Assembly: GCF_022512515.1 (NCBI RefSeq)
Contig: NZ_JAKWBK010000003.1
Coordinates: 62,001 to 126,000, forward strand
DNA length: 64,000 bases
From: Paraniabella hibiscisoli
GTDB taxonomy: Bacteria; Bacteroidota; Bacteroidia; Chitinophagales; Chitinophagaceae
Direction: 5' to 3'
In this document: piece after piece, positions 1 through 64,000 of the stretch
How the letters are laid out: every line of letters starts with the position of its first letter
Numbering within the stretch: position 1 is the stretch's first letter
Notes under the pieces: model-generated
Seen by the model: the letters and a program-made list of their open reading frames with translations, nothing else
Told to the model about the DNA's origin: nothing
Databases searched by the model: none
Position numbers and translations under genes: made by a program

Positions 1-431
1 TATAGTTAATGCCCTGAATTTTCTGCCGTCAAAGAGCGCATCGCTCACAAAATCCATCGACCAAAACTGGTGCAATTCAGTATTCACCAGTCTTTCAAGC
101 CTTTGTGCCGCAGCCCTGCATCGCCGCGGCTTTTTGCTTCTTAAGTTTAATCCTTCTTCTTTATACACCCGGTACACTCGTTTATGATTATCCCTCCAGC
201 CTTCCCGCCTCAGCAGTATATATATCCGCCAAAGGCCATATCGCACACGTGTAACAGCAATCTCACGGATCCTGCTTCGTAGGGGTGCATCTTGCCTTCG
301 ATGGTGTTTGTAATAGTATACCGAATGATAAACCATCATTAACCTGCACGATCTTCGTGTTGATACCTGGTATTGCTGCCTCAGATATATCGCTAATTCC
401 TTTTTCTGTGCAGGCTTCAGAGCTTTTTTTT
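1..431 (-). CDS. IS3-family transposase OrfB, partial
   Basis: The frame opened after the A-tract reads KKALKPAQKKELA, then HTH_21-like and start-of-rve sequence, including NHKRVYRVYKEEGL and WSMDFVSDALFDGRKF with the first catalytic Asp of the DDE triad. The protein runs off the window before the second Asp. It would normally be made as an OrfAB fusion by -1 frameshifting on OrfA. As written, the frame is +1 relative to OrfA; one more A in the A8 run restores the classical -1 arrangement. The catalytic domain would nick and join the IS ends. Confidence 0.8.
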
Positions 432-688
432 ATTACATCCTGTAGCATTTGCCTGTCAAGACTCAAATCGGCTACAATCTGTTTTAAACGGGCGTTTTCC
501 TCTTTTAGCATTCTTAATTCCCGAAGTTCGGATACGCCCAATCCTCCATATTTTTTCTTCCAGTTGTAAAAAGTAGCTTCCGAAATCCCCAGCTTCCGGC
601 AGATCTCTTCCACCTTTACTCCCTGTTCTGATTGACGAATCGAAAACACAATCTGTGCCTCCGTAAACTTTGACTTCTTCATACGCAA
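263..688 (-). CDS. IS3-family transposase OrfA (HTH_Tnp_1)
   Basis: The first about 90 residues are a standard OrfA: KKSKFTEAQIV start, helix-turn-helix KLGISEATFYNWKKKYGG, then a leucine-zipper-like stretch (LRELRMLKEENARLKQIVADL). It binds the IS ends and carries the N-terminus of the OrfAB transposase. The readable frame continues for 50 extra residues of nonsense after the A-run at 424-431. With one more A, OrfA would stop at 417-419 after VIKKKL, the usual length of about 90 aa for this group. The frame end at 263 is therefore probably an artefact. Confidence 0.8.
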   Translation of the reverse strand: MRMKKSKFTEAQIVFSIRQSEQGVKVEEICRKLGISEATFYNWKKKYGGLGVSELRELRMLKEENARLKQIVADLSLDRQMLQDVIKKSSEACTEKGISDISEAAIPGINTKIVQVNDGLSFGILLQTPSKARCTPTKQDP

Positions 689-731
689 TATTTAATTTTT
701 AAGTTATCGATATTGCGCCAATTTTCTACTT

Positions 732-1583
732 TTAATCGCTACGTTTTTTAGGGAGGAGGTCATCCTGATACTTGATGGGAGAAAGATAACCCAACGATTT
801 GTGGGGTCGTTCGGTATTGTAATCCAACCTCCATTCTTCGCACTTTTCGCGCACTTCATTCAAACTGTAAAACAGGTATGCGTTCAACAATTCGCGCCTT
901 ATACTCCCGTTTTTTCGTTCTATAAAAGCGTTTTGCATCGGCCTGCCAGGCTGAATAAACTGCAAGGTTATTGGTTTGTCCTTTTCGCTACACCATTGTT
1001 CCAGTTTATGCGATATAAATTCAGGCCTGTTATCACAACGAATAGTTGTCGGTATACCCCTGTGATTGATAAGCTTTTCCAATACTCTTATCACACGCAA
1101 TGAGGGCAATGATGTATCTACTTCAATAGCTAAAGATTCCCTGTTAAAATCGTCTATGACATTGAACAAGCGATATCTGCGCCCATCCACAAGACTATCG
1201 CTCATGAAGTCGATACTCCATACCTGATTGGGCCCTGTAGGCACTTCCAGGGGCTGCTTCACCCGTTCTGGCAATCGGCGTTTAGCTCTGCGGCGTATGT
1301 TGAGCTTCATATCTGTATACACCCGATAAATTCGCTTATGATTCCACCAATAACCTTTATTCCAAAGCCGGTAACAACATTGCCAAAAGCCGATCGCAAC
1401 ATGTTTGGTAGTAAGATCTGTTAATGCATTTTGTAGCTCTGTATCATCCTTAAGTTTCGCTTTATACTGATAGCTGGTTCGGGATAAACTCATCAGTTTA
1501 CACGCCTTGCGGTTACTTAGCTGTCCATCTTTGGTAAGACATTCAACAGCTTCCCTTTTCTCCTGAGACGTTAGAACTTTTTT
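732..1583 (-). CDS. IS3-family transposase OrfB (rve integrase core)
   Basis: The readable ATG-initiated part starts at 1493, but the frame is open back to the A-run at 1578-1583 and gives the usual OrfB N-terminus (VLTSQEKREAVECLTKD..NRKACKLMSLSR). The DDE residues are visible: Asp in WSIDFMSDSL, Asp in IRCDNRPEF, Glu in NAFIERKNGSIRR. Family members usually have CDNGPEF; here Gly is Arg, next to a catalytic Asp. The protein ends with the normal W..DYNTERPHKSLGYLSP motif, so length is complete. Probably made as an OrfAB fusion. Confidence 0.85.
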   Translation of the reverse strand, partial: KKVLTSQEKREAVECLTKDGQLSNRKACKLMSLSRTSYQYKAKLKDDTELQNALTDLTTKHVAIGFWQCCYRLWNKGYWWNHKRIYRVYTDMKLNIRRRAKRRLPERVKQPLEVPTGPNQVWSIDFMSDSLVDGRRYRLFNVIDDFNRESLAIEVDTSLPSLRVIRVLEKLINHRGIPTTIRCDNRPEFISHKLEQWCSEKDKPITLQFIQPGRPMQNAFIERKNGSIRRELLNAYLFYSLNEVREKCEEWRLDYNTERPHKSLGYLSPIKYQDDLLPKKRSD

Positions 1584-1833
1584 CTATCAAAATCTTCATT
1601 GCTCGATTCTCCAAACTCATCTCTGCAAACATCTTCTTTAACTCGGCATTTTCCTTCTCCAGTTCCCGCATCCTGGTCACATCTTTAACTTCCATACCTC
1701 CGTATTTCGCTTTCCAGTTGTAAAAAGTGGCATCACTGATACCTATCTCACGACAGATATCCTTAACTGCTATGCCGCCTTCCTGCTTCTTGATTGCTGC
1801 CACGATCTGGCTCTCTGTAAATTTCCTTTTCAT
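1543..1833 (-). CDS. IS3-family transposase OrfA (HTH_Tnp_1)
   Basis: The product begins MKRKFTESQIVAAIKKQEGG, contains helix-turn-helix EIGISDATFYNWKAKYGGMEV, and then a coiled-coil RELEKENAELKKMFAEMSLE. It is the DNA-binding and dimerising half of the transposase. The 3' end overlaps orfB. In the sequence as given, the frame runs through AAAAAAG to a stop at 1543; with A7 instead of A6 at 1578-1583 OrfA would end IEKKF-stop at 1571, right on the slippery site. That is the standard IS3 geometry, so I suspect one missing A. Confidence 0.85.
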   Translation of the reverse strand: MKRKFTESQIVAAIKKQEGGIAVKDICREIGISDATFYNWKAKYGGMEVKDVTRMRELEKENAELKKMFAEMSLENRAMKILIEKSSNVSGEKGSC

Positions 1834-1907
1834 CGCTATTTAAAATTTAAAGTTAACAAACGCATTCCGTGTTAACTCTAACTGCACCGGCCGGATTTAA
1901 GGGGAGC

Positions 1908-2221
1908 TTACAGAATCACTAAAACAAAGATCCACATTCTACTATAAGCCTTAGTTTTTCTATCTATAAAATCTATATCCTGAAGATACTCCTTATCATT
2001 GTTTAAAATCCGCTGGATGTCCGCTGGCTCCAATAAATCTGTATATCGTTCTTTTAAATTGTTATAGCTATTTTGAAATCGCTTTCGTTGCTCATTTATT
2101 TCCCACTTTGAAACAAAAAAATAAATAAGACTACCCGCAATAAATGTGAATGACAACACGGTCGCATCAAGGGAAAATATGTTCGTAAAATCACCTTTAC
2201 CCAATAGAAGCAATACAAAAA
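1908..2221 (-). pseudogene. Remnant of a two-TM membrane protein, both ends broken
   Basis: The fragment reads VLLLLGKGDFTNIFSLDATVL, a hydrophobic span (FTFIAGSLIYFFV), then a charged coiled-coil-like region (EINEQRKRFQNSYNNLKERY) and a second hydrophobic stretch (MWIFVLVIL) that stops at 1908 next to the IS element. On the 5' side the frame is closed by a TAA at about 2220 with no usable ATG; the only start is TTG. I do not recognise the family. Coherent membrane-protein composition in this frame argues it is genuine coding sequence cut at both ends. Confidence 0.45.
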
Positions 2222-2610
2222 TTTACTACGGTTGCCGAGTGCGATGCTGCCATTCAGGCTTTTATTAAAAGGCAAAAAGAACTGGCAAGAAAACAGGTAA
2301 ATCTCGTAGGTCAAAAAGAATCTTACGGCGAAACCTCGGAAACGATCGCCATCCAGATTGAAGACCTGAAAAAGATATCGCAAGCTTTAAGCAACGACTG
2401 GAATCGGGGCCGGGTGCTAAAGAAGCCGATGATCTGGAAGACAAGCTGATTACGGCCGAGTACCAACTGCACCGGGCGCTGCGCCGGGAGCGTAATTATG
2501 GCCGCCCCGGTTATGCAGGCAAAGAGTTCGACCTGGATCTTTTAGATTACAGCGTTGAAAAAGCAGCCGAGTTCATTCAAGCGGTAGAAGCCCGCAGAGC
2601 CCAGCTCTAA
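2222..2610 (+). pseudogene. Conserved-looking hypothetical protein, 5' truncated and frameshifted
   Basis: The plus frame reads TVAECDAAIQAFIKRQKELA..GETSETIAIQIEDLKKISQALSNDW, then after one missing base near 2395 (GG for GGG) continues ESGPGAKEADDLEDKLITAEYQLHRALRRERNYGRP and ends EARRAQL-stop at 2610. It is highly charged and helical, about 130 aa in total, and unrecognised. No ATG precedes it; the 5' boundary coincides with the break of the opposite-strand membrane gene at about 2220, so a deletion or recombination joined the two remnants. Position just upstream of a holin gene suggests a phage origin (inference). Confidence 0.45.
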
Positions 2611-2622
2611 GCCTCTCAAAGC

Positions 2623-2648
2623 AACAAGCCGTCTATAGGCGGTTTGTT
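2623..2648 (+). terminator. Stem-loop between hypothetical remnant and holin gene
   Basis: AACAAGCCG at 2623-2631 pairs with CGGTTTGTT at 2640-2648 (one G-U) around an 8-nt loop, just after the stop at 2610. The following T-run is weak (TTTGCCTTATT), so this may be an attenuator rather than a strong terminator. Confidence 0.4.
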
Positions 2649-2699
2649 TGCCTTATTGTCCGGTTCTGCCGTTTTTTTAATTCTTTAAAATATCTTCTT

Positions 2700-3149
2700 A
2701 TGAATTCATTTATTCAATACTGGCCGACAACACATTTATTGATCTGGCTACTGATCGTATACACTTGGGATTTTTTATTTGGGGTTTGCAAATCCATTAT
2801 AAAAGGTACGCCCCGCACCTCGCAGGGGTTCCGGCAATCCATTATTAAATTGCTTCAGTATGGCGGTTGCATTTTAATCGCTATTGTTATTCTCAATATC
2901 GTATATGTTTCCAATGAACCATTCGGGCAAAAATTTGCCTGGATATTTGGCGACATTATGCTATACTTCATGATATATATCGAAGTAGTATCAGTACTGG
3001 AAAATATGGAAGCCATGGCCCCATCAAGTTTCTTTGTGAGATTATTTGTAAGGCCTGTCAGGCGCATTATCACTTTCCAATTGAAAAATCTTTTTCAGGA
3101 AGATGCTGCAACCAAAAATTTTCGTAATAAAAACAAAAGTCATATATAA
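2700..3149 (+). CDS. Phage holin family protein (Phage_holin_4_1 type)
   Basis: The 149-aa protein has an N-terminal hydrophobic helix (HLLIWLLIVYTWDFLFGV), the family motif D-FGV-K-I-KG-RTS-GFR-I-K (residues about 24-50), and two further membrane spans (ILIAIVILNIVYV and IMLYFMIYIEVVSVLENM). This matches the toxin-secretion/phage-lysis holin family, which forms inner-membrane pores that release an endolysin. No endolysin or tail gene is beside it; the preceding gene is broken. It is probably a relic of a prophage or phage-like element. Frame intact and no homopolymer break seen. Confidence 0.75.
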   Translation: MNSFIQYWPTTHLLIWLLIVYTWDFLFGVCKSIIKGTPRTSQGFRQSIIKLLQYGGCILIAIVILNIVYVSNEPFGQKFAWIFGDIMLYFMIYIEVVSVLENMEAMAPSSFFVRLFVRPVRRIITFQLKNLFQEDAATKNFRNKNKSHI

Positions 3150-3267
3150 AAAACGATGATTAATGGCGACGGGGAAACTATTCATTCGGGGCGCCTGATC
3201 ACAGGGTCTTTGGTTAGCGTTTCAAAAAGCAGCCAGCTACAATACATTGAACAGAGCCTTACCACTA

Positions 3268-3878
3268 TTAAACCTTATTCGGCTTGCTCACGTATTTATT
3301 GCTCTTTACAAAAAACCGCCAGGGCAATAGCGCATGCTCCGCAGCATAGGCTACGCCAACACGAGGCGTAGCAGCAATATCAGTATCTTTGTAAAGAAGC
3401 CCCTGGTCTTCAATCCATATCTGGTTACCTGTAAGATTTTTGCATTAAAACCAAGATCAATACCCAGAGCTTTGCTCACAGAACCGGGCCCGGAGGAAAC
3501 AGACGCAACACCTGCGCTCCTTTTACGCCGCTGCTCTATAATATGCTTACCTGCCAGCGGCTCCACGGCTCTTATCAATACAGCATGGGGTTCGTCCTTA
3601 ACAGAAGTTACCACATTGAACAAATAATGTATACCGTAGCAGAGATACACATAAGAAAGGCCTCCTGGCTCATACATAACCGAAGTACGTTGGGTTCGCC
3701 TGCCGCCATAAGCATGAGAGGCTTTATCTTCCACACCTGCATAGGCTTCTGTTTCTGTAATAACACCAGAGGTAATTTCCCCATTGATCTGTGTTACCAA
3801 TACCTTACCCAGAAGGTCTCTGGCCAGGAAAAGCACATCGCGGTTGCTGTAGTAAATACTATCTAATTTCAAGTGCAC
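3268..3878 (-). CDS. DNA-3-methyladenine glycosylase (AAG/MPG family), frameshifted
   Basis: The first about 155 residues carry the family motifs: ARDLLGKVL, TETEAYAGVEDKASHAYGG (catalytic Glu region), the YLCYGIHYLFNVV block and AVLIRAVEPL. The frame then breaks near 3430; in the neighbouring frame the true C-terminus is present, reading GNQIWIEDQGLLY, then TPRVGVAYAAEHALLPWRF, and ending at 3268. One extra T near 3434 joins them, giving the usual length of about 203 aa. The enzyme removes alkylated purines (3-meA, hypoxanthine) in base-excision repair. Monocistronic; convergent with the holin side. Confidence 0.88.
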
Positions 3879-4134
3879 AAATCTATTATTTTTTAGCCGG
3901 TAGTTGTATAATGTATCAGGAATACAAAAATTAGTTAAATACGGGAAAATTCCCCTTTTTTCGGTTCTGCTGTCTTTATATGTTTGCTATGCAAATGGGG
4001 AATTAATAGCAATAACCAACTAATGTATAAAAACTGGGCATTTGCTAAAAACAAGCGCCTGCTGAACATACGATATTTTTAGTATACACGCCCATGCAAA
4101 ACACCCGGGTACAGCCCCTGAAAAATGCTGCATT
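3879..4134. other. Intergenic stretch, no gene seen
   Basis: AT-rich non-coding DNA upstream of the glycosylase gene. I see no convincing ORF on either strand; it presumably holds the glycosylase promoter near 3890-3950, but I could not pick a clear -33/-7 pair. Confidence 0.5.
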
Positions 4135-4172
4135 AAAGATCTCCGTGAGCGAAATACCCACGGAGGTCTTTG
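4135..4172 (+). terminator. Strong hairpin with A- and T-flanks (bidirectional terminator-like)
   Basis: AAAGATCTCCGTG (4135-4147) pairs with CACGGAGGTCTTTG (4159-4172), a 12-bp stem with one internal mismatch and an 11-nt loop, followed by TTTC. No gene ends here on either strand, so it may be the leftover of a lost gene's terminator. Confidence 0.45.
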
Positions 4173-4250
4173 TTTCAACTTTGTAGTTCTGCACAGCATA
4201 TTACCGCTCCCATGTCTAATACTTATTAATACCCGATTTCAGAAATTTCC

Positions 4251-4258
4251 GCGAAGAC
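4251..4258 (+). repeat. 8-bp target-site duplication, left copy
   Basis: GCGAAGAC directly precedes the left inverted repeat of the MITE and is repeated exactly at 4622-4629, directly after the right inverted repeat. An 8-bp duplication is the mark of transposase-mediated insertion. Confidence 0.9.
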
Positions 4259-4621
4259 GGGTGCAATTCAAATTTTCGCTAAAGTCCTGCCATTCGAAGT
4301 GGAAGCATCTCCTAAATAGTGGAGATTTCCCCAGAACAGACGTATAATCATTAACATATCGCTGCGACGCAGCTCTACTGTCCTTATGACTATTATTTTA
4401 CTAATATATTGCAGCTACGCTGCTTTTATTATTGTGATCATTGCCGCATAGCGGCATAGTATTAATAGGTCATAATAATTCGTTAGTTACCGGAGCTGCG
4501 CAGCGATATATTTTATTTCAAACCAATAGGAATTGATGTGATCACCCTGAAAATTTCCCGACGGGCCCGAAAGGACCTACAAAAAGAAGTATAGCATAAA
4601 GCGAAAATTTGAATTGCACCC
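4259..4621. mobile_element. MITE: 363-bp non-coding element with perfect 22-bp TIRs and 8-bp TSD
   Basis: The left end 4259-4280 begins GGGTGCAATTC and ends TTTTCGCT; the right end 4600-4621 is its exact reverse complement over 22 bp. The flanks carry the 8-bp duplication GCGAAGAC. Inside there is no ORF but four short perfect palindromes (4361-4373, 4411-4423, 4443-4455, 4495-4504), all rich in GC/GCAGC, and the two halves are themselves partly complementary (ATATCGCTGCG near 4357 against CGCAGCGATAT near 4499). The element could therefore fold into one long branched hairpin. It is too small to encode a transposase and would need one in trans; GGG ends with 8-bp duplications occur in several IS families (for example ISL3, IS256, IS1595), so the parent is undetermined. 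Confidence 0.88.
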
Positions 4622-4629
4622 GCGAAGAC
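4622..4629 (+). repeat. 8-bp target-site duplication, right copy
   Basis: GCGAAGAC, identical to 4251-4258, abuts the right terminal inverted repeat of the MITE. Confidence 0.9.
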
Positions 4630-4685
4630 TGATATAAGTCATAAGATATTATTTTTGTTTACGGGATAAAATCCGACGGGAAATA

Positions 4686-5122
4686 ATGATTATCAGAATC
4701 CTATTATCTATTACTTTTTTCTTGCTGCTACCTGTTCTGTATCGGCGCAGGCAAAAACATTTACAGTCAATGCCCAAACATTTGTTATTAAGACTAAAAA
4801 AATCAATAATGAATGGAACACCAAAGACGAAATAGGGGAATTATACATTCTTAAAAAAGGAAAACAGCAATATCTATTGGCTTACCATCTTTATAGAGAC
4901 GAGGGTGGTGATTGCAATAATCTGTTCTGGACCAAAGAATGGCTAACAGTGAAAACCAATACCATTGTTGTCACAACGCGGCATTTTCAAAAGACAGGAC
5001 GGGATCCTATTACCGAATGGGAGAAGAAAACCTTTACAGTAAGTAGAAATGGGGAAGTGAAACTCACAGAACAGCTTTATAAGAAATATGGCGGTAAAGA
5101 ATGGACCACTGAAGAGAGATGA
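4686..5122 (+). CDS. Secreted protein of unknown function, frameshifted in the signal peptide
   Basis: An ATG at 4686 starts MIIRILLSITFF; one extra T in the T6 run at about 4715-4720 continues it as LAATCSVSAQA, a clean signal peptide with Ala-x-Ala cleavage. The mature part begins KTFTVNAQTFVIKTKKINNEWNTKDEI and ends YKKYGGKEWTTEER. Total about 145 aa. It contains aromatic-rich beta-like segments (LLAYHLYRDEGGDCNNLFWTK) with one Cys. I do not recognise a family. Without the correction only the part from 4877 reads from an ATG. Probably periplasmic or exported. Confidence 0.6.
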
Positions 5123-5177
5123 AAACACGCAAAAAAATTATGTACTGCAATTCGGTGCAGACTTCCTACATTACAGC

Positions 5178-5564
5178 ATGAAAATTGAAAAACTACATCA
5201 TATTGCTCTTATCTGTTCGGACTATGAAAAGTCTAAACAATTTTATACAGATGTACTGGGTTTTACAATAGAACAGGAAGTATTCAGAGCCGAACGAAAA
5301 TCTTACAAGCTGGACCTTTCGCTTAATGGCCAATACTTAATTGAGCTCTTCAGTTTTCCCGACCCGCCAGCCAGAATAACCAAACCTGAAGCTACCGGCC
5401 TAAGACATATTGCTTTTAGCGTGAGAGATATAGCGGAAACAATCAACTATTTGCAATCCAAAAACATTGTACCAGAGCCTGTTCGAGTAGATGAATTTAC
5501 AGGAAAAAAGTTCACGTTCTTTGCCGACCCCGATTCGTTACCCATTGAAGTTTATGAATTATAA
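5178..5564 (+). CDS. VOC-superfamily (glyoxalase-like) protein, YaeR/GloA2 type
   Basis: The 128-aa protein starts MKIEKLHHIALICSDYEKSK. The VOC pattern is complete: His in HHIALI, Glu in YLIELFSFPDPP, His in LRHIAFSV, and Glu in PIEVYEL, the four metal-ligand positions of the fold. ELFSFP and GLRHIAFSV are typical of the YaeR subgroup, whose substrate is uncertain, so a lactoylglutathione lyase function should not be assumed. A longer in-frame start at 5088 exists but overlaps the upstream gene; 5178 matches the family N-terminus. Confidence 0.85.
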   Translation: MKIEKLHHIALICSDYEKSKQFYTDVLGFTIEQEVFRAERKSYKLDLSLNGQYLIELFSFPDPPARITKPEATGLRHIAFSVRDIAETINYLQSKNIVPEPVRVDEFTGKKFTFFADPDSLPIEVYEL

Positions 5565-5640
5565 CAAAGCCTGCACATCGCTCCACTATGATATAGAAAA
5601 AGCCTGAGATAGTCATACCAGCTAATACTGCTGGCGTTTG

Positions 5641-5769
5641 GGAATTACTTATTTGGCATCGGTGATCATATTTAAGCAAAGTCTTGGTTTACCCGCCATA
5701 TTGGGGATCGTGCTCATCATAGCGGGTGTGCTGGTTTTAAACCTGCTTTCTACATCTTATAGTTATTAA
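5641..5769 (+). pseudogene. C-terminal remnant of an SMR (EmrE-like) multidrug transporter
   Basis: The plus frame reads GITYLASVIIFKQSLGLPAI, then LGIVLIIAGVLVLNLLS, ending at a TAA at 5767. This matches the third and fourth helices of small multidrug resistance proteins (FKQ-L-LPAILG-LIIAGVLV-NLLS). The first about 65 residues, including the essential Glu14, are absent; upstream sequence near 5610-5640 gives only degenerate matches. A 43-residue piece with no start codon cannot make a working transporter, so I call it a gene relic. Confidence 0.65.
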
Positions 5770-5805
5770 CCCTTATTTTATTGAAACAGTTTTCCGGACC
5801 GTACA

Positions 5806-6380
5806 TCAGGTGGTCATCATTTTCATACAATACAGATCAAATCCAAAATTCAATTGGCTATAAATGGTAAAGCCATGTTTCTGGTACCAGGCGATATTGC
5901 TTTTTGTAGAAGTTTCCAGTACCGGCAACCGGTTCATGTTGCCGGCTCTTGCGATTATTTTCTTCAGCAATTGTGATCCAATACCCTGCCCCTGTTGCTC
6001 TGGCTCCACACCAATATACCATATATGATAGAGCAGGCCTGGCGGATGCGTTTTACCAATAGCACTTTCGCGCTTCAATACTTTCGACAAGTTAGTTAAT
6101 CCCATGGCTTTAATAGCCAAGCTCAGATCCAGCATAAGAGTCCCTGCTGTTGTACGTTTTTTTCGGGAAAAAGTGTGAGCGCACAAGCAACGCCATCTTC
6201 AGAAATAAATATTTCGCCGAACCGGAGACATATCTCAAATGAGTAATGACAAAGCTCCCTGATGCGTTCTGCTCTACGCTGGTCTTGTTTAATGATATAG
6301 TTGACACTTTTATTATCGCTAAAAGCTTTTGTCAATATATCAACAATTAAGGCCTTGTCATTGCGCGTAGCTTTCTGCAT
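5806..6380 (-). CDS. GNAT-family N-acetyltransferase, frameshifted
   Basis: The N-terminal part (6380 to about 6150) reads MQKATRNDKALIVDILTKAFSDN and reaches CALTLFPEKN. One extra A in the A7 run near 6157-6163 joins it to KRTTAGTLMLDLSLAIKAMG and on to the acetyl-CoA site IGVEPEQQGQGIGSQLLKKI (the Q-x-x-G-x-G/A motif of motif A). The C-terminus has the usual N-x-x-WYQKHGF segment. About 191 aa. It transfers acetyl from acetyl-CoA to an unknown amine; nothing nearby points to the substrate. Confidence 0.8.
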
Positions 6381-6738
6381 AGATGAATATTTATTGCTGA
6401 AGACGCAACCTCACTATTTTTTATTTCCTGCATGAGTTAGGACGCCCTCGACTCCTATAAAAATACTGTAACACAATATTATAAAAAACCACCCACCCAT
6501 CTTAGCACCGCCAAGGCAAACGCATTTAAAGACATTTCAAGCGGGAAAACCCTCCTACCTCCAGGGGCAGGCCGGAATTATTACAGAAAGCATATTCGCT
6601 GATATTGACATTTCCCTTTGAGGCTCCTCCAAACACTATCTCAGCTGACTGCTGTAATTACCCGATCCCTGCCGGATGGCACAATCAGGGTAAAATAAAC
6701 GGCAAAATCGAATGCGTTTGGCCTTAATAAATCTTTTG
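6381..6738. other. Intergenic stretch between divergent GNAT and LacI genes
   Basis: About 360 bp without a credible gene on either strand. Its right edge carries the LacI-gene promoter; the left edge should carry that of the acetyltransferase gene. I see no long repeat or hairpin in it. Confidence 0.5.
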
Positions 6739-6771
6739 TTTGCAATAACCTTGAGTTTTTTTCTATCTTTA
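6739..6771 (+). promoter_or_regulatory. Bacteroidetes-type promoter for the LacI-family gene
   Basis: TTTG at 6739-6742 and TATCTTTA at 6764-6771 are 21 bp apart, close to the TTTG-N19/21-TAnnTTTG pattern of Bacteroidetes sigma factors, and end 26 bp before the start codon. Confidence 0.45.
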
Positions 6772-6797
6772 ATACCTCTAGTCATCCGTCCTGTTTT

Positions 6798-7813
6798 ATG
6801 AGTGATATACCTACTATAAAAGAAATAGCAAAAAGATTGAATGTTTCCGTGTCCACCGTTTCGCGGGCACTGAACGATCACCCCAGAATAGGGCTAAAAA
6901 CAAAGCAGGCCATCCAGGGCCTAGCCAAAGAGCTGAATTATGAGCCTAATCCTAAGGCAATCTTCTTTAAACAAAAGAAAAGCTTTGTAATTGGCGTGAT
7001 CCTTCCACTGATCTCGGAGGACTTCTTTTCTAAAAGTATCAGCGGCATCGAAGATGTAGCCATGGAGCATGGTTATACCATTTTGTTCGGGCAGAGCCAT
7101 GATAGTATTGCAAAAGAGCAAACAGTAATGGAAGCCATGGTAAAACAACGGATCGATGGACTCCTGATCTCTCTTTCGAAGGAAACCAACAAATACAACC
7201 ACCTGGTTGCCTTGGAAAAATACAATATACCCGTGGTGTATTTCGACCGGGTGCCGCCGTTTGAAAGAGCCAGCAAGGTTTTCTGTAGTGTATATAAAGG
7301 TACTGAACAAATGATCGAATGGCTGTTCAGGCAAGGCAGAAAACGCATAGCTTTTATCAATGGCCCCGATGAAATTGCCGCGAGCCGCGAACGCCTGAAG
7401 GGTTATATGGAGGGTATTTCTAAAAAGAAACTCAAGATCGATATGCAGATGGTGGAGAAAACCGATCTTTCGGAGGAAGGAACGCAGCTCGCCATGGACA
7501 ACTCCTGAATTTGAAAAGGCCGCCCGATGCCATCATCAGTTTTAATGACTACGTGCACCTGGATGCCGTGAAATTTGCCCTTCAGAAAGGAGTAAACATC
7601 AACGAGGATATTCTTTTCGCCAGCTATGCAAATATCTCTGCCAACAAGCATGCGGCCTACCCTCCGGTTGTTTCCCTGGATCAGTTTCCCTACCAGCAGG
7701 GCCAGACAGCCATGAACATGCTGATCGATATTTTGAATAAAAAGCAATCAGGAGATGCCCCTCTACCTCCTTTCGAACAGGTGGAAGTGCCTGTTTCCCT
7801 TGTATATAGTTGA
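6798..7813 (+). CDS. LacI-family transcriptional regulator, frameshifted
   Basis: The N-terminal helix-turn-helix is TIKEIAKRLNVSVSTVSRALN (residues about 5-26), followed by the hinge (NYEPNPKA) and a periplasmic-binding-protein-like effector domain (VIGVILPLISEDFF, VYFDRVPPFE, RIAFINGP). The frame stops at 7508 but continues in the next frame as LLNLKRPPDAIISFNDYVHLDA and ends VEVPVSLVYS at 7813; one missing base near 7500 (C for CC) explains this. Full length about 338 aa. It probably senses a sugar and may control the kinase gene 78 bp downstream on the same strand. Confidence 0.88.
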
Positions 7814-7890
7814 CAGAAAACTTATACAATCGTTTGCGCAATTTTACTATTCCTGTATAGGTTATCTTTATCTGAAATGTAACCGGAGAT

Positions 7891-8947
7891 ATGGATATCA
7901 TGCATAGTGTGCTTGCCAGCTATGGGTTTAATAAAGATAGCTATACCATCGAACGCTTTGGGAACGGACTAATCAATGACACCTGCCTTGTAAAAAAGGA
8001 GGACCAGAAGTACATTCTCCAGCGTGTTAATAAAGCTGTGTTTACCAACCCGTTTCTTATTGCTGAAAATATAGAAAAAATAAGAGCTTATCTGGCAAAA
8101 ACAGATGATGCGTATTTTTTACGTCGCCCTGCAGAAGCTCGGAAGGGGAAACGATGGTTTGTGTGGAAGGAAATTACTACCGTATGTTCCCGTTTGTAAA
8201 AGACAGCAACACGATAGATGTAGTACAGACACCTCAACAGGCTTTTGAAGCAGCCGCTCAATTTGGCCGTTTCACCCGGGTATTGTCAGGTATGAATATT
8301 AATTCCCTTAATATTACGCTCCCCTCTTTTCATGATCTCGGATTGCGTTACCGACAGTTCCTGGAAGCGCTTGAGCATGGCAATAGTGACAGGATCATTG
8401 AAGTAACCGGCCTGGTACAGCAATTGAAGGGACATGCAGATATTGTAAGTGAATACGATCGTATATTACAAAATAGTGCTTTCCGCCAAAGAGTAACCCA
8501 CCACGACACCAAGATCAGTAATGTTTTATTTGATAAGGACAACAAGGGGCTTTGCGTAATTGATTTGGATACAGTAATGCCCGGCTATTTTATCAGCGAT
8601 GTTGGCGATATGATGCGAACCTATTTATGCCCGGTAAGCGAAGAAGAGAAAGATTTCAGTAAAATAGAGATCCGGGAAGACTTTTATTTTGCCATAGTAA
8701 ACGGATACAAGAGTTTCATGGATGTGGAGCTCACCGCTACCGAAAAGCAATACTTTTTTATGCCGGTAAGTTTATGATTTATATGCAGGCATTGCGTTTT
8801 ATTACCGACTATATAAGTGATGATGTGTATTACGGCGCCCGTTATCCCAAACATAACCTGGTAAGAGCTACCAATCAAAGCATATTATTACAACGGTTGT
8901 TAGAAAAAGAGCCGGCTTTATCGGCCCGGCAAGAAATTATTCAATAA
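7891..8947 (+). CDS. APH-fold phosphotransferase, probably a sugar (hexosamine) kinase, two frame breaks
   Basis: The N-terminal lobe (FGNGLINDTCLVKKEDQKYILQRVN) binds ATP. The catalytic loop is VTHHDTKISNVLFD and the metal-binding Asp lies in VIDLDTVMPG, both typical of NahK-like N-acetylhexosamine kinases rather than antibiotic kinases; this substrate is inference. Two T6 runs, at about 8115-8120 and 8753-8758, must each be T7 to join the three readable pieces; the last piece reads YAGKFMIYMQALRFITDYI and ends at 8947. Full length about 352 aa. A LacI-type regulator directly precedes it, which fits sugar catabolism or recycling. Confidence 0.8.
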
Positions 8948-8961
8948 TTTTTGTTCATCTT

Positions 8962-8992
8962 TTTGATTATTTAAAATAATCCTTTACATTTG
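8962..8992 (+). promoter_or_regulatory. Promoter of tRNA-Pro
   Basis: TTTG at 8962-8965 and TACATTTG at 8985-8992 are separated by exactly 19 bp, an exact fit to the Bacteroidetes consensus TTTG-N19-TAnnTTTG. Transcription would start about 20 bp before the tRNA. Confidence 0.75.
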
Positions 8993-9020
8993 CAACCCAT
9001 TCGCACAATGGCTGCGGATC

Positions 9021-9094
9021 CGGGAAGTAGCGCAGGCCGGTAGCGCACCTGGTTTGGGACCAGGGGGTCGCAGGTTCGAATCCTGTCTTCCCGA
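9021..9094 (+). tRNA. tRNA-Pro (anticodon TGG)
   Basis: The 74-nt cloverleaf has acceptor CGGGAAG/CTTCCCG, anticodon stem CCTGG/CCAGG with loop TTTGGGA giving anticodon TGG, and T-arm AGGTTCGAATCCT. CCA is not encoded. The gene has its own consensus promoter and a terminator directly behind it. Confidence 0.95.
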
Positions 9095-9103
9095 CGAAAA
9101 AAG

Positions 9104-9133
9104 AAAAAAGCTCACAATTTTGTGAGCTTTTTT
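9104..9133 (+). terminator. Rho-independent terminator of tRNA-Pro
   Basis: AAAAAAGCTCACAA pairs with TTGTGAGCTTTTTT around a short AATT loop, 10 bp after the tRNA, ending in a T6 run. Confidence 0.85.
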
Positions 9134-9241
9134 AATGCACCAAATCTTACTCCTTTTGCGCGGACCCTGATCTGAAATTTATGGATATTTCTATTTTTAG
9201 GGTTTGTCAGCTCACATCATTGACCATTATATCAACATACA

Positions 9242-9531
9242 TTAATCTATCACTTTTATTGTGATCTTTTTATCAGATAATACTCCTTTCTCTGCTATTA
9301 AATCTACAATATAGCTTCCAGCTTTGCTATTATGCGAGGGGTTCGCACCGGAGCCCATGAACATATCGTCAAAATTCCAGTATTTTTTCGCATTAACAGT
9401 CAATTTTTAAACTATACGGGCTGGCCGGCTTTGGGCTGTTATGACTCCCAGAAAAAGTCTGCGATGGGTGCTTTACTACGACCTGTTACAACAGACAACA
9501 CTATATTCAGAAAGAAATTCTTATACTTCAT
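9242..9531 (-). pseudogene. Decayed small PKD-like lipoprotein
   Basis: An ATG at 9531 starts MKYKNFFLNIVLSVVTGRSK, a signal-peptide-like start, then APIADFFWES and QPKAGQPV, typical PKD-domain opening motifs. Two in-frame stops (TAA, TAG) interrupt it. A frame change near an A5 run leads into LTVNAKKYWNFDDMFMGSGANPSHN and GSYIVDLIAEKGVLSDKKIT, the PKD-like F-GDG..HTY..GxYxVxL pattern, to a stop at 9242. The lipobox Cys expected after VVTG is missing as written. Even with homopolymer corrections the two stops remain, so true decay is likely. It lies 22 bp downstream of a lipoprotein gene on the same strand. Confidence 0.45.
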
Positions 9532-9553
9532 TATAAGGATCAGAAGGGTGGCG

Positions 9554-9969
9554 TTATGGATAAGTAATGGTATAGTTATACTTTATCAGGCTATCGGAAT
9601 TGTATCTATAAGTCTTTAATATCTTACTTTTAAACATTAGCGAATCACAAGGAAAAGACTTTCCAAGTTCCATATGCTCATAAGTGAGATCAACAACGCT
9701 GAAATCCATATAATCACCCATTACACTCCCCCATCCAAACTTCTGATAACAACTATCAGAAGAGTATGCACGCACTGTTTCGACACAGAACCCATAAAGC
9801 GCACAGGTATTATCATAAAATGACTTTCCTAAGGGACAACCATTATGTCTTTACCAGAGTTATTTACAATACGAAAATATTGACGTCCTACTACAACTTC
9901 CTTTTTGCACTTCGCTGACATCAAAAGCCCTACCGAAAATAGCAGTATTACAAACCTTAATGCAGTCAT
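9554..9969 (-). CDS. Small lipoprotein of unknown function, frameshifted
   Basis: The start at 9969 gives MTALRFVILLFSVGLLMSAKC, a lipoprotein signal peptide with the acylated Cys in MSAKC, then KKEVVVGRQYFRIVNNSGKD. The frame stops near 9840; one extra C in the CCC run at about 9834 continues it as LGKSFYDNTCALYGFCVETV into SSDSCYQKFGWGSVMGDYMD and to the end TITYP at 9554. About 138 aa with four further Cys, probably disulfide-bonded in the periplasm or on the cell surface. No family recognised. The PKD-like relic follows in the same orientation. Confidence 0.6.
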
Positions 9970-10073
9970 GATTTTCAGAATTATATGTAATGCATGTACT
10001 CATTACCTGCCCCATAACTCATGTAAAGAATAGGAGTATATACAATCGCGAACCCCTCTATTTACTGAATAAA

Positions 10074-10104
10074 AAAGTCTGAAGAAACTACATCTTCAGA
10101 CTTT
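10074..10104 (-). terminator. Terminator downstream of tRNA-Ser
   Basis: AAAGTCTGAAG (10074-10084) and CTTCAGACTTT (10094-10104) form an 11-bp perfect stem with a 9-nt loop; on the minus strand it ends in a T-run (A6 at 10071-10076) just after the tRNA. Confidence 0.8.
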
Positions 10105-10115
10105 CTATTTTTCAG

Positions 10116-10204
10116 CGGTGAGGGCGGGATTCGAACCCGCGGTACAGTTTAACCCGTACGGCAGTTTAGCAAACTACTGATTTCAGCCACTCATCCACCT
10201 CACC
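10116..10204 (-). tRNA. tRNA-Ser (anticodon GCT)
   Basis: The 89-nt class II tRNA has acceptor GGTGAGG/CCTCACC plus discriminator G, a long variable arm (TACGGGTT..ACTGTACC), and an anticodon loop TTTGCTA giving GCT, reading AGC/AGU codons. CCA is not encoded. Confidence 0.95.
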
Positions 10205-10214
10205 AAAAGGGATG

Positions 10215-10222
10215 CAAATATA
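10215..10222 (-). promoter_or_regulatory. -7 element of the tRNA-Ser promoter
   Basis: TATATTTG on the minus strand matches TAnnTTTG, 10 bp before the tRNA. The surrounding 16-mer GGGATGCAAATATAAG recurs in front of tRNA-Gly at 58642-58657. No good TTTG is found 19 bp upstream. Confidence 0.55.
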
Positions 10223-10274
10223 AGGGAAAACTTTCAAGATTATGCGCTCTTTTAAAATGTTTTTTTGAGCGTTT

Positions 10275-11708
10275 TTACATCGCAGCTAATTGTACTTTCT
10301 GATGCAACTCCAGCACGTTCTCACGGAACAATGCATCGGTATCCATCAGGTCTTTAACCGTCTGGCAAGAGTGAATCACGGTAGTATGATCACGTCCGCC
10401 AAAATGCTCGCCAATGGTCTTTAAGCTATTTTTTGTAAAGGCTTTCGCCAGGTACATCGTTATCTGGCGGGCTTGTACAATTTCGCGTTTGCGGGTTTTT
10501 TGCAACAGCTTATCATAAGCCACATCGAAATAATCGCAAACCATTTTTTGAATGGTATCGATCGTAATTTCTTTGCTGGATGATTTGATGAAATTACGCA
10601 ATACTTTTTTAGCCAGCTCCAGGTCGATATCGCGGCGATTCAAAGAAGATTGCGCTAATAAAGAGATAAGTGCGCCTTCCAACTCTCTTACATTACTGTT
10701 GATATTGTAAGCGATATACTTCACCACCTCTTTAGGCATATCCAAACCATCTGCCTTCATCTTCCTTTCCAGTATCTCGATACGGGTTTCATAATCCGGT
10801 ATCTGCAGATCGGCGCTTAGCCCCCACCTGAAGCGGCTTAATAAACGTTCCTGTACGCCATCTAAGTCTTTAGGTGACTTATCAGATGTAAGGATGAGCT
10901 GTTTGCCCGACTGATGTAAATGATTGAATATGGCGAAAAAGGCATCCTGGGATTTTTCGGCTTTGCTAAAAAATTGTACGTCATCTACAATTAATACATC
11001 TATCAATTGATAAAAATGTATAAAATCGTTAATAGCCCCGTTACGGCTATGGTCCATAAACTGGTTAATAAACTTCTCGGAGCTTACATATAATACGATC
11101 TTATTAGGATGCAAACGCTTTACCTCGTTACCGATTGCCTGAACCAAATGCGTTTTACCTAAACCAACTCCGCCATATACTACCAGTGGATTAAAAGAAT
11201 TCGCTCCCGGCTTATCAGCAACTGTTTTACCTGCTCTTCGCGCTACCCTGTTACTATCCCCTTCCACATAAGCATCGAACGTGTAATTCACATTCAACTG
11301 CGGATCAATCTGCATCTTTTTAATGCCGGGAATGACAAAGGGATTTTTTACAGAGTTATTAACCACGAGCGGGAAATCCATTTCGTTATTAGAATATGTT
11401 TTGTAACCCGTGCCCGGTACATCCATTGTAAGCGGTTTGTTCTTACTGTTACCGCTATCCACCATTATCCTGTATTCTAACCGAGCTTCTTTGCCTAACT
11501 CACGTTTTAGCGTCTTCGCCAATAAATTTACATAATGCTCTTCAAGGTACTCAAAAAAGAATTGACTGGGTACCTGTATTACTAATACATTGCTTTTTAA
11601 AGAAATTGCCTTAATAGGTTCGAACCATGTTTTGTAATGCTGCCATTCTACTATATCTTTTATAATCTTTAAACAATTAGACCAAACTTTGTCGGCATTT
11701 TTCTCCAT
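10275..11708 (-). CDS. dnaA: Chromosomal replication initiator protein DnaA
   Basis: Domain I (residues 1-85, NADKVWSNCLKIIKDIV) is followed by a short linker, then the AAA+ domain with Walker A GGVGLGKTHL (179-188), Walker B VLIVDDVQFF and the arginine-finger region LLSRFRWGLSADLQ, and the C-terminal DNA-binding domain with the signature GGRDHTTVIHSC. I chose the start at 11708 (MEKNADKVW) because family members begin there, giving 477 aa; the frame is open for 38 more residues to 11822, with a low-quality sequence. The gene is intact, in contrast to many neighbours. It binds DnaA boxes and opens oriC. Confidence 0.97.
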   Translation of the reverse strand: MEKNADKVWSNCLKIIKDIVEWQHYKTWFEPIKAISLKSNVLVIQVPSQFFFEYLEEHYVNLLAKTLKRELGKEARLEYRIMVDSGNSKNKPLTMDVPGTGYKTYSNNEMDFPLVVNNSVKNPFVIPGIKKMQIDPQLNVNYTFDAYVEGDSNRVARRAGKTVADKPGANSFNPLVVYGGVGLGKTHLVQAIGNEVKRLHPNKIVLYVSSEKFINQFMDHSRNGAINDFIHFYQLIDVLIVDDVQFFSKAEKSQDAFFAIFNHLHQSGKQLILTSDKSPKDLDGVQERLLSRFRWGLSADLQIPDYETRIEILERKMKADGLDMPKEVVKYIAYNINSNVRELEGALISLLAQSSLNRRDIDLELAKKVLRNFIKSSSKEITIDTIQKMVCDYFDVAYDKLLQKTRKREIVQARQITMYLAKAFTKNSLKTIGEHFGGRDHTTVIHSCQTVKDLMDTDALFRENVLELHQKVQLAAM

Positions 11709-12008
11709 TGAAACAGCGAATTTATTGGGGGTGCTACAATTTGAAAAATCATCAAAAAACATCATCATTTTCACCTCTCCTATACAACAAAAAATTTTAA
11801 GACGGACGGCGAATATCCACATTTATTCAACATAAAAAAATAATCCCAGACATTTTTTTCGCTGCTACACAAATTCAAATTGGCAGGCCTGACACTTTCG
11901 AAATTATTCAACAATTAAACAAAATAATTGTAAAAAAGATCTTACTTAAAAATTGCCTGTTTACATAACTTTAGCTTATGGCGCTATTATTAACACATGG
12001 CCTAAAAC
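11709..12008. other. dnaA upstream region, AT-rich, no gene seen
   Basis: About 300 bp of AT-rich DNA between dnaA and the hairpin at 12009. Two copies of TTATTCAACA (about 11823 and 11907) resemble but do not match DnaA boxes (TTATNCACA). I do not see a cluster that would define oriC. Confidence 0.4.
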
Positions 12009-12041
12009 GTCTGAAACCCTTTACAGTAAAGGGTTTCAGAC
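12009..12041 (-). terminator. Perfect 15-bp hairpin behind the DsbA-like gene
   Basis: GTCTGAAACCCTTTA and TAAAGGGTTTCAGAC are perfect complements around a 3-nt loop. On the minus strand it lies 86 bp after the DsbA-like stop and ends in GTTTT, and it precedes the dnaA promoter region, so it should insulate dnaA from upstream transcription. Confidence 0.7.
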
Positions 12042-12126
12042 AAAATATAATAAATAAGACAGTATGTAAAGACTACTGAAACAGACACTTATAAAATATA
12101 CTATATAAGTACTTCCGCATGCTTGT

Positions 12127-12737
12127 CTACTTCTTTGTTTTTGCCGCCGGAGCAGCATCTTTTTTAGGCGCTGCTTTCGCTTTGGAAGCTGCAGGCTTTT
12201 TACCATTTTTTAACGCAGCATCGATAGCTGTGCTTAAAGAAGCATAAGTTGGTTTGCCTTTTATCATTTCATTATTTACAAAAAAGTAGGTACTTCTTTA
12301 ACGCCTCTGTCAAGCCCTTCTTTCAGGTCATCCTGCACCTGCCAGCCGTACGTGCCATTCACCAGCTCTTCCAGGAAATTCTTGTTTTTTACGCCTGCAT
12401 CTTTTGAGTGTAATTTCAAACTGGTTGTACCCAGGTTTCTACGGTTTTGGAAAAGCACATTATGCATTTCCCAGAATTTATCTTCCTGCGCCGCAGCAAT
12501 GGCCGCTTCAGCAGCTTTCAAGTTACGCTGGTGAATTCTTGTTTGCGGAAAGTGACGGAAATTAAACTTAACCTGACCATCATAATCAGTAAGGATCTGC
12601 TTAACAATTTCATTTGCTTTAGCACAATCTTCGCTTTCGTATTCACCAAATTCCATCAAGATAACCGGAGCATCTTTCTTGCCCACAAAAATATCTTTAG
12701 GTTCTATTATCGGTTCATCATCTTTCTTTAAACTCAT
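12127..12737 (-). CDS. DsbA-like thioredoxin-fold protein, frameshifted
   Basis: The first 153 residues match the thioredoxin_4/DsbA family: APVILMEFGEYESEDC at the active-site position, a helical insert with AAAQEDKFWEMHNVLFQNR, and the cis-Pro region EVPTF. The expected active site C-x-x-C reads E-S-E-D-C, so only one Cys is present and a classical disulfide oxidase role is doubtful. One extra T in the T6 run near 12282 continues the frame FVNNEMIKGKPTYASLSTAI and a lysine/alanine-rich tail (KPAASKAKAAPKKDAAPAAK) to 12127. No signal peptide, so cytoplasmic. About 203 aa. Downstream of clpB. Confidence 0.75.
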
Positions 12738-12884
12738 AAAATATAAATTTTATTTTGGCCAGGTATCTTCCTTTTTTGTACTGAAAATTTACGCTATTTT
12801 AAAAAGCGGTTGAAGATAATTTTTTTTTTTGATCTAACAAATTTTTTCTTCAAAATATCGCAAAAAAGCCTATAAAATAACAAA

Positions 12885-12948
12885 AGCGGCTTCCAAACCG
12901 CTGCGCTTATTTAATAGTGAAAGCCCGAAGTTATTTAACAACGGGCTT
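12885..12948 (-). terminator. Tandem hairpins behind clpB
   Basis: AAGCCCG/CGGGCTT (12921-12948) is followed on the minus strand by AGCGG/CCGCT (12885-12902) with a trailing TTTTG. Two successive stems directly after the clpB stop form a plausible terminator. Confidence 0.65.
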
Positions 12949-12958
12949 CCAACTATTA

Positions 12959-15572
12959 TTAAACTGTTTTGTTCTCGTGCGTTTCGTTTCTGAATACAAC
13001 TGTGTTGTCAAATACATCTATCAAAACAGGTATATTTCGATCCACATCGCCCGCCAGTATCCGCTTACTTAACTGGTTCACAATTTCTTTTTGTATCAAT
13101 CTTTTTAAAGGACGGGCACCAAACTGCGGGTCAAATCCCTGCTCAGCTAAAAAATCGAGCGCATAATCACTAAAATGCAATTGCAAGCCGCTGTTTTGCA
13201 GCACCTGCCTTTTTAAACCATCCAGCTGTATCTTAATAATGCCCACAATGTCTTTCTTCATCAAAGGCTGGAACATAATGATCTCATCTACCCGGTTCAG
13301 AAACTCAGGCCTTACTGTTTCCCTCAACAAACTCATCACCTGCACCTTTGCCTTTTCCGTAGCTTCATCCAGGGTTTTCTCTGAAACGTCTTCAAAAGCC
13401 TCTTGTATTAGGTGACTGCCTATATTGCTGGTCATTATAATAATGGTGTTCTTAAAGTTAACCACCCGGCCTTTATTATCTGTCAACCTTCCGTCATCCA
13501 GCACCTGTAACAACACATTCCACACATCAGGATGCGCTTTTTCTATTTCATCGAGCAGCACCACACTATAAGGCTTGCGACGTACCGCCTCCGTAAGCTG
13601 GCCGCCTTCGTCGTACCCTACATAGCCGGGAGGCGCACCCACCAACCGGCTCACGGTATGCTTTTCCTGGTATTCGCTCATATCTATACGGGTCATCATT
13701 CCCTCGTCATCAAACAGGTACTCAGCCAATGCTTTGGCCAGTTCGGTTTTACCCACACCTGTTGTTCCCAGGAAAATAAAAGAACCAATAGGCTTTTTAG
13801 GATCGCTCAACCCAGCCCGGCTACGCCTGATAGCATCCGCTACTGCTGTAATGGCTTCCTCTTGCCCCACTACTCTTTCATGCAGGTGCGTTTCGAGTTG
13901 CAGGAGCTTTTCTTTATCGCTCTGCATCATCTTACTCACTGGTATACCTGTTGATTTGGCTACACTTTCGGCAATATCTTCCGCATCTACCTCTTCTTTT
14001 AATAACCGCTTCTCACTGTCTTCCTGCAATTCCTTTGTAAGCTTGGTAATACGCTCTTCTTCTTCCTTTATTTTACCATAGCGGATTTCAGCAACCTTGC
14101 CATAGTCTCCGTTACGCTCCGCCTGCTCTGCCTCTACTTTTAAACTCTCGATACCCGCTTTCGCGTTCTGGATCTGCTCTACCAGTTCTTTTTCTTCTGA
14201 CCACTTAGCTTTTAAAGTATCCCTTTCTACGGAAAGGTTTGCAATCTCGGTGTTTAACTGTTTGAGCTTCTCCTCATCACTCTCCCGTTTAATAGCTTCC
14301 CGCTCAATCTCCAGCTGGCGGATCTGCCGATCCAATTTATCCAACTCTTCGGGCATAGAGTTCATCTCCAATCTAAGCTTAGCAGCGCTTTCGTCAATCA
14401 GATCAATAGCTTTGTCGGGTAAAAAACGATCGGTAATATACCTGCTGGACAACTCCACAGCTGCTATAATTGCATCATCTTTTATACGTACATGGTGGTG
14501 TGTTTCATATCTGTCTTTCAATCCCCGTAAAATAGATATGGCATCTTCAACCGAAGGCTCGTCCACCATTACTTTTTGAAAACGACGTTCCAAAGCTTTA
14601 TCCTTTTCAAAAACTTCTGATACTCATTTAAGGTGGTAGCTCCTACTGCCCTTAACTCCCCACGGGCCAGGGCCGGCTTCAGGATATTTGCGGCATCCAT
14701 AGCACCATCACCACCTCCGGCGCCCACCAGGGTATGAATTTCATCTATGAACAGAATAATTTCTCCATCGCTTCCGCTCACCTCTTTTACCACACCTTTT
14801 AAACGCTCTTCAAATTCCCCTTTATATTTAGCACCGGCAATCAGTAAGCCCATATCCAGGGCATAAATGATCTTCGTTTTCAGGTTCTCGGGCACATCCC
14901 CGTTCACAATACGGTGCGCAATACCTTCGGCTATGGCTGTTTTACCCACACCAGGCTCACCCACCAGGATAGGGTTATTTTTAGTTCTTCGGCTTAAAAT
15001 ATGAAGTGTCCGACGAATTTCTTCATCCCTTCCAATTACAGGGTCTAGCTTACCTTGCCGGGCCAGTTCGTTTAAGTTCTTGGCATACTTATTCAGCGCA
15101 TTAAACTCCTGCGACTGGGTTTGAGAAGATACTGTAGACCCCTGCCTTAACTCTTTAACAGCCGTAACCAATCCTTTGGCAGTAAGACCTGCATCTTTCA
15201 ATAATTTCCCTGCGGCATCACTACCCTCCACAATTGCCAATAGCAAATGTTCGGGGTAATAAACTCATCATTAAACTGTTTTAAAGCAGCGCCTGCGCGT
15301 AATACCACATTATTCGCATCGCGGCTAATTTGTTGCGCCGGCTCACCAGATGATTTAGGTAACCTGGCTATCAATTCGTTGAGCTTATTATCTAACAGGT
15401 TGATGGTTACATTATTTTTCTTTAAAAGATAATCTACCGGAGAGTCTTCCTGCTCCAGCAATGCTTTTAAAATATGCTCGGTTTCTATATTAGGATTTTG
15501 TGCATTAAATGCAAGTTGCTGAGCTTGTTGAAAAGCCTCAGCTGCTTTTATCGTAAAATTTCCCAGATTCAT
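12959..15572 (-). CDS. clpB: ATP-dependent disaggregase ClpB, two frame breaks
   Basis: The protein has the Clp N-domain, the first AAA+ module (Walker [14 protein letters not shown], Walker [16 protein letters not shown]), the middle coiled coil (about 410-520) and the second AAA+ module ([28 protein letters not shown]). Three readable pieces join into the usual 871 aa if the C4 run near 15256 is C5 ([13 protein letters not shown]) and the T5 run near 14608 is T6 ([15 protein letters not shown]). Both are conserved positions, so the breaks are very likely sequence errors. With DnaK it rescues aggregated proteins after heat stress. Confidence 0.95.
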
Positions 15573-15775
15573 AATTAAAGTTTCTTAATTAAAAGTTGAT
15601 GCCCAGATACCTCACAGCAACAATCACGCTGAAGTTGAATTATCAAGGACACACTCTGATTATCAAATCAAAATCCAAGCCGGTATTTAATGTAATGATG
15701 TCATATTCAGTATATTAAATATGACTAAAGTGCAGGAAAGCGGAAATCCGTCTGCTATTTTAGCAGCACCCTGAG

Positions 15776-16387
15776 TTATTTTTGTAAGGGCTGTATGGAA
15801 ATATCCCGAATATCTCCCAGCTTCATTAGCGTTTCAGCCAGGCGGTACTGAGGAATAGCGATATCCATGATACAGAAAAGCTGTAGCTCTTGCTTTAATA
15901 CTTCACAGTCGAATTGTTTAATGGTGGTCATCACATCATTCATCTGCGTGTAATCAAATTGCAGGTGATGGGGAACTAAAACCGGTTTTCTTATCAACGG
16001 CGTAACCTGCAATGCCATAACCGCGGCAGACTTATAGGCGTTGATCAGGCCCGGCACCCCCAATAAGGTGCCACCAAAGTAACGTACCACCACAATCAGT
16101 ACGTCTGTAACGCCTCGACTATCTATCTGTCCTAAAATGGGTCGCCCGGCAGAACCTGAAGGCTCCCCGTCATCGCTGACCCTGTATTGATTGTTATCAA
16201 GCCCCAGTCGGTAAGCAAAACAATAGTGACTGGCTTTAGGATATTCCTTTTTAACATCCAGCAGCTTCTGCTTACAATCGGCAATGGTTTTAACCGGGTA
16301 AGCAACTGCAATAAAACGACTCCCCTTGTCTTTAAATTCAGCAGTACCGGTTGTATCGATGGTGTTAAAATAATGCGGTACCTGCAT
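15776..16387 (-). CDS. yigZ: YigZ/IMPACT family protein (UPF0029)
   Basis: The 203-aa protein has the family signature in order: KGSRFIAVAYPV, DDGEPSGSAGRPIL, VLIVVVRYFGGTLLG and LINAYKSAA. Family members have an N-terminal S5-like domain and a C-terminal EF-G-V-like domain; the bacterial role is not settled (translation-linked regulation is proposed). The frame is intact. Its start overlaps the end of ribD by 23 bp, so the two are co-transcribed and probably translationally coupled. Confidence 0.9.
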   Translation of the reverse strand: MQVPHYFNTIDTTGTAEFKDKGSRFIAVAYPVKTIADCKQKLLDVKKEYPKASHYCFAYRLGLDNNQYRVSDDGEPSGSAGRPILGQIDSRGVTDVLIVVVRYFGGTLLGVPGLINAYKSAAVMALQVTPLIRKPVLVPHHLQFDYTQMNDVMTTIKQFDCEVLKQELQLFCIMDIAIPQYRLAETLMKLGDIRDISIQPLQK

Positions 16388-17472
16388 GAATAAATGAGTT
16401 GTTTTGGTTTTTGAAATAGACGATTCGGTCGTTTTGTAGTGTTATTTCTTTCAGCTTTACCTGTTCTGAAAGTGAGGGCGCTACCACGCCGTCACTCACA
16501 AAAAGTTCTTTATTGGTGATCACATGGGCTTCATCCCATATACCAGCCTTTATAAATGATTGGTGCAGGAAAGCACCTCCTTCTACTAATACGCTTTGTA
16601 TGTTTAGCAACTGAAGCTGATCCATTGCGTCTGGTATCATATTGTTCTTATTCATCTTTAAATAAATAAGATTACCTGATACAGCGTCTTTGACTGTATT
16701 CAAAACAACGACCACATCTGCCGTATTAAAAAGACGGGCCGTGGAAGGCACTTTTAAATTGGGGTCAAATAATATTTTTTAGGAGCAGGTCCCATCCAGT
16801 TCCGGTTATCCAAAAGCGGATCATCGCTTATAGCGGTATTGGCACCTACCATGATAGCAGCATTCTCACTCCTCCAACGGTGCACCAGTCGATTGGTATA
16901 CTCGTTACTGATCATCAACCTGTCTTTGCCAGCCTCAGAAAGATAGCCATTTGCCGTTTGAGCCCACTTTAAAATGATATAGGGCCGTTTTAGCTGGTGA
17001 AAATTGAAAAAGCTTTATTTAAGGCAATGGCTTCTTTTTCTAAAATACCAACCGTTACTTCTATACCGACGGCCTTGAGCTTATCAATACCCTTCCCATC
17101 TACTTTTTCAAAGCTATCGCGGCAAGCTATGACTACTTTGGGAATTTTATACTGAATAATCAAATCAGCGCAAGGCGGTGTTTTACCAAAATGAGCACAG
17201 GGTTCCAGTGAAACATATAATGTTGAAGCTGAAATTTTACCAGGATGATTTTGCAGGGCTTCTTTTATACAATGCACTTCAGCATGTGGACCTCCGTATT
17301 GTTGGTGATAGCCCTCAGCTATTATTTGCCCATTAAACACCAGCACGGCACCCACCATTGGGTTAGGCGCTACCTTGCCTGCGGCTAATTTTGCCAATTG
17401 CAGACAACGCTGCATATAAACCTCATGTGCCTGCTCGTACATTTCTGCAAATGTAACTGAATTAACAGCCAC
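16365..17472 (-). CDS. ribD: Bifunctional riboflavin deaminase/reductase RibD, two frame breaks
   Basis: The N-terminal deaminase domain shows the zinc site GGPHAEVHCIKEA and SLEPCAHFGKTPPCADLI. The C-terminal reductase (KRPYIILKWAQTANGYLSEA, then SNEYTNRLVHRWRSENAAIM and VLVEGGAFLHQSF) is recovered by reading T6 for T5 near 17010 and A7 for A6 near 16777. Length after repair about 369 aa, as expected. It converts the GTP-derived pyrimidine to 5-amino-6-ribitylaminouracil in riboflavin synthesis. It lies divergent to prmC with only 55 bp between, and upstream of yigZ. Confidence 0.93.
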
Positions 17473-17527
17473 TCATTCTATTTGCATGAAATGAAAGCGC
17501 CTCCGGTAAATTTTATAAGTTTGTAAT

Positions 17528-18373
17528 ATGTCGTTACAAAAATTAAAAGCAGGTTTTGTTGAAAACTTAAAGAGTGTTTATCCCTCTGATGAAGCTAGCA
17601 ACCTATTTAACCTGGCCATAGAACATTTAACAGGAATCAACCTTAGAAATAATAGCGCTGCGACATTTACTCCCGACGGATGCTTTATGAAAATGTGGAG
17701 CGAAATGGAACAGCGACTGCGAAAAGCCGAGCCTATACAATATATTTTAAATGAAGCCTGGTTTTACGACATTCCGTTTTATGTGAATCAATCCGTATTA
17801 ATTCCGCGCCCGGAAACAGAGGAGCTGGTGGAGTGGATCATAAAAGATCACCAGGGAAAGCGAGACCTGTCCATTCTGGATATCGGAACCGGAAGCGGTT
17901 GTATCCCGGTTATATTGAAACGAAAAATACCCCAGGCTGAAGTAATTTCATGTGACATCAGTGCTGCGGCCCTGGAAGTAGCCAAAAAAATGCTCGTAAG
18001 CATAAAACTGAAATAGCATTTACACAAAGTGATTTCTTAAAAAAGAGAATTGGTCTTCATTTCCCCAAACCGATATTATCGTAAGCAACCCGCCTTATAT
18101 TCCACAAAAGGAAAAGGGCTTTATGCATGATAATGTTTTAGACCACGAACCTAACCTGGCGCTTTTTGTGGAAGATAACGACCCACTTATTTTTTATACT
18201 GCTATTGCAGAAGCAGGGAAAATATTACTGAAAGATGAGGGAATGGTTTATGTAGAAATATTTGAAGGATTGGGTGAAGAGACCCGGTTATTGTTTGAAA
18301 AACAGGGTTACAATACTCTTCTAAAAAAGACATGCAGGGTAAAGACCGGTTTATTAAGGCCTGGAAACTGTAA
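17528..18373 (+). CDS. prmC: Release factor glutamine methyltransferase PrmC, three frame breaks
   Basis: The N-terminal helical domain is followed by the SAM-binding domain: LIPRPETEELVEW, LDIGTGSGCIPVIL (motif I), EVISCDISAAALEVAKK and the catalytic VSNPPYIPQKEKGF. Three A-runs (about 17985, 18038 and 18327) are each one A short; after repair the protein is one frame of about 282 aa ending DMQGKDRFIKAWKL at 18373. The longer readable tail to 18500 is an artefact of the last break. The enzyme methylates Gln of the GGQ motif in RF1/RF2. Confidence 0.93.
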
Positions 18374-18389
18374 TAAGATTGGACTAAAA

Positions 18390-19973
18390 TTAATTGATGT
18401 GGTCGACCAATATGAAGACGGGACGCTCCGATACTGCTACCGCCACCTTCCCTCCGTTAATTGTCAGCAACTGCCGTTCGCCAGATGTGCTGCCGGTTAG
18501 AAGAGAAACCATTTCGGCTGATGATGACTGCCCGGAAAGCTGAATTGAAAAGTTTTCAACCCTGTAATCGTTACTAGTTTGCGCCCAAACAGCATATACG
18601 CCTTTTGAGCTTTTTACATCCTTAAATTTATACACCAGTACATTAGGATCTGCTGATGCAACCTCACCGGCAAAACGCATATTGGTCAGCATATTTTTGA
18701 GTGTAGCTACATAGTACCAGGATTTTTTAGGCGCCCAGCTACCTTTAGGGCCTACTAAACCGCAACTGGCAAACTGCATTTTATCATCTGGATTAACATC
18801 CCGCAGCATATACATTTGGGCCCTGTCTACGCCTGCAGCCGCTAATGCCATATACGCTCTTACCAGCCAGATACCCTGCACTTCTTGTCGATCCATTGAT
18901 CCGATTTCAGGAACACTTAACCGGGAATCAGGATGCGTATCCCACCCGAACTCTGAAACCCATACTTCTTTTCCAGGTAAATGATCGTTCCGGTATTTAA
19001 TAACCGGTATCAACTGCTCCTTTAATTTACCCGCCTCCGGCGACAAAGCGGGGCCGCTATCTCCAAATTGCGAACCGTCTGGAAAAGTGTACAAGTGGAA
19101 ATTAAGCACATCGGCCGCAAATATCTTGTCAGGCCGGTTACGCTCAAACCAGCTTTTCATTCTCTTAATATAATCAATATTAAAAATAGCCAGCCCACCC
19201 ATAACCAGTTTTGCTGAGCTGTCGGCATTTTTGATGCCGTACTTTTTGTTATGTAAATTCATGGTATTACCATGGCCATCATAGTCAGCGCTCGCCATCG
19301 CCGCGTATTCTTCAGAGGTAAACTCAGCATTTTTGCCTTCCCAGGTCCTATCCTGCTCATTCCAGTCTTCTATGTATTTAACATAACCTAATCCTGAAAC
19401 TCGTTTTTGGTGCGGGTCTAATTGCAAAAAACTATCATTGACTACATTTTGGCCATACCTTGCAGCAAACTGGTACATAAAATTAGCCTTTGCATGATAA
19501 GATTGCGGGTTAGCAGCACTCAGGCCCGGAGCATCTAGCGGTTTATAGGCCGATTGAAAAGAGCTGTTTTTCTGCAACCAGGGAACCGAGCCCTGTATAC
19601 AAGGCGCCACTTCTACTTTGATATCATTAAGGTTACGATAAAAATCATCGTAGCTCCATCCCGGGAAACTAGGTGCAAACCGGATCTGGCTTTGTGGAAA
19701 ACCCTTGTAACCAGGATTTCCATCCCCTTCGTCCCAAAACCAGTTGTGATATTCGCGTACAAAACCGGCGGCGTTTATCAACTGTGAAGGATCGTCGACA
19801 AAGGCATTTAATCCTATAAACTTATCCATCGTAATAGGAGACGTAGTGTCAATCACCCTGCCAAAGTATTCATTTCCAACGACAGTAGGAATATCGGCTG
19901 ATTTTGGCTCGTTGCAACTGCTAAAAAAAACCAACATAGAAAGAAATTTGAAAGAGAAATCGCTCCACATCAT
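18390..19973 (-). CDS. Lipoprotein glycoside hydrolase with TIM-barrel features
   Basis: The start at 19973 (MMWSDFSFKFLSM) gives a lipoprotein signal with the Cys of VFFSSC. The mature protein of about 500 aa has a clan-A-like pattern: YIEDWNEQDRTWEG, where the Glu after Asn would be the acid/base, and KEVWVSEFGWDTHPDS, where Glu would be the nucleophile. Many Trp/Tyr residues would line a sugar cleft. A C-terminal beta-sandwich-like part follows. GH39- or GH30-type families are candidates; exact family unclear. It closes the exopolysaccharide locus and probably trims or turns over that glycan. Frame intact; convergent to prmC. Confidence 0.7.
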   Translation of the reverse strand: MMWSDFSFKFLSMLVFFSSCNEPKSADIPTVVGNEYFGRVIDTTSPITMDKFIGLNAFVDDPSQLINAAGFVREYHNWFWDEGDGNPGYKGFPQSQIRFAPSFPGWSYDDFYRNLNDIKVEVAPCIQGSVPWLQKNSSFQSAYKPLDAPGLSAANPQSYHAKANFMYQFAARYGQNVVNDSFLQLDPHQKRVSGLGYVKYIEDWNEQDRTWEGKNAEFTSEEYAAMASADYDGHGNTMNLHNKKYGIKNADSSAKLVMGGLAIFNIDYIKRMKSWFERNRPDKIFAADVLNFHLYTFPDGSQFGDSGPALSPEAGKLKEQLIPVIKYRNDHLPGKEVWVSEFGWDTHPDSRLSVPEIGSMDRQEVQGIWLVRAYMALAAAGVDRAQMYMLRDVNPDDKMQFASCGLVGPKGSWAPKKSWYYVATLKNMLTNMRFAGEVASADPNVLVYKFKDVKSSKGVYAVWAQTSNDYRVENFSIQLSGQSSSAEMVSLLTGSTSGERQLLTINGGKVAVAVSERPVFILVDHIN

Positions 19974-20200
19974 AATTAGTAAATTTACAATAACCACCTC
20001 CTTTTATTAAATAAATATCAAATATTTACCTCACACCAAAAAATGGCGCAGTTGGCAGGATAATTGAAGAAAACTTAAATTCATAGTTTGTAATTTTAAA
20101 AATTTGTAAATATCTGGTAAACAGAAAGCCCTCAACCCTCAAAATGATATCTTTGCGCCTGCGCGTGAGGAAGATCCCCAATTTGTATAAAAATTTCAAC

Positions 20201-21585
20201 ATGTCCCAATTCTTTTACAGTTCTCTAAAATGCTTAGGCATATGCTTTTGTACGGCCCTATTCGTACAATCTAATTCTTCGTGCACAAAATCCTCTCCCA
20301 TATATACGGGTGGAGATTCGACTACCACTACTCCACCTAAAGACACTACAACTACTACTCCACCTAAAGATACGACCACTACACCGCCTAAAGATACTTC
20401 TGCAAAAGGAAGATCATTTCTGGTAGGCTCCGGCGCCGGTAGTTTAACTATTGACGGAAATAACTTAACAGTAAGCGGTACTAAGATCACGCTGAAAAAT
20501 GCTGACACAATTAAAATTAAAGCCGGCTCTTATGAAGTGATTTACATAAGAAATATATCCGTTCCTTCAACTGGCGCGCGGTGACTATTCAAAATGATGG
20601 TTTGGTAGAGCTTAAAGACGGATACAAACCAATGGATATTTCGAATGTTAACAACCTTATTGTATCGGGCGCAGGCACTTCTGGCATTGACAGGGGTATT
20701 CAATTTAAGAACAATACCTACAGGGCAATTGCATTGCGAGGTACGCTTAATGATTTTACCCTTCAGAACATGTATTTTAAGAATATTGCCGACCTGGTAA
20801 TTATGCATGAAGGACTTGAAAAGCTGAGGTATACAGGCGCAGCAGACTCTTATGCTAAGAATTTAAAATTTTTAAACCTGGATGCTGACAATGTAGGACC
20901 GTTTATTATGTTACCCGGCAGTATTGAGAGTAGTGCTCATTACGGTGTAATTAAAGGATTGGAAGTGGCCAATATTACCTGTGTTAATTCTCCTACCATT
21001 TCAACAATTGTTTATGTAGGTAACGGCTATAACTACAACGTACATAACAATTATATTAATAACGTAAATACGAAGGTGGATAATCACAATGGTATCTTCT
21101 TTCTGAAAGGTTTTGGTAAATTCTATAGTAATATTGTTACCAACCACCAGGGAAATGCTATTCGTGCGTGGATTCACAGTATTGACAACCAGACAGGCAT
21201 TATAGAAATTTACAATAACATCGTTTACAGCAGCAGAAGGTATGGCGCTTTTGAGTTGCAGGTTACCGAGGGTATGAAGCAATCCTCTGTATTTTACCCG
21301 GTAAATGCTAAAGTGTACAACAATACCGCCGGTCGTTTAAATTTCGAAGATCCAAAATATTTCGAAGCAAGATTATTAGATCTTTATATGACATACGGAA
21401 CACTGGAAATTTATAACAATATAGTTGTTAATAACAGGGATGCTCAAATCATCAATAACATGTCTACAACACGGATCACCGTAAATAAGGACAATATCTA
21501 TTCGCAGGACCCATTGGCAGTTCTTGTGAACCTGATTAGTTTTGAGTCTAAGCTACCAGGAATCGGAGCCAACCTGAAGCAATAA
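20201..21585 (+). CDS. Surface lipoprotein with right-handed beta-helix, frameshifted
   Basis: The start at 20201 gives MSQFFYSSLKCLGICFCTAL and a lipobox ending SNSSC. A low-complexity linker follows with three copies of a TTTTPPKD-like unit (residues about 43-67). The remainder is a beta-helix rich in asparagine ladders (YNYNVHNNYINNVNTKVDNHNG, EIYNNIV, KVYNNTAG), as in PL6 and other polysaccharide-acting enzymes. The frame stops at 20584; one more G at 20579 (GG for GGG) joins it to VTIQNDGLVELKDG. About 461 aa. Divergent from the glycoside hydrolase and inside the exopolysaccharide locus, so a glycan-binding, lyase or epimerase role is likely but unproven. Confidence 0.65.
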
Positions 21586-21633
21586 TTTTAATGATCAATT
21601 AATTCAGCGGAACAAAAACAGTTCCCCAATATC

Positions 21634-21668
21634 AAATCCCGTTACATGTCAGTGTAATGGGATTTTTT
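21634..21668 (+). terminator. Terminator of the beta-helix gene
   Basis: AAATCCCGTTACA pairs with TGTAATGGGATTT (one G-U) around TGTCAG and is followed by a T6 run, 49 bp after the stop. Confidence 0.8.
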
Positions 21669-21763
21669 AATGAATAAAACTGCGTTATATGTTAACTTCT
21701 ACAATAGAAAAATCGTTAGCTAATTTCTTTCAAAGTATGCACTCGTAGAGAATCAGAAAATAG

Positions 21764-21787
21764 GAACTCTATAAGAACCGGGAGTTC
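21764..21787 (-). terminator. Short stem-loop behind the GT8 gene
   Basis: GAACTC (21764-21769) and GAGTTC (21782-21787) flank a 12-nt loop, with T-runs on both sides; it sits 26 bp after the GT8 stop and could serve the minus strand. Confidence 0.45.
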
Positions 21788-21812
21788 TTTTAAATTTATT
21801 TACATGTAAAAA

Positions 21813-22696
21813 TCAGATACGTTTAAGCTTTTTGGTCACTTTATTGTATAGTTTTTTCATCAGCCTCAACATATCATTTTTCACTGTAAAATCTTTCCAG
21901 GGCGTTTGATCGAGGTAAAAGAAAAACTGTTCTTTATAACGGCTATTGCCTGAATAGCCTTTAAAGATGGGTTTCATACCTGTAAAGTGAATCAAATACG
22001 GGTCGGGAGTATCATTTTGTGCATAGCAATTCCAGCGGGCATCCAGCTCTTTCCATTGCTGGTTAAAAATAACATTCAGGGAGTACTGATCAGCAAAAGA
22101 AATGTACTCAATATTATCAATACTGCATTGAAACGCTTTCTCTGCAACATTTATTTCTCTCCATTTTACCGGGTCTATCAAAAGCAGGCCTGAGTTCAAG
22201 TACCCACTTTCCGGCGGTAACCCCAACTGTCGGTAATTTTTAATTCCCCCCACTCTGAACTTACTACCTGGGAGCGATCCCGCACTGCACCCACAGCAAA
22301 ACCATCTAACGACAATTGCCATAAAGTTTCCACGTCTTTAAGCAGTATCATGTCCACATCCAGATAAATGGCCCGCGTAGCTTTAGGATCAATAAAATGA
22401 GGAATGCAAATACGTGCATAAGTATTAGCAGGGAAACTGGTGTTATCCATCGGGAGCTTTAGATGGCGGGGAATGGCCTCTTCCAATGTCTTCCAGATGA
22501 TTTTTATTTTATCAGAACCAATTACATTTTTAAGTTTATCAACATTTTGCTGCGATATCCCGTCATTTACAATATATAGATCAATGGGTGTGTCAGCCAC
22601 ATGGTTCACTTCAATCGACTTCAGCAATGCAGCAAGTAACACTGCGAACTGGTTATCGCAAACGGTAACAATGCTTATAACTTCGCCTGAATTCAT
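21813..22696 (-). CDS. Family 8 glycosyltransferase, frameshifted
   Basis: The N-terminal half (SIVTVCDNQFAVLLAALLKS) leads to the DxD motif in AIYLDVDMILLKD. One more G in the G6 run at about 22244-22249 continues it as GIKNYRQLGLPPESGYLNSG, then LLLIDPVKWREINV and the HxxGxxK-type motif LIHFTGMKPIFKGY. About 294 aa. GT8 enzymes are retaining transferases that use UDP-galactose or UDP-glucose. It starts 3 bp after the flippase gene, so it is the second gene of a two-gene unit in the exopolysaccharide locus. Confidence 0.87.
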
Positions 22697-22698
22697 GA

Positions 22699-24060
22699 TT
22701 AAACGTTCTTACTTTTAAATAAATTATTCCGAATAAGATTTACGAGGAAACTATAGCCCATTTTAATGCTACCGAACAGCGGAAATGGAAGATAATGTTT
22801 CTGCAATTGCTTGTATGATATCATAACCGATATAATGGCAGTAACAGCACCCAGTAATACAACACCATATATATTTCCCCATATATAAACACCCAACACA
22901 TCTATAGCGAAATTAACAACCAATAAGAGGAGGATCCGGTAAAAATTAATATTAGGCTTATGAATCACATCTAAAGTAATTGCCAAAAAACGATCGACAG
23001 GTGCAATGAACGACAATATCAGAGATATTCTTAAAATATTAGCGGCAATGACACCTTCGGTGGTACCAATATATTGTCCACCTCCTACCAGGCTTATTAA
23101 GAAAGGCGCCACTACGGAGGTTATTAAAACAATAGGCACTAACCCAATAACGGTGCCGCCTATAAATGTTTGCATTAGTTTGATCACTTCGGTCTTTTGT
23201 CCCTTATTATAATATTGAGCCAGGCTAGGCAACGCAGAATTGCAAAAACTTCGCAACGGAATTTCAACCACTTCCATAAAGCGCCGCCCTAAATTCAGAA
23301 GACTTATAGCAGAGGGCCCAAGCATGAAATTCAATACTAGTGTATCCGTTACCCCAAAAAGATTAGTACTGATAGACGTTCCTACAGTGTATTTGCCAAA
23401 ATGAAACAATTCTCTGATCGCCTTTTTAGTGTACCTGAACAAATGGGTTAAACCGCTCCAGCCCATAACAATAACCAGCAAACTGGTTAAAAAAGAGGTA
23501 GCTATATTGGCATACATCAGGTTTGTAAGACTTATTTTATGAGTAAGATTAAGCGTTACCAAAAAGCCGATCAATAACAATACCTGAAATAACCTTATAT
23601 ATAATAGCCTGTCAAATCTCAATTCACCCTGTACAATACATACACCTATGATCATGGGCAACATTACCAGGAGATTAATTCCGAAATACTTTAAAAAATA
23701 AACGACGCTATAATCTGTTATCAATGAAATAAATAATAAAGCCAGGAGGTTGATTATAATAAAACCAAGGGTGATGGCAGATGCAATAATCCAAACCGAT
23801 CCAATCAGTTCTCTTCCACGCTCAGCCGATGCTCCAGCATAGAATTTTACAAAAGCGGTATTTAAAAAACCCTGCCGAAAAGTATCAAGGAAAGACAACA
23901 TCGTTTGAAAGAAAAACCACACACCGCAATCTTCGGGTGATAAAGACCTGAAAAGGATGGCCGTGAAAATAAAAGTAACAAATGATATACTCCCAGTTCC
24001 CAATAAAGACAAAAAATGAACATTCTTTATCTTTGACAATAAGTGGTTTAGTTTCATCAA
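22699..24060 (-). CDS. Polysaccharide flippase (Wzx-like, MOP superfamily)
   Basis: The 453-aa protein is almost entirely membrane: about 12 hydrophobic spans from ISFVTFIFTAILFRS at the N-terminus to IYGVVLLGAVTAIISVMISY near the end. The N-terminal SPEDCGVWFFFQT and central GKYTVGTSISTNLFGVTDTLVL segments fit the polysaccharide biosynthesis flippase family. It would flip undecaprenyl-linked repeat units to the periplasm. No frame break. It is followed by the GT8 gene and divergent from the dehydrogenase pair. Confidence 0.85.
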   Translation of the reverse strand: MMKLNHLLSKIKNVHFLSLLGTGSISFVTFIFTAILFRSLSPEDCGVWFFFQTMLSFLDTFRQGFLNTAFVKFYAGASAERGRELIGSVWIIASAITLGFIIINLLALLFISLITDYSVVYFLKYFGINLLVMLPMIIGVCIVQGELRFDRLLYIRLFQVLLLIGFLVTLNLTHKISLTNLMYANIATSFLTSLLVIVMGWSGLTHLFRYTKKAIRELFHFGKYTVGTSISTNLFGVTDTLVLNFMLGPSAISLLNLGRRFMEVVEIPLRSFCNSALPSLAQYYNKGQKTEVIKLMQTFIGGTVIGLVPIVLITSVVAPFLISLVGGGQYIGTTEGVIAANILRISLILSFIAPVDRFLAITLDVIHKPNINFYRILLLLVVNFAIDVLGVYIWGNIYGVVLLGAVTAIISVMISYKQLQKHYLPFPLFGSIKMGYSFLVNLIRNNLFKSKNV

Positions 24061-24198
24061 AAAAATTGCTTAAAACAGTTACGAACTGTAAACTTACTAT
24101 ATTTTTGTTATCAAGCGGTAAAGTTTATACACGCATGTATCATACTTTATAGTACCCGCGCAAATAAAGCCACACTGCTTCAGGTTCTCTAATTTAAG

Positions 24199-24785
24199 AT
24201 GCTCAACATGAATAGAAGAAAATTTCTTAAGGGTTCGCTGGTGCTGGGATCCCTCTCTGTTTTAGGTTTTGGCAGTTATAAAGCTTACTCTATATTCAGA
24301 AAACCTGACTATAAATACCTTCAACAGCATAAGGCACTTATTGCAGAAGCATGCGAAACCGTTATCCCCAAAACCGACACACCGGGCGCGAAAGATGCCA
24401 AGGTAGAAGAATTTGTTATTCATTGTGTGCAGCATATGATTTCTACTAAGGAAGCGAACATCTTTATTGACGGGCTTCAATTTATTGACGACTATTGCAA
24501 GAAACATTATAAAAAAGTTTCGTTAACTGTGCTGTGGATGATAAAGTAGCTTCGCTTAATGCGGCAAAGGATATTAAAATTTATACGAAATATCCTATTT
24601 TAAATAAAGTGAAAACTAAGTTAATCGGACGCAGCTTTATCAGCCTTCTGAAGGATATGACGGCCATTGGCTATTGCACATCAGAATTGGGTGCAACAAA
24701 AGGCCTGGCTTACGAAGCTGTTCCGGTAAAATTTATTGCATGTATGCCACTGATACAAGGTCAAAAATCCTGGGCAACAAAATAA
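24199..24785 (+). CDS. Gluconate 2-dehydrogenase subunit 3-like protein, frameshifted
   Basis: The N-terminus MNRRKFLKGSLVLGSLSVLGF is a Tat-like signal (RRKFLK) with a hydrophobic core. The body matches subunit 3 of membrane sugar dehydrogenases: LIAEACETVIPKTDTPGAKDAKVEEFV. The frame stops at 24549; A7 instead of A6 at 24511-24516 restores SFVNCAVDDKVASLNAAKDI to the end at 24785. About 195 aa. It would chaperone or export the flavoprotein encoded 11 bp downstream. Confidence 0.82.
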
Positions 24786-24796
24786 AAAATAATTAT

Positions 24797-26465
24797 ATGA
24801 ATTACGATGCCATAGTTATCGGGTCTGGAATTAGCGGAGGGTGGGCAGCTAAAGAGCTTTGTGAAAAAGGCCTGAAAACGCTGCTTCTGGAAAGAGGCCG
24901 GGATGTGAAGCATGGCCAGGATTACCCTACAGCGATGATGAATCCATGGGATTTCCCTAATCGCCTCAATGTAACATCAGAAGATTTTGAAGAATACCCG
25001 GTACAGGCGAATGGTTTCGACGAAGGTTGTAAGCACTTTTTTGTAAAGGATAAAGACCATCCTTATATCCAGGATAAACCATTTTGGTGGCTGAGAGGAT
25101 ACCAGGTAGGTGGCAGATCTTTAACATGGGGACGGCAATGTTACCGATGGAGTGATCTTGATTTTAGCGCCAATTTAAAAGATGGGCACGGTGTAGACTG
25201 GCCCATAAGATATAATGATCTTGCTCCATGGTATAATTATGTGGAAGGATTTATTGGTGTGAGCGGGCAAAAAGAAAACCTGCCTCATCTACCCGATGGA
25301 TCTTTTTAGACCCAATGGAGCTTAATTGTATTGAAACACATTTGGCGCAATCCATCAAAAAAATCATGATCAACGCCTTTTAACAATTGCACGTGTGGCC
25401 AACCTCACAAGGAATCTCAACGGAAGAGGCCCTTGCATGAACCGTAATCTATGTAATCGCGGATGCCCGTTCAGCGCCTACTTCAGCAGCAATAGTGCTA
25501 CTATTCCTGCAGCTATGGCAACCGGCAACCTGGAACTCCGTCCTTTTTCTATTGTAACTGAAATCATTTATGACGACAAAACCCAGAAAGCAAAGAGTGT
25601 AGTTGTTGTAGATGCCATAACTAATAAAACATACGAGTTCAGTGCTAAAATAATTTTTGTAAACGCGTCCACTATTGCAACTACTGCACTCCTGCTCAAC
25701 TCTAAATCAAACAGGTTCCCCAACGGATTGGGAAATGACAGCGGAGAACTAGGTCACAACTTAATGGATCATCATTCTTCAGCCGGCGCTTCCGGCAGAT
25801 ACTCGGGATTCCAGGATAAATACTATAAAGGCCGCCGCCCCTGTGGGTTTTTAATACCAAGGTTCAGGAACCTTGACAAAGCCTCAGATAAAGTTGATTT
25901 CTTAAGAGGCTATAATATACAGGGGGATGGCGAGAGACTGGAATGGGGCGACCGAAAAAACGATGATATTGCCTTTGGTGCTGACTTTAAGAATCATATT
26001 GCAACTCCCGGCGACTGGACAATTTGGATGGCAGGATGGGGAGAATGTTTGCCCTACCACGAGAACAGGGTTTACCTAAGCGACACAGAAAAAGACAAAT
26101 GGGGACAGCCGCTGGTTCATATTGATTTTTCTTTTAAAGAAAATGAGGCTAAAATGATGGATGATATTAAAGATGCCTGCGGACAGATGTTGACAGAAGC
26201 CGGATTTGACGGAGTAAATACTTTTAAATACAATAAACCAGGTGGTTCAACCGTACATGAAATGGGCACGGCGAGAATGGGCAATGACCCCAAAACCTCT
26301 GTCTTAAACAAGCATAATCAAATACATGCAGCAAAAAATGTATTTGTTACGGATGGTAGTTGCATGACATCTTCCGCTTGTCAAAACCCATCATTAACTT
26401 ATATGGCTTTAACTGCAAGAGCTTGTAGTTTCGCTTTTGATCAATTATCAAAAGGCCTTTTATGA
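24797..26465 (+). CDS. GMC-family oxidoreductase (sugar dehydrogenase large subunit), two frame breaks
   Basis: The start at 24797 gives MNYDAIVIGSGISGGWAAKELC, the FAD-binding GxGxxG motif. GYQVGGRSLTWGRQCYRW is the conserved GMC substrate-domain block. The C-terminus has STVHEMGTARMGNDPKTSVLN and NVFVTDGSCMTSSACQNPSLT, the standard catalytic His/Asn region. Two homopolymers (T5 near 25305, A7 near 25360) are one short; repair gives about 556 aa. GNRNLCNRGC-like Cys residues near 25440 are typical of this subgroup. It probably oxidises a sugar in the periplasm with subunit 3; no cytochrome subunit is adjacent. Confidence 0.87.
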
Positions 26466-26467
26466 TA

Positions 26468-26905
26468 TCAGGATGAGCTTATAATACGTGCCGGGTTGCC
26501 AACAACTGTTGCATTTTCTGGAATGTGCTTTACCACCACTGTGCCGGCACCTATTTTTACATTATTACCGATATTTAAGGGGCCAATAATTACTGAATTA
26601 CATCCGATATCTACATTATTACCAATAACCGGTGCAGACGAGCAATAATTTCCGTTCGCATCTTGTTTTATTCCAATGGTAGTACATTGCCTAACGGTGA
26701 AATTATTTCCTATTACAGTATCAGGATGTATTACCAATCCACTGCCATGCCAGATAGAAAGCCCGGGACCTACAGAGGTTTTCCATGAAAGTTCTACACA
26801 CATACACCATTCAACTATCACCCTGTAAAAAAGCAAGTACCAGAAAAATAACAAAAACAATACTTTATTACGCTTTATAACCTGCGCAATACGAAAAAGA
26901 ACCAC
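26468..26905 (-). CDS. Hexapeptide-repeat acyltransferase (serine acetyltransferase-like), EPS type
   Basis: Two N-terminal hydrophobic helices precede a left-handed beta-helix: SIWHGSGLVIHPDTVIGNNF, APVIGNNVDIGCNSVIIGPL, NIGNNVKIGAGTVVVKHIPENATVVGNPARII. The final NPARII and active-site His pattern (HGSGLVIH) resemble serine acetyltransferases used for O-acetylation in polysaccharide loci. The frame is open upstream to 27009 and encodes FKYIYQDKQANLANPTKGKY, the usual N-terminus of this type, but with no ATG; the given GTG start at 26905 is therefore probably too short. It ends 3 bp from the convergent GMC gene. Confidence 0.75.
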   Translation of the reverse strand: MVLFRIAQVIKRNKVLFLLFFWYLLFYRVIVEWCMCVELSWKTSVGPGLSIWHGSGLVIHPDTVIGNNFTVRQCTTIGIKQDANGNYCSSAPVIGNNVDIGCNSVIIGPLNIGNNVKIGAGTVVVKHIPENATVVGNPARIISSS

Positions 26906-27229
26906 AATATATTTCCCTTTCGTAGGATTCGCCAGGTTGGCTTGTTTATCCTGATATATGTATTTGAAAAAGTCACTATCCTGTTTAAATTCAAGTGCAA
27001 TAATACTTTTCTAATGGCAAGTCACCAACAATTAATTTTTAGAGCGGGAAAGAAGAATCTGATTTAAAATTACTGCGCCATCTTAACTAATTATCGTTTA
27101 TTTTTGATATGCAACTTTGCACATAAGTTACTTCTAAACCAATATTATTTTTGTGCGAAAGAAGCTAGGCAGATATTGAGCTTTGCATAAAAGCTACAGT
27201 CAGTCAAATCAACTAATAAATCAAGTGAG
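26906..27229. other. Divergent control region; left part may be acyltransferase N-terminus
   Basis: The left 100 bp (to 27009) is open in the acyltransferase frame with sensible sequence, so coding probably extends into it. The rest, to the GT2 start at 27230, is AT-rich non-coding DNA that should hold both promoters. No clear consensus was picked. Confidence 0.45.
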
Positions 27230-28086
27230 ATGCACTACATTTTTTCTTATCCTGATTGGGTAAAACATCATAAGTATAGCTTTGGCACTTATGATGAGAT
27301 CTCCAATGAAGTCTTTGACTCCATTAATAAAAGGCTGGACAGCACACAATCAGCAACTCCTGTTGTTTCTATTTTGATTGCGGCGTGGAATGAAGAGACC
27401 AACATCCTGAACTGCGTATCTAGCTTATCAGCATCCAAAACAAAATATCCATTTGAAATTATCGTAATAAATAATAACTCAACCGATCAAACGCAAAAAA
27501 CATTAGATAAGTTGCATGTAAAAGCGCTTTTCCAGCCGGTACAGGGTTGTGGCCCGGCCCGGCAGCTAGGACAGGAAACTGCCTTGGGTGATTACATATT
27601 ACTGGCTGATGCAGACTGTATTTACGCGGAGGGTTGGATAGAGGAAATGATGAACTACCTAACCAAACCCGGCGTTGTTTGTGTGTACGGGCGTTACTCC
27701 TTTATCCCCGAGCAAAAATATCCGAGGTGGCAATTGTATATATTTGAAAAGCTGAAGGATGTAATTGCAGAATTAAGACACTTTAAGCGCCCGTATTTGA
27801 ATGCTTACGGGATTAGCATGGGATACGTAAAAAATATGGATTGAAAGTAGGATATGTTACTTATAAAATTTGGGGTGATGATGGACGTTTGTGTTTTGAC
27901 TTGATGCCTTATGGAAAAGTACTGCAGGTAAAGACGAGTAAGACCCGTGTATGGACAGGTCCCCGAACATTACAGAGAGATGGCGGGCTAGGCAAAGCTT
28001 TAACAAACCGGTTAAAACTAGAATCAAAAGATTTTTCTCAATGTTCACACCTCATGCCCCCACGACACTAAAACCTCAAAAAATGA
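27230..28086 (+). CDS. Family 2 glycosyltransferase, three frame breaks
   Basis: After a leader (MHYIFSYPDWVKHHKYSFGT) the GT-A fold begins at VVSILIAAWNEETNIL; the nucleotide-binding IVINNNSTDQT and the DxD motif LADADCIY are present, followed by GRYSFIPEQ. Repairs at about 27833 (A5 to A6), 28005 (GG to GGG) and 28063 (C4 to C5) give YVKKYGLKVGYVTYKIWGDD, then FTxR-type tail KTRIKRFFSMFTPHAPHDTK and a stop at 28084-28086. About 286 aa. The stop overlaps the ATG of the next GT (ATGA), showing tight coupling. Confidence 0.82.
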
Positions 28087-28886
28087 ATAGTTTTTTTATG
28101 TCTAACTATTTTCCCGATATCAGCTTATTAGTAACTCATTATAACCGCAGCGCTTCTTTAGAAAACCTGCTTCAATCATTTATTAAAGTTGGTTGTAGTT
28201 TTGGAGCCATTGTAGTTTCAGATGACGGCAGTAATGACGTACACACAAACAAGTTGAGGGAGCTACAGGCTACCTACAATTTCAATCTCGTTCCTGCCAT
28301 AAAAAATGGCGGATTGGGAAGAAATTTGAACAAAGGTGACGATGCAGTGACCACGCCGTATACGTTATATGTGCAGGAAGACTTTGAAGCTACTGAAAAA
28401 TTTCCGCAGGCATTGCAGGATGCATTTGATATGATGTCAGAAGATCGCAGCCTGGATATGGCCAAGTTTTATGCCTACTATAGCCATCCTTATCTTACCG
28501 ATTTCAAAAAGGGGTTTTCGAAAATAACTATTCCCGCTCTTGCTACCGACTATACCAAAATATATGCATATACTGACCACCCGCATTTGAGAAGAAGCGA
28601 TTTTTTTGAAAAATTCGGTCGTTATCCGGAAGGCCTTAAAGGCGATGTAACGGAATATAAAATGTGTATTTCTTTTTTACAAAACAAAGGTCAGGCTATT
28701 TTTTACAATGATTTTACCGGGCTTTTTATACAAAAAAACTCTGAAGCAGAACCAAGTACAATGTCTCGCACAGCTTGGAAACAAAAGAACTCATTTTTTA
28801 TATCGTTGTTGAGAACATTTTACAGGCAGGTTAAATATAACTTTGATATTGCTTTTGCAAGCCCTTTGCTGAAGCTCAAAAAGTAA
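28083..28886 (+). CDS. Family 2-like glycosyltransferase
   Basis: The start at 28083 gives MNSFFMSNYFPDISLLVTHYNRSASL. GAIVVSDDGSNDVHTNK is the nucleotide-binding segment, and LYVQEDFEATEKFPQAL takes the place of the DxD motif (Q-E-D). The C-terminal half has DHPHLRRSDFFEKFGRYPEG, an acceptor-type segment. 267 aa, frame intact from this start. The ATG overlaps the preceding GT stop by 1-4 bp, so the pair forms an operon, probably adding successive sugars of the exopolysaccharide repeat. Confidence 0.78.
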   Translation: MNSFFMSNYFPDISLLVTHYNRSASLENLLQSFIKVGCSFGAIVVSDDGSNDVHTNKLRELQATYNFNLVPAIKNGGLGRNLNKGDDAVTTPYTLYVQEDFEATEKFPQALQDAFDMMSEDRSLDMAKFYAYYSHPYLTDFKKGFSKITIPALATDYTKIYAYTDHPHLRRSDFFEKFGRYPEGLKGDVTEYKMCISFLQNKGQAIFYNDFTGLFIQKNSEAEPSTMSRTAWKQKNSFFISLLRTFYRQVKYNFDIAFASPLLKLKK

Positions 28887-28955
28887 CCCTTTCAAAAGGA
28901 GCTAATTGATTATAAAAATGAGCTACAGCGTCAACGGTGATTTAAGACAATAACA

Positions 28956-29814
28956 TTAGTTTACCTGAAGATAGTCATCCAGCCTATCTAAAATAACTTC
29001 ATCCACCAAGGTATCAAACTTCCTTGCGAAAAAATTATGCGTACTTTTCAAAGCAGTCAGATCTTCCTGTGTTAATAATTTGGGATTCGCCTTTTTTCAG
29101 ACCAATCGATAAATCTGTAATTATCGTTTACAACATCATCTTTAAACTGGGAGTTCATTAATATAGTGGCATAAAGATATTCATCGGGAGCCCAGGTGAG
29201 TTTGGCAAAATTTTTAAGCTTGCTATTATTGGTAATTGTATCTGCAAAAAAATAAGCTGCTTCTGCAGGCAATGTCCACCAACTGGAGCAATTTCCCCCG
29301 TATAATTTCCAATCCAGTGGAAACTTCCTTTGCGGGAGTATTGTGTTTATCAATCGTTGAGCCAGATATTTGCCTTTTATAGAAAAATCATTAAAATGGT
29401 AGTTAGTGATTCGCACCAGGTTTTCATGCCACCACTTTTTCTCCTCGGTGTCTTCATAAGAGATGAAGCATTTGCCTTTGTTCATCTCTAAAAACTTAAC
29501 AAACTCAGTTATTTTTTTATAGGATAGTCTTGCCCGCTTATTAAATTGATAAAATCATATTTCGTTTCGCTCGCTTTTATTTCGGCTATTGAAGCGGTAA
29601 TAGCATTTATCAGGCTAAAGCCTCCCCAATTAACCTTGACCCGGTTTTTAACAAACGTTACATTCGTTTTCTCTTTAAGCCTTTCAAACTGCGTAATGTC
29701 TATTTTTTTATCAACGTGCACAAAAATATCACTTCCGGGGCAGGTCAAAGCATTGATCAACCTAGCTAATTGGTCTGCATTTTTATAAGTAATAATTAAA
29801 TGACAGAGGTTCAT
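28956..29814 (-). CDS. GT14-type (core-2/I-branching-like) glycosyltransferase, two frame breaks
   Basis: The N-terminus MNLCHLIITYKNADQLARLI with DIFVHVDKKIDI is characteristic of the core-2/I-branching family, as are NWGGFSLINA, NLISGQDYPIK and GGNCSSWWTLPAEAAYFF followed by TWAPDEYLYATILMNS. Readable pieces join when the A7 run near 29513-29519 is A8 and A6 near 29089 is A7; the tail continues NPKLLTQEDLTALKSTHNFF to 28956. About 286 aa. Such enzymes add N-acetylhexosamine or xylose. Its start overlaps the stop of the upstream GT4 gene by 4 bp. Confidence 0.82.
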
Positions 29815-31021
29815 ACACTTCTTTTTTGCGTGTTTTCTATTGCGGTGTAAATGCTGTTAACAGAATTCTCCCAGCTATGTGAGTGGGCAAATTCGATCTT
29901 CGCGCTTATACTTGCTTCGGTTTGAGGTACTAAAGCTTTTTGCAATAAAGACTGGTAATCGGCTAAAGAGTCTGCCAGAAATACAAACTCGCTAAACAAC
30001 TCCATGGTTTGAGTTCTGGTTGCCAATACCGGTTTGCCCATGGCAAGATATTCATCTATTTTTCTTGGATAATTTCCTATAGTCAGGTCATTTACAACCT
30101 GTGGGTTTATGCATACATCAAATGCCGATATATATGCCGGCAGCTCTTCAGGCGGCTTTGAACCTGTGAAATAAGCGTTATCCAAATTATGTAACCTACT
30201 ATTTTTGAAGGGTTCATCCTCAGGGCCTACAAAAACAAAAACCATTGATGGACTTGCCTCAACCAGGTTTTCCAGCAATGCCAGGTCAAGCCTTGCCGAT
30301 AATAATGCACCGACATATCCAATTACCGGAGCGTTAGGTGATTGCTGCTTTCTTTTTGCTAATTCTTCGGGCACCTCCTGGTTAGGAACAAATAAAGAAA
30401 AATCACATCCTTGCCCCACATAATATGCATTAGAATTAAATTTGGCACAGTGCTGTGTCAGGTACTCCGAATTAGCTACGCAAACATCACTCTTGGCGAT
30501 AAGGCGTGGTTCCCAAACCATACCATGTTTTCTCCAGTAATCCGTTGCATAAAAATTATCTCTCGAATAATACACCGATACCGAAGGAGTAATATGATCC
30601 TGGAGATACAGACTTCTGAACATATCGCCGTCGTTAAAGAGTATAAAATCTTTAAACCCTAACAGGGCAATAGCTTTTTTACACTACCTGCGAGTTTGCG
30701 GTTATTCCGCCTGTTGAATATATCAAATAGCCACTCTCCTTTTATCCAGTTGATGGACTCAATCATAACATCGTGATACCACACCCACAAATTATCCTGT
30801 ATCAATTCGAGAGGTTCCGCTTTCTTCAGAAGTACATCCAGTCTTCTTTTCGTAGATTCTTTATCTCCATGCTGAAACCGGGTCTTCCTGTCTAAAGGCG
30901 TGCTGATATATAACACACGATTATGTTTACTGAATTCGAGAGCAATATTTTTACAATTGCTGCCAATTTCAGTATCCCAAGATTGCTGACCTACAATGAT
31001 GATATCCCGGTTTTTAATCAT
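29811..31021 (-). CDS. Family 4-type glycosyltransferase, frameshifted
   Basis: The N-terminal lobe (DIIIVGQQSWDTEIGSNCKN) carries acceptor-side features; the C-terminal lobe has PVIGYVGALLSARLDLALLE, FVGPEDEP, YFTGSKPPEELPAYISAFDV and the E-x7-E-like motif region RKIDEYLAMGKPVLAT. One more A in the A6 run near 30674-30679 joins the two readable pieces (SVKKAIALLGFKDFILFNDG). About 404 aa. Resembles TuaH-type transferases. It is in the middle of the minus-strand exopolysaccharide operon (15 bp from the GT2 upstream, 4-bp overlap downstream). Confidence 0.84.
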
Positions 31022-31035
31022 AATGATGCCATCTT

Positions 31036-32187
31036 TTATTCAAAATGTTTTGTAGCCACCGATCTTTTATTGGCGTTCCTGGAGTGCATAAGAGAAATAA
31101 CCTGGTAAAACATAAAAGACGGGATATGTTTTAACGCTTTTATTATACGCTTATCTGCCCCTCTCAAGGGTAATAAAAATCCTAACACGAACAGGAGGAA
31201 GCTTAGAGCCCACATTAAAGAAAGAACAGGGGCTACTATAAGGTTCACCAATAAGCAAAGCACTGATAACATAAGAAAAATAAACAACGGTGGTCGCAGT
31301 AGCACAATTCCGAAAAGGAACTGGTTGACACTAGCTTTCCTCACACCTAACCCGATCAGCTTAAAGCCAAGGCTAAAATACCGGAACCAGGTATTGATCC
31401 ATCTTGCGCGTTGGTTAACCAACTGTGACGACTTTGAAGTTTTTTGATCATATACAATAGCTTTTTCAGCAAAGGCGATGCGATTACCGCGCCGGATAAT
31501 TTCGTACTGCAGTACCTTATCAAAACCGGCTCCTGAAACATCCTTGCCACCCAGACATTCTTCATATAACGCCACGCTGAAAGCCATACCCGATCCGGAC
31601 AAAGTTGCTGAAGAACCCAGGTGAAACAATACTTCCCCATCATAGAAATGGTAGTAAATATCGCGGGCAGCATCTAAACAGGCATACTGGCTATCTAAAT
31701 TCTTGGCAGCGCGCAACCCCTGCACGGCATTAAATCCGTGTTTAAAGAAAGTATTTAAATGATCGAGGTAATACTCATCTACAAGATTATCGCTATCAAT
31801 TATGGTAAGGTAATCATGGTTTCGCTTAAAATGGCGCATGGCATATAAATGAGAACGAACATTGCCTCCAAGCGTCTGTTCAGGACGCAGTAAAATTATC
31901 CGCTCATCATCAAAATGTAATGAAGAAATGTCGGAACAATTATCTAACACCACATAGCATATAAAATTCGTATGCTTAAGGCGCAGGATGGATTGCACCG
32001 TTTCGGGAATATGAGCTATTTCCTGGTAGGCCGTAACTATAATAGCATAGTCAGCATTGAAGGCATCGATGCCAGGCGCAGCTTTTTGACCAGACCTTTT
32101 TGCCAGGCGGAATAATATATACAATACAATTGGCAGCACTAAATTGTAACCAATCAAAAATTGTATGATATACCAGAAATACATCAT
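31036..32187 (-). CDS. Membrane-anchored family 2 glycosyltransferase
   Basis: One N-terminal membrane helix (FLIGYNLVLPIVLYILFRL) precedes the GT-A domain with AIIVTAYQEIAHIPETVQSI, the DxD-like TIIDSDNLVDEYYLD, acceptor motif GSGMAFS and the Q-x-x-RW motif QRARWINTWF, as in processive or lipid-linked transferases. Two to three C-terminal membrane helices follow (LLRPPLFIFLMLSVLCLLVNL and the next). 383 aa, no frame break. It acts at the cytoplasmic membrane face on the growing lipid-linked glycan. Confidence 0.87.
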   Translation of the reverse strand: MMYFWYIIQFLIGYNLVLPIVLYILFRLAKRSGQKAAPGIDAFNADYAIIVTAYQEIAHIPETVQSILRLKHTNFICYVVLDNCSDISSLHFDDERIILLRPEQTLGGNVRSHLYAMRHFKRNHDYLTIIDSDNLVDEYYLDHLNTFFKHGFNAVQGLRAAKNLDSQYACLDAARDIYYHFYDGEVLFHLGSSATLSGSGMAFSVALYEECLGGKDVSGAGFDKVLQYEIIRRGNRIAFAEKAIVYDQKTSKSSQLVNQRARWINTWFRYFSLGFKLIGLGVRKASVNQFLFGIVLLRPPLFIFLMLSVLCLLVNLIVAPVLSLMWALSFLLFVLGFLLPLRGADKRIIKALKHIPSFMFYQVISLMHSRNANKRSVATKHFE

Positions 32188-32286
32188 TGCATTAAATTAT
32201 TTGATACCTCGCTTTAATCCCCACAGGAAAAACAGTATTCCTGGTATTATAAAAATCAGAACCGGCATATAATTAAATTAAGACTA

Positions 32287-33706
32287 TCAGGAGCTTTGTT
32301 TATCAATTTTTGAAGCATTAAATATCATGGCAAATCCAAGATTGACAAATATATTAGAAGGCATATTATTGATTACCTCATTGCCATAGCTACACACAAA
32401 AATGCCTGCTATGCCCGCCGTTATGGCAATTGATATCACCCTTAAGTTTTGATCCTTTATCGTCCAGGCGATGCCGGTACCCTTACCCAAAAGATACATC
32501 AGCATGCAAACCAAAGTGTAAAACCTATAATACCGGTTTGCGCCCATAATTTCACCCAATAACTATCCGGTTCAATAGTTGACAAATATTTGTCTGCGTT
32601 ATAGGCATGGCCAAATGCGCCTATTACTCCCAGGCCGCCCCCAAGTGGCCGTGAACTTAAATAGTCTGATAGTTTTTTTGGTTAATGAACCGGAGGTTTA
32701 GAGATGCATCCTGAGGATCGATGGCCGTTCTAAATCGGAAAATTGCATAATTACCATTTCCTATATTGGTATACTTCAAAAAGCCAACAAAAAGTCCCAT
32801 CAAAATACATCCTGCTATTATAATCTTGTATCGCCTTGTTAATATAAGCGCATATCCTGCTGCTGCCACAAGTGCAAAAAAGCCCCTCTCGTTCCTGATA
32901 TAAGCATGGCTATGGTAAAAATGGGCACAGCCAGAAACAAAGCAGTTTTATAAAATCCTTTCTTCCATCCTAACGCGCGGGAAAGCGTGACAATTACCAT
33001 GACCGCCATTGAAGCACCGAATTGGCCGGCATCTATATAAAAAGAAAAAACACGTAACTGCCCCCAAATTAAATGCGTAGGAAATTGCTCAACGAAACGC
33101 TGGTCACCTGCGCTTAAACCAATATACTTTTGTTTAAGACCATATAATGCCCCCAGAAAAGAAAATACCAGGATCATTTTGGTTACCACTTTTATACGGC
33201 TTTTGGTATTGATAAGCAATAGGCCGAGACCAGAAAGAGCTATGGGGTAAATACCTACACCTCTTATTTCCTGCAACCATCCCCTGAAACTAGCGCCCGC
33301 AGGGTTGCCCAGTTGCGCTATACAGAACAGAAGCCATACCAGAAAAATCCAGGCAAGATTACTATTGAGCAGCCGGAAGTCTAATTTATCTGCATTATAC
33401 CAAACGCTTAGCCAGGCAATTACCAGGAGCGCTTCAATGCCCATTCCATAAGGAATACCATCAAATTCCCGGTAAAAAAGAAAAGTATGAAACAGTAAGT
33501 TAAAACTCCTAACAAACCTATAAACGGCTCTTTAAAAGCCATTATCAGATAAACGGCAAAACCCAGGAAAAGTACCGGCAACACGGGTACGATATAGCTA
33601 CCCGTAAAGGCAAAACAAACTCCAATAAAGATAGCCGCGATAACAGCAGCTATTATAAAAAGCACTGGCCGAAAGTCAACTTAAAATAACTGGTGTCCAG
33701 TTTCAT
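32287..33706 (-). CDS. O-antigen ligase/Wzy-type polymerase, five frame breaks
   Basis: Five readable pieces of one polytopic membrane protein: MKLDTSYFKLTFGQCF at 33706, then IIAAVIAAIFIGVCFAFTG, the Wzy_C-like region (GNPAGASFRGWLQEIRGVGI, SGTRGAFFALVAAAGYALIL) and the tail SSRPLGGGLGVIGAFGHAYN..EPDSYWVKLWAQTGIIGF. The conserved RG-GTRGA and PDSYW-x7-TGIIGF motifs are typical of the family. Breaks fall in T5 (33661), G3 (33454), T6 (32887), A7 (32677) and a C near 32511, each one base short. About 474 aa. It would polymerise the exopolysaccharide repeat in the periplasm. Confidence 0.8.
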
Positions 33707-33736
33707 GATAATGTTTTTTCTGAAACCACGCCTCTA

Positions 33737-35946
33737 TCAGGTATTCTCGGTTATTTTTACTTTGTTCATCACCCAACCTAAAAATCCTTTTTCGGAAGAC
33801 AAATATTTTAGGAAATTCATGTCGCTTGCTGCAATTTTATTTCCTGCACCAAAAACCGCAATGGATTTATCGGTAAACATCATCCACTCCTTCACGTTAT
33901 GCATTTCCTGAGAACTATCGATGTCCATGATAACGATATCAAAAGTTTCTTTTAAAACTTTAAACCCGGCAAAAAGGCTTTTAACATCCTTAAGCTCTAA
34001 CAGAGAATTACTATTAGCCTGGTTTCTGTTCAAAATCGTAATTCTGTCTTCAATTTGAATTTCCTTTTTAACCAGGAATGATTCAAATACCTGGTTTTGC
34101 TTTTGTTCCTTTTGTTTTGAATTGTTGGTAACGAGGCTGGTTAAGCCCTGGTGATTTTCGCAAATCAATAATACATTTTTACCCATCATTGCAAAAGCGT
34201 AACTTAAACTACCTGCCAGGAAACTTTTGCCCTCTCCGTCAGCAAAACTGGTTATACCCAAAACATTATTACCATTAGACAACTCTTCATTCAGTTCAAA
34301 TCTAAGAGAACGAAGCAGGTCCCGGTAAATCATATAATCATTAACCGATTCGGTATTCTTCCAGATATCGCGGAGGTCTTTATTTTCCTCATTAATAAGA
34401 TTCAGGCAGCCCAGTACTTTCTGTCCTGTGGCCGACTTCAATTGATCGGGTGTATTGATAGTTGTATTCAACATGAATACAATCAACAACGTAAGCAGGC
34501 AGATCATAAAACTAGATACACCTGATAAACCAAGATATAGAACGCCTTTTGATGGATTAGGCGGTTGCGGCAAACCCGGCTCGCTAATATTCAATTGAAT
34601 TCCCGCTCTGGCAAGCATGCTTGTTTGTTCAAACTGTGTCTGCACATCTGAATATTCCTTTGTCGCCAGATCGGCATCTCTGGCTAAAGCTGCCTGCCCG
34701 GCATTATTCACCAGGCCTACGCTTCCTCCTGCTCTTCTGGGACCTAAGCTGGCCAATTGTTGTTCGACCACAGTTAACATGCTGTTAGCTGCCGCCAGGT
34801 CATTTTCCAACCTGATTTTATCATTAAGCAGGCTTTGCCTGATTCCCGCAGCAGCCGACGAGCTGCCTTTGTCTCCGGAACTGGATAACAAACGTGATTT
34901 GATACGCTGCAGTGAATCTAATGTTGCTTTGTCCTGGGGCTGGAAATTGTTGTTGACATACCTGGCGTTGGCCATAGATATCTGGTTGTCGATGCTGACA
35001 ATATCACTATTACTGGCGGAACTGGTGGAGCCGGAACTCACATAGCCGCCACTTCCGGCCAGTTTATTGTTGACCTCGTTTAATGCTCCTTTTAGCGAAC
35101 TAATATTCCGTACAACAGCCGTACGTTGGCTTTCAGCTTCATTGATCTGCTGATTGATCACATCTGCCTGTTGTTGGGCACTCATGGCATTGGCAGCATT
35201 GGATGCAGCACCAGCGCTAGAGTTCAACAATTGGGCGTTTTTTTTAACCATCTCATTTTGCTTCGCTTTTAAGATTGTATCTAATGAAGCAATGGATTGT
35301 TGCTGATTGGTGGTTACAATATTGGTGTAATAGTTTATAAAATCGCCCGACAATGTGTTAACAACATAAGTAGACAGCTGCGGATTTTCTGAAGTGAACA
35401 CAACTTTAATAAAATCGCTCTCCCCATTACGATAAATTTCCAGGCCTTTCGACAGGCTGCCATCGTCATAACGGAAAGACCGTAAAATATCAAATAACTT
35501 TATCTCGCCGTTATCAGCTATAGAAATAAGTGCATTTGCATTCAAACGCTTCTGATATTCTGCGATCACCTGGGTCTTCTCCTGCGCGGTTAGCTTTTGA
35601 ACATCCTCCGGGTATTTTCTGAACGCCTCCCCAGGATTTTCCAGATCGTGTAAAGCTAATTTGTAGGAAAGCGCTGTAATTCTTTTTTCGACCTCATCAG
35701 TTCCAACAAATTGCCGAACTGTTGGGTTAACTTGAAGTAATCGGTATTTTGCTCCACCTTTAAAGCGGCATCTTGTAAACTGCTGGTTAAACCGGTGGAG
35801 ATCAGTGCCTCCGAGCGATATTCCCGGGGCATTTGCTTAACAAAAAAATAGGTAATTATAACGCACACAAGAGGCACTATAATAAGAAGCCATTTAAACC
35901 TGACTAAGTACTTTAAGAATTCCTTCAGATTAAAATTAAAATTCAT
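33737..35946 (-). CDS. Wzc-like polysaccharide co-polymerase with BY-kinase-type ATPase domain, frameshifted
   Basis: The N-terminal Wzz domain starts with a membrane helix (WLLIIVPLVCVIITYFFV), then a long coiled coil, a Ser/Ala/Gln-rich periplasmic region, the GNVR-like block and the proline-rich TM2 entry (GLPQPPNPSKGVLYLGL). The cytoplasmic domain has a P-loop FADGEGKSFLAGSL and Walker B-like FDIVIMDID. The Walker A' motif, normally LLIDxDxR, reads LLICENHQG, and no C-terminal tyrosine cluster is present, so autokinase activity is doubtful. One extra A near 35688 (A6) repairs the frame. About 736 aa. It controls chain length with the polymerase and TolC-like protein. Confidence 0.85.
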
Positions 35947-35957
35947 TCCTTATGTTA

Positions 35958-36659
35958 TTATCTTACATTTTCAAGCCTTGTGCCAATAATTTCTTCCAGC
36001 TCGTTCTTTGCTTTTAAATAATCAACCTCGGCTGATAAATTGGAAGCTTCTGCTTCAACAAGCAAATTTTTAGTAGAGGTGTAGACTTCTATGGAGACCT
36101 CATTATTTTTAAACTGGGTTTGCGCATTAGTAAAGACGCCTCTCAGGTCTGAAGCTGCAAGCGCTCTTAGCTCAAGCATCTTTCTTGCAGCTAAAAATGC
36201 GTAATACCTGCCCTTTACATTATTTACCAGTACATTTTTGAAATCTTTGTTTTGCTCCTGCGCAATAATATAGTCGGCCTTTGCGCTTTTGATCATTGCT
36301 GGTTTAGTAAGAAAGTTGCCCAGATTCATGCTAATACCAAACTGAAACCCACGGGTAACAATATTACTGGACCCGTTTGAACCACCGCCAGGTATTATTA
36401 CCAGGGCATCATTTTTTGTAGGACTGTAAAAATAGCCGGCGTTAAACATATCTAAAAGACCTACCGCAGCGATTGTCTTCTGAATCCTCGCTTTATCAAG
36501 TGTAGCGTCAGCAGCTTTCTTTAAGGGATAATTCTGAACTGCCAGATTGATATATTTATTAAGCAATACACTATCGATGTCACTTATAATAGACTGTTGA
36601 GCATTTACTCCTAAAATAGAAGTTATGATAAATAAGATTATGAGACATGTTTTTTTCAT
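35958..36659 (-). CDS. Half-size TolC-family outer-membrane protein
   Basis: The start at 36659 (MKKTCLIILFIITSILGVNAQ) gives a clear signal peptide. The rest matches an OEP repeat: LNKYINLAVQNYPLKKAADA, GFQFGISMNLGNFLTKPAMI, then a long helix (DFKNVLVNNVKGRYYAFLAARKMLELRA..) and VEAEASNLSAEVDYLKAKNELEEIIG. At 233 aa it contains only one of the two repeats of a canonical TolC (about 450 aa). It sits 12 bp downstream of the pseudo-receiver sugar transferase and 12 bp before the Wzc-like gene, so it probably helps export the polymer. No frame break seen, so short length seems genuine. Confidence 0.75.
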   Translation of the reverse strand: MKKTCLIILFIITSILGVNAQQSIISDIDSVLLNKYINLAVQNYPLKKAADATLDKARIQKTIAAVGLLDMFNAGYFYSPTKNDALVIIPGGGSNGSSNIVTRGFQFGISMNLGNFLTKPAMIKSAKADYIIAQEQNKDFKNVLVNNVKGRYYAFLAARKMLELRALAASDLRGVFTNAQTQFKNNEVSIEVYTSTKNLLVEAEASNLSAEVDYLKAKNELEEIIGTRLENVR

Positions 36660-36673
36660 ATAGAAAATCAATT

Positions 36674-37798
36674 TTAAACTTTTTCTTTTTGTAGCATAGC
36701 AGGTATCGTCCTTAACATAATTTTCAGATCCATTAAAAAAGAGCTGTCTTTGGCATATGTATTATCCAGTTCTTTACGCTCATCTTCCGACATTTCCGCC
36801 TGTCCCCTTTTAGATATCTGCCACAGGCCGGTTATCCCTGCAGGACCAAGAAATCTCATTGCAAACTGATCTGAAGTAAGTTGCTCCGCCTCGTACAGAG
36901 GTAAAGGCCTGTTCCCGACAATCGACATATCTCCCTTTAAAACATTGAAAAGCTGGGGCAATTCATCGATACTCGTTTTCCTTAAAACATTCCCTATTTT
37001 CGTAATTCGTGGATCATTAAGTATTTTGACGAAGGCTTTTTGCTCATTGCCGCTTTGTTCTCCCGCACTATATTGATTATTGGTTTTACTTAATGCTTCG
37101 AGTTTTTTGTCGGCATCCGTAACCATAGAACGAAACTTGTAAAAGTCAAATATTTTGTACCCCGTTCCAGCTCTCTTACTTTTATATACCACCGGCCCTT
37201 TGCTTTCCAGTCTTATTAAAATAATGACCAGAATAAATAGTGGGAATAATAATAAGATCAAAAAAGACGACACCGCAATATCAAACATCCGTTTATAAAC
37301 GGGCATTTTATACTCTATGCCTTTGGTAGAAAATTTGGAAGCATCATCAGGCTTAATGAGCTTGAACTTTATTAAGAAATTAATACGCTCAAGAATCAAC
37401 TCACTGTTAAATGGACTAAAATAAATATCATTAGCTTTTGCTTCTAACGCCCGTTGATGTAATTCAGTTTTATTAACAGAAGTGAGTAAAATAATGATAA
37501 TACCCGCAGTAATTGCGTTTTGACGCAACGCGCTTATCTCATTGAAAATGCTGCTTTCATTTTTCACTTCCATCAATAACGCGTAGGGTACATCAGCAAT
37601 AGAAGACCCAGACAGATGATTTCTGAAACTTGCTAAAGTAGGATATGTATCAATCCTGTATCCTGAAATAAATTTCTCATCTATTACCTCATCAAAAAAA
37701 TCACTTCCTATATACGCTATACCAACGGTCTGACTTAGAAAATTAGTTTTCAGATGCAAAGAGTTTTGTGTGTTCAGCAAGTAGGTATTTGACGGCAT
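36674..37798 (-). CDS. Initiating sugar transferase with N-terminal pseudo-receiver domain
   Basis: Residues about 24-150 have a receiver-like pattern (VGIAYIGSDFF, PYALLMEVKN, IIILLTSVNKTE, NDIYFSPFNSEL), but the phosphoacceptor Asp is replaced (LMEVKN for LxDxxMP) and the switch Lys is Ser (YFSPFN for KPF). From about 170 comes the polyprenyl-phosphate sugar phosphotransferase: a membrane helix, KRAGTGYKIFDFYKFRSMV, NDPRITKIGNVLRKTSIDEL, PQLFNVLKGDMSIVGNRPLP and GITGLWQISKRG. It starts the lipid-linked repeat. The ATG at 37798 overlaps the response regulator gene by 56 bp; a TTG further in would remove most of this overlap. Confidence 0.88.
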   Translation of the reverse strand: MPSNTYLLNTQNSLHLKTNFLSQTVGIAYIGSDFFDEVIDEKFISGYRIDTYPTLASFRNHLSGSSIADVPYALLMEVKNESSIFNEISALRQNAITAGIIIILLTSVNKTELHQRALEAKANDIYFSPFNSELILERINFLIKFKLIKPDDASKFSTKGIEYKMPVYKRMFDIAVSSFLILLLFPLFILVIILIRLESKGPVVYKSKRAGTGYKIFDFYKFRSMVTDADKKLEALSKTNNQYSAGEQSGNEQKAFVKILNDPRITKIGNVLRKTSIDELPQLFNVLKGDMSIVGNRPLPLYEAEQLTSDQFAMRFLGPAGITGLWQISKRGQAEMSEDERKELDNTYAKDSSFLMDLKIMLRTIPAMLQKEKV

Positions 37799-38141
37799 CT
37801 TTAAGCTTAGTTGGATTAAAAGGTTTTTGAATTATTTCGTTTACCGGAAATCTTAATTGAGCTTCGAGATTTTTGGTATCAGTTGTGCCAGTAAGCAATA
37901 TTACCGGTATTTTGGAGAAAATACCACTGATCTTGATGGAGTTCAAAAACTCGGTACCATTAAAATAGGGCATATTTACATCCAGGATAATCAAATCTGG
38001 CTTGTTCCCCTCCTCCAGCCATCGAATGGCTTCATACCCATTGCTTTTTAATTCGGTTTGGTAGTCTTTTGATAAAACAAACTCTAAAAGTTTTAATATG
38101 GTTGGTTCATCATCAACTATCAGAATTGTTTTCTTCATCAT
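37743..38141 (-). CDS. Single-domain response regulator (CheY-like receiver)
   Basis: The 132-aa protein is a receiver only: acidic pair in ILIVDDEPTIL, phosphoacceptor Asp in LIILDVNMPYFNG, Thr in VILLTGTTDT and Lys in IIQKPFNPTKL. All key residues are present. No output domain. It is the first gene of the exopolysaccharide operon and overlaps the sugar transferase that carries a degenerate receiver, so phospho-signalling to that enzyme is an attractive inference. No histidine kinase is encoded in the window. Confidence 0.92.
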   Translation of the reverse strand: MMKKTILIVDDEPTILKLLEFVLSKDYQTELKSNGYEAIRWLEEGNKPDLIILDVNMPYFNGTEFLNSIKISGIFSKIPVILLTGTTDTKNLEAQLRFPVNEIIQKPFNPTKLKDAVKYLLAEHTKLFASEN

Positions 38142-38157
38142 ATTCTTTTCTATTAAG

Positions 38158-38165
38158 CAAATTTA
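38158..38165 (-). promoter_or_regulatory. Possible -7 element of the exopolysaccharide operon
   Basis: TAAATTTG on the minus strand fits TAnnTTTG, 16 bp before the response-regulator start. The -33 region 19 bp further up is poor (ACTG), so this is tentative. Confidence 0.3.
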
Positions 38166-38283
38166 AGCACAATGAGGTATTGAGCAGTCATATTACCTAG
38201 GAATAATCTTACACCAGTTTTGTTTAGAGGGTTTCTTTCAACGGTGTAAAGCCATAAATATAACAATTCTTTTAAAGGTGCAA

Positions 38284-41200
38284 TTAAATTTTGTCTATTA
38301 TCTTTTCTATAGTTTTAATAAGATGTTCGTTGTGTGGAGGAAGAATAAATGTCTTATGATCTCCTCTTACATCATACACGGATACTCCTTTTGTGGCATA
38401 CCTCATCCATCCCAGGTAAGTTCGGTCATCTACAAAATAAGTACGCTCTTTAACCCTGAACAGATGAACTTTAACATCGAGTGGCTTTAAAATATAACTA
38501 TTGTAAGCATTGTTATATGCTTCAATTACCGGCCTCTCGTAATCATAAATTTGTTCGTCTTCTGCCTCTTTAAAATCTTTATTCAGCTTTCTACTCAGCA
38601 CAGATCGTTGATAATTAATAACTTCTCGAGGAGAATGCAACAAATTACCACCAAAAACACTGCTTTTTTAAGCTGGCGGCTCAGGAATCGCATTACCTTA
38701 CCCGGTTTTTCTTCCATATTAGCTCTATCACTTACATTGGTATCCATTATACCTAACATCCTTATTTCTTTGCCCATTGCAATCAACTGTCTAGCCATTT
38801 CAAAAACAACTATACCGCCATAGGAGTAGCCTATTAAAATGTAAGGACCGTCAGGATTTTGCTCCAGCAACTCGTCAAGATACCGCTTTGCAATGCTTTC
38901 GATAGTGCTCAGATGCGTTAAATCGCCATCAAGGCCAAGCGCCTGGATACCGTATAGAGGCTGATCTTCACCCAAAAATGGCTCGAGTGCCTTATAAAGA
39001 AGGATATTTAACGATCCGCCATGAATAAGATAAATAGGAGGTTTGGTCCCTGTTTGTTTAATAGCAACTAAAGATCTGTGCTTGAAATCAGCAGTATTGT
39101 CGAGTAACTTCGCTAGTGAAGATATCGTGGAATATTCAAATAAAGACGCTATGGGAAGCTTAGTATTGGTTTGCTTACCAATACGGTTCATCACTTTTAC
39201 AGCAACCATCGAGTGACCGCCTAACTCGAAAAAGTTATCTTCGATTGATAAGCCGGTCAAACCCAGTTCAGATTCCCAGATATCTTTTATGAGTTGCTCA
39301 TACTCTGTAAGTGGGGTCATATCAGGCCGCTGACGCACGGTTTGTTCAGCCTCCTGCTTTTTGTACATTTCAGGTGGCGCCAGTTTCTTCACGTCTACTT
39401 TCCCGTTCGGGCTAAGTGGAAATTCCTTTACCCTTACCCAAAAAGAAGGAATCATGAAATAAGGAAGATTATTGCGAAGCTGATTTCCCCAGCTGATAAT
39501 TACTTCCTCTTCTTAAACCAGCTATCATCCTTCCCTTCTTCCAAATCAGAAATAATATATGCCACGATATTCTTCTCACCATGTTGATCTTCATGAACAG
39601 TTGTTGCAACGTCTCTTACATGATGCAACCTGGATAAGTGATATTCTATTTCGCCCAGCTCTATTCTAAATCCTCTTATTTTAACCTGGTTATCAACTCG
39701 CCCTTCGTATTTGATCTCCCCGTTTTTCTTTCGCCGCCCCAAGTCGCCACTGCGATACATTCTTGCACCAGCTTTCGCCGAAAAAGGATCGGGTATAAAT
39801 CGTTGTTGTGTCAGCTCTTCCCGTTTCCAATATCCATTAGAAACACCATCGCCTCCGATAAAAATCTCCCCTGTTTCGCCTTCCTCTACCGGTTTCATCT
39901 GGTCATCTAATATATATATAGGCGTATCGGCAATAGCAGCCCCAATTGTGATACGGTTATCACTTAAAATCCTGGTCAACGTACAAATAACGGTGGTTTC
40001 GGTGGGTCCGTATACATTGTAAAGCGCCTTGCACCGGGGAAGCAGTTCCTTTGCGAGGGCCGGTAGCAATACTTCCCCTGCAGACAACAGCGTTACCGGA
40101 ATTTTCCGATCCCAGCTGGCTGCCAACATTAATTTAAACGTGATGGGCGTTGCCAGTATAATGCTAATATTTCTCTTCTCTATTTCATTAAGCAGCAGCT
40201 GTCCATCTTTAATAATTTCATTACTGGTTAATACCAGTTCAGCGCCGTTCACCAAACATAAATAATTATCGAAGCAGGAGGCATCGAATGAAATACTGGA
40301 TACAGACAGAAACCTGGATTGAGCGGTGATGTTGAAGGCATTTTGCATACCTTTTAAAAAATGCGCCAGGTTACGGTGAGTGACCATTGCTCCTTTGGGT
40401 TTACCGGTAGAGCCAGAAGTGTATAGAATGTAGGCGATAGTTTCGGGCCCAAATTCTATATCCGGGCGTTCAAGTGAACATCTTTCCAGCTCTCTTCCTG
40501 CTTCGTCCAGAACTATGGTATTTACCCGTTCATTATCGAAAAGGTTTACATGAGTTAATGAAGTTATTATGAACTGTGCATCGGCATCTTCTATCATAAA
40601 AGCCACGCGGTCTTTCGGATAGTGCGGGTCAACCGGAATGTAAGAGGCGCCGCATTTTAAAACGGCCAGCAAAGAAACAATAATATTGACACCCCGTTCC
40701 AATACTATGGCAACCCGGTCATTTTTATGAATTCCTTTAAACAGAAGATAATTGGCCAACCTGTTAGACTCAAGGTCAAGTTCGGTATAAGTTAATACCT
40801 GATCTCCGAAACGAACGGCTGAAGCGCCGGGATAGGAATTTACCGCTTTTTCAAACAGCTCAATCACCGTCATATTCAGTATACCATCTCCCTGTTGTTC
40901 GAGCAACAGATCAAATACCCCGCGGGCTTCACTGATCTTTAATGCGCTGATTTTAGCTTCCGGCGCTTCAACGATCTGATTTATCAGATAATTAAAAGAG
41001 GCCATAAGCCCTGTTATAGTTGACGACTCGTAAAGCTGTGTATTATAAGACCATTGAAACTCATACCCTTCTTCACAATTGGTGATATTGAGAAATAGCT
41101 CGAAGGTTTCTGCGGCCCTCCTGTTATTGATGATCTTGAAATTGAGGTTATCGAAATGCACCTGGCCATCCATTCCGATGTCTATATTAAATGCCACGGC

Positions 41201-42304
41201 ACCAACGGAATCCGCGACGGATCTCTCTCGATCTTAATTTTTTGCAAGAAGGTTCCGTAGGTAAATTGCTGATGATCGTAATCGTCAAGCATCTTTGCTT
41301 TTCTTTCAGCCAGGTAGTCGGCAAATGACAAATCTTTACCAGGATTACTTCTCAGGGGCAGCAGATTTACACAGTGCCCTATCAGGTCATACATTTCCTT
41401 GGCGGCCTGGCCGGCTGTCGGCAATCCTATAACAACATCAGCGCTTCCGGAATATTTGAAAAGAAGCACTTCAAACACCGAAAGCAGCGTGTTCACAAAA
41501 CTACTTCCGTAACGGGCTCCTACTTTTTTATTTTTTCTGCTATTTCAGCTGGTAACACAAAATCCTCTCTGTGGGCCTTGTAAGTTCTCCTGGCCGGTCG
41601 GGGAAAATCGGGAGGTATTTCAAAAACAGGCACATCCCCTTCGTATTGCTTCCTCCAGTAATTAAGCGCTTCATTATACTCATTCGATTCTTCATATTGA
41701 ACCGAGCGTAAAACATAATCCGTAAATAATAATGGCTTCATTTCTGGCACCAATCCGGAGCATCCCGCATTATAAAGCCTGGCCAAATCTTCCAGAAGAA
41801 TTCCTAAAGACCATCCGTCGCAAATAATGTGGTGGGTAGTAATGGTAAGGCGCCATTCCTCCTGGTTCAAACGAAAAAGTGCCACTCTTGTTAATGGCCC
41901 GTTGAACAGGTCAAAGGGTGATCGCGCATTCTGGTAATGGTATTTTTCCAATACATCCTGCTGGGCGGTCTTGTCTAAGGCTTCCAGATCCTGATAATCG
42001 AGGTGTGGAGATTTAGATTCATAAATGATCATCTGAGCACCATCTTCTGTAAAAGTTGACCTCAAAGATTCATGACGCTGATGTACATCAACGATAGCTT
42101 TTCTGAGTGCATCTTCATTCAACCTGCCAGAAAATTGTAACGACAACGACAGATTGTATGCTAAATTCGCATCTTCTCCACCAAGAATACAGGATGTAAA
42201 AATTTCCTTCTGAGACTCTATCGCAGGAACAATTTTTTCAATAAGGTCTCCGGCAAAAGGGTCAAAGTCTATTACGGTGTTGTTTCTTTTTCTACGGTCA
42301 TCAT
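38284..42304 (-). CDS. NRPS megasynthase: C-A-PCP-TE, five frame breaks
   Basis: The start at 42304 (MMTVEKRNNTVIDFDPFAGD) directly abuts the stop of the upstream gene. The condensation domain has HHIICDGWS (active HHxxxDG). The adenylation domain has YILYTSGSTGKPKGAMV and FDASCFDNYLCLV; my reading of its pocket is D-A-F-L-L-A-V-V-I-K, suggesting a hydrophobic residue, low confidence. The PCP motif is FFELGGHSMVAVK. The thioesterase has GYSYGGIVVFEM, Asp in GIMDTNVS and His in RGDHKTFILPP. Breaks at about 42285, 41527, 41204, 39514 and 38665 are each one base short. About 1,341 aa. It accepts the chain from the upstream synthase, adds one amino acid and releases the product. Confidence 0.88.
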
Positions 42305-45300
42305 TTATTTATCGTTCAATGAGATTTGCAAATATTTACCTGGACTATTCTCGTCGGGCGCAAACCAGGCGGGATTACCGTTTCTATCCTTTCCCAGCCG
42401 CGCACCAGGTACAGGAGGCATTGAATTGTCGACAATTTTCACGGCAGCTTCATGCTGCACTGTCTGAGCCTCTCCCTGTGGAATGAAGCCAGCTTCGCAA
42501 AGCTCAGCGATACTTTCTTCAAAAGCGATACAAATAGCATCGATATCTTCCGGTGTGTGTGCAATGGTCATATAGCAGGGAAACAGGTCCCAGATATGAA
42601 TATTGCGTAACCGCATTAATGCAAACAGTAATTCATAATAAGGATATTCGTCTTTAAACTTAATTTTCCATAACGAAGAAAAGTTGACGATATAAATGGG
42701 CACCCGGTACTTTTCAATAATCTGGCCCAGCCTTTTTACTAACCGCTCTGTCTTTTCATTCATGTCTTTTTGCAAACCGGGTCCCTGAGCCTTTAAAAAA
42801 GTTAGTGCAGCCTTAGTAGTTGCCAGCGCAAGCGGATGACGTACAAAAGTTCCGGCAAAATAAGTAACACCTACTTCGGGCATCGAATCATCGCCATACT
42901 CCCAATAACCACCATCCAATGCATCCATATACTTTTTGCTACCTGCAATAATACCAATGGATATGCCGGCACCTGCTACTTTACCATAGGTTGCCAGATC
43001 TGCTTTAATACCAAACAGCGCCTGAGCTCCACCCAAATGGCATCTGAACCCGGTTATCACTTCATCAAAAACAAGTGCAACATCGAGCGAAGCTGTTAGT
43101 TTCCGCAATTCTTTTAAAAAGGCTATCGGTACAAATTCAGCCCTCCTGCTTTGAACAGGTTCCACTAAAACTGCTGCAATTTCAGAAGCTCTTTCTTTAA
43201 TAATCTGTAGAGATTCTTCAGTACCATACTCCAGTATGAGCATGTTCTGAACATTGTCCGCCAATATACCCGAAGCAGCAGGATATGTTTTAAGCTTCTT
43301 GCTGCCACGCACCAAAACCTCGTCGGTAATACCATGGTAAGATCCGGCAAACGCTACAATAATATCTTTCCCGCTAACCGTACGGGTAATCCTCATAGCT
43401 CCGAGCACCGCTTCTGAGCCTGTGTTACATAATCCTGTACGTTCCATACCCGTTAGTTCACACACAAGTTCTGCAACCTCTCCGGCCAGCACATGCTGAG
43501 GTCCGGTTTCATATCCATCTTCCACCTGTTGCAGTAATGCACTCTTCACAAAGTCGGGTTGATAACCCAGGAAATTAGAACCAAAACCGTTTAATGCATC
43601 CACATACTTATTGCCATCAATATCCCATAGATAACATCCTTTCGATTTATTAGTAACGATGGAGTAAACCATTTCTTTGGTATAAGGTCTGAATCCGGAA
43701 ACCACCCTGGGGTCCGCCATCTTTGCCCTATGTTGCTGCGTATATTCTTTACTCTTTGCCGTCTTCTTATTATAGGCTGCAATGAAGTTGGTAATATACT
43801 TTTGCTGATCTGCTGAAATTTCAGTTACTTTTTCTCAATACGCGCTGTAGCTCCAAAGGGCTTCTTTAACTCCACTTTTTCTTCTGCAGTTAATTCTTCT
43901 GTTTCCTCTGTGGTTACCGCAGCTGTAGTATGATTTCCATTCACATTGCCATTGCTGGTATTTCGCACCATTGCCTGACTATAATTGCTGGCTGCTGCCA
44001 CATTGCCACCGGCAACGCCCTGTTGCATCATAGCTACCTGCTGTGTAAGCAATTGTAATTGCAGCGACATTATGCTAAGCATATCACCTCCTGCCTGTGG
44101 CAAATTATTCGTATAAGCGGGTAAAGAACTTACAGGATTTACAACAGTAGCAACAGGTACCGGCTGAGTTACGGGATTGCTGAACGCTGATGCCGGCAGA
44201 TTGGCATCATAAAATGCGGCCAGTTTATTCAGGCTATCATAATTCTCGCTCAGCTGCCTGAAGGTAACTGGTAAAGAAAACTCCTTCTTCAGGCTGCTTG
44301 TTAGCTGCGTAAGCAAAAGTGAATCCAGTCCCAGCTCAGTAAAATTACTGTTAGGATTGGCTTCTGCCACAGACAAGCCTGACGCCGACTCTATTACTTC
44401 TTTTAGTTTATCCAGTAAAATATCTTTTCTGCTCATTGTTGTTGTAGATGTATTGCTCATTGTTTCATGGGTATTAGGTTGTACAGCAAATACCGGTTGC
44501 GTTACGACTAACTGTTCGGGAGGATCTATCCAAAAACGCTTTTTGTTATAGGCATAAGTTGGTAAATTCTGCGCGATGTTATAACCCCTGTTATTATAAA
44601 TCTTTTTCCAGTTTATTTCTACTCCACGTTGCCATAGTTTTCCCAGCACGCCTCTTGCTGCAATGGCCTCTCCCGTAAGGAGTGTAGCTGTGCTGAGCGA
44701 AGAGAAAGCGTTCGATCCAAGGCCATTTTGGCTGACAAAAATAGTAGCCGAGGTTCCCGGCCCGGCTTCGAGGAATATTGGATTTAAGTCTTGTTGAATA
44801 TTTTTTAATGCCTGGCCAAAACGCACTGTTTCTCTTGCATGATCGGACCAGTAGGCGGCGCTGGTGGCCTCACCGTCTTTGAGCCAGCCTGCAGTTACTG
44901 TAGACATTATGGGTATTTGAGGAACATGCATGGTGGTGCTCTCCACCACGGCTTTTAATAATGGAACCATGGGATCCATCATTGCCGAATGAAAAGCGTG
45001 ACTGGTTCTTAATAGCTTATTAACGATTCCCTGGGCAGTCAGTTTTTCCGCAAAAGCATGGATTACTCCTGTTTCTCCGGAAACCACACATAATTCTGTA
45101 GCATTTTGCGCCGCTATAAAAACGCCTGTTTCTAACAGCGCTTTCACTCTTTCTTCGGAAGCTCTTACAGACAGCATACTACCGGCGGGTAATTCGCTCA
45201 TCAATCTGCCACGTTCTGCAACAATATGCAATGCATCTTTTAGCGAAAAAACACCCGAAAGATGCGCGCCAACAAACTCACCTATGCTATGTCCTGCAAA

Positions 45301-48300
45301 GGCAGCCGGGTTTATTCCCCAGCTCATATACAATTTTGCCAATGCATAAGAAGTGGTAAATATAGCGGGCTGCGCGTAACGCGTATCCTTTAACTTCTCA
45401 GCAGTCACTTCGTCCGCATTATCCACGAAAATAATATCGCGAATATCTTCATTCATTATGGTTTCCAGTATATCAGCACATTCATCTACGGCGTTCCTGT
45501 AAACCTCTTCACAATCATATAAGTCCCGTCCCATATTGGGATACTGGTTTCCCTGACCGGGAAACAAAAAAACAATGCTATTATTTTTCTCTTTTACGCT
45601 ATGACTTGCTGAAACGATAAGCTCCGGCTGCGCCAGCTGAGCTATCAAATCTTCTTTAGTTTTAGCTACAACAAAATTGCGCAATGGCAGATCCTGCCTG
45701 GTAGTATTAATGGTATACGCTATGTCACCTAAATCAGTTTCAATATCGGTCAATAAAAAATCATGCAGCTTTTTAGCATAGCCGGTGATACTTTCCGCAC
45801 GGTGCGCCGACCAACAGATTAACTGAGGTTCTACATCGACCGTTTTTTTGACCCTGCTTCTTTACCACCATATTCCTCCAGCACCACATGTGCATTGGTA
45901 CCACCTACTCCTAAAGAGCTAACACCTGCAATACGCTTCCCTTCTGTTTCCCATGCTCTGAATGTATGATTCACTACAAAAGGGCTGTTTTGAAAATCGA
46001 TATGGGGATTAGGCTTGGTAAAATTGATAGAAGGCGCCAATTGCTTATGATGCAATGACAAAACCGTTTTCATAAAGCCCGCTACACCGGCCGCATGTGT
46101 CAAATGCCCGAAATTACTCTTAACCGATCCAATAGAGCAGAATTGCTTTTTCTCCTGCTTACCAAAAGCAAGCTTCAAGCCATCTATCTCAATCGGATCA
46201 CCCAAAGGCGTTGCGGTGCCATGAGCCTCAACATAAGATATATCAGCGGGGTTCACTTTTGCATCATCAAGGGCCATCAATATAGCTGCAGCCTGTCCTT
46301 CGGCACTAGGCGCTGTAAAGCTTCCCTTATTACCTCCATCGTTATTAATACCTACCCCTTTCACAACAGCATAGATGGTATCGCCATCTTCTTCGGCATC
46401 TTTCAATCGTTTTAATAACACCGCACCAACTCCATCACTAAACACAGTACCCCTGGCATCAGCATCAAAAGGCCTGCAATGGCCATCTGCACTCAACATT
46501 GAACCTTCTTCGTACAAATGCCCGCTATTTACCGGTACCGTTATCGCAACACCGCCTGCTATTGCCGCATCAGATTGCCCGGCTCTCAGGCTTTTTCTAC
46601 CGCTTGCGCAATGGCGACAAGCGAAGTAGAGCATGCTGTATTTACATTTACCGAGGGACCCGACAAATTAAGCTGATAGCTTACCCGGCTGCTTATATAA
46701 TCTTTATCAGAAACAGACAGAACAGGGATACTATGTATGTCTATTTTATTCTTATACCCTACTACATTATTGTTGAAATAGGAGTTTGGCCCACAGCCGG
46801 TAAATACACCTATTACCGTTGATTTTTTATCAGAAAGGTACCCGGTTTTTTCGAGCAGATTTCTTGACGTTTCCAGAAATAGCCGATGCTGCGGATCCAT
46901 TATTTCTGCTAAACGCGGACTGATGCCAAAAAACTCAGCATCGAAAAGCTCTACTCCTTCTAAAACACCTCTTGCCTTTACATAAGAGGGATCATTCTTC
47001 ACACTATCCGGCAACGTCTTATCTAATTCATCGGTGGAGAAAAAACTTGTGGTTTCTTTGCCGTTCTTTAGTAACTCCCAGAAACCTTCTACCGTGTTAA
47101 CTCCAGGAAAATTACATTCCATTCCAATTACAGCAATTGCTGTATCAGAAACCTGTTGCGTTTCTTTTTTCCGGGCCTGCGTAACGACTTTTCTTCCCCT
47201 TTTAAAAACTTAAGAAATGCTTCGATGGTTGGATGCTGATATAATTTAGTAATGGGTACCTTTATATCAAGATCCGCTTTAAGAATATTGACAACTTTTT
47301 GAGCCAGCAAAGAATTTCCACCTAATTCAAAAAATTATCATCGGGTTCGACTCCCTTCACCCCTAGCTCAGTTTCCCAAATAGCCTTCAACCTTCCGGTA
47401 AGCACCGCCTCTTCCCGGGACGACTCTACTACAGTTTTTAATTCATTCTCAGGCTCTTTATATTTCAGTGCCTTCCTATCCACTTTTTTGTTGGGTGTTA
47501 GCGGAAAAGTTTCCAGTTTTACCCATCCATTAGGAATCATATAAGCCGGAAGATCTTTACTCAATTCTTTCCGCCAGCTAACCACCTCCTTTTTTGTTGC
47601 GGCTCCGCCGTTAAGAGTAGCCAGGTCTGAAGGAATTAGATAAGCAATAAGCTTGGGTTCTAAACTATCTGCTCCTTCTACTTTAACAACGGCATCTTTT
47701 ATTCCACTTATTTTAGAAATATAGTGTTCAATTTCTTCAAGTTCTATCCGGTATCCTCTTATTTTAGCCTGGTTATCACTTCTTCCCAGGCAAAGAAACT
47801 CTCCACTCTCCAGCACTTTACCAAGATCCCCGGTTTTATAAATACGCGCGCCTTCCACACCTGAAAACGGATCTGCGATAAATCGCTCTGCCGTGAGCTC
47901 GGGTCGTTTGTAGTAGCCCAGTGCGACACCATCTCCGCCTATAAATATCTCGCCCTCTGTACCTGCTGGTAATAACGCATGGTTTTCATCAAGAATATAA
48001 ACACTGGTATTCCTGATAGGTGCTCCGATGGAGATAAAACCATCTTCTTTTGTTATCTCTTTTACTGTAGACCAAATAGTTGTTTCTGTAGGGCCGTACA
48101 TATTGAACAGCCGGCCACATTTCTGCAGCAACGCATCTGCTATATTTTTTGACAAGGCCTCTCCGCCGCATAATAATGTTAATGATTCCAAAGAAGGCCA
48201 TTTTTCCTGTAACAGAAGCTTATAAGTAGCCGGTGTAGCCTGAAAAATATTGATGCCTTGTACTTGTAAAATATCTATTAGCGCCTTGCTGTCCTTGGTT

Positions 48301-48998
48301 ATTTCTTTATCGGCAAGTACTAATTGCCCACCGGAAATAAGCGGCAAAAATATTTCCAGACCTGCAATATCAAAAGACACAGTAGTAACGGCAAGCAACC
48401 TGGTATGAGTATCTGTATTGAAGATATCTTTCATACCCAACAGAAAATTCAGCAGGTTTTTATGTGAGACCATTACCCCCTTGGGTTTACCTGTTGAACC
48501 TGATGTATACAGCAAATAAGCCAGATCATTTCCGGATACTTTAATACCCGGATCAGCAACATCACCATCCGTTAATGCTGCTTCCAACTCTTCGATAATA
48601 AGATGTTTTGATTGCGGTGTATGAATACTGCCCGAAAGCCCATTATGTATTAAAACAAAAGCCGCTTCTGAATCGTCTAACATCAGTTTTATGCGATCTT
48701 CCGGAAACTCGGGATCAATAGGTAAATAAGCTGCGCCACACTTTAATATGGCCAGTAATGCCGTTATTACCTGGGGGCTGCGGTCCAGCACAACACCTAT
48801 AATATCGCCTTTTTGAACACCGCTTTTAAGTAAATAGTTGGCATATTTGTTGATAGAATTATTTAATGCTTTAAAAGAGTAGGAATTTGAGCCAAATTTT
48901 AAAGCTATACCATCAGCATTTTGATGAGCCGCCAATTCAAAAAAATCCACAACGCTTCCGGAAGGAAGCGGCTTGTACATCTGATTCTGCATTTTCAT
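42305..48998 (-). CDS. Hybrid NRPS-PKS: A-PCP-KS-AT-ACP-aminotransferase, five frame breaks
   Basis: Start at 48998 (MKMQNQMYKPLPS). Domains in order: adenylation (LLYTSGSTGKPKGVMV; pocket read as D-I-L-Q-L-G-M-I-W-K, like known glycine codes); PCP (FFELGGNSLLAQ); ketosynthase (Cys in NTACSTSLVAI near 46631, His in VEAHGTATPLGDP and NFGHLTHAAG); acyltransferase (GHSIGEFVGAH, malonyl-type SHAFHS); ACP (ELGLDSLLL); a flexible linker; class III PLP aminotransferase (AGSYHG, FDEVITGFR, Lys in ATYGKVAGAG). No KR, DH or ER. Breaks at about 47337, 47165, 46594, 45843 and 43833 are each one base short; repaired length about 2,233 aa. It should load an amino acid, add malonate and transaminate the beta-keto group. 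Confidence 0.9.
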
Positions 48999-49755
48999 TT
49001 TTTTTCTTTCAGCATATAACGATATCGGCTGCAGGCTTAGCATTCGGTTTGACAGGTAGCAATACCCCTTTATCCAACATTGGACTGCAGCTGCGGTTTC
49101 GTCAGATTCATATATTTACGTAATTCGACACGAAGCGATATTTTAGTTTTAAGAGTAATTGCAATTGATCATCTTTTATCACACAAAACCTAATCACTGC
49201 CCGAAACTTCCAATGCACCCCATCATGCTGATATATCAAACGATCATTATTCGTACAGAAGGAGAATTATTCATTAACAATGACAAGGTTTCCAGAGATA
49301 AATTCATTTCTGTATGCTCGAAATTCAGTGTTTATCAGCCTTTTTCCTACTGTGTGTATTAGTTTAAATAGAAGGCATCTCTTTTAAAATAAAACGTCTT
49401 TATGTCTCAAAGATATAAATTTATTACCTCATTTAGGTCGCCAATAGAGGTGAATACATAATTTTTGCCGAAACGAAGACAATTTTAATAGACTTTGAAC
49501 AATACGATTTGCTAGCATCACATAGTGAGCGCGATAATCCAATCAGGATAGATTTTCAGCCAAAACATCATTCACGCCGAATATACAATTAATGAATGGG
49601 CCCGTACATATCCGCGCGCAAATAACTAAAGAATCAATTTCAAGCCTTTTAACTCACAACATATTGATAAACAAATAATTTTCATATTATTATTTTTAAA
49701 CACCCGTGCTTCTCCAGAAATGCAAAACCACAGTATACACTACCGATAAAACAAA
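48999..49755. other. Long intergenic region upstream of the megasynthase operon
   Basis: About 750 bp of AT-rich DNA between the megasynthase start and the glycogen-phosphorylase terminator. No convincing gene on either strand; the short ORF at 49159-49362 has no recognisable features. A TATCTTTG on the minus strand (49408-49415) fits TAnnTTTG but lacks a good -33 partner; if used, the 5' leader would be about 400 nt, room for post-transcriptional control. Confidence 0.45.
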
Positions 49756-49798
49756 AGGCTATAAAAGAGTAGATATGATCAATCCTCTTTTATAGCCT
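49756..49798 (-). terminator. Rho-independent terminator of the glucan phosphorylase gene
   Basis: AGGCTATAAAAGAG (49756-49769) and CTCTTTTATAGCCT (49785-49798) form a perfect 14-bp stem; on the minus strand it begins 22 bp after the stop and is followed by TTTTGTTTT. Confidence 0.85.
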
Positions 49799-49819
49799 CT
49801 CCGCTTATGACTAATGACC

Positions 49820-51478
49820 TTAAGCGTTGTACAATTTCTCGTAATATTCGTGAGCCATGCGGTTACTATCAAACTGGAAACGCACATCCTGCATTCCGTT
49901 TTTCATCACCTGGCGCCATGTTTTATAATCGCCATAATAAAGCGGCAAAATTTCGTTGGTCAAGATCTCATACAATTTGTTCAGATCATACTGATCCTGA
50001 TCGTATGTAGACATATTTGCATAATCGGCTTTTGGTATAACAAAACCATTATGTCCGTGGTTAATAAATTCAGGTATCCATCCATCATCGGTTGAGAAAT
50101 TAACAGCGCCATTCATTGCTGCTGTCATGCCACTGGTTCCCGAAGCTTCCCTCGGTACGCGCGGGTTGTTTAACCAAACATCGGCGGCTTGCTTCAATCT
50201 TTTAGAAAGTCCCAGTTCATAACCTACTAAAACCGATACATTTTTATAATTTTTACTCAGATGCACCAACTCATTAAATTCGCTGATTGCGGGATGGTCC
50301 ATGGGATAAGGCTTTCCAGCCCAGATAATCTGTACAGGGTATTGTTGATTGTTCATCAACTCAAAAAAACGATGCGGATCTGAAGCGATCATGCCAGCTC
50401 TTTTATAACCCGCAAATCTTCTGGCCCACACAATAGTAAACACATCAGGATTAAAAAGTTTTCCTGTCTGATCGGCTACAATTTCAAAGGCACGTTTTTT
50501 CATCCATTTCTTACGATCATCGAAACCGTAATCATCACCCACATCTTTGAACTTGTACATCTGCTTATCTGCCCAATAAGTCCAGTTTTGCGCATTGGTG
50601 ATAGAAATGATCGGGCATATATTAGGATATTTACCCCACATTTCTCTTGATACTTCACCATGCAATTGCGATACCCCGTTTGCAAGACGTGCAAACCGTA
50701 AGGCTACCAGGGAATGATTGAAAGAATCGCTGTAATCCTGCGTTAATTGTTTTACTTCATCGATGCTTAATCCGCAGAAGTAAGTCATTTTATGGCAAAG
50801 GTAAATATCATGCTTTTCGTTACCCGCTTCCTCAGGTGTATGGGTAGTAAATACTAATCTCTTTCTAACTTCTTCAATATTTCTATTGTATTTCTGGTAG
50901 AGGTAAAATGCAGCTGATAAACCGTGTGCTTCGTTTAAATGATACACATCCGGATTAAAGTTTAAAATATCAACCAGCTTGGCGCCGCCCACTCCTAAGA
51001 GTATAAATTGAGCCACTTTAGCTGCCACATTGCTATCGTATAGCTTATGAGTGATAGTTTGAGAAACGTAATCATTCTCAGGTAAATCAGTGCTTAGTAA
51101 GAATAAAGGAGCCGTTTTAAAAGTATCAGGACTCAGATACCAGGCTTTTACCCAAACGGGGTGATCATGAACATCTATTTGAAATTTAATACCTGTATCT
51201 TCCAGGAAGCTGTACATTTTTTCGTTCCAGGCCACATCCAGTGTTTGATCCTGGTTGCGCTCCTGGTCATAATATCCATACTTCCATAAAATACCGATAC
51301 CGATCATATTCTGGCCTAGTTCATAGGCACTTCGTAAATGAGACCCGGATAAAAATCCTAAACCGCCGCTGTATATTTTTAAAGGCTGATGGGTTGCAAA
51401 TTCCATAGAAAAATAAGCCACCTTCTTCGTATAATTATTATCAACTTCGTAAGGAACATTATAGTTTTGAAAACTCAT
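49820..51478 (-). CDS. Alpha-glucan (glycogen/maltodextrin) phosphorylase, short GT35 type
   Basis: The 552-aa protein opens KKVAYFSMEFATHQPLKIYSGG-type sequence with GGLGFLSGSHLRSA, the glucose/phosphate-site hallmark of TIGR02094-type phosphorylases. VYHLNEAHGLSAAF, FTTHTPEEAGNEKHD, VWARRFAGYKRAGM and the PLP-region PREASGTSGMTAAMNG are present. It phosphorolyses alpha-1,4-glucan ends to glucose 1-phosphate. The family of this short form often lacks the long N-terminal regulatory part, matching the size here. Frame intact, own terminator, monocistronic. Confidence 0.92.
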   Translation of the reverse strand: MSFQNYNVPYEVDNNYTKKVAYFSMEFATHQPLKIYSGGLGFLSGSHLRSAYELGQNMIGIGILWKYGYYDQERNQDQTLDVAWNEKMYSFLEDTGIKFQIDVHDHPVWVKAWYLSPDTFKTAPLFLLSTDLPENDYVSQTITHKLYDSNVAAKVAQFILLGVGGAKLVDILNFNPDVYHLNEAHGLSAAFYLYQKYNRNIEEVRKRLVFTTHTPEEAGNEKHDIYLCHKMTYFCGLSIDEVKQLTQDYSDSFNHSLVALRFARLANGVSQLHGEVSREMWGKYPNICPIISITNAQNWTYWADKQMYKFKDVGDDYGFDDRKKWMKKRAFEIVADQTGKLFNPDVFTIVWARRFAGYKRAGMIASDPHRFFELMNNQQYPVQIIWAGKPYPMDHPAISEFNELVHLSKNYKNVSVLVGYELGLSKRLKQAADVWLNNPRVPREASGTSGMTAAMNGAVNFSTDDGWIPEFINHGHNGFVIPKADYANMSTYDQDQYDLNKLYEILTNEILPLYYGDYKTWRQVMKNGMQDVRFQFDSNRMAHEYYEKLYNA

Positions 51479-51581
51479 AATTGAAATCGTTTTAAGCTGG
51501 GCAAGATAAACTAATTTACCCTGACGTTCATATTAAGATTATTGTTTGGGAATAATGTGTGGAAAATACATATTAAGCGAA

Positions 51582-52736
51582 TTAAACCACGTAGTCCCAC
51601 CACTTTTGATCGCTTTGGGAAGATGCCACAACATTGTCGATAAAAGCCATGCCACGTACACCATCCTCAACCGTTGGGTAATCGATAAGCGGATCTGGCG
51701 TTTCGTTATTTAATTTAGCCGATAAGGCGAGCACAAAGTTTTTGTAGATATTTCCAAATGCTTCGAGGTATCCTTCTGGATGGCCACCGGGCGTTCGGGT
51801 ATTGAACTGAGCGATGGGCGAAAGATAGCCGTTACCGGTACGATATACCTGCGCTGGTGCATCCAGCCATTTAACCAATAAAGTATTCGGCTCCTGCTGG
51901 CTCCATTCTAAACCACCCTTCTCTCCGTAAATTCGTATTCTCAGGTTGTTCTCCTCTCCTGCGGCCACCTGCGTTGCTACCAGTACACCACTGGCTCCTT
52001 TATCAAACTTCAACAACATAGCGCCGTCATCATCCAGTAACCTTCCAGGTACAACAATGTTCAGATCTGCACAGAGCTTCACAATTTTCTGACCGGATAT
52101 ATATTCCGCCAGATGAGCGGCATGAGTACCGATATCTCCCATACAGCCTGCTTTTCCGCTTTTAGATGGATCTGTTCTCCAGGCCGCTTGCTTGTTACCA
52201 TCTGCTTCACTAAACTGGCTTAACCAACCCTGCGGATATTCAACATAGATCTTCCTGATAGCTCCAAATTTTCCGTCTGCCACCATCTTTTTTGCCTCTT
52301 TCACTAGCGGATAACCCGAATAAGTATGGGTGAGTCCCAGCAAAAGCCCCGTTTCGTCAACTTTCGCTTTCAGTGCTTTGGCCTGCTCCAGTGTAAGCGT
52401 CATCGGCTTATCGATCATTACATTAAAGCCATGTTCCAGGGCCATCATAGCGGGCTCAAAATGTGCAAAATTGGGTGTTACAATGATCACAAAGTGCATA
52501 CGCTTGTCTTCGGGCAACTCACTTTCTTTTTTGATCATTTCTTCATAACTCCCGTAAATTCTATCTTCAGGCAAGAATAATTCCCGGCCCGACTCTTTGG
52601 CTTTTTCGGGATTCTGACTGAGCGCGCCACAACACAGTTCAATCAAACCATCCATATTCAGAGCAATACGATGTACTGCGCCTATAAATGCGCCTTTACC
52701 ACCGCCGATCATACCGGCTCTTAACTTAAATTTCAT
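51582..52736 (-). CDS. Gfo/Idh/MocA-family NAD(P)-dependent oxidoreductase
   Basis: The start at 52736 (MKFKLRAGMIGGGKGAFIGA) places the Rossmann GxGxxG-like motif at the N-terminus. HFVIIVTPNFAHFEPAMMAL and NVMIDKPMTLTLEQAKAL hold the conserved E/D-KP catalytic Lys, and CMGDIGTHAAHLAEYISG holds the catalytic Asp/His. C-terminal substrate domain ends ..MAFIDNVVASSQSDQKWWDY. 384 aa, intact. Likely oxidises or reduces a sugar or cyclitol; substrate unknown. A second in-frame start 33 bp upstream is possible. Confidence 0.9.
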   Translation of the reverse strand: MKFKLRAGMIGGGKGAFIGAVHRIALNMDGLIELCCGALSQNPEKAKESGRELFLPEDRIYGSYEEMIKKESELPEDKRMHFVIIVTPNFAHFEPAMMALEHGFNVMIDKPMTLTLEQAKALKAKVDETGLLLGLTHTYSGYPLVKEAKKMVADGKFGAIRKIYVEYPQGWLSQFSEADGNKQAAWRTDPSKSGKAGCMGDIGTHAAHLAEYISGQKIVKLCADLNIVVPGRLLDDDGAMLLKFDKGASGVLVATQVAAGEENNLRIRIYGEKGGLEWSQQEPNTLLVKWLDAPAQVYRTGNGYLSPIAQFNTRTPGGHPEGYLEAFGNIYKNFVLALSAKLNNETPDPLIDYPTVEDGVRGMAFIDNVVASSQSDQKWWDYVV

Positions 52737-52930
52737 TCGTATATTTTTTATTTTAGCTAGATATTTCAATTAAAGTGATCCAAAGCAAAGTTGTAACTGT
52801 CAATTAATAGTGATGAACTCTTTCACACAACAAGCATTTGTTTGCTACGAATATACGTTTTTCAAAATGATGACTACTGCCCCCGGCAAAATTTCATTTA
52901 CTCAAAATATTTCAGCATCTTGCAAGTACC

Positions 52931-53849
52931 ATGAACTTAAAAGCATTTTCTTTATCCACCCTGGCTTTGCTAACAGCCTCTGTTTTCTCGTGCAAAAACA
53001 AGGAGCAAAAAAAGTATCCCGGATATAGTAGACAGTACCATGAAAAATGTTGTAGAAACAATCGCACCTCCACAAAAAGAAAACTTGAAGCCGGTTATCA
53101 CTTATCATTGGATGAAGAAAAAAGAATGGCAGTCTCTCAAGGATTCGTTTGAAGGGGCTAAACACCTTAATATTTTAAATGCAATTAACCGGGTAGATAC
53201 CACCCATCTTAAAAGGCTGGACAGCATTCTGGTTCCCAATGATTTCTCAAAACCGTTAAGCACTTACCTTCCATTTCCGGAGAATATTGATGAGCTAAAG
53301 GACGTCAATAAGATCATTTTTTTCTCTTACCCCACACAGGTTTTTGCAGCTTACGAAAATGGCAAATTGGTATTAACAGGCCCAACCAACATGGGAAAGA
53401 AAAGAACAAAAACACCGGAAGGATTATTTTTCACCAACTGGAAAGCCAAAAAGACGATCAGCACGGTGGATGACGAATGGATATTGAAATGGAATTTTAA
53501 CGTACACAATAAATGGGGCGTTGGATTTCACGAGTATGCTTTACCAGGTTATCCTGCTTCTCATAGCTGCATGCGCTTACTGGGCGCTGACGCTCAATTT
53601 TTATATGGATGGGCCGATCAGTGGATCCTAAAAAATGATCATGAACAGCTGGCTTACGGAACGCCCGTTATTGTATTTGGCCAGTATCCCTTTGGCGAAC
53701 CCAGGCCCTGGTTTAAAGTTATTGAAGACCCTAAAGCACTGGATATTCCGAAGGATACACTGACTTATTATATTCAGCCACACTTGCAAACGATACTTGA
53801 AAGACAACAGCAGCGGCAATCCGCAACCACCACTGCTATAAAAAACTAG
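52931..53849 (+). CDS. L,D-transpeptidase (YkuD) lipoprotein, frameshifted
   Basis: MNLKAFSLSTLALLTASVFSC at 52931 is a lipoprotein signal with the acylated Cys. An A-run at 53005-53011 breaks the frame (A6 or A9 expected against A7); downstream the frame continues IPDIVDSTMKNVVETIAPPQ and the YkuD domain: KIIFFSYPTQVFAAYENGKL, KRTKTPEGLFFTNWK, and the active-site block YPASHSCMRL with catalytic Cys. About 306 aa. It makes 3-3 cross-links in peptidoglycan or attaches proteins to it. The MORN-repeat gene follows 18 bp downstream. Confidence 0.85.
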
Positions 53850-53867
53850 TTTGATAAGACTCTAATC

Positions 53868-54680
53868 ATGAAAAGGATTTTAACCCTTTTATCTTTTAGC
53901 CTGCCTACTCTCTTTGTAAGTGCCCAGGAAGTTAAGGACATCAACTGGGACCAGGTGAGAAGAAAATATAATAGCGATAGTTCGCGCATGGAACTTAGCC
54001 TGAATAATATACCCTTAAGCGGCGTATACAAGCAACGTTTTGATGATGGTAGCTATGGACTCTATAATGTTAAAAACGGGTTGATCACAGGGGACGTGCT
54101 TTGGTACAATGTTGCGGGAAAGGTATCAGCAAGGATGGGCTATAAGAATGGGGTACGACATGGCAAGAAAGAAAATTACGATGGGCAAGGCAAAATATGG
54201 CTGAAAGAAAACTATCTCAACGGCAAACAGGATGGAGTAACAGAGATGAATACTTCAGGCAGCTCGGCTACTACCTATTATAAACAGGGTAAAAGAGAAG
54301 GGCTAGCCACCCGCTATGTCAACGGTAAAATATCCTCCGAAGAAAACTATAAAAATGGGCTGAAGGATGGTATATCCAGGACCTATATAAATGGTGAGCT
54401 CAATTCAGAAACCAATTATAAACAAGGTTTAAAAGATGGCTTGTCGCGTACTTATACTATGGGGCAACCTGCTATGGAAACGATGTACAAGAACGGAAAA
54501 CGAAACGGACTGTTTACCATGTACGCCAATGGAACAAAAACGCAGGACGCTTACTATGTAGATGATAAACGACAGGGACCGTCACGCATGTACAAACCCG
54601 ACGGAACTGTTCTCTTCACGAACTACTTCTTCAATGACCAGAAAATAACCAAAGAAGCGTTCGAAAAAAGAAGTAAATAA
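53868..54680 (+). CDS. Secreted MORN-repeat (YwqK-like) protein
   Basis: A signal peptide (MKRILTLLSFSLPTLFVSAQ) precedes a mature protein built of about seven repeats of the form Y-K-x-G-x-x-x-G-x-x-x-x-Y-x-x-G (for example YKNGLKDGISRTYINGELN, YKQGLKDGLSRTYTMGQPA, YKNGKRNGLFTMYANGTK), the MORN_2 pattern of residues about 50-255. 270 aa, frame intact. Such repeats form extended beta-sheets and mediate binding; no enzyme motif is visible. Directly downstream of the L,D-transpeptidase, so a cell-envelope role is plausible. Confidence 0.78.
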   Translation: MKRILTLLSFSLPTLFVSAQEVKDINWDQVRRKYNSDSSRMELSLNNIPLSGVYKQRFDDGSYGLYNVKNGLITGDVLWYNVAGKVSARMGYKNGVRHGKKENYDGQGKIWLKENYLNGKQDGVTEMNTSGSSATTYYKQGKREGLATRYVNGKISSEENYKNGLKDGISRTYINGELNSETNYKQGLKDGLSRTYTMGQPAMETMYKNGKRNGLFTMYANGTKTQDAYYVDDKRQGPSRMYKPDGTVLFTNYFFNDQKITKEAFEKRSK

Positions 54681-54692
54681 TCTCCGCTCCTA

Positions 54693-57600
54693 TCAATGCT
54701 GCCCACACCCACAGCCATGCCCGGTTGTTTCATCATGCCAGGGAATGAGGTTGCGTTTTTATAGAGCTCCCACGGAAACTTACCCCTTGCCTTAGGATGA
54801 TTGCCGGTTTCATTCATTTCTTCAGCATCGTATAACCGCCCGTTAGCCATGGTGAACTTTATCTTTTCTGTATTATAGATATTCTCCAAAGGGTTTTTAT
54901 CCAGCACGATCAGGTCTGCAAGTTTACCCGTTTCCAAAGAGCCAACATTTGCATCCAGGCCTAAGCTTTTAGCAGGATTGATGGTGGCTGTTTTTAAAGC
55001 TTCGAGCGCGCTCATTCCGCCCTGTGTCATCATCCATATCTCCCAATGTGCTCCAATACCCTGAATTTGTCCATGCGCGCCCATGTTTACCAAAACCCCG
55101 GCATCGCTTAGTCTTTTGAGGTTTTTAGAAGATAAGATGTGGCCGTTAACATATTCTTCTTCGGGCAGCATGGTACGATGGCGGCTACGGGCATCAATCA
55201 CCTCGCGTGGCGTAAAGCGCAGGAGCCTTTCTTTCTCCCATACATTCGTATGTTGGTACCAGTAATACTCACCACTTACCGAGCCATAATTTACAATCAG
55301 CGTAGGTGTATAAGCCGTTTGCGATCTCTTCCATAGCTGTACCACATCATCCTGCAATACTGCTATAGGCATATTATGTTCAATAGTAGTATGACCATCC
55401 AGTATCATACTGGTATTGTGAAAAAGAAGGAGCCGCCTTCGGGCACTACTTCCATATTTAGTTCGCGGGCTGCCTGTATAATTTGCTGGCGCTGCTCCCT
55501 GCGGGGTTGATTGTAGCTTTTTACAGAGAATGCGCCGAAAGCCTTTGTTCTTCTTAGCGCACTCCTGGCATCATCCAGCGAATTGATCACTGCTTTAAAA
55601 TCACCATCGGCTCCATACAGTATGGTGCCTGTTGAGTAAACGCGCGGCCCGATAACCGCACCGGATTTCACCAGCTCCCCATTAGCAAACACAAATTCGC
55701 TGTTGGCAGACGGATCGTGAATGGTAGTAACACCATAAGCTAAAGCCGCATAATAAGGCCAGTGCTTCTGTGGAGTAATACCGGTTCTAAAATGCCCGGC
55801 ATGAGCATGCGCATCAATAAAGCCGGGCATAATAGTTTTTCCGGAAACATCAATCGTTTTTGCAGCAGCCGGGATGCTCACTTCACCGGTTTTACCTACT
55901 GCTTTAATCTTGTTACCTTCCACTATAATAGTTCCGTTCTCTATCACCTCATCTCCTTTCATGGTTATGATGCGCGCATGGGTAAAGGCAATTATGCCAG
56001 AAGGTTTATCCATTGCCACCTGCAACCCTACTTCCCTGCCCTGCTCGGGTATTTTGAATAACGAGTCAGGTTTATTAGCAATAAATTCAAAACGTTCATC
56101 CAGGTTAATCGTATAATACTGGCTACCTAATGTATAGTGAAGCTTTTTAGCATCGCTGCTCCAATGCAGGTTATAGCCCGCATCTTTTGACACCAGTTTT
56201 ACGGGAAAGTCTGAAGAGCCACCGCTGATCTCAATGGTTTTCCCTGTTTTGGGAAAAGCTGCCACATAAGCTTTATGCAGGTCAGTAAAAGCAATCCATT
56301 GCTCATCAGGAGATACGCGGAAATTGTTTCCATAAGTACTTCTCAGCAATACTTTTTCATCTTCTCCATTTAACTTACAACTGGACAAGTTATTACTCCC
56401 TGTTTCAAAATAGATGCGGTCGCCCGCCTCATTAAAGAAAGGGGTTCCGCCACGCTGAATCACCAATTGCTCGCCCGAGCCGTCGCCCGACATCACATAA
56501 ATTCCAGGCTGGCTGGTATGCGCCGGGCCTAAAGCATCGCTACCGCCCTCTTTAATAAAAATGATCTTCTTACTATCCTTAGAAAAAGAAGGCGTACGGA
56601 AGATGCCTTTCGTTTTAGTAAGTTTTACCGGTTTGGCAGCGCCTTCCATATTGACTTTATAAATAGCACCGGAGTTTTCATCATTCCAGGTGGTGTATAA
56701 AAGCTGCTGTCCATCAGCAGAAAAAGAAGGCTCAAATTCAAAATCGCTGCCATTGGTTACCCGCTCTGGTTTTCCATCGGGTAGTCTCTTCTTCCACAAA
56801 TAACCAACGGCATTAAATACCAGCCATTTCTCGTTGGGAGCCGTAATAGCCTGCCTTATTACATTTGCTTTGAATTGGTCCAAATCGAGGTTTTGTTTAA
56901 AACGGACGGCATCATAGATACGCTGGTTTACATTGCAGGTAAAAGGTACAATAGCAGATTGGTTAACACCTTCTACACTAACTTTATTAATGTTACCATT
57001 TGCCCAGATATAAATATGGCGATCATCGGGCGACCAGGCATAGCCGGTGTAAATACCAAACACGGTCCATGCTTCCTGCTGATCTTTACTTAACCGGTCG
57101 TATACCGGCCACTCCTCTCCGGTCTCCAGGTTACGGAGATAAAGAACTGTTTTAGTACGTACACGTTTTACAAACGAAAGATATTTGCCATTGTGTGATA
57201 GCTGCGGGCGAACAGCACCACCGCCGCCACCGGTCACATTCTCTACTTTTCCTTTTTCGCGATCAAAACGGCGGATCATGAATATCTGGTTATTCGGATC
57301 TTTATTATACTGAAAGTAGCCACCAGGATACATATCCTCGCTAAAATAAACATAACGCCCGTCGGGAGATACACAGGGCTCATTCACATCCTGCTGATCA
57401 TTTTTGCGCGTAGTTATTTGTAACCCGTTACCACCAGACAAATGGTACATCCACATTTCACCTGCGCCCAATGACCGGCCCGAGGTAAAGTGCTTACGGG
57501 CTACTATATACTGTCCATCAGGAGTCCATACTGCATTATTCAGCAATCGAAAGCTTTCCTTGGTAATGGCCTTTGCATTTTTACCATCCCTGTCCATTAC

Positions 57601-57937
57601 CCAGATATTATCGCCACCACCGGCATCGGAAGTAAAAGATATTTTTTACCGTCGGGACTAAACCGTGGCTGTACTTCAAATGCATGTCCGCCTCGTAATA
57701 GCTTTGCCGCACCCCGGCTGCAGGTATGCTGTAAATATCACCTAAGAGGTCAAAAATTATTTCTTTACCATCTGGAGAAATATCAAGATTCATCCACGTG
57801 CCCTCGTTAACCGTAAAGCTCACGTCCTTATAAGGCCCGTCTGGATTCGAAACATCCCATTTCTTATTATCGGTTTTGGTTTGCGCCCATACACTAAGGG
57901 GCAATGCCGAAAGCAACAGCATTGAGATCAACTTCAT
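54693..57937 (-). CDS. TolB-type beta-propeller/amidohydrolase fusion, secreted, four frame breaks
   Basis: A signal peptide (MKLISMLLLSALPLSVWAQ) precedes a PD40/WD40-like propeller with repeated SPDG blades (NLDISPDGKEIIF, SPDGRYVYFSED, FSADGQQLLYTTWN) and then an amidohydrolase: SGKTIMPGFIDAHAHAGHF with the metal HxH, and DGHTTIEHNMP and LLxNLGLDANVGSLETGKLADL. Breaks near 57715 (G4), 57650 (A6), 55417 (T5) and 54716 (G3) are each one base short. With the last repaired, the protein ends PGHGCGCGQH at 54693, a Cys/His tail common in this family. About 1,082 aa. Periplasmic; substrate unknown, probably a peptide or cyclic amide. Confidence 0.88.
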
Positions 57938-58015
57938 ACCTGCAAATTATTTTGAATGGGAAAGATAGTGATGCCGGGCGGCTCTGCAAAATTTTTGGTG
58001 CTGCTTTAGTTTCTG

Positions 58016-58285
58016 TTAAGAACCCGGCTTTCTGCTATAATAGATATTTAAGATCAAAACACTCATATTAATAAGTAACGAAACGGAGTTGGAAATAATA
58101 ATGATATAATCTTCGCTCATCACTCCATACCATACCCACAAAGCCAGGCCTGAAATCAGGATCGCCAGCATCCAGTAAGAGATATCAGACTCCTTCTTCT
58201 CGCGTATGATTTTTACTAATTGGGGAAATAAGGACACTGCAGTGCAAACACTGGCTACAACACCTATAATAGTTTGAGTGGTCAT
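58016..58285 (-). CDS. SemiSWEET sugar transporter
   Basis: The 89-aa protein has three membrane helices (TIIGVVASVCTAVSLFPQLVKII, WMLAILISGLALWVWYGVM, IIIISNSVSLLINMSVLILNIYY) with the PQ-loop motif SLFPQLVKI and the conserved Asn of ISNSVSL. That is the size and layout of bacterial SemiSWEETs, which dimerise to form a facilitator for sucrose or glucose. Frame intact; located between the amidohydrolase and the tRNA pair. Confidence 0.87.
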   Translation of the reverse strand: MTTQTIIGVVASVCTAVSLFPQLVKIIREKKESDISYWMLAILISGLALWVWYGVMSEDYIIIISNSVSLLINMSVLILNIYYSRKPGS

Positions 58286-58355
58286 GGCTTTTTGAAGGCA
58301 AAAGAATAATTATCGGTAAGAGGACAATTTGCGTGCCATGCAACTAGCAAATACA

Positions 58356-58382
58356 TAAAAAAAGGCTCGCTTTCGCGAACCT
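58356..58382 (-). terminator. Rho-independent terminator behind tRNA-Leu
   Basis: On the minus strand AGGTTCGC-GAAA-GCGAGCCT forms an 8-bp stem with a GAAA tetraloop followed by T7, 8 bp after the tRNA 3' CCA. Confidence 0.88.
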
Positions 58383-58393
58383 CTAAATTTTGG

Positions 58394-58479
58394 TGCCCCG
58401 GGCGGGACTTGAACCCGCACGGACATTGCTGCCCACAGGATTTTAAGTCCTGCGTGTCTACCAATTCCACCACCAGGGC
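58394..58479 (-). tRNA. tRNA-Leu (anticodon TAA)
   Basis: A class II tRNA with acceptor GCCCTGG/CCGGGGC, anticodon stem CAGGA/TCCTG with loop CTTAAAA (anticodon TAA), a long variable arm and T-arm CGGGTTCAAGTCCCG. A CCA is encoded at 58391-58393, unlike in the other tRNAs here. It lies 49 bp downstream of tRNA-Gly in the same direction. Confidence 0.95.
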
Positions 58480-58494
58480 TTGACGGAATTCGTC

Positions 58495-58518
58495 AAAAAA
58501 GCCCTCTCTTTCGAGAGG
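58495..58518 (-). terminator. Terminator between tRNA-Gly and tRNA-Leu
   Basis: On the minus strand CCTCTC-GAAA-GAGAGG is followed by GCTTTTTT, 10 bp after tRNA-Gly and before tRNA-Leu. It should partly separate the two or serve as a processing hairpin, because no second consensus promoter lies before tRNA-Leu. Confidence 0.75.
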
Positions 58519-58527
58519 ACTTTTCAG

Positions 58528-58600
<73 letters not shown>

Positions 58601-58647
58601 TTATAAAGAACTTTTGTTTTTGTGCTACTGTATTTCGTAACGGGATG

Positions 58648-58678
58648 CAAATATAAGAGCTTTATTTTAAATAGCAAA
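58648..58678 (-). promoter_or_regulatory. Promoter of the tRNA-Gly/tRNA-Leu unit
   Basis: On the minus strand TTTG (58675-58678) and TATATTTG (58648-58655) are exactly 19 bp apart, an exact Bacteroidetes consensus. The -7 element is 47 bp before tRNA-Gly. Confidence 0.75.
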
Positions 58679-58693
58679 ATAATTTTAAAAAAA

Positions 58694-58933
58694 TTATTTG
58701 TACTTAGGAGTATACAAAGTACTCTCCTGAATGTGCACTTTAGGCTTCTCAAATTGCTTTGTATATAACCTATAGCAACCACCCCATGTCATCAGGAAAA
58801 AGCAGGCAATACTCAAATAAAAAATATAAGCAGAAGCCCTAACCCAACTCTGGCCAAAGTCTTTCTTTTCATAATTCTGTAAACTCTCCTGATACTCCTG
58901 CTCCTTTAGCTTTTCTACATCAAATGGTTCCAT
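58694..58933 (-). CDS. Small membrane protein of unknown function
   Basis: The 79-aa product has a charged N-terminus (VEKLKEQEYQESLQNYEKKD), one hydrophobic span (ASAYIFYLSIACFFLMTWGG) and a basic tail. It is unrecognised. The composition of a cytoplasmic helix plus one membrane anchor and the fair upstream position support a real gene, but no homology can be claimed. It lies between the tRNA promoter and the downstream GT2. Confidence 0.5.
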   Translation of the reverse strand: MEPFDVEKLKEQEYQESLQNYEKKDFGQSWVRASAYIFYLSIACFFLMTWGGCYRLYTKQFEKPKVHIQESTLYTPKYK

Positions 58934-58994
58934 GTAATTATAATATTGTGGTGCAAAAATAAAGGAAACAACCTTAAATAAGCAAGCATTTACC

Positions 58995-60038
58995 TCATTT
59001 TTTAACGCCCCTGCAATTGCCTTTCACTATTTCTGAAAACTTGTTCTTACCCCCTGCAAAGTGAGCCCATACAACACATTTACGCAGATAGCCATTAAGA
59101 GCTGCCACTTTACTTTTAGGAAAAACACTTTTCTTTTGATCTGCCACTATCCATTTGGCAAAAGAAAGATGAGCGCTGAATACTGCTACAAAATATCCTC
59201 CATCCCCTTTCAGCAAACTTTTAAATGCAGACACGGCATCCAGGAAGAACCTGGCAAGTAAAACATATCCCCTTCGCAACCCATGCATATTCTTATATAT
59301 CATGATATTGTTATTGCGAAAGTTTAAATACGTTTTCAGCGAATTGCCTTTAGGTAATGTACCTCCACCTACATGGTATACTACAGCAGCGGGGCAACTA
59401 TAAATTGTATACCCTAATAACTGTATCCGCCAGCAAAGATCAATTTCTTCCTGGTGCGCGAAAAAGTAATTATCAAATCCGCCAGCCTCATGAAAAACAT
59501 TCGACCGGATGAAAAGAGCAGCCCCGGTTGCCCAGAAGACAGGAACACTCTCATCGTACTGTCCCTGATCTTCTTCTGAAACATCAAATACACGCCCCAT
59601 AGCAAATGGATAACCATAATGATCGAGCCACCCTCCCGCAGCTCCCGCATACTCAAAGAAACGGGGATGATGATAGGATAATAACTTGGGCTGGCATGCT
59701 GCTATCTGCGGATCCTTCTCTAATAGAGCTACCATGGGTTCCATCCAACCTGGCGTAACCTTCACGTCAGAGTTCAAGAGCAAATAATAGTCGGCTGCTA
59801 CCTGCTGAAGCGCCAGGTTATAGCCCTTCGCAAATCCATAATTTTCAGTAAGCCGTATGATCTCTATTTCTGGATAGGTTTGTTGCAGAAAACTCAATGA
59901 ATCATCAGTTGAATGATTATCAGCAACAATTACCCTATAATTGCCGTAGGTAGACAGTAGCAGGTGAGGAAGAAATTCTTCCAGGTATTTTTTACCGTTC
60001 CAGTTTAAAATAACTATTGCTACTGATGGATGCTGCAT
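58995..60038 (-). CDS. Family 2 glycosyltransferase (rhamnosyltransferase/WbbL-like)
   Basis: The start at 60038 gives MQHPSVAIVILNWNGKKYLE. VIVADNHSTDDSLSFL binds the nucleotide, YYLLLNSDVKVTPGWMEPMV holds the DxD-like motif, and EIDLCWRIQLLGYTIYSCP followed by VYHVGGGTL is the typical acceptor/catalytic end of this subgroup. 347 aa, intact. It is outside the main exopolysaccharide locus and paired with a YgjV-like gene 34 bp upstream, so it probably acts on a different surface glycan. Confidence 0.9.
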   Translation of the reverse strand: MQHPSVAIVILNWNGKKYLEEFLPHLLLSTYGNYRVIVADNHSTDDSLSFLQQTYPEIEIIRLTENYGFAKGYNLALQQVAADYYLLLNSDVKVTPGWMEPMVALLEKDPQIAACQPKLLSYHHPRFFEYAGAAGGWLDHYGYPFAMGRVFDVSEEDQGQYDESVPVFWATGAALFIRSNVFHEAGGFDNYFFAHQEEIDLCWRIQLLGYTIYSCPAAVVYHVGGGTLPKGNSLKTYLNFRNNNIMIYKNMHGLRRGYVLLARFFLDAVSAFKSLLKGDGGYFVAVFSAHLSFAKWIVADQKKSVFPKSKVAALNGYLRKCVVWAHFAGGKNKFSEIVKGNCRGVKK

Positions 60039-60071
60039 GTTGTTGGGCAACAAAAATAGGAACTTGTAAAC

Positions 60072-60310
60072 TTACTGTTGGTGTTGGGACAGGTTTTTCT
60101 TGTTAAAAAACAAATGATACAACTGAATAAGCGCTATCAGCCCGTTACTTATAATAATCGGCCATTTTAACCCAAGCAGCACACCGTAAACCACAAATAC
60201 CAGGCAGGCAAAAAAATTAATGACTCTTATATACCTTACATTTCTGGGTAAAAAGAAACAACCAGAAACACGGTAGCCAAGTATCCTATAATTTCGGTAG
60301 TATCGTTCAT
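60072..60310 (-). CDS. YgjV-like small inner-membrane protein, frameshifted
   Basis: MNDTTEIIGYLATVFLVVSF starts at 60310. One more T in the T5 run near 60250 continues it as LPRNVRYIRVINFFACLVFV, then VYGVLLGLKWPIIISNGLIA and LIQLYHLFFNKKNLSQHQQ to 60072. The 79-aa sequence has three membrane helices and the EIIGYLA..RVINFFAC..YG..IxNGLIALIQLY pattern of the YgjV/Imp-YgjV family (distant from PQ-loop proteins). Role unknown. Just upstream of the GT2 gene in the same direction. Confidence 0.6.
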
Positions 60311-60418
60311 AAACAGAGAGTTTTAGCTTTTATCGCCCAACTTAAAACAAGTTATACTAATTTTGTGCGCAACGTTTTATTGAAAAAACTAATCTAAGAA
60401 AAATAAATAGATTTGGTC

Positions 60419-60850
60419 ATGAAAACTCTTTTGTTCGTATCTCTTCTCTTCCTAACTACCGGTTTGTTTGCTCAAACAGCAGGCAGCATTAATGTGTATA
60501 AAGATCCCCGGATCGATATCCTGCTGAAAAAACAGGCGGAAACCAATGACCTTTCCACCCGAAATACATCTAAGCGCAGAACAGCAAGGGGTTATCGGTT
60601 ATTAGTAGTAAGCAGCAACAATCGGGGTGAAGCATTGGCGGCCCGGACTAAAATTCTCACCAACTTCCCTGAGCTGAAGGCCTATATGTGGTATCAGTCG
60701 CCCTATTACAAAGTAAAAGCAGGTAATTTCACTTCAAGAAATGAAGCGGAAGCTTATCAAAAAAGGATGTCCTCTATGTTTCCGGGCAATATCTTTATTA
60801 TGAATGATACGGTTGAAGTAAAACCGGAAGAAGCTGATGAACAGGAGTAA
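60419..60850 (+). CDS. Secreted SPOR-domain protein
   Basis: MKTLLFVSLLFLTTGLFAQ is a signal peptide. After a linker, residues about 57-130 match the SPOR fold: RGYRLLVVSSNNRGEALAAR, then LKAYMWYQSPYYKVKAGNFT and SRNEAEAYQKRMSSMFPGNI, the beta-alpha-beta repeat that binds denuded septal peptidoglycan. 143 aa, intact. The acidic tail (EVKPEEADEQE) is disordered. No division gene is adjacent; the MscS channel follows 112 bp later. Confidence 0.8.
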   Translation: MKTLLFVSLLFLTTGLFAQTAGSINVYKDPRIDILLKKQAETNDLSTRNTSKRRTARGYRLLVVSSNNRGEALAARTKILTNFPELKAYMWYQSPYYKVKAGNFTSRNEAEAYQKRMSSMFPGNIFIMNDTVEVKPEEADEQE

Positions 60851-60962
60851 GACTGGTTGACCCATTAAGAAGTAAACGTTTTAGAAAACATAGCGCTATA
60901 ATTAAAATCTTTTTGCTCAAGGCAATGACAGTTTCTAATTGTTATAATGATCGCATAATACT

Positions 60963-61826
60963 ATGAGTTCACAAGAATCAGGGAACGCGAAACCCACACC
61001 TTACTTTATCATTAAAATCGTTGTCTCTCTAATAATATTTGCGGTAAACGTTTACCTACCTTCAGTACAGCAACACAAATGGATCATCCAGCTGATCAAC
61101 GGAGCCTGGACCTTTCTACTTCCCAGTACGGCCGTGTCCATCATCAGGTTTATTTTAATTTCATTTTATAACACCCGCCACGCGAAGAAAACAGTACGAG
61201 GTAATTTTATATTGGGCATCAGTCAGCTTACGGCTATATTAAATGTAGCTTTTTTCCTGCTAGCCTTTATGGTAGGGCTGGGTATTAATCCTGTCGAATT
61301 CTTAACCAGTATGACCATTGTTGCGATGGCAATAGCAGTCACTTTCCGGGATTACATTACCAATATGATCAGTGGCTTACTCATCATGTTTTCGGAACAA
61401 CTCTCCATCGGGGACCGGGTAAAAATCGGCAATGAAAAAGGCAGAATTGAAGACATTACTTTATCTAACATTGTACTGAAGAACGAGGAAGACGATGTTG
61501 TAATGATCCCTAATAACTTCTTTTATACTCAATCCATTACCAACTTATCAGTTCACCGGTCTAAATTTTTCTATGTAAAATTTGAGCTACCACTCACTGT
61601 AGCACATCATTCAGACGAACTCGAAGCCGATCTGCAAGGCCTGCTCAGGACACATCCGGATCTGGAAAAAGAGAATGAAGTAAAATTATCTGTAGAACAA
61701 ATAGGAAAAGACTTTGTGAAGTTTAAAATGGAATTAGTAGCCATTAACAGCAGCGACCGGCTGCACCGGCAAATAGAAAACGAAGCGCTGAAAAGAATAC
61801 TCCAGTTTAAGCATAAGTATGCTTAA
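60963..61826 (+). CDS. MscS-family mechanosensitive channel
   Basis: The 287-aa protein has about four N-terminal hydrophobic spans and then the MscS core: GLGINPVEFLTSMTIVAMAIA, FRDYITNMISGLLIMFSEQL (the pore-lining helix region), and the beta domain SIGDRVKIGNEKGRIEDITL with VVMIPNNFFYTQSITNLS. It opens under membrane tension to release solutes on osmotic down-shock. Frame intact. Independent of its neighbours by spacing. Confidence 0.9.
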   Translation: MSSQESGNAKPTPYFIIKIVVSLIIFAVNVYLPSVQQHKWIIQLINGAWTFLLPSTAVSIIRFILISFYNTRHAKKTVRGNFILGISQLTAILNVAFFLLAFMVGLGINPVEFLTSMTIVAMAIAVTFRDYITNMISGLLIMFSEQLSIGDRVKIGNEKGRIEDITLSNIVLKNEEDDVVMIPNNFFYTQSITNLSVHRSKFFYVKFELPLTVAHHSDELEADLQGLLRTHPDLEKENEVKLSVEQIGKDFVKFKMELVAINSSDRLHRQIENEALKRILQFKHKYA

Positions 61827-61921
61827 GTTTTTTTTACTCTTCATCTTATCTGCATTTACTTTAACAAATGAAGTAACCAGCTATATTAAACAAACATTAA
61901 ATTTTTCTGTACGTTTGCCAA

Positions 61922-63095
61922 ATGGTTGAAAAAATACAATTGCTGGCGAAACAGTACACTCCTGAATTTATACAGGTAAGACGCCACTTGCATGCGAACC
62001 CCGAACTAAGTTACCAGGAGTTTAAAACTGCTGAATTTGTAAAGAGCCAATTAACGGCTTTAGGCATCCCTTTCGAAACAAAAGCACAGACCGGAGTTAT
62101 AGGACTGATTAAGGGTAAGAACCCGGATAAAAACTGATTGCCCTGAGAGCAGATATGGACGCACTGCCTATATTAGAAGCAAATGATGTACCCTACAAAT
62201 CGCTAAATGAAGGTGTAATGCATGCATGTGGTCATGATGTGCACACTACCTGTTTGTTGGGAGCAGCAAAGATATTAAGTGAAATGAAAGACGAGTGGGA
62301 AGGAACGGTAAAACTTATTTTTCAACCCGGAGAAGAAAAAACCCAGGCGGCGCCAGTCTGCTGATAAAGGAAGGTGTTTTAGAAAACCCTAAACCTGATG
62401 CCATATTAGGGCTACACGTACACCCCGGGTTAGCTACCGGTAAGGTAAGCTTTAGAGCCGGAAAGGTAATGGCTAGTGCAGATGAATTATATTTCACTAT
62501 CAAAGGGAAGGGGTGGCCATGCGGCGGCTCCGCAGTCAACTATCGATCCGATCCTTATCGCATCACATTTGGTGATCGCTTTGCAACAGGTAATCAGCCG
62601 CAGAAAAACCCTTTGAATCCATCTGTATTATCTATTACAGCTTTCAATGCGGGTACCACCACTAATGTAATTCCAGGTGAAGTAAAACTGATGGGCACTT
62701 TCAGGGCAATGGACGAGGATTGGCGTTTTGAAGCACATGAATTAATCAGAACGATTTCGCACAACCTCGTTACAGCAATGGGTGCTGAGCTGGACCTGAA
62801 TATCGATGTAGGTTACCCTAATGTATTCAATAACGAACCTCTGACGGTAGAAGCTAAACAAAAGGCAATCCGGTTTTTAGGTAATGACCAGGTGGAGGAA
62901 ACAGAAATAAGAATGGGCGCAGAAGACTTTGGTTATTATACCCAGAAAATACCCGGTTGCTTTTATCGTTTGGGTGTTATGAGCGATCCTGGAAATATCA
63001 GGAATGTGCATACGCCTACTTTCGACATCAACGAAAATGCCATCGAAACCGGCATGGGAATGATGGCCTGGCTGGCAGTATCGGTTGAAATATAG
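61922..63095 (+). CDS. M20-family amidohydrolase (AbgB/HipO-like), four frame breaks
   Basis: The N-terminus has [20 protein letters not shown]. Metal ligands are visible in [43 protein letters not shown] and [15 protein letters not shown]. Breaks: A5 at about 62131 (A6 expected), A6 near 62337 (A7 expected), and a compensating pair in the dimerisation domain, one extra G near 62510 ([20 protein letters not shown] in the repaired frame) and one missing A near 62608. Repaired length about 391 aa. The enzyme cleaves N-acyl amino acids or related amides. Typically cytoplasmic; no signal peptide. Confidence 0.9.
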
Positions 63096-63140
63096 CAGCA
63101 AACCTTTTGAAGGTTTCAAGCATCTATAAAATAAAAAAGG

Positions 63141-63365
63141 ATGATGAAATTTTTTCTGGTAGCAGCTACTTCCCTTTTAAGCATTGCGATAAATGCACAA
63201 ACCGGTAATTCAAAATCAGCCAAAGATTATATTAAACAGCGGGAGCAAACAGACAAAAATATGAACACAGTGAAGCGAGCACAATTTAAAAAATCTGACT
63301 CTATTCGCTTAATTACACAGAAAGAAGTAGCAGTTCAACCCGCCAAAAACAAAAAGAAACTATGA
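63141..63365 (+). CDS. Small secreted protein of unknown function
   Basis: MMKFFLVAATSLLSIAINAQ is a signal peptide, preceded by AAAAAAGG. The short mature part (about 54 aa) is lysine- and glutamine-rich: KSAKDYIKQREQTDKNMNTV. It has no recognisable domain. Its TGA stop overlaps the ATG of the next small lipoprotein gene (ATGA), so the pair is translationally coupled. Confidence 0.6.
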   Translation: MMKFFLVAATSLLSIAINAQTGNSKSAKDYIKQREQTDKNMNTVKRAQFKKSDSIRLITQKEVAVQPAKNKKKL

Positions 63366-63532
63366 ATCGCTTTACTAGTATACTACCGGGCCTTTTGCTT
63401 TCATTATTTCTGACAGCGTGTTGTTCTTCAAAAAAGCCAACCCATCGGCCGGCCAAGGAAGCTTTGCCTGAAAGAAATATAAAAGACCCCAAAATAGACA
63501 GCACGCAAAAAAGGTCGAAAAAACAACAGTAG
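63362..63532 (+). CDS. Small lipoprotein, 56 aa
   Basis: MNRFTSILPGLLLSLFLTAC is a lipoprotein signal peptide with an LTAC lipobox. The remaining 37 residues are strongly basic (KKPTHRPAKEALPERNIKDP, then STQKRSKKQQ), so the mature lipoprotein would be a short cationic tail on the membrane. The ATG overlaps the preceding stop by 4 bp. Too short for most gene callers; function unknown. Confidence 0.55.
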   Translation: MNRFTSILPGLLLSLFLTACCSSKKPTHRPAKEALPERNIKDPKIDSTQKRSKKQQ

Positions 63533-63554
63533 AAATCAAATAAGAATAATCCTC

Positions 63555-64000
63555 CTACTTTTGGGGTGTTGCTATCATTCCGGAAATATTACTCACATCT
63601 CCTATTGCTCTTCCGATCATATTTTGCGTAGTGCCACTATAAACAGATCGTCCAAGCGTTGAAGATGCGATAGATCCCGGCAAGTAGGTAGACACACCTG
63701 TTATTAACCTGATTGCTCTTAGAAAGCAAATCTCATTAGGGTCCCCAAAATTGAATCTGACGTCATCAAACGCCTGATAATTGGTAGACATACCTGTAAA
63801 ATAACCACCGGCACCCTGCGCATTTTTTGTTTCAAAGCTGGAAAGAAACACGCTGTACGTTCCTAGTCTCAGCTCAAAGAAACCTATTGGCTTACCATAA
63901 GTTAATGCACCATTATCAGAAAAAGCAGCGCCTATTAAAACAACATTATAATAAGGCTTTAAACTATTAATAACAAGCTCTGAAGCTGACGCAGTGCTTT
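63555..64000 (-). CDS. Hypothetical protein, 5' part beyond the window
   Basis: The minus frame is open from the window end: ASELVINSLKPYYNVVLIGA, AFSDNGALTYGKPIGFFELR, then FLSSFETKNAQGAGGYFTGM to the stop at 63555 after GMIATPQK. The only internal ATG-type start (63851) cuts coherent sequence, so the gene extends past 64000. Glycine/aromatic-rich beta-like composition, no motif I can name. Convergent with the small lipoprotein pair. Confidence 0.5.
   Translation of the reverse strand, partial: STASASELVINSLKPYYNVVLIGAAFSDNGALTYGKPIGFFELRLGTYSVFLSSFETKNAQGAGGYFTGMSTNYQAFDDVRFNFGDPNEICFLRAIRLITGVSTYLPGSIASSTLGRSVYSGTTQNMIGRAIGDVSNISGMIATPQK

What the first reader, a model, noticed from the sequence alone, without database searches (positions are those of the whole stretch)
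38284..48998. Compact two-protein NRPS-PKS line with an in-line aminotransferase and no ketoreductase
Domain order read directly is A-PCP-KS-AT-ACP-AMT followed, with zero bp between stop and start, by C-A-PCP-TE. In mycosubtilin/iturin-type synthases an AMT converts a beta-ketoacyl thioester into a beta-amine on a fatty chain. Here the unit ahead of the PKS module is an amino acid, so amination would give a beta,gamma-diamino acyl unit, a rare building block, then one more amino acid and release. The predicted product is a very small dipeptide-like amine (or a 4-aminopyrrolidinone if the gamma-amine attacks the thioester). No PPTase or exporter gene is adjacent.
Basis: partly seen in the sequence, partly recalled or inferred. 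Interest (0 to 1): 0.82.

Follow-up and report, generated by a model that had tools for sequence, protein, structure and literature searches.

The report
Tiny NRPS-PKS line in polysaccharide operon
A two-protein bacterial assembly line probably joins glycine, a two-carbon unit and a second amine group into an unusual diamino building block plus one more amino acid; it sits at the head of a slime-polysaccharide operon in its genus, and its amino-acid choosers are swapped between species.

Summary
On the minus strand (38284-48998) the domains read A-PCP-KS-AT-ACP-AMT, then C-A-PCP-TE, with a stop directly followed by ATG. The in-frame stops are most likely sequencing indels: ten frameshifts, all of one sign, eight at homopolymers (mean 2.2 by random placement). 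Three same-genus relatives carry both genes intact. There is no room for a ketoreductase. The AMT's best solved relative is the mycosubtilin synthase beta-aminotransferase (E 1e-113). The A1 code reads as glycine, so 3,4-diaminobutyryl-X is the best product guess; X is unresolved.
The layout is already in print (a 2013 table, Pedobacter heparinus) and common: the AMT matches in 38 of 395 genomes of the class. I found no characterised product.
Two things were missed. In this genus the synthase heads an exopolysaccharide (EPS) operon: all 8 genomes with that operon's sugar transferase have strong NRPS C domains there; 1 of the 9 others has any. And A domains are swapped, and the AMT present or absent, at this one site. 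Elsewhere EPS neighbours are a minority (7 of 25 loci), so an EPS function is a hypothesis.

The parts
42305..49043 (-). gene 1 (frameshifted in this assembly): A-PCP-KS-AT-ACP-AMT plus C-terminal tail
   Evidence: intact relatives
47484..48935 (-). A1 adenylation domain, code DILQLGMIW (glycine-like)
47206..47393 (-). PCP1 (ELGGNSLLA at 47302-47328), crossed by a frameshift at a T run
45852..47140 (-). KS, Cys/His/His motifs present, one frameshift inside
44644..45573 (-). AT with GHSIGE and SHAFHS (malonyl-type)
44212..44409 (-). ACP (LGLDSLLL)
42470..43807 (-). AMT, class III aminotransferase; lysine motif ATYGKVAG at 42971-42994
42305..42469 (-). C-terminal tail GARLGxDxxGNPAWF..PGKYLQ, kept in 3 of 4 AMT-less synthases looked at; docking role is inferred
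38284..42304 (-). gene 2 (frameshifted): C-A-PCP-TE; ATG directly after the stop of gene 1
40922..42266 (-). C domain, HHIICDG
39393..40849 (-). A2 adenylation domain, code DAFLLAVVI (substrate not resolved)
39105..39293 (-). PCP2
38287..39047 (-). TE, GYSYGG and a C-terminal His
37743..38141 (-). stand-alone response regulator receiver, first gene after the line
36674..37798 (-). bacterial sugar transferase PF02397 (EPS initiation)
35958..36671 (-). outer membrane efflux-type protein (OEP, E 5e-20)
33737..35946 (-). Wzz-type chain-length protein with a nucleotide-binding part, two frame pieces

Best explanation
It is a minimal NRPS-PKS line that makes a beta,gamma-diamino acyl (here probably 3,4-diaminobutyryl) amino acid. 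A1 loads glycine on PCP1. KS and AT add one malonate, giving 4-amino-3-oxobutyryl-ACP. The AMT turns the beta-ketone into an amine. The C domain of gene 2 joins the diamino acyl chain to the amino acid of A2. TE releases a free or cyclised dipeptide-sized amine. Carrier proteins are primed by a PPTase encoded elsewhere. In this genus the line is probably expressed with, and may serve, an exopolysaccharide operon. Shown by sequence: domain order, motifs, intact relatives, operon-like arrangement, A-domain exchange. Inferred: every chemical step, the amine donor, the form of release, co-expression, any EPS role.
For: Domain order and motifs. Intact orthologues with the same order. AMT closest in the PDB to MycA AMT 6kfm/6kfr/6kfu, E 1e-113, lysine conserved; MycA AMT is reported to move an amine from Gln to the beta-ketothioester on the ACP (PMC3870968, passages). 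A1 code DILQLGMIW, one letter from the recalled Gly code. No KR space. EPS link: 142 bp gap to the operon; strong NRPS C domains (E below 1e-38) at the EPS site in 8 of 8 genus genomes with the orthologous sugar transferase, and anywhere in 1 of 9 others (Fisher p 4e-4 without correction for kinship); EPS-like genes near 9 of 13 close relatives, 4 of 41 more distant AMT loci and 1 of 26 aminomutase loci (one distant locus, L074, belongs to the close clade in the tree, which makes it 9 of 14 and 4 of 40); Pfam-checked EPS neighbours in L062, L063, L064, L066, L068, L070, L071 and L112; annotated Variovorax paradoxus record with PPTase, polysaccharide export, tyrosine autokinase and sugar transferase downstream.
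Against: No product is known, and the A2 substrate is unresolved. The A code was read by a recalled convention. In a class-wide sample only 7 of 25 AMT loci had EPS genes in the fetched flanks, against 0 of 12 shifted controls (p 0.07), and none of the 7 loci fetched from genus g128 (15 genomes of it match; two of the 7 have a flank cut short by the contig end). AMT-less synthases also sit at the same EPS site, so the added amine cannot be essential to whatever that site does. No gene that would attach the product to a sugar was recognised. The close and distant sets were drawn by list order after a first look. The terminator scan found no more sites than shuffles (10 against 10.3), so its silence in the gap says little.
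Confidence: 0.6

Rival explanations
1. EPS decoration: the TE or a neighbouring enzyme passes the diamino-acyl-amino acid to a sugar of the polysaccharide, giving a cationic, species-variable substituent.
For: Operon position; EPS neighbours in several genera and in a Variovorax plasmid; A specificities vary at a fixed EPS site; the TE of the intact relative L029 has sequence matches to Pks13 and FAS thioesterases (that the Pks13 TE transfers to a sugar is recalled).
Against: No transferase identified; 18 of 25 class-wide loci show no EPS genes; a type I TE normally hydrolyses or cyclises (recalled); the best TE hit is an NRPS TE, not Pks13.
Confidence: 0.2
2. Diffusible small amine (signal, antimetabolite or metal ligand) merely co-regulated with EPS. 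The vicinal diamine could chelate copper or nickel.
For: Many relatives show no EPS genes in the fetched flanks, often with a PPTase beside them. Of four plasmid copies read, three (two Variovorax, one Spirosoma linguale) have copper genes within the fetched stretch.
Against: The fourth plasmid copy has none and is followed by EPS genes instead. With seeds from the plasmid stretches, copper genes turned up beside no other AMT locus tested; the one copper-ATPase hit was in a control. Plasmids often carry metal resistance (recalled). No receptor or exporter of small molecules is among the 22 most recurrent neighbour families shown, apart from the OEP of the EPS operons and one ABC-type protein in 3 genera, recognised by eye.
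Confidence: 0.35
3. Off-pathway cyclisation: the gamma-amine attacks the ACP thioester and 4-aminopyrrolidin-2-one leaves before gene 2 acts.
For: A five-membered ring is chemically easy (inference).
Against: A second gene with C, A and TE is next to gene 1 in 20 of 25 class loci, 1 more is cut by a contig end, 4 show none. The plasmid copy of Spirosoma linguale also lacks it.
Confidence: 0.08
4. Pseudogene: the stops are real and the line is dead in this species.
For: Ten frameshifts; the near relative G003 is fragmented too.
Against: All shifts have one sign and 8 of 10 are at homopolymers, far over random placement; the motifs looked for are kept; genome completeness is only 83% and ClpB nearby is split as well.
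Confidence: 0.05

Closest known systems
Mycosubtilin synthase MycA / iturin-type beta-amination module
   Same: GSA-type (class III) AMT acting in cis on a KR-less beta-keto-ACP; the AMT is the nearest solved relative
   Different: MycA starts from a fatty acid and makes a long lipopeptide (recalled); here an amino-acid A domain is the starter and the product is dipeptide-sized
Uncharacterised Pedobacter heparinus C6XWU5, layout A-CP-KS-AT-CP-PLP1, predicted Nrp-Mal-Gly-Pk (PMC3870968 Table 2, section 7 read)
   Same: identical layout of gene 1; four Pedobacter relatives have both genes
   Different: A1 of the four Pedobacter copies fetched is Pro-like (three) or Asp-like (one), not Gly; EPS is not discussed in the parts of that paper that I read
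Salinisphaera shabanensis F7QBN5, C-A-CP-KS-AT-CP-PLP1-C-HxxPF-A-CP, predicted Gly-Mal-Nrp (same table)
   Same: predicted glycine, malonate, AMT, then C-A
   Different: has an N-terminal C domain; single protein; no product given beyond the prediction
Pseudanabaena galeata C-A-PCP-KS-AT-PCP-AMT line (PMC11356792, section 3.3 read)
   Same: amino acid (Val) extended by malonate, then AMT, then C-A
   Different: has an N-terminal C domain and two further NRPS modules; [quoted passage not shown]
Microcystin McyE / nodularin NdaF (order recalled)
   Same: ACP-AMT followed directly by C-A-PCP
   Different: aryl-polyketide chain and longer peptide

Membership tests
MycA/iturin-type beta-aminating PKS module | class III AMT with PLP lysine, close to MycA AMT | tested here: met
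MycA/iturin-type beta-aminating PKS module | KR-less PKS module directly before the AMT | tested here: met
MycA/iturin-type beta-aminating PKS module | fatty-acyl starter (acyl ligase) | tested here: not met
   A1 has the Asp of amino-acid A domains and a Gly-like code (recalled convention); so it works like MycA's AMT step but is not an iturin synthase
MycA/iturin-type beta-aminating PKS module | amine transfer from Gln to the beta-ketothioester | not testable with these tools
   needs purified protein
A-CP-KS-AT-CP-PLP1 lines (Pedobacter heparinus layout, PMC3870968) | layout A-PCP-KS-AT-ACP-AMT in one protein | tested here: met
A-CP-KS-AT-CP-PLP1 lines (Pedobacter heparinus layout, PMC3870968) | one clade with Pedobacter AMTs | tested here: met
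   (quick tree, SH-aLRT only): 12-row set at 99 that holds the window, four Pedobacter, Spirosoma and Chitinophagaceae rows; P. heparinus itself was not in it
EPS operon gene | co-directional with and close to EPS genes in the genus | tested here: met
   8 of 8 placeable genus copies lie 0.5-2.9 kb before the sugar transferase on the same strand, one gene more between them in G012, G008 and G013 (in G004 two synthase sets in a row); a ninth copy (G016) is on a 4.6 kb contig and cannot be placed
EPS operon gene | function in EPS synthesis | not testable with these tools
   needs a mutant and EPS analysis

The most novel reading that the evidence does not exclude
These lines are a serotype-like device: an NRPS-PKS built into an EPS operon, whose A domains and AMT are exchanged between species at one fixed site, hangs a variable diamino-acyl amino acid on the slime polysaccharide. 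It would be assembly-line chemistry used to diversify a cell-surface polymer.
Probability: 0.17. Interest if true: 0.82.

Novelty: new variant of a known kind. Interest (0 to 1): 0.52.

Why it matters
If the reading is right, a short two-protein line (about 3,500 aa in intact relatives) makes a beta,gamma-diamino acid; the five paper searches that I aimed at such products listed no characterised assembly line for one. A natural set of swapped A domains and AMT-plus or AMT-minus versions at one locus offers a ready test of module exchange rules. The fixed place in an EPS operon links assembly-line chemistry to matrix polysaccharide and can be tested by one deletion.

Tried and rejected
Hidden KR: rejected, 77 residues between AT and ACP. 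Real stop codons: unlikely. Acyl-ligase starter: rejected by the A1 code. The first EPS neighbour scan used seeds taken partly from the loci under test and was circular; it was replaced by seeds from the window's genus only and by neighbour clustering without seeds. Copper link seen on plasmids: tested and not recurrent. Phage collection: searched with the AMT of L029; 57 records match, all below 60% identity and none over 80% coverage. No structure prediction was run. The Stachelhaus code convention, the GrsA numbering, the code-to-substrate readings and the AT motif meaning are recalled. NCBIfam was tried once (failed) and not repeated; PADLOC and PHROGs were not used. Paper searches: five on the product or the AMT, four on EPS, surface polysaccharides or Bacteroidota clusters, one on A-domain recombination (68); only the listed hits were seen. 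One search counted any of three broad terms, so it says little beyond 'aminostatine' being absent from the ten papers listed.
Full report
OBSERVATION. The window lies in G000, contig C3, a 6.1 Mb genome in five contigs with 83% completeness. On the minus strand, frame pieces between 49043 and 38284 match, in order, AMP-binding, ketoacyl synthase, acyl transferase, PP-binding and class III aminotransferase, then Condensation, AMP-binding, PP-binding and Thioesterase. Profiles built from relatives (the A profile also held the window's A1 piece) add PCP1 and confirm A-PCP-KS-AT-ACP-AMT and C-A-PCP-TE. The TAA of gene 1 (42307-42305) is followed at once by ATG (42304). Motif strings read from the translation are placed.

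BROKEN FRAMES. Comparison with relatives shows ten frame changes, every one in the same direction: nine between matched pieces and one at the start of gene 2 (read). Eight of the ten lie at runs of five or more equal bases; stretches of the same lengths placed at random in the same 10.7 kb give 2.2 on average, and 1 of 5000 draws is as high. Nearby ClpB is likewise split into same-strand frames. Of five other genus genomes with the AMT, three (G012, G004, G001) have open frames of 2250+1336, 2204+1335 and 2204+1335 aa; G013 is in pieces on a 15 kb contig and the near relative G003 (72% complete) is fragmented. I take the stops as sequencing errors; only new reads can prove it.

CHEMISTRY. The AMT's best solved relatives are the mycosubtilin synthase AMT structures 6kfm, 6kfr and 6kfu (E 1e-113), ahead of glutamate-1-semialdehyde aminomutases (about 1e-45). 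In an alignment of eight relatives K278 and the DE pair are invariant. MycA's AMT is reported to take an amine from Gln and place it on the ACP-bound beta-ketothioester (PMC3870968, passages). The AT has SHAFHS; PMC11356792 reads HAFH as a specificity mark for its malonyl-type AT (section read). In intact L027 the AT ends at 1475 and the ACP starts at 1553, so there is no KR. The A1 code, read by the recalled nine-position convention, is DILQLGMIW, one letter from the recalled glycine code; A2 is DAFLLAVVI and unresolved. Hence glycine + malonate + amine gives 3,4-diaminobutyryl, then one amino acid, then TE. None of this chemistry is shown by experiment.

FAMILY. Of 395 genomes drawn from the class (unnamed; Bacteroidota by the nearest named relatives), 38 match the AMT at E 1e-90 or better, counting G000 itself; 33 of the 41 listed matches lie in frames of 2115-2272 aa, the size of gene 1. 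I took flanks of 25 of the 41 (24 genomes), choosing gene-1-like matches over as many genera as possible: 20 have a gene with C, A and TE next to the AMT gene, one is cut by a contig end and four show none. A 2013 survey already lists A-CP-KS-AT-CP-PLP1 in Pedobacter heparinus with the guess Nrp-Mal-Gly-Pk, and a Gly-Mal-Nrp guess for a Salinisphaera line with an AMT (PMC3870968 Table 2). No characterised product came up in the five paper searches aimed at it. I read passages or sections of PMC3870968, PMC11356792, PMC13252402 and PMC9248904; all other papers I saw only as search listings.

A-DOMAIN EXCHANGE. At the same site in the genus the predicted pairs differ: window Gly / unresolved; L027 Thr / Asn; L028 Thr / Thr; L029 unresolved type / Asn; a second set in the same genome as L028 (L056) Pro-like, then Asn and the unresolved type (substrate names recalled). 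Among the 17 A domains compared, the window's A1 is closest (69%) to the A of L058's gene 2, and its A2 is closest (71%) to the last A of L057. Against L029, the window's gene 2 pieces show about 69-72% identity over C, 39% over the different A and 53% after it. Sliding identity between L027 and L028 in gene 2 is 32-63% over C, 18-47% over A and 57-75% in the last four windows, over TE; L027 against L029, both Asn, has 55-85% over most of A and 39% in its last window. So the break is deepest over A, though C also varies. A1 reads as glycine in none of the 24 class loci that could be coded and in none of the other first A domains of AMT lines; G003's broken copy was not coded. The AMT itself comes and goes: it is absent in L056 set 2, L057 and L058 and in the G016 copy. 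The tail GARLGxDxxGNPAWF is kept in three of these four; it was not found in an open frame of L057. Recombination as a driver of NRPS diversity is known (PMC8097286, abstract in search listing only).

EPS CONTEXT. After the TE, with a 142 bp gap, follow on the same strand a receiver domain, a PF02397 sugar transferase, an OEP-type protein and a Wzz-type protein. The terminator scan shows no site in the gap, but it finds no more sites than shuffles. Orthologues of the sugar transferase (55% identity or more) are in 8 of 17 genus genomes. NRPS C domains with E below 1e-38 are in the same 8, all within reach of that gene, and in one other genome (G016) on a 4.6 kb contig that cannot be placed; two more genomes have only weak C-domain hits. 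The AMT is in 6 of those 8 and in 0 of the other 9. These counts are not independent of kinship.

With seeds from the genus alone (phmmer E 1e-3), EPS-like genes flank 9 of 13 close relatives, 4 of 41 more distant AMT loci and 1 of 26 aminomutase loci (p 7e-5 and 3e-5). The close set was drawn by list order after a first, circular look; L074, which the tree puts in the close clade, was counted as distant, and moving it gives 9 of 14 and 4 of 40. Pfam confirms EPS-type neighbours in eight named loci: L062, L063, L064, L066, L068, L070, L071 and L112. On a quick AMT tree of 65 rows an EPS label on 18 rows needs 5 changes against 16.1 in shuffles, 0 of 500 as low; one label (L068) rests on the circular scan, one weak hit (L115) was not labelled, and near kin cluster in any case. 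Against this, in the 25 class-wide loci only 7 had EPS hits, against 0 of 12 shifted controls (12 of the 25 loci had a control; p 0.07), and 0 of the 7 loci fetched from genus g128, in which 15 genomes match. Clustering of neighbours over 38 loci under 17 genus labels (code and named genera may overlap) puts a PPTase first (24 loci, 11 labels), then OMP (10 loci), receiver (10), Wzz (9) and a glycosyltransferase family (5), each under 5 labels; the window's genus supplies part of these. An annotated Variovorax paradoxus record shows the two genes, a PPTase, a hydrolase, a hypothetical protein, polysaccharide export, tyrosine autokinase and sugar transferase in one direction.

VERDICT. The layout itself is known and common. 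What is new here is the combination of a Gly-primed line, exchange of A domains and of the AMT at one site, and residence at the head of an EPS operon. Whether the product touches the polysaccharide is open.

Noticed in passing
window 1-1833: Two transposase-like ORF pairs on the minus strand; the integrase core was confirmed by Pfam for 732-1493, the rest read by eye.
   Followed up: partly
window 12959-15572 and 16365-17472: ClpB (Pfam on two pieces) and a RibD-like gene (by eye) split into same-strand frames, in line with an indel-rich assembly.
   Followed up: partly
L056 5030-17520 (G004): A second, AMT-less NRPS-PKS set in tandem with the AMT set: A(Pro-like)-PCP-KS-AT-ACP and C-A(Asn)-PCP-C-A-PCP-TE.
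   Followed up: partly
L033, L034, L097, L106 (also L077): Variants with a sulfotransferase domain between PCP1 and KS; in the first four the line is fused into one protein of about 3400-4165 aa (L033 and L106 cut by the end of the stretch or contig).
   Followed up: no
L062, L063, L066 gene 2; also G226, G463, G431b: Insertion of roughly 370-460 aa between the A2 core and the PCP, where N-methyltransferase domains usually sit (recalled); not identified.
   Followed up: no
C-terminal tail of gene 1, window 42305-42469: Conserved tail GARLGxDxxGNPAWF..PGxYLQ, kept in 3 of 4 AMT-less synthases; possible docking element.
   Followed up: partly
L218 (Spirosoma linguale pSLIN02), L219, L220 (Variovorax plasmids): Plasmid copies of the line have copper-resistance genes within the fetched stretch; the S. 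linguale copy has no C-A-PCP-TE gene in that stretch.
   Followed up: yes
L031 16058-16819 and L064 15554-16300: Sfp-type PPTase directly downstream of the line in relatives, absent at that place in the window.
   Followed up: yes
L030 9195-11387 (G013): A 730 aa protein with weak hydrolase Pfam hits (BD-FAE, Chlorophyllase) between the synthase and the sugar transferase, overlapping the end of gene 2.
   Followed up: no
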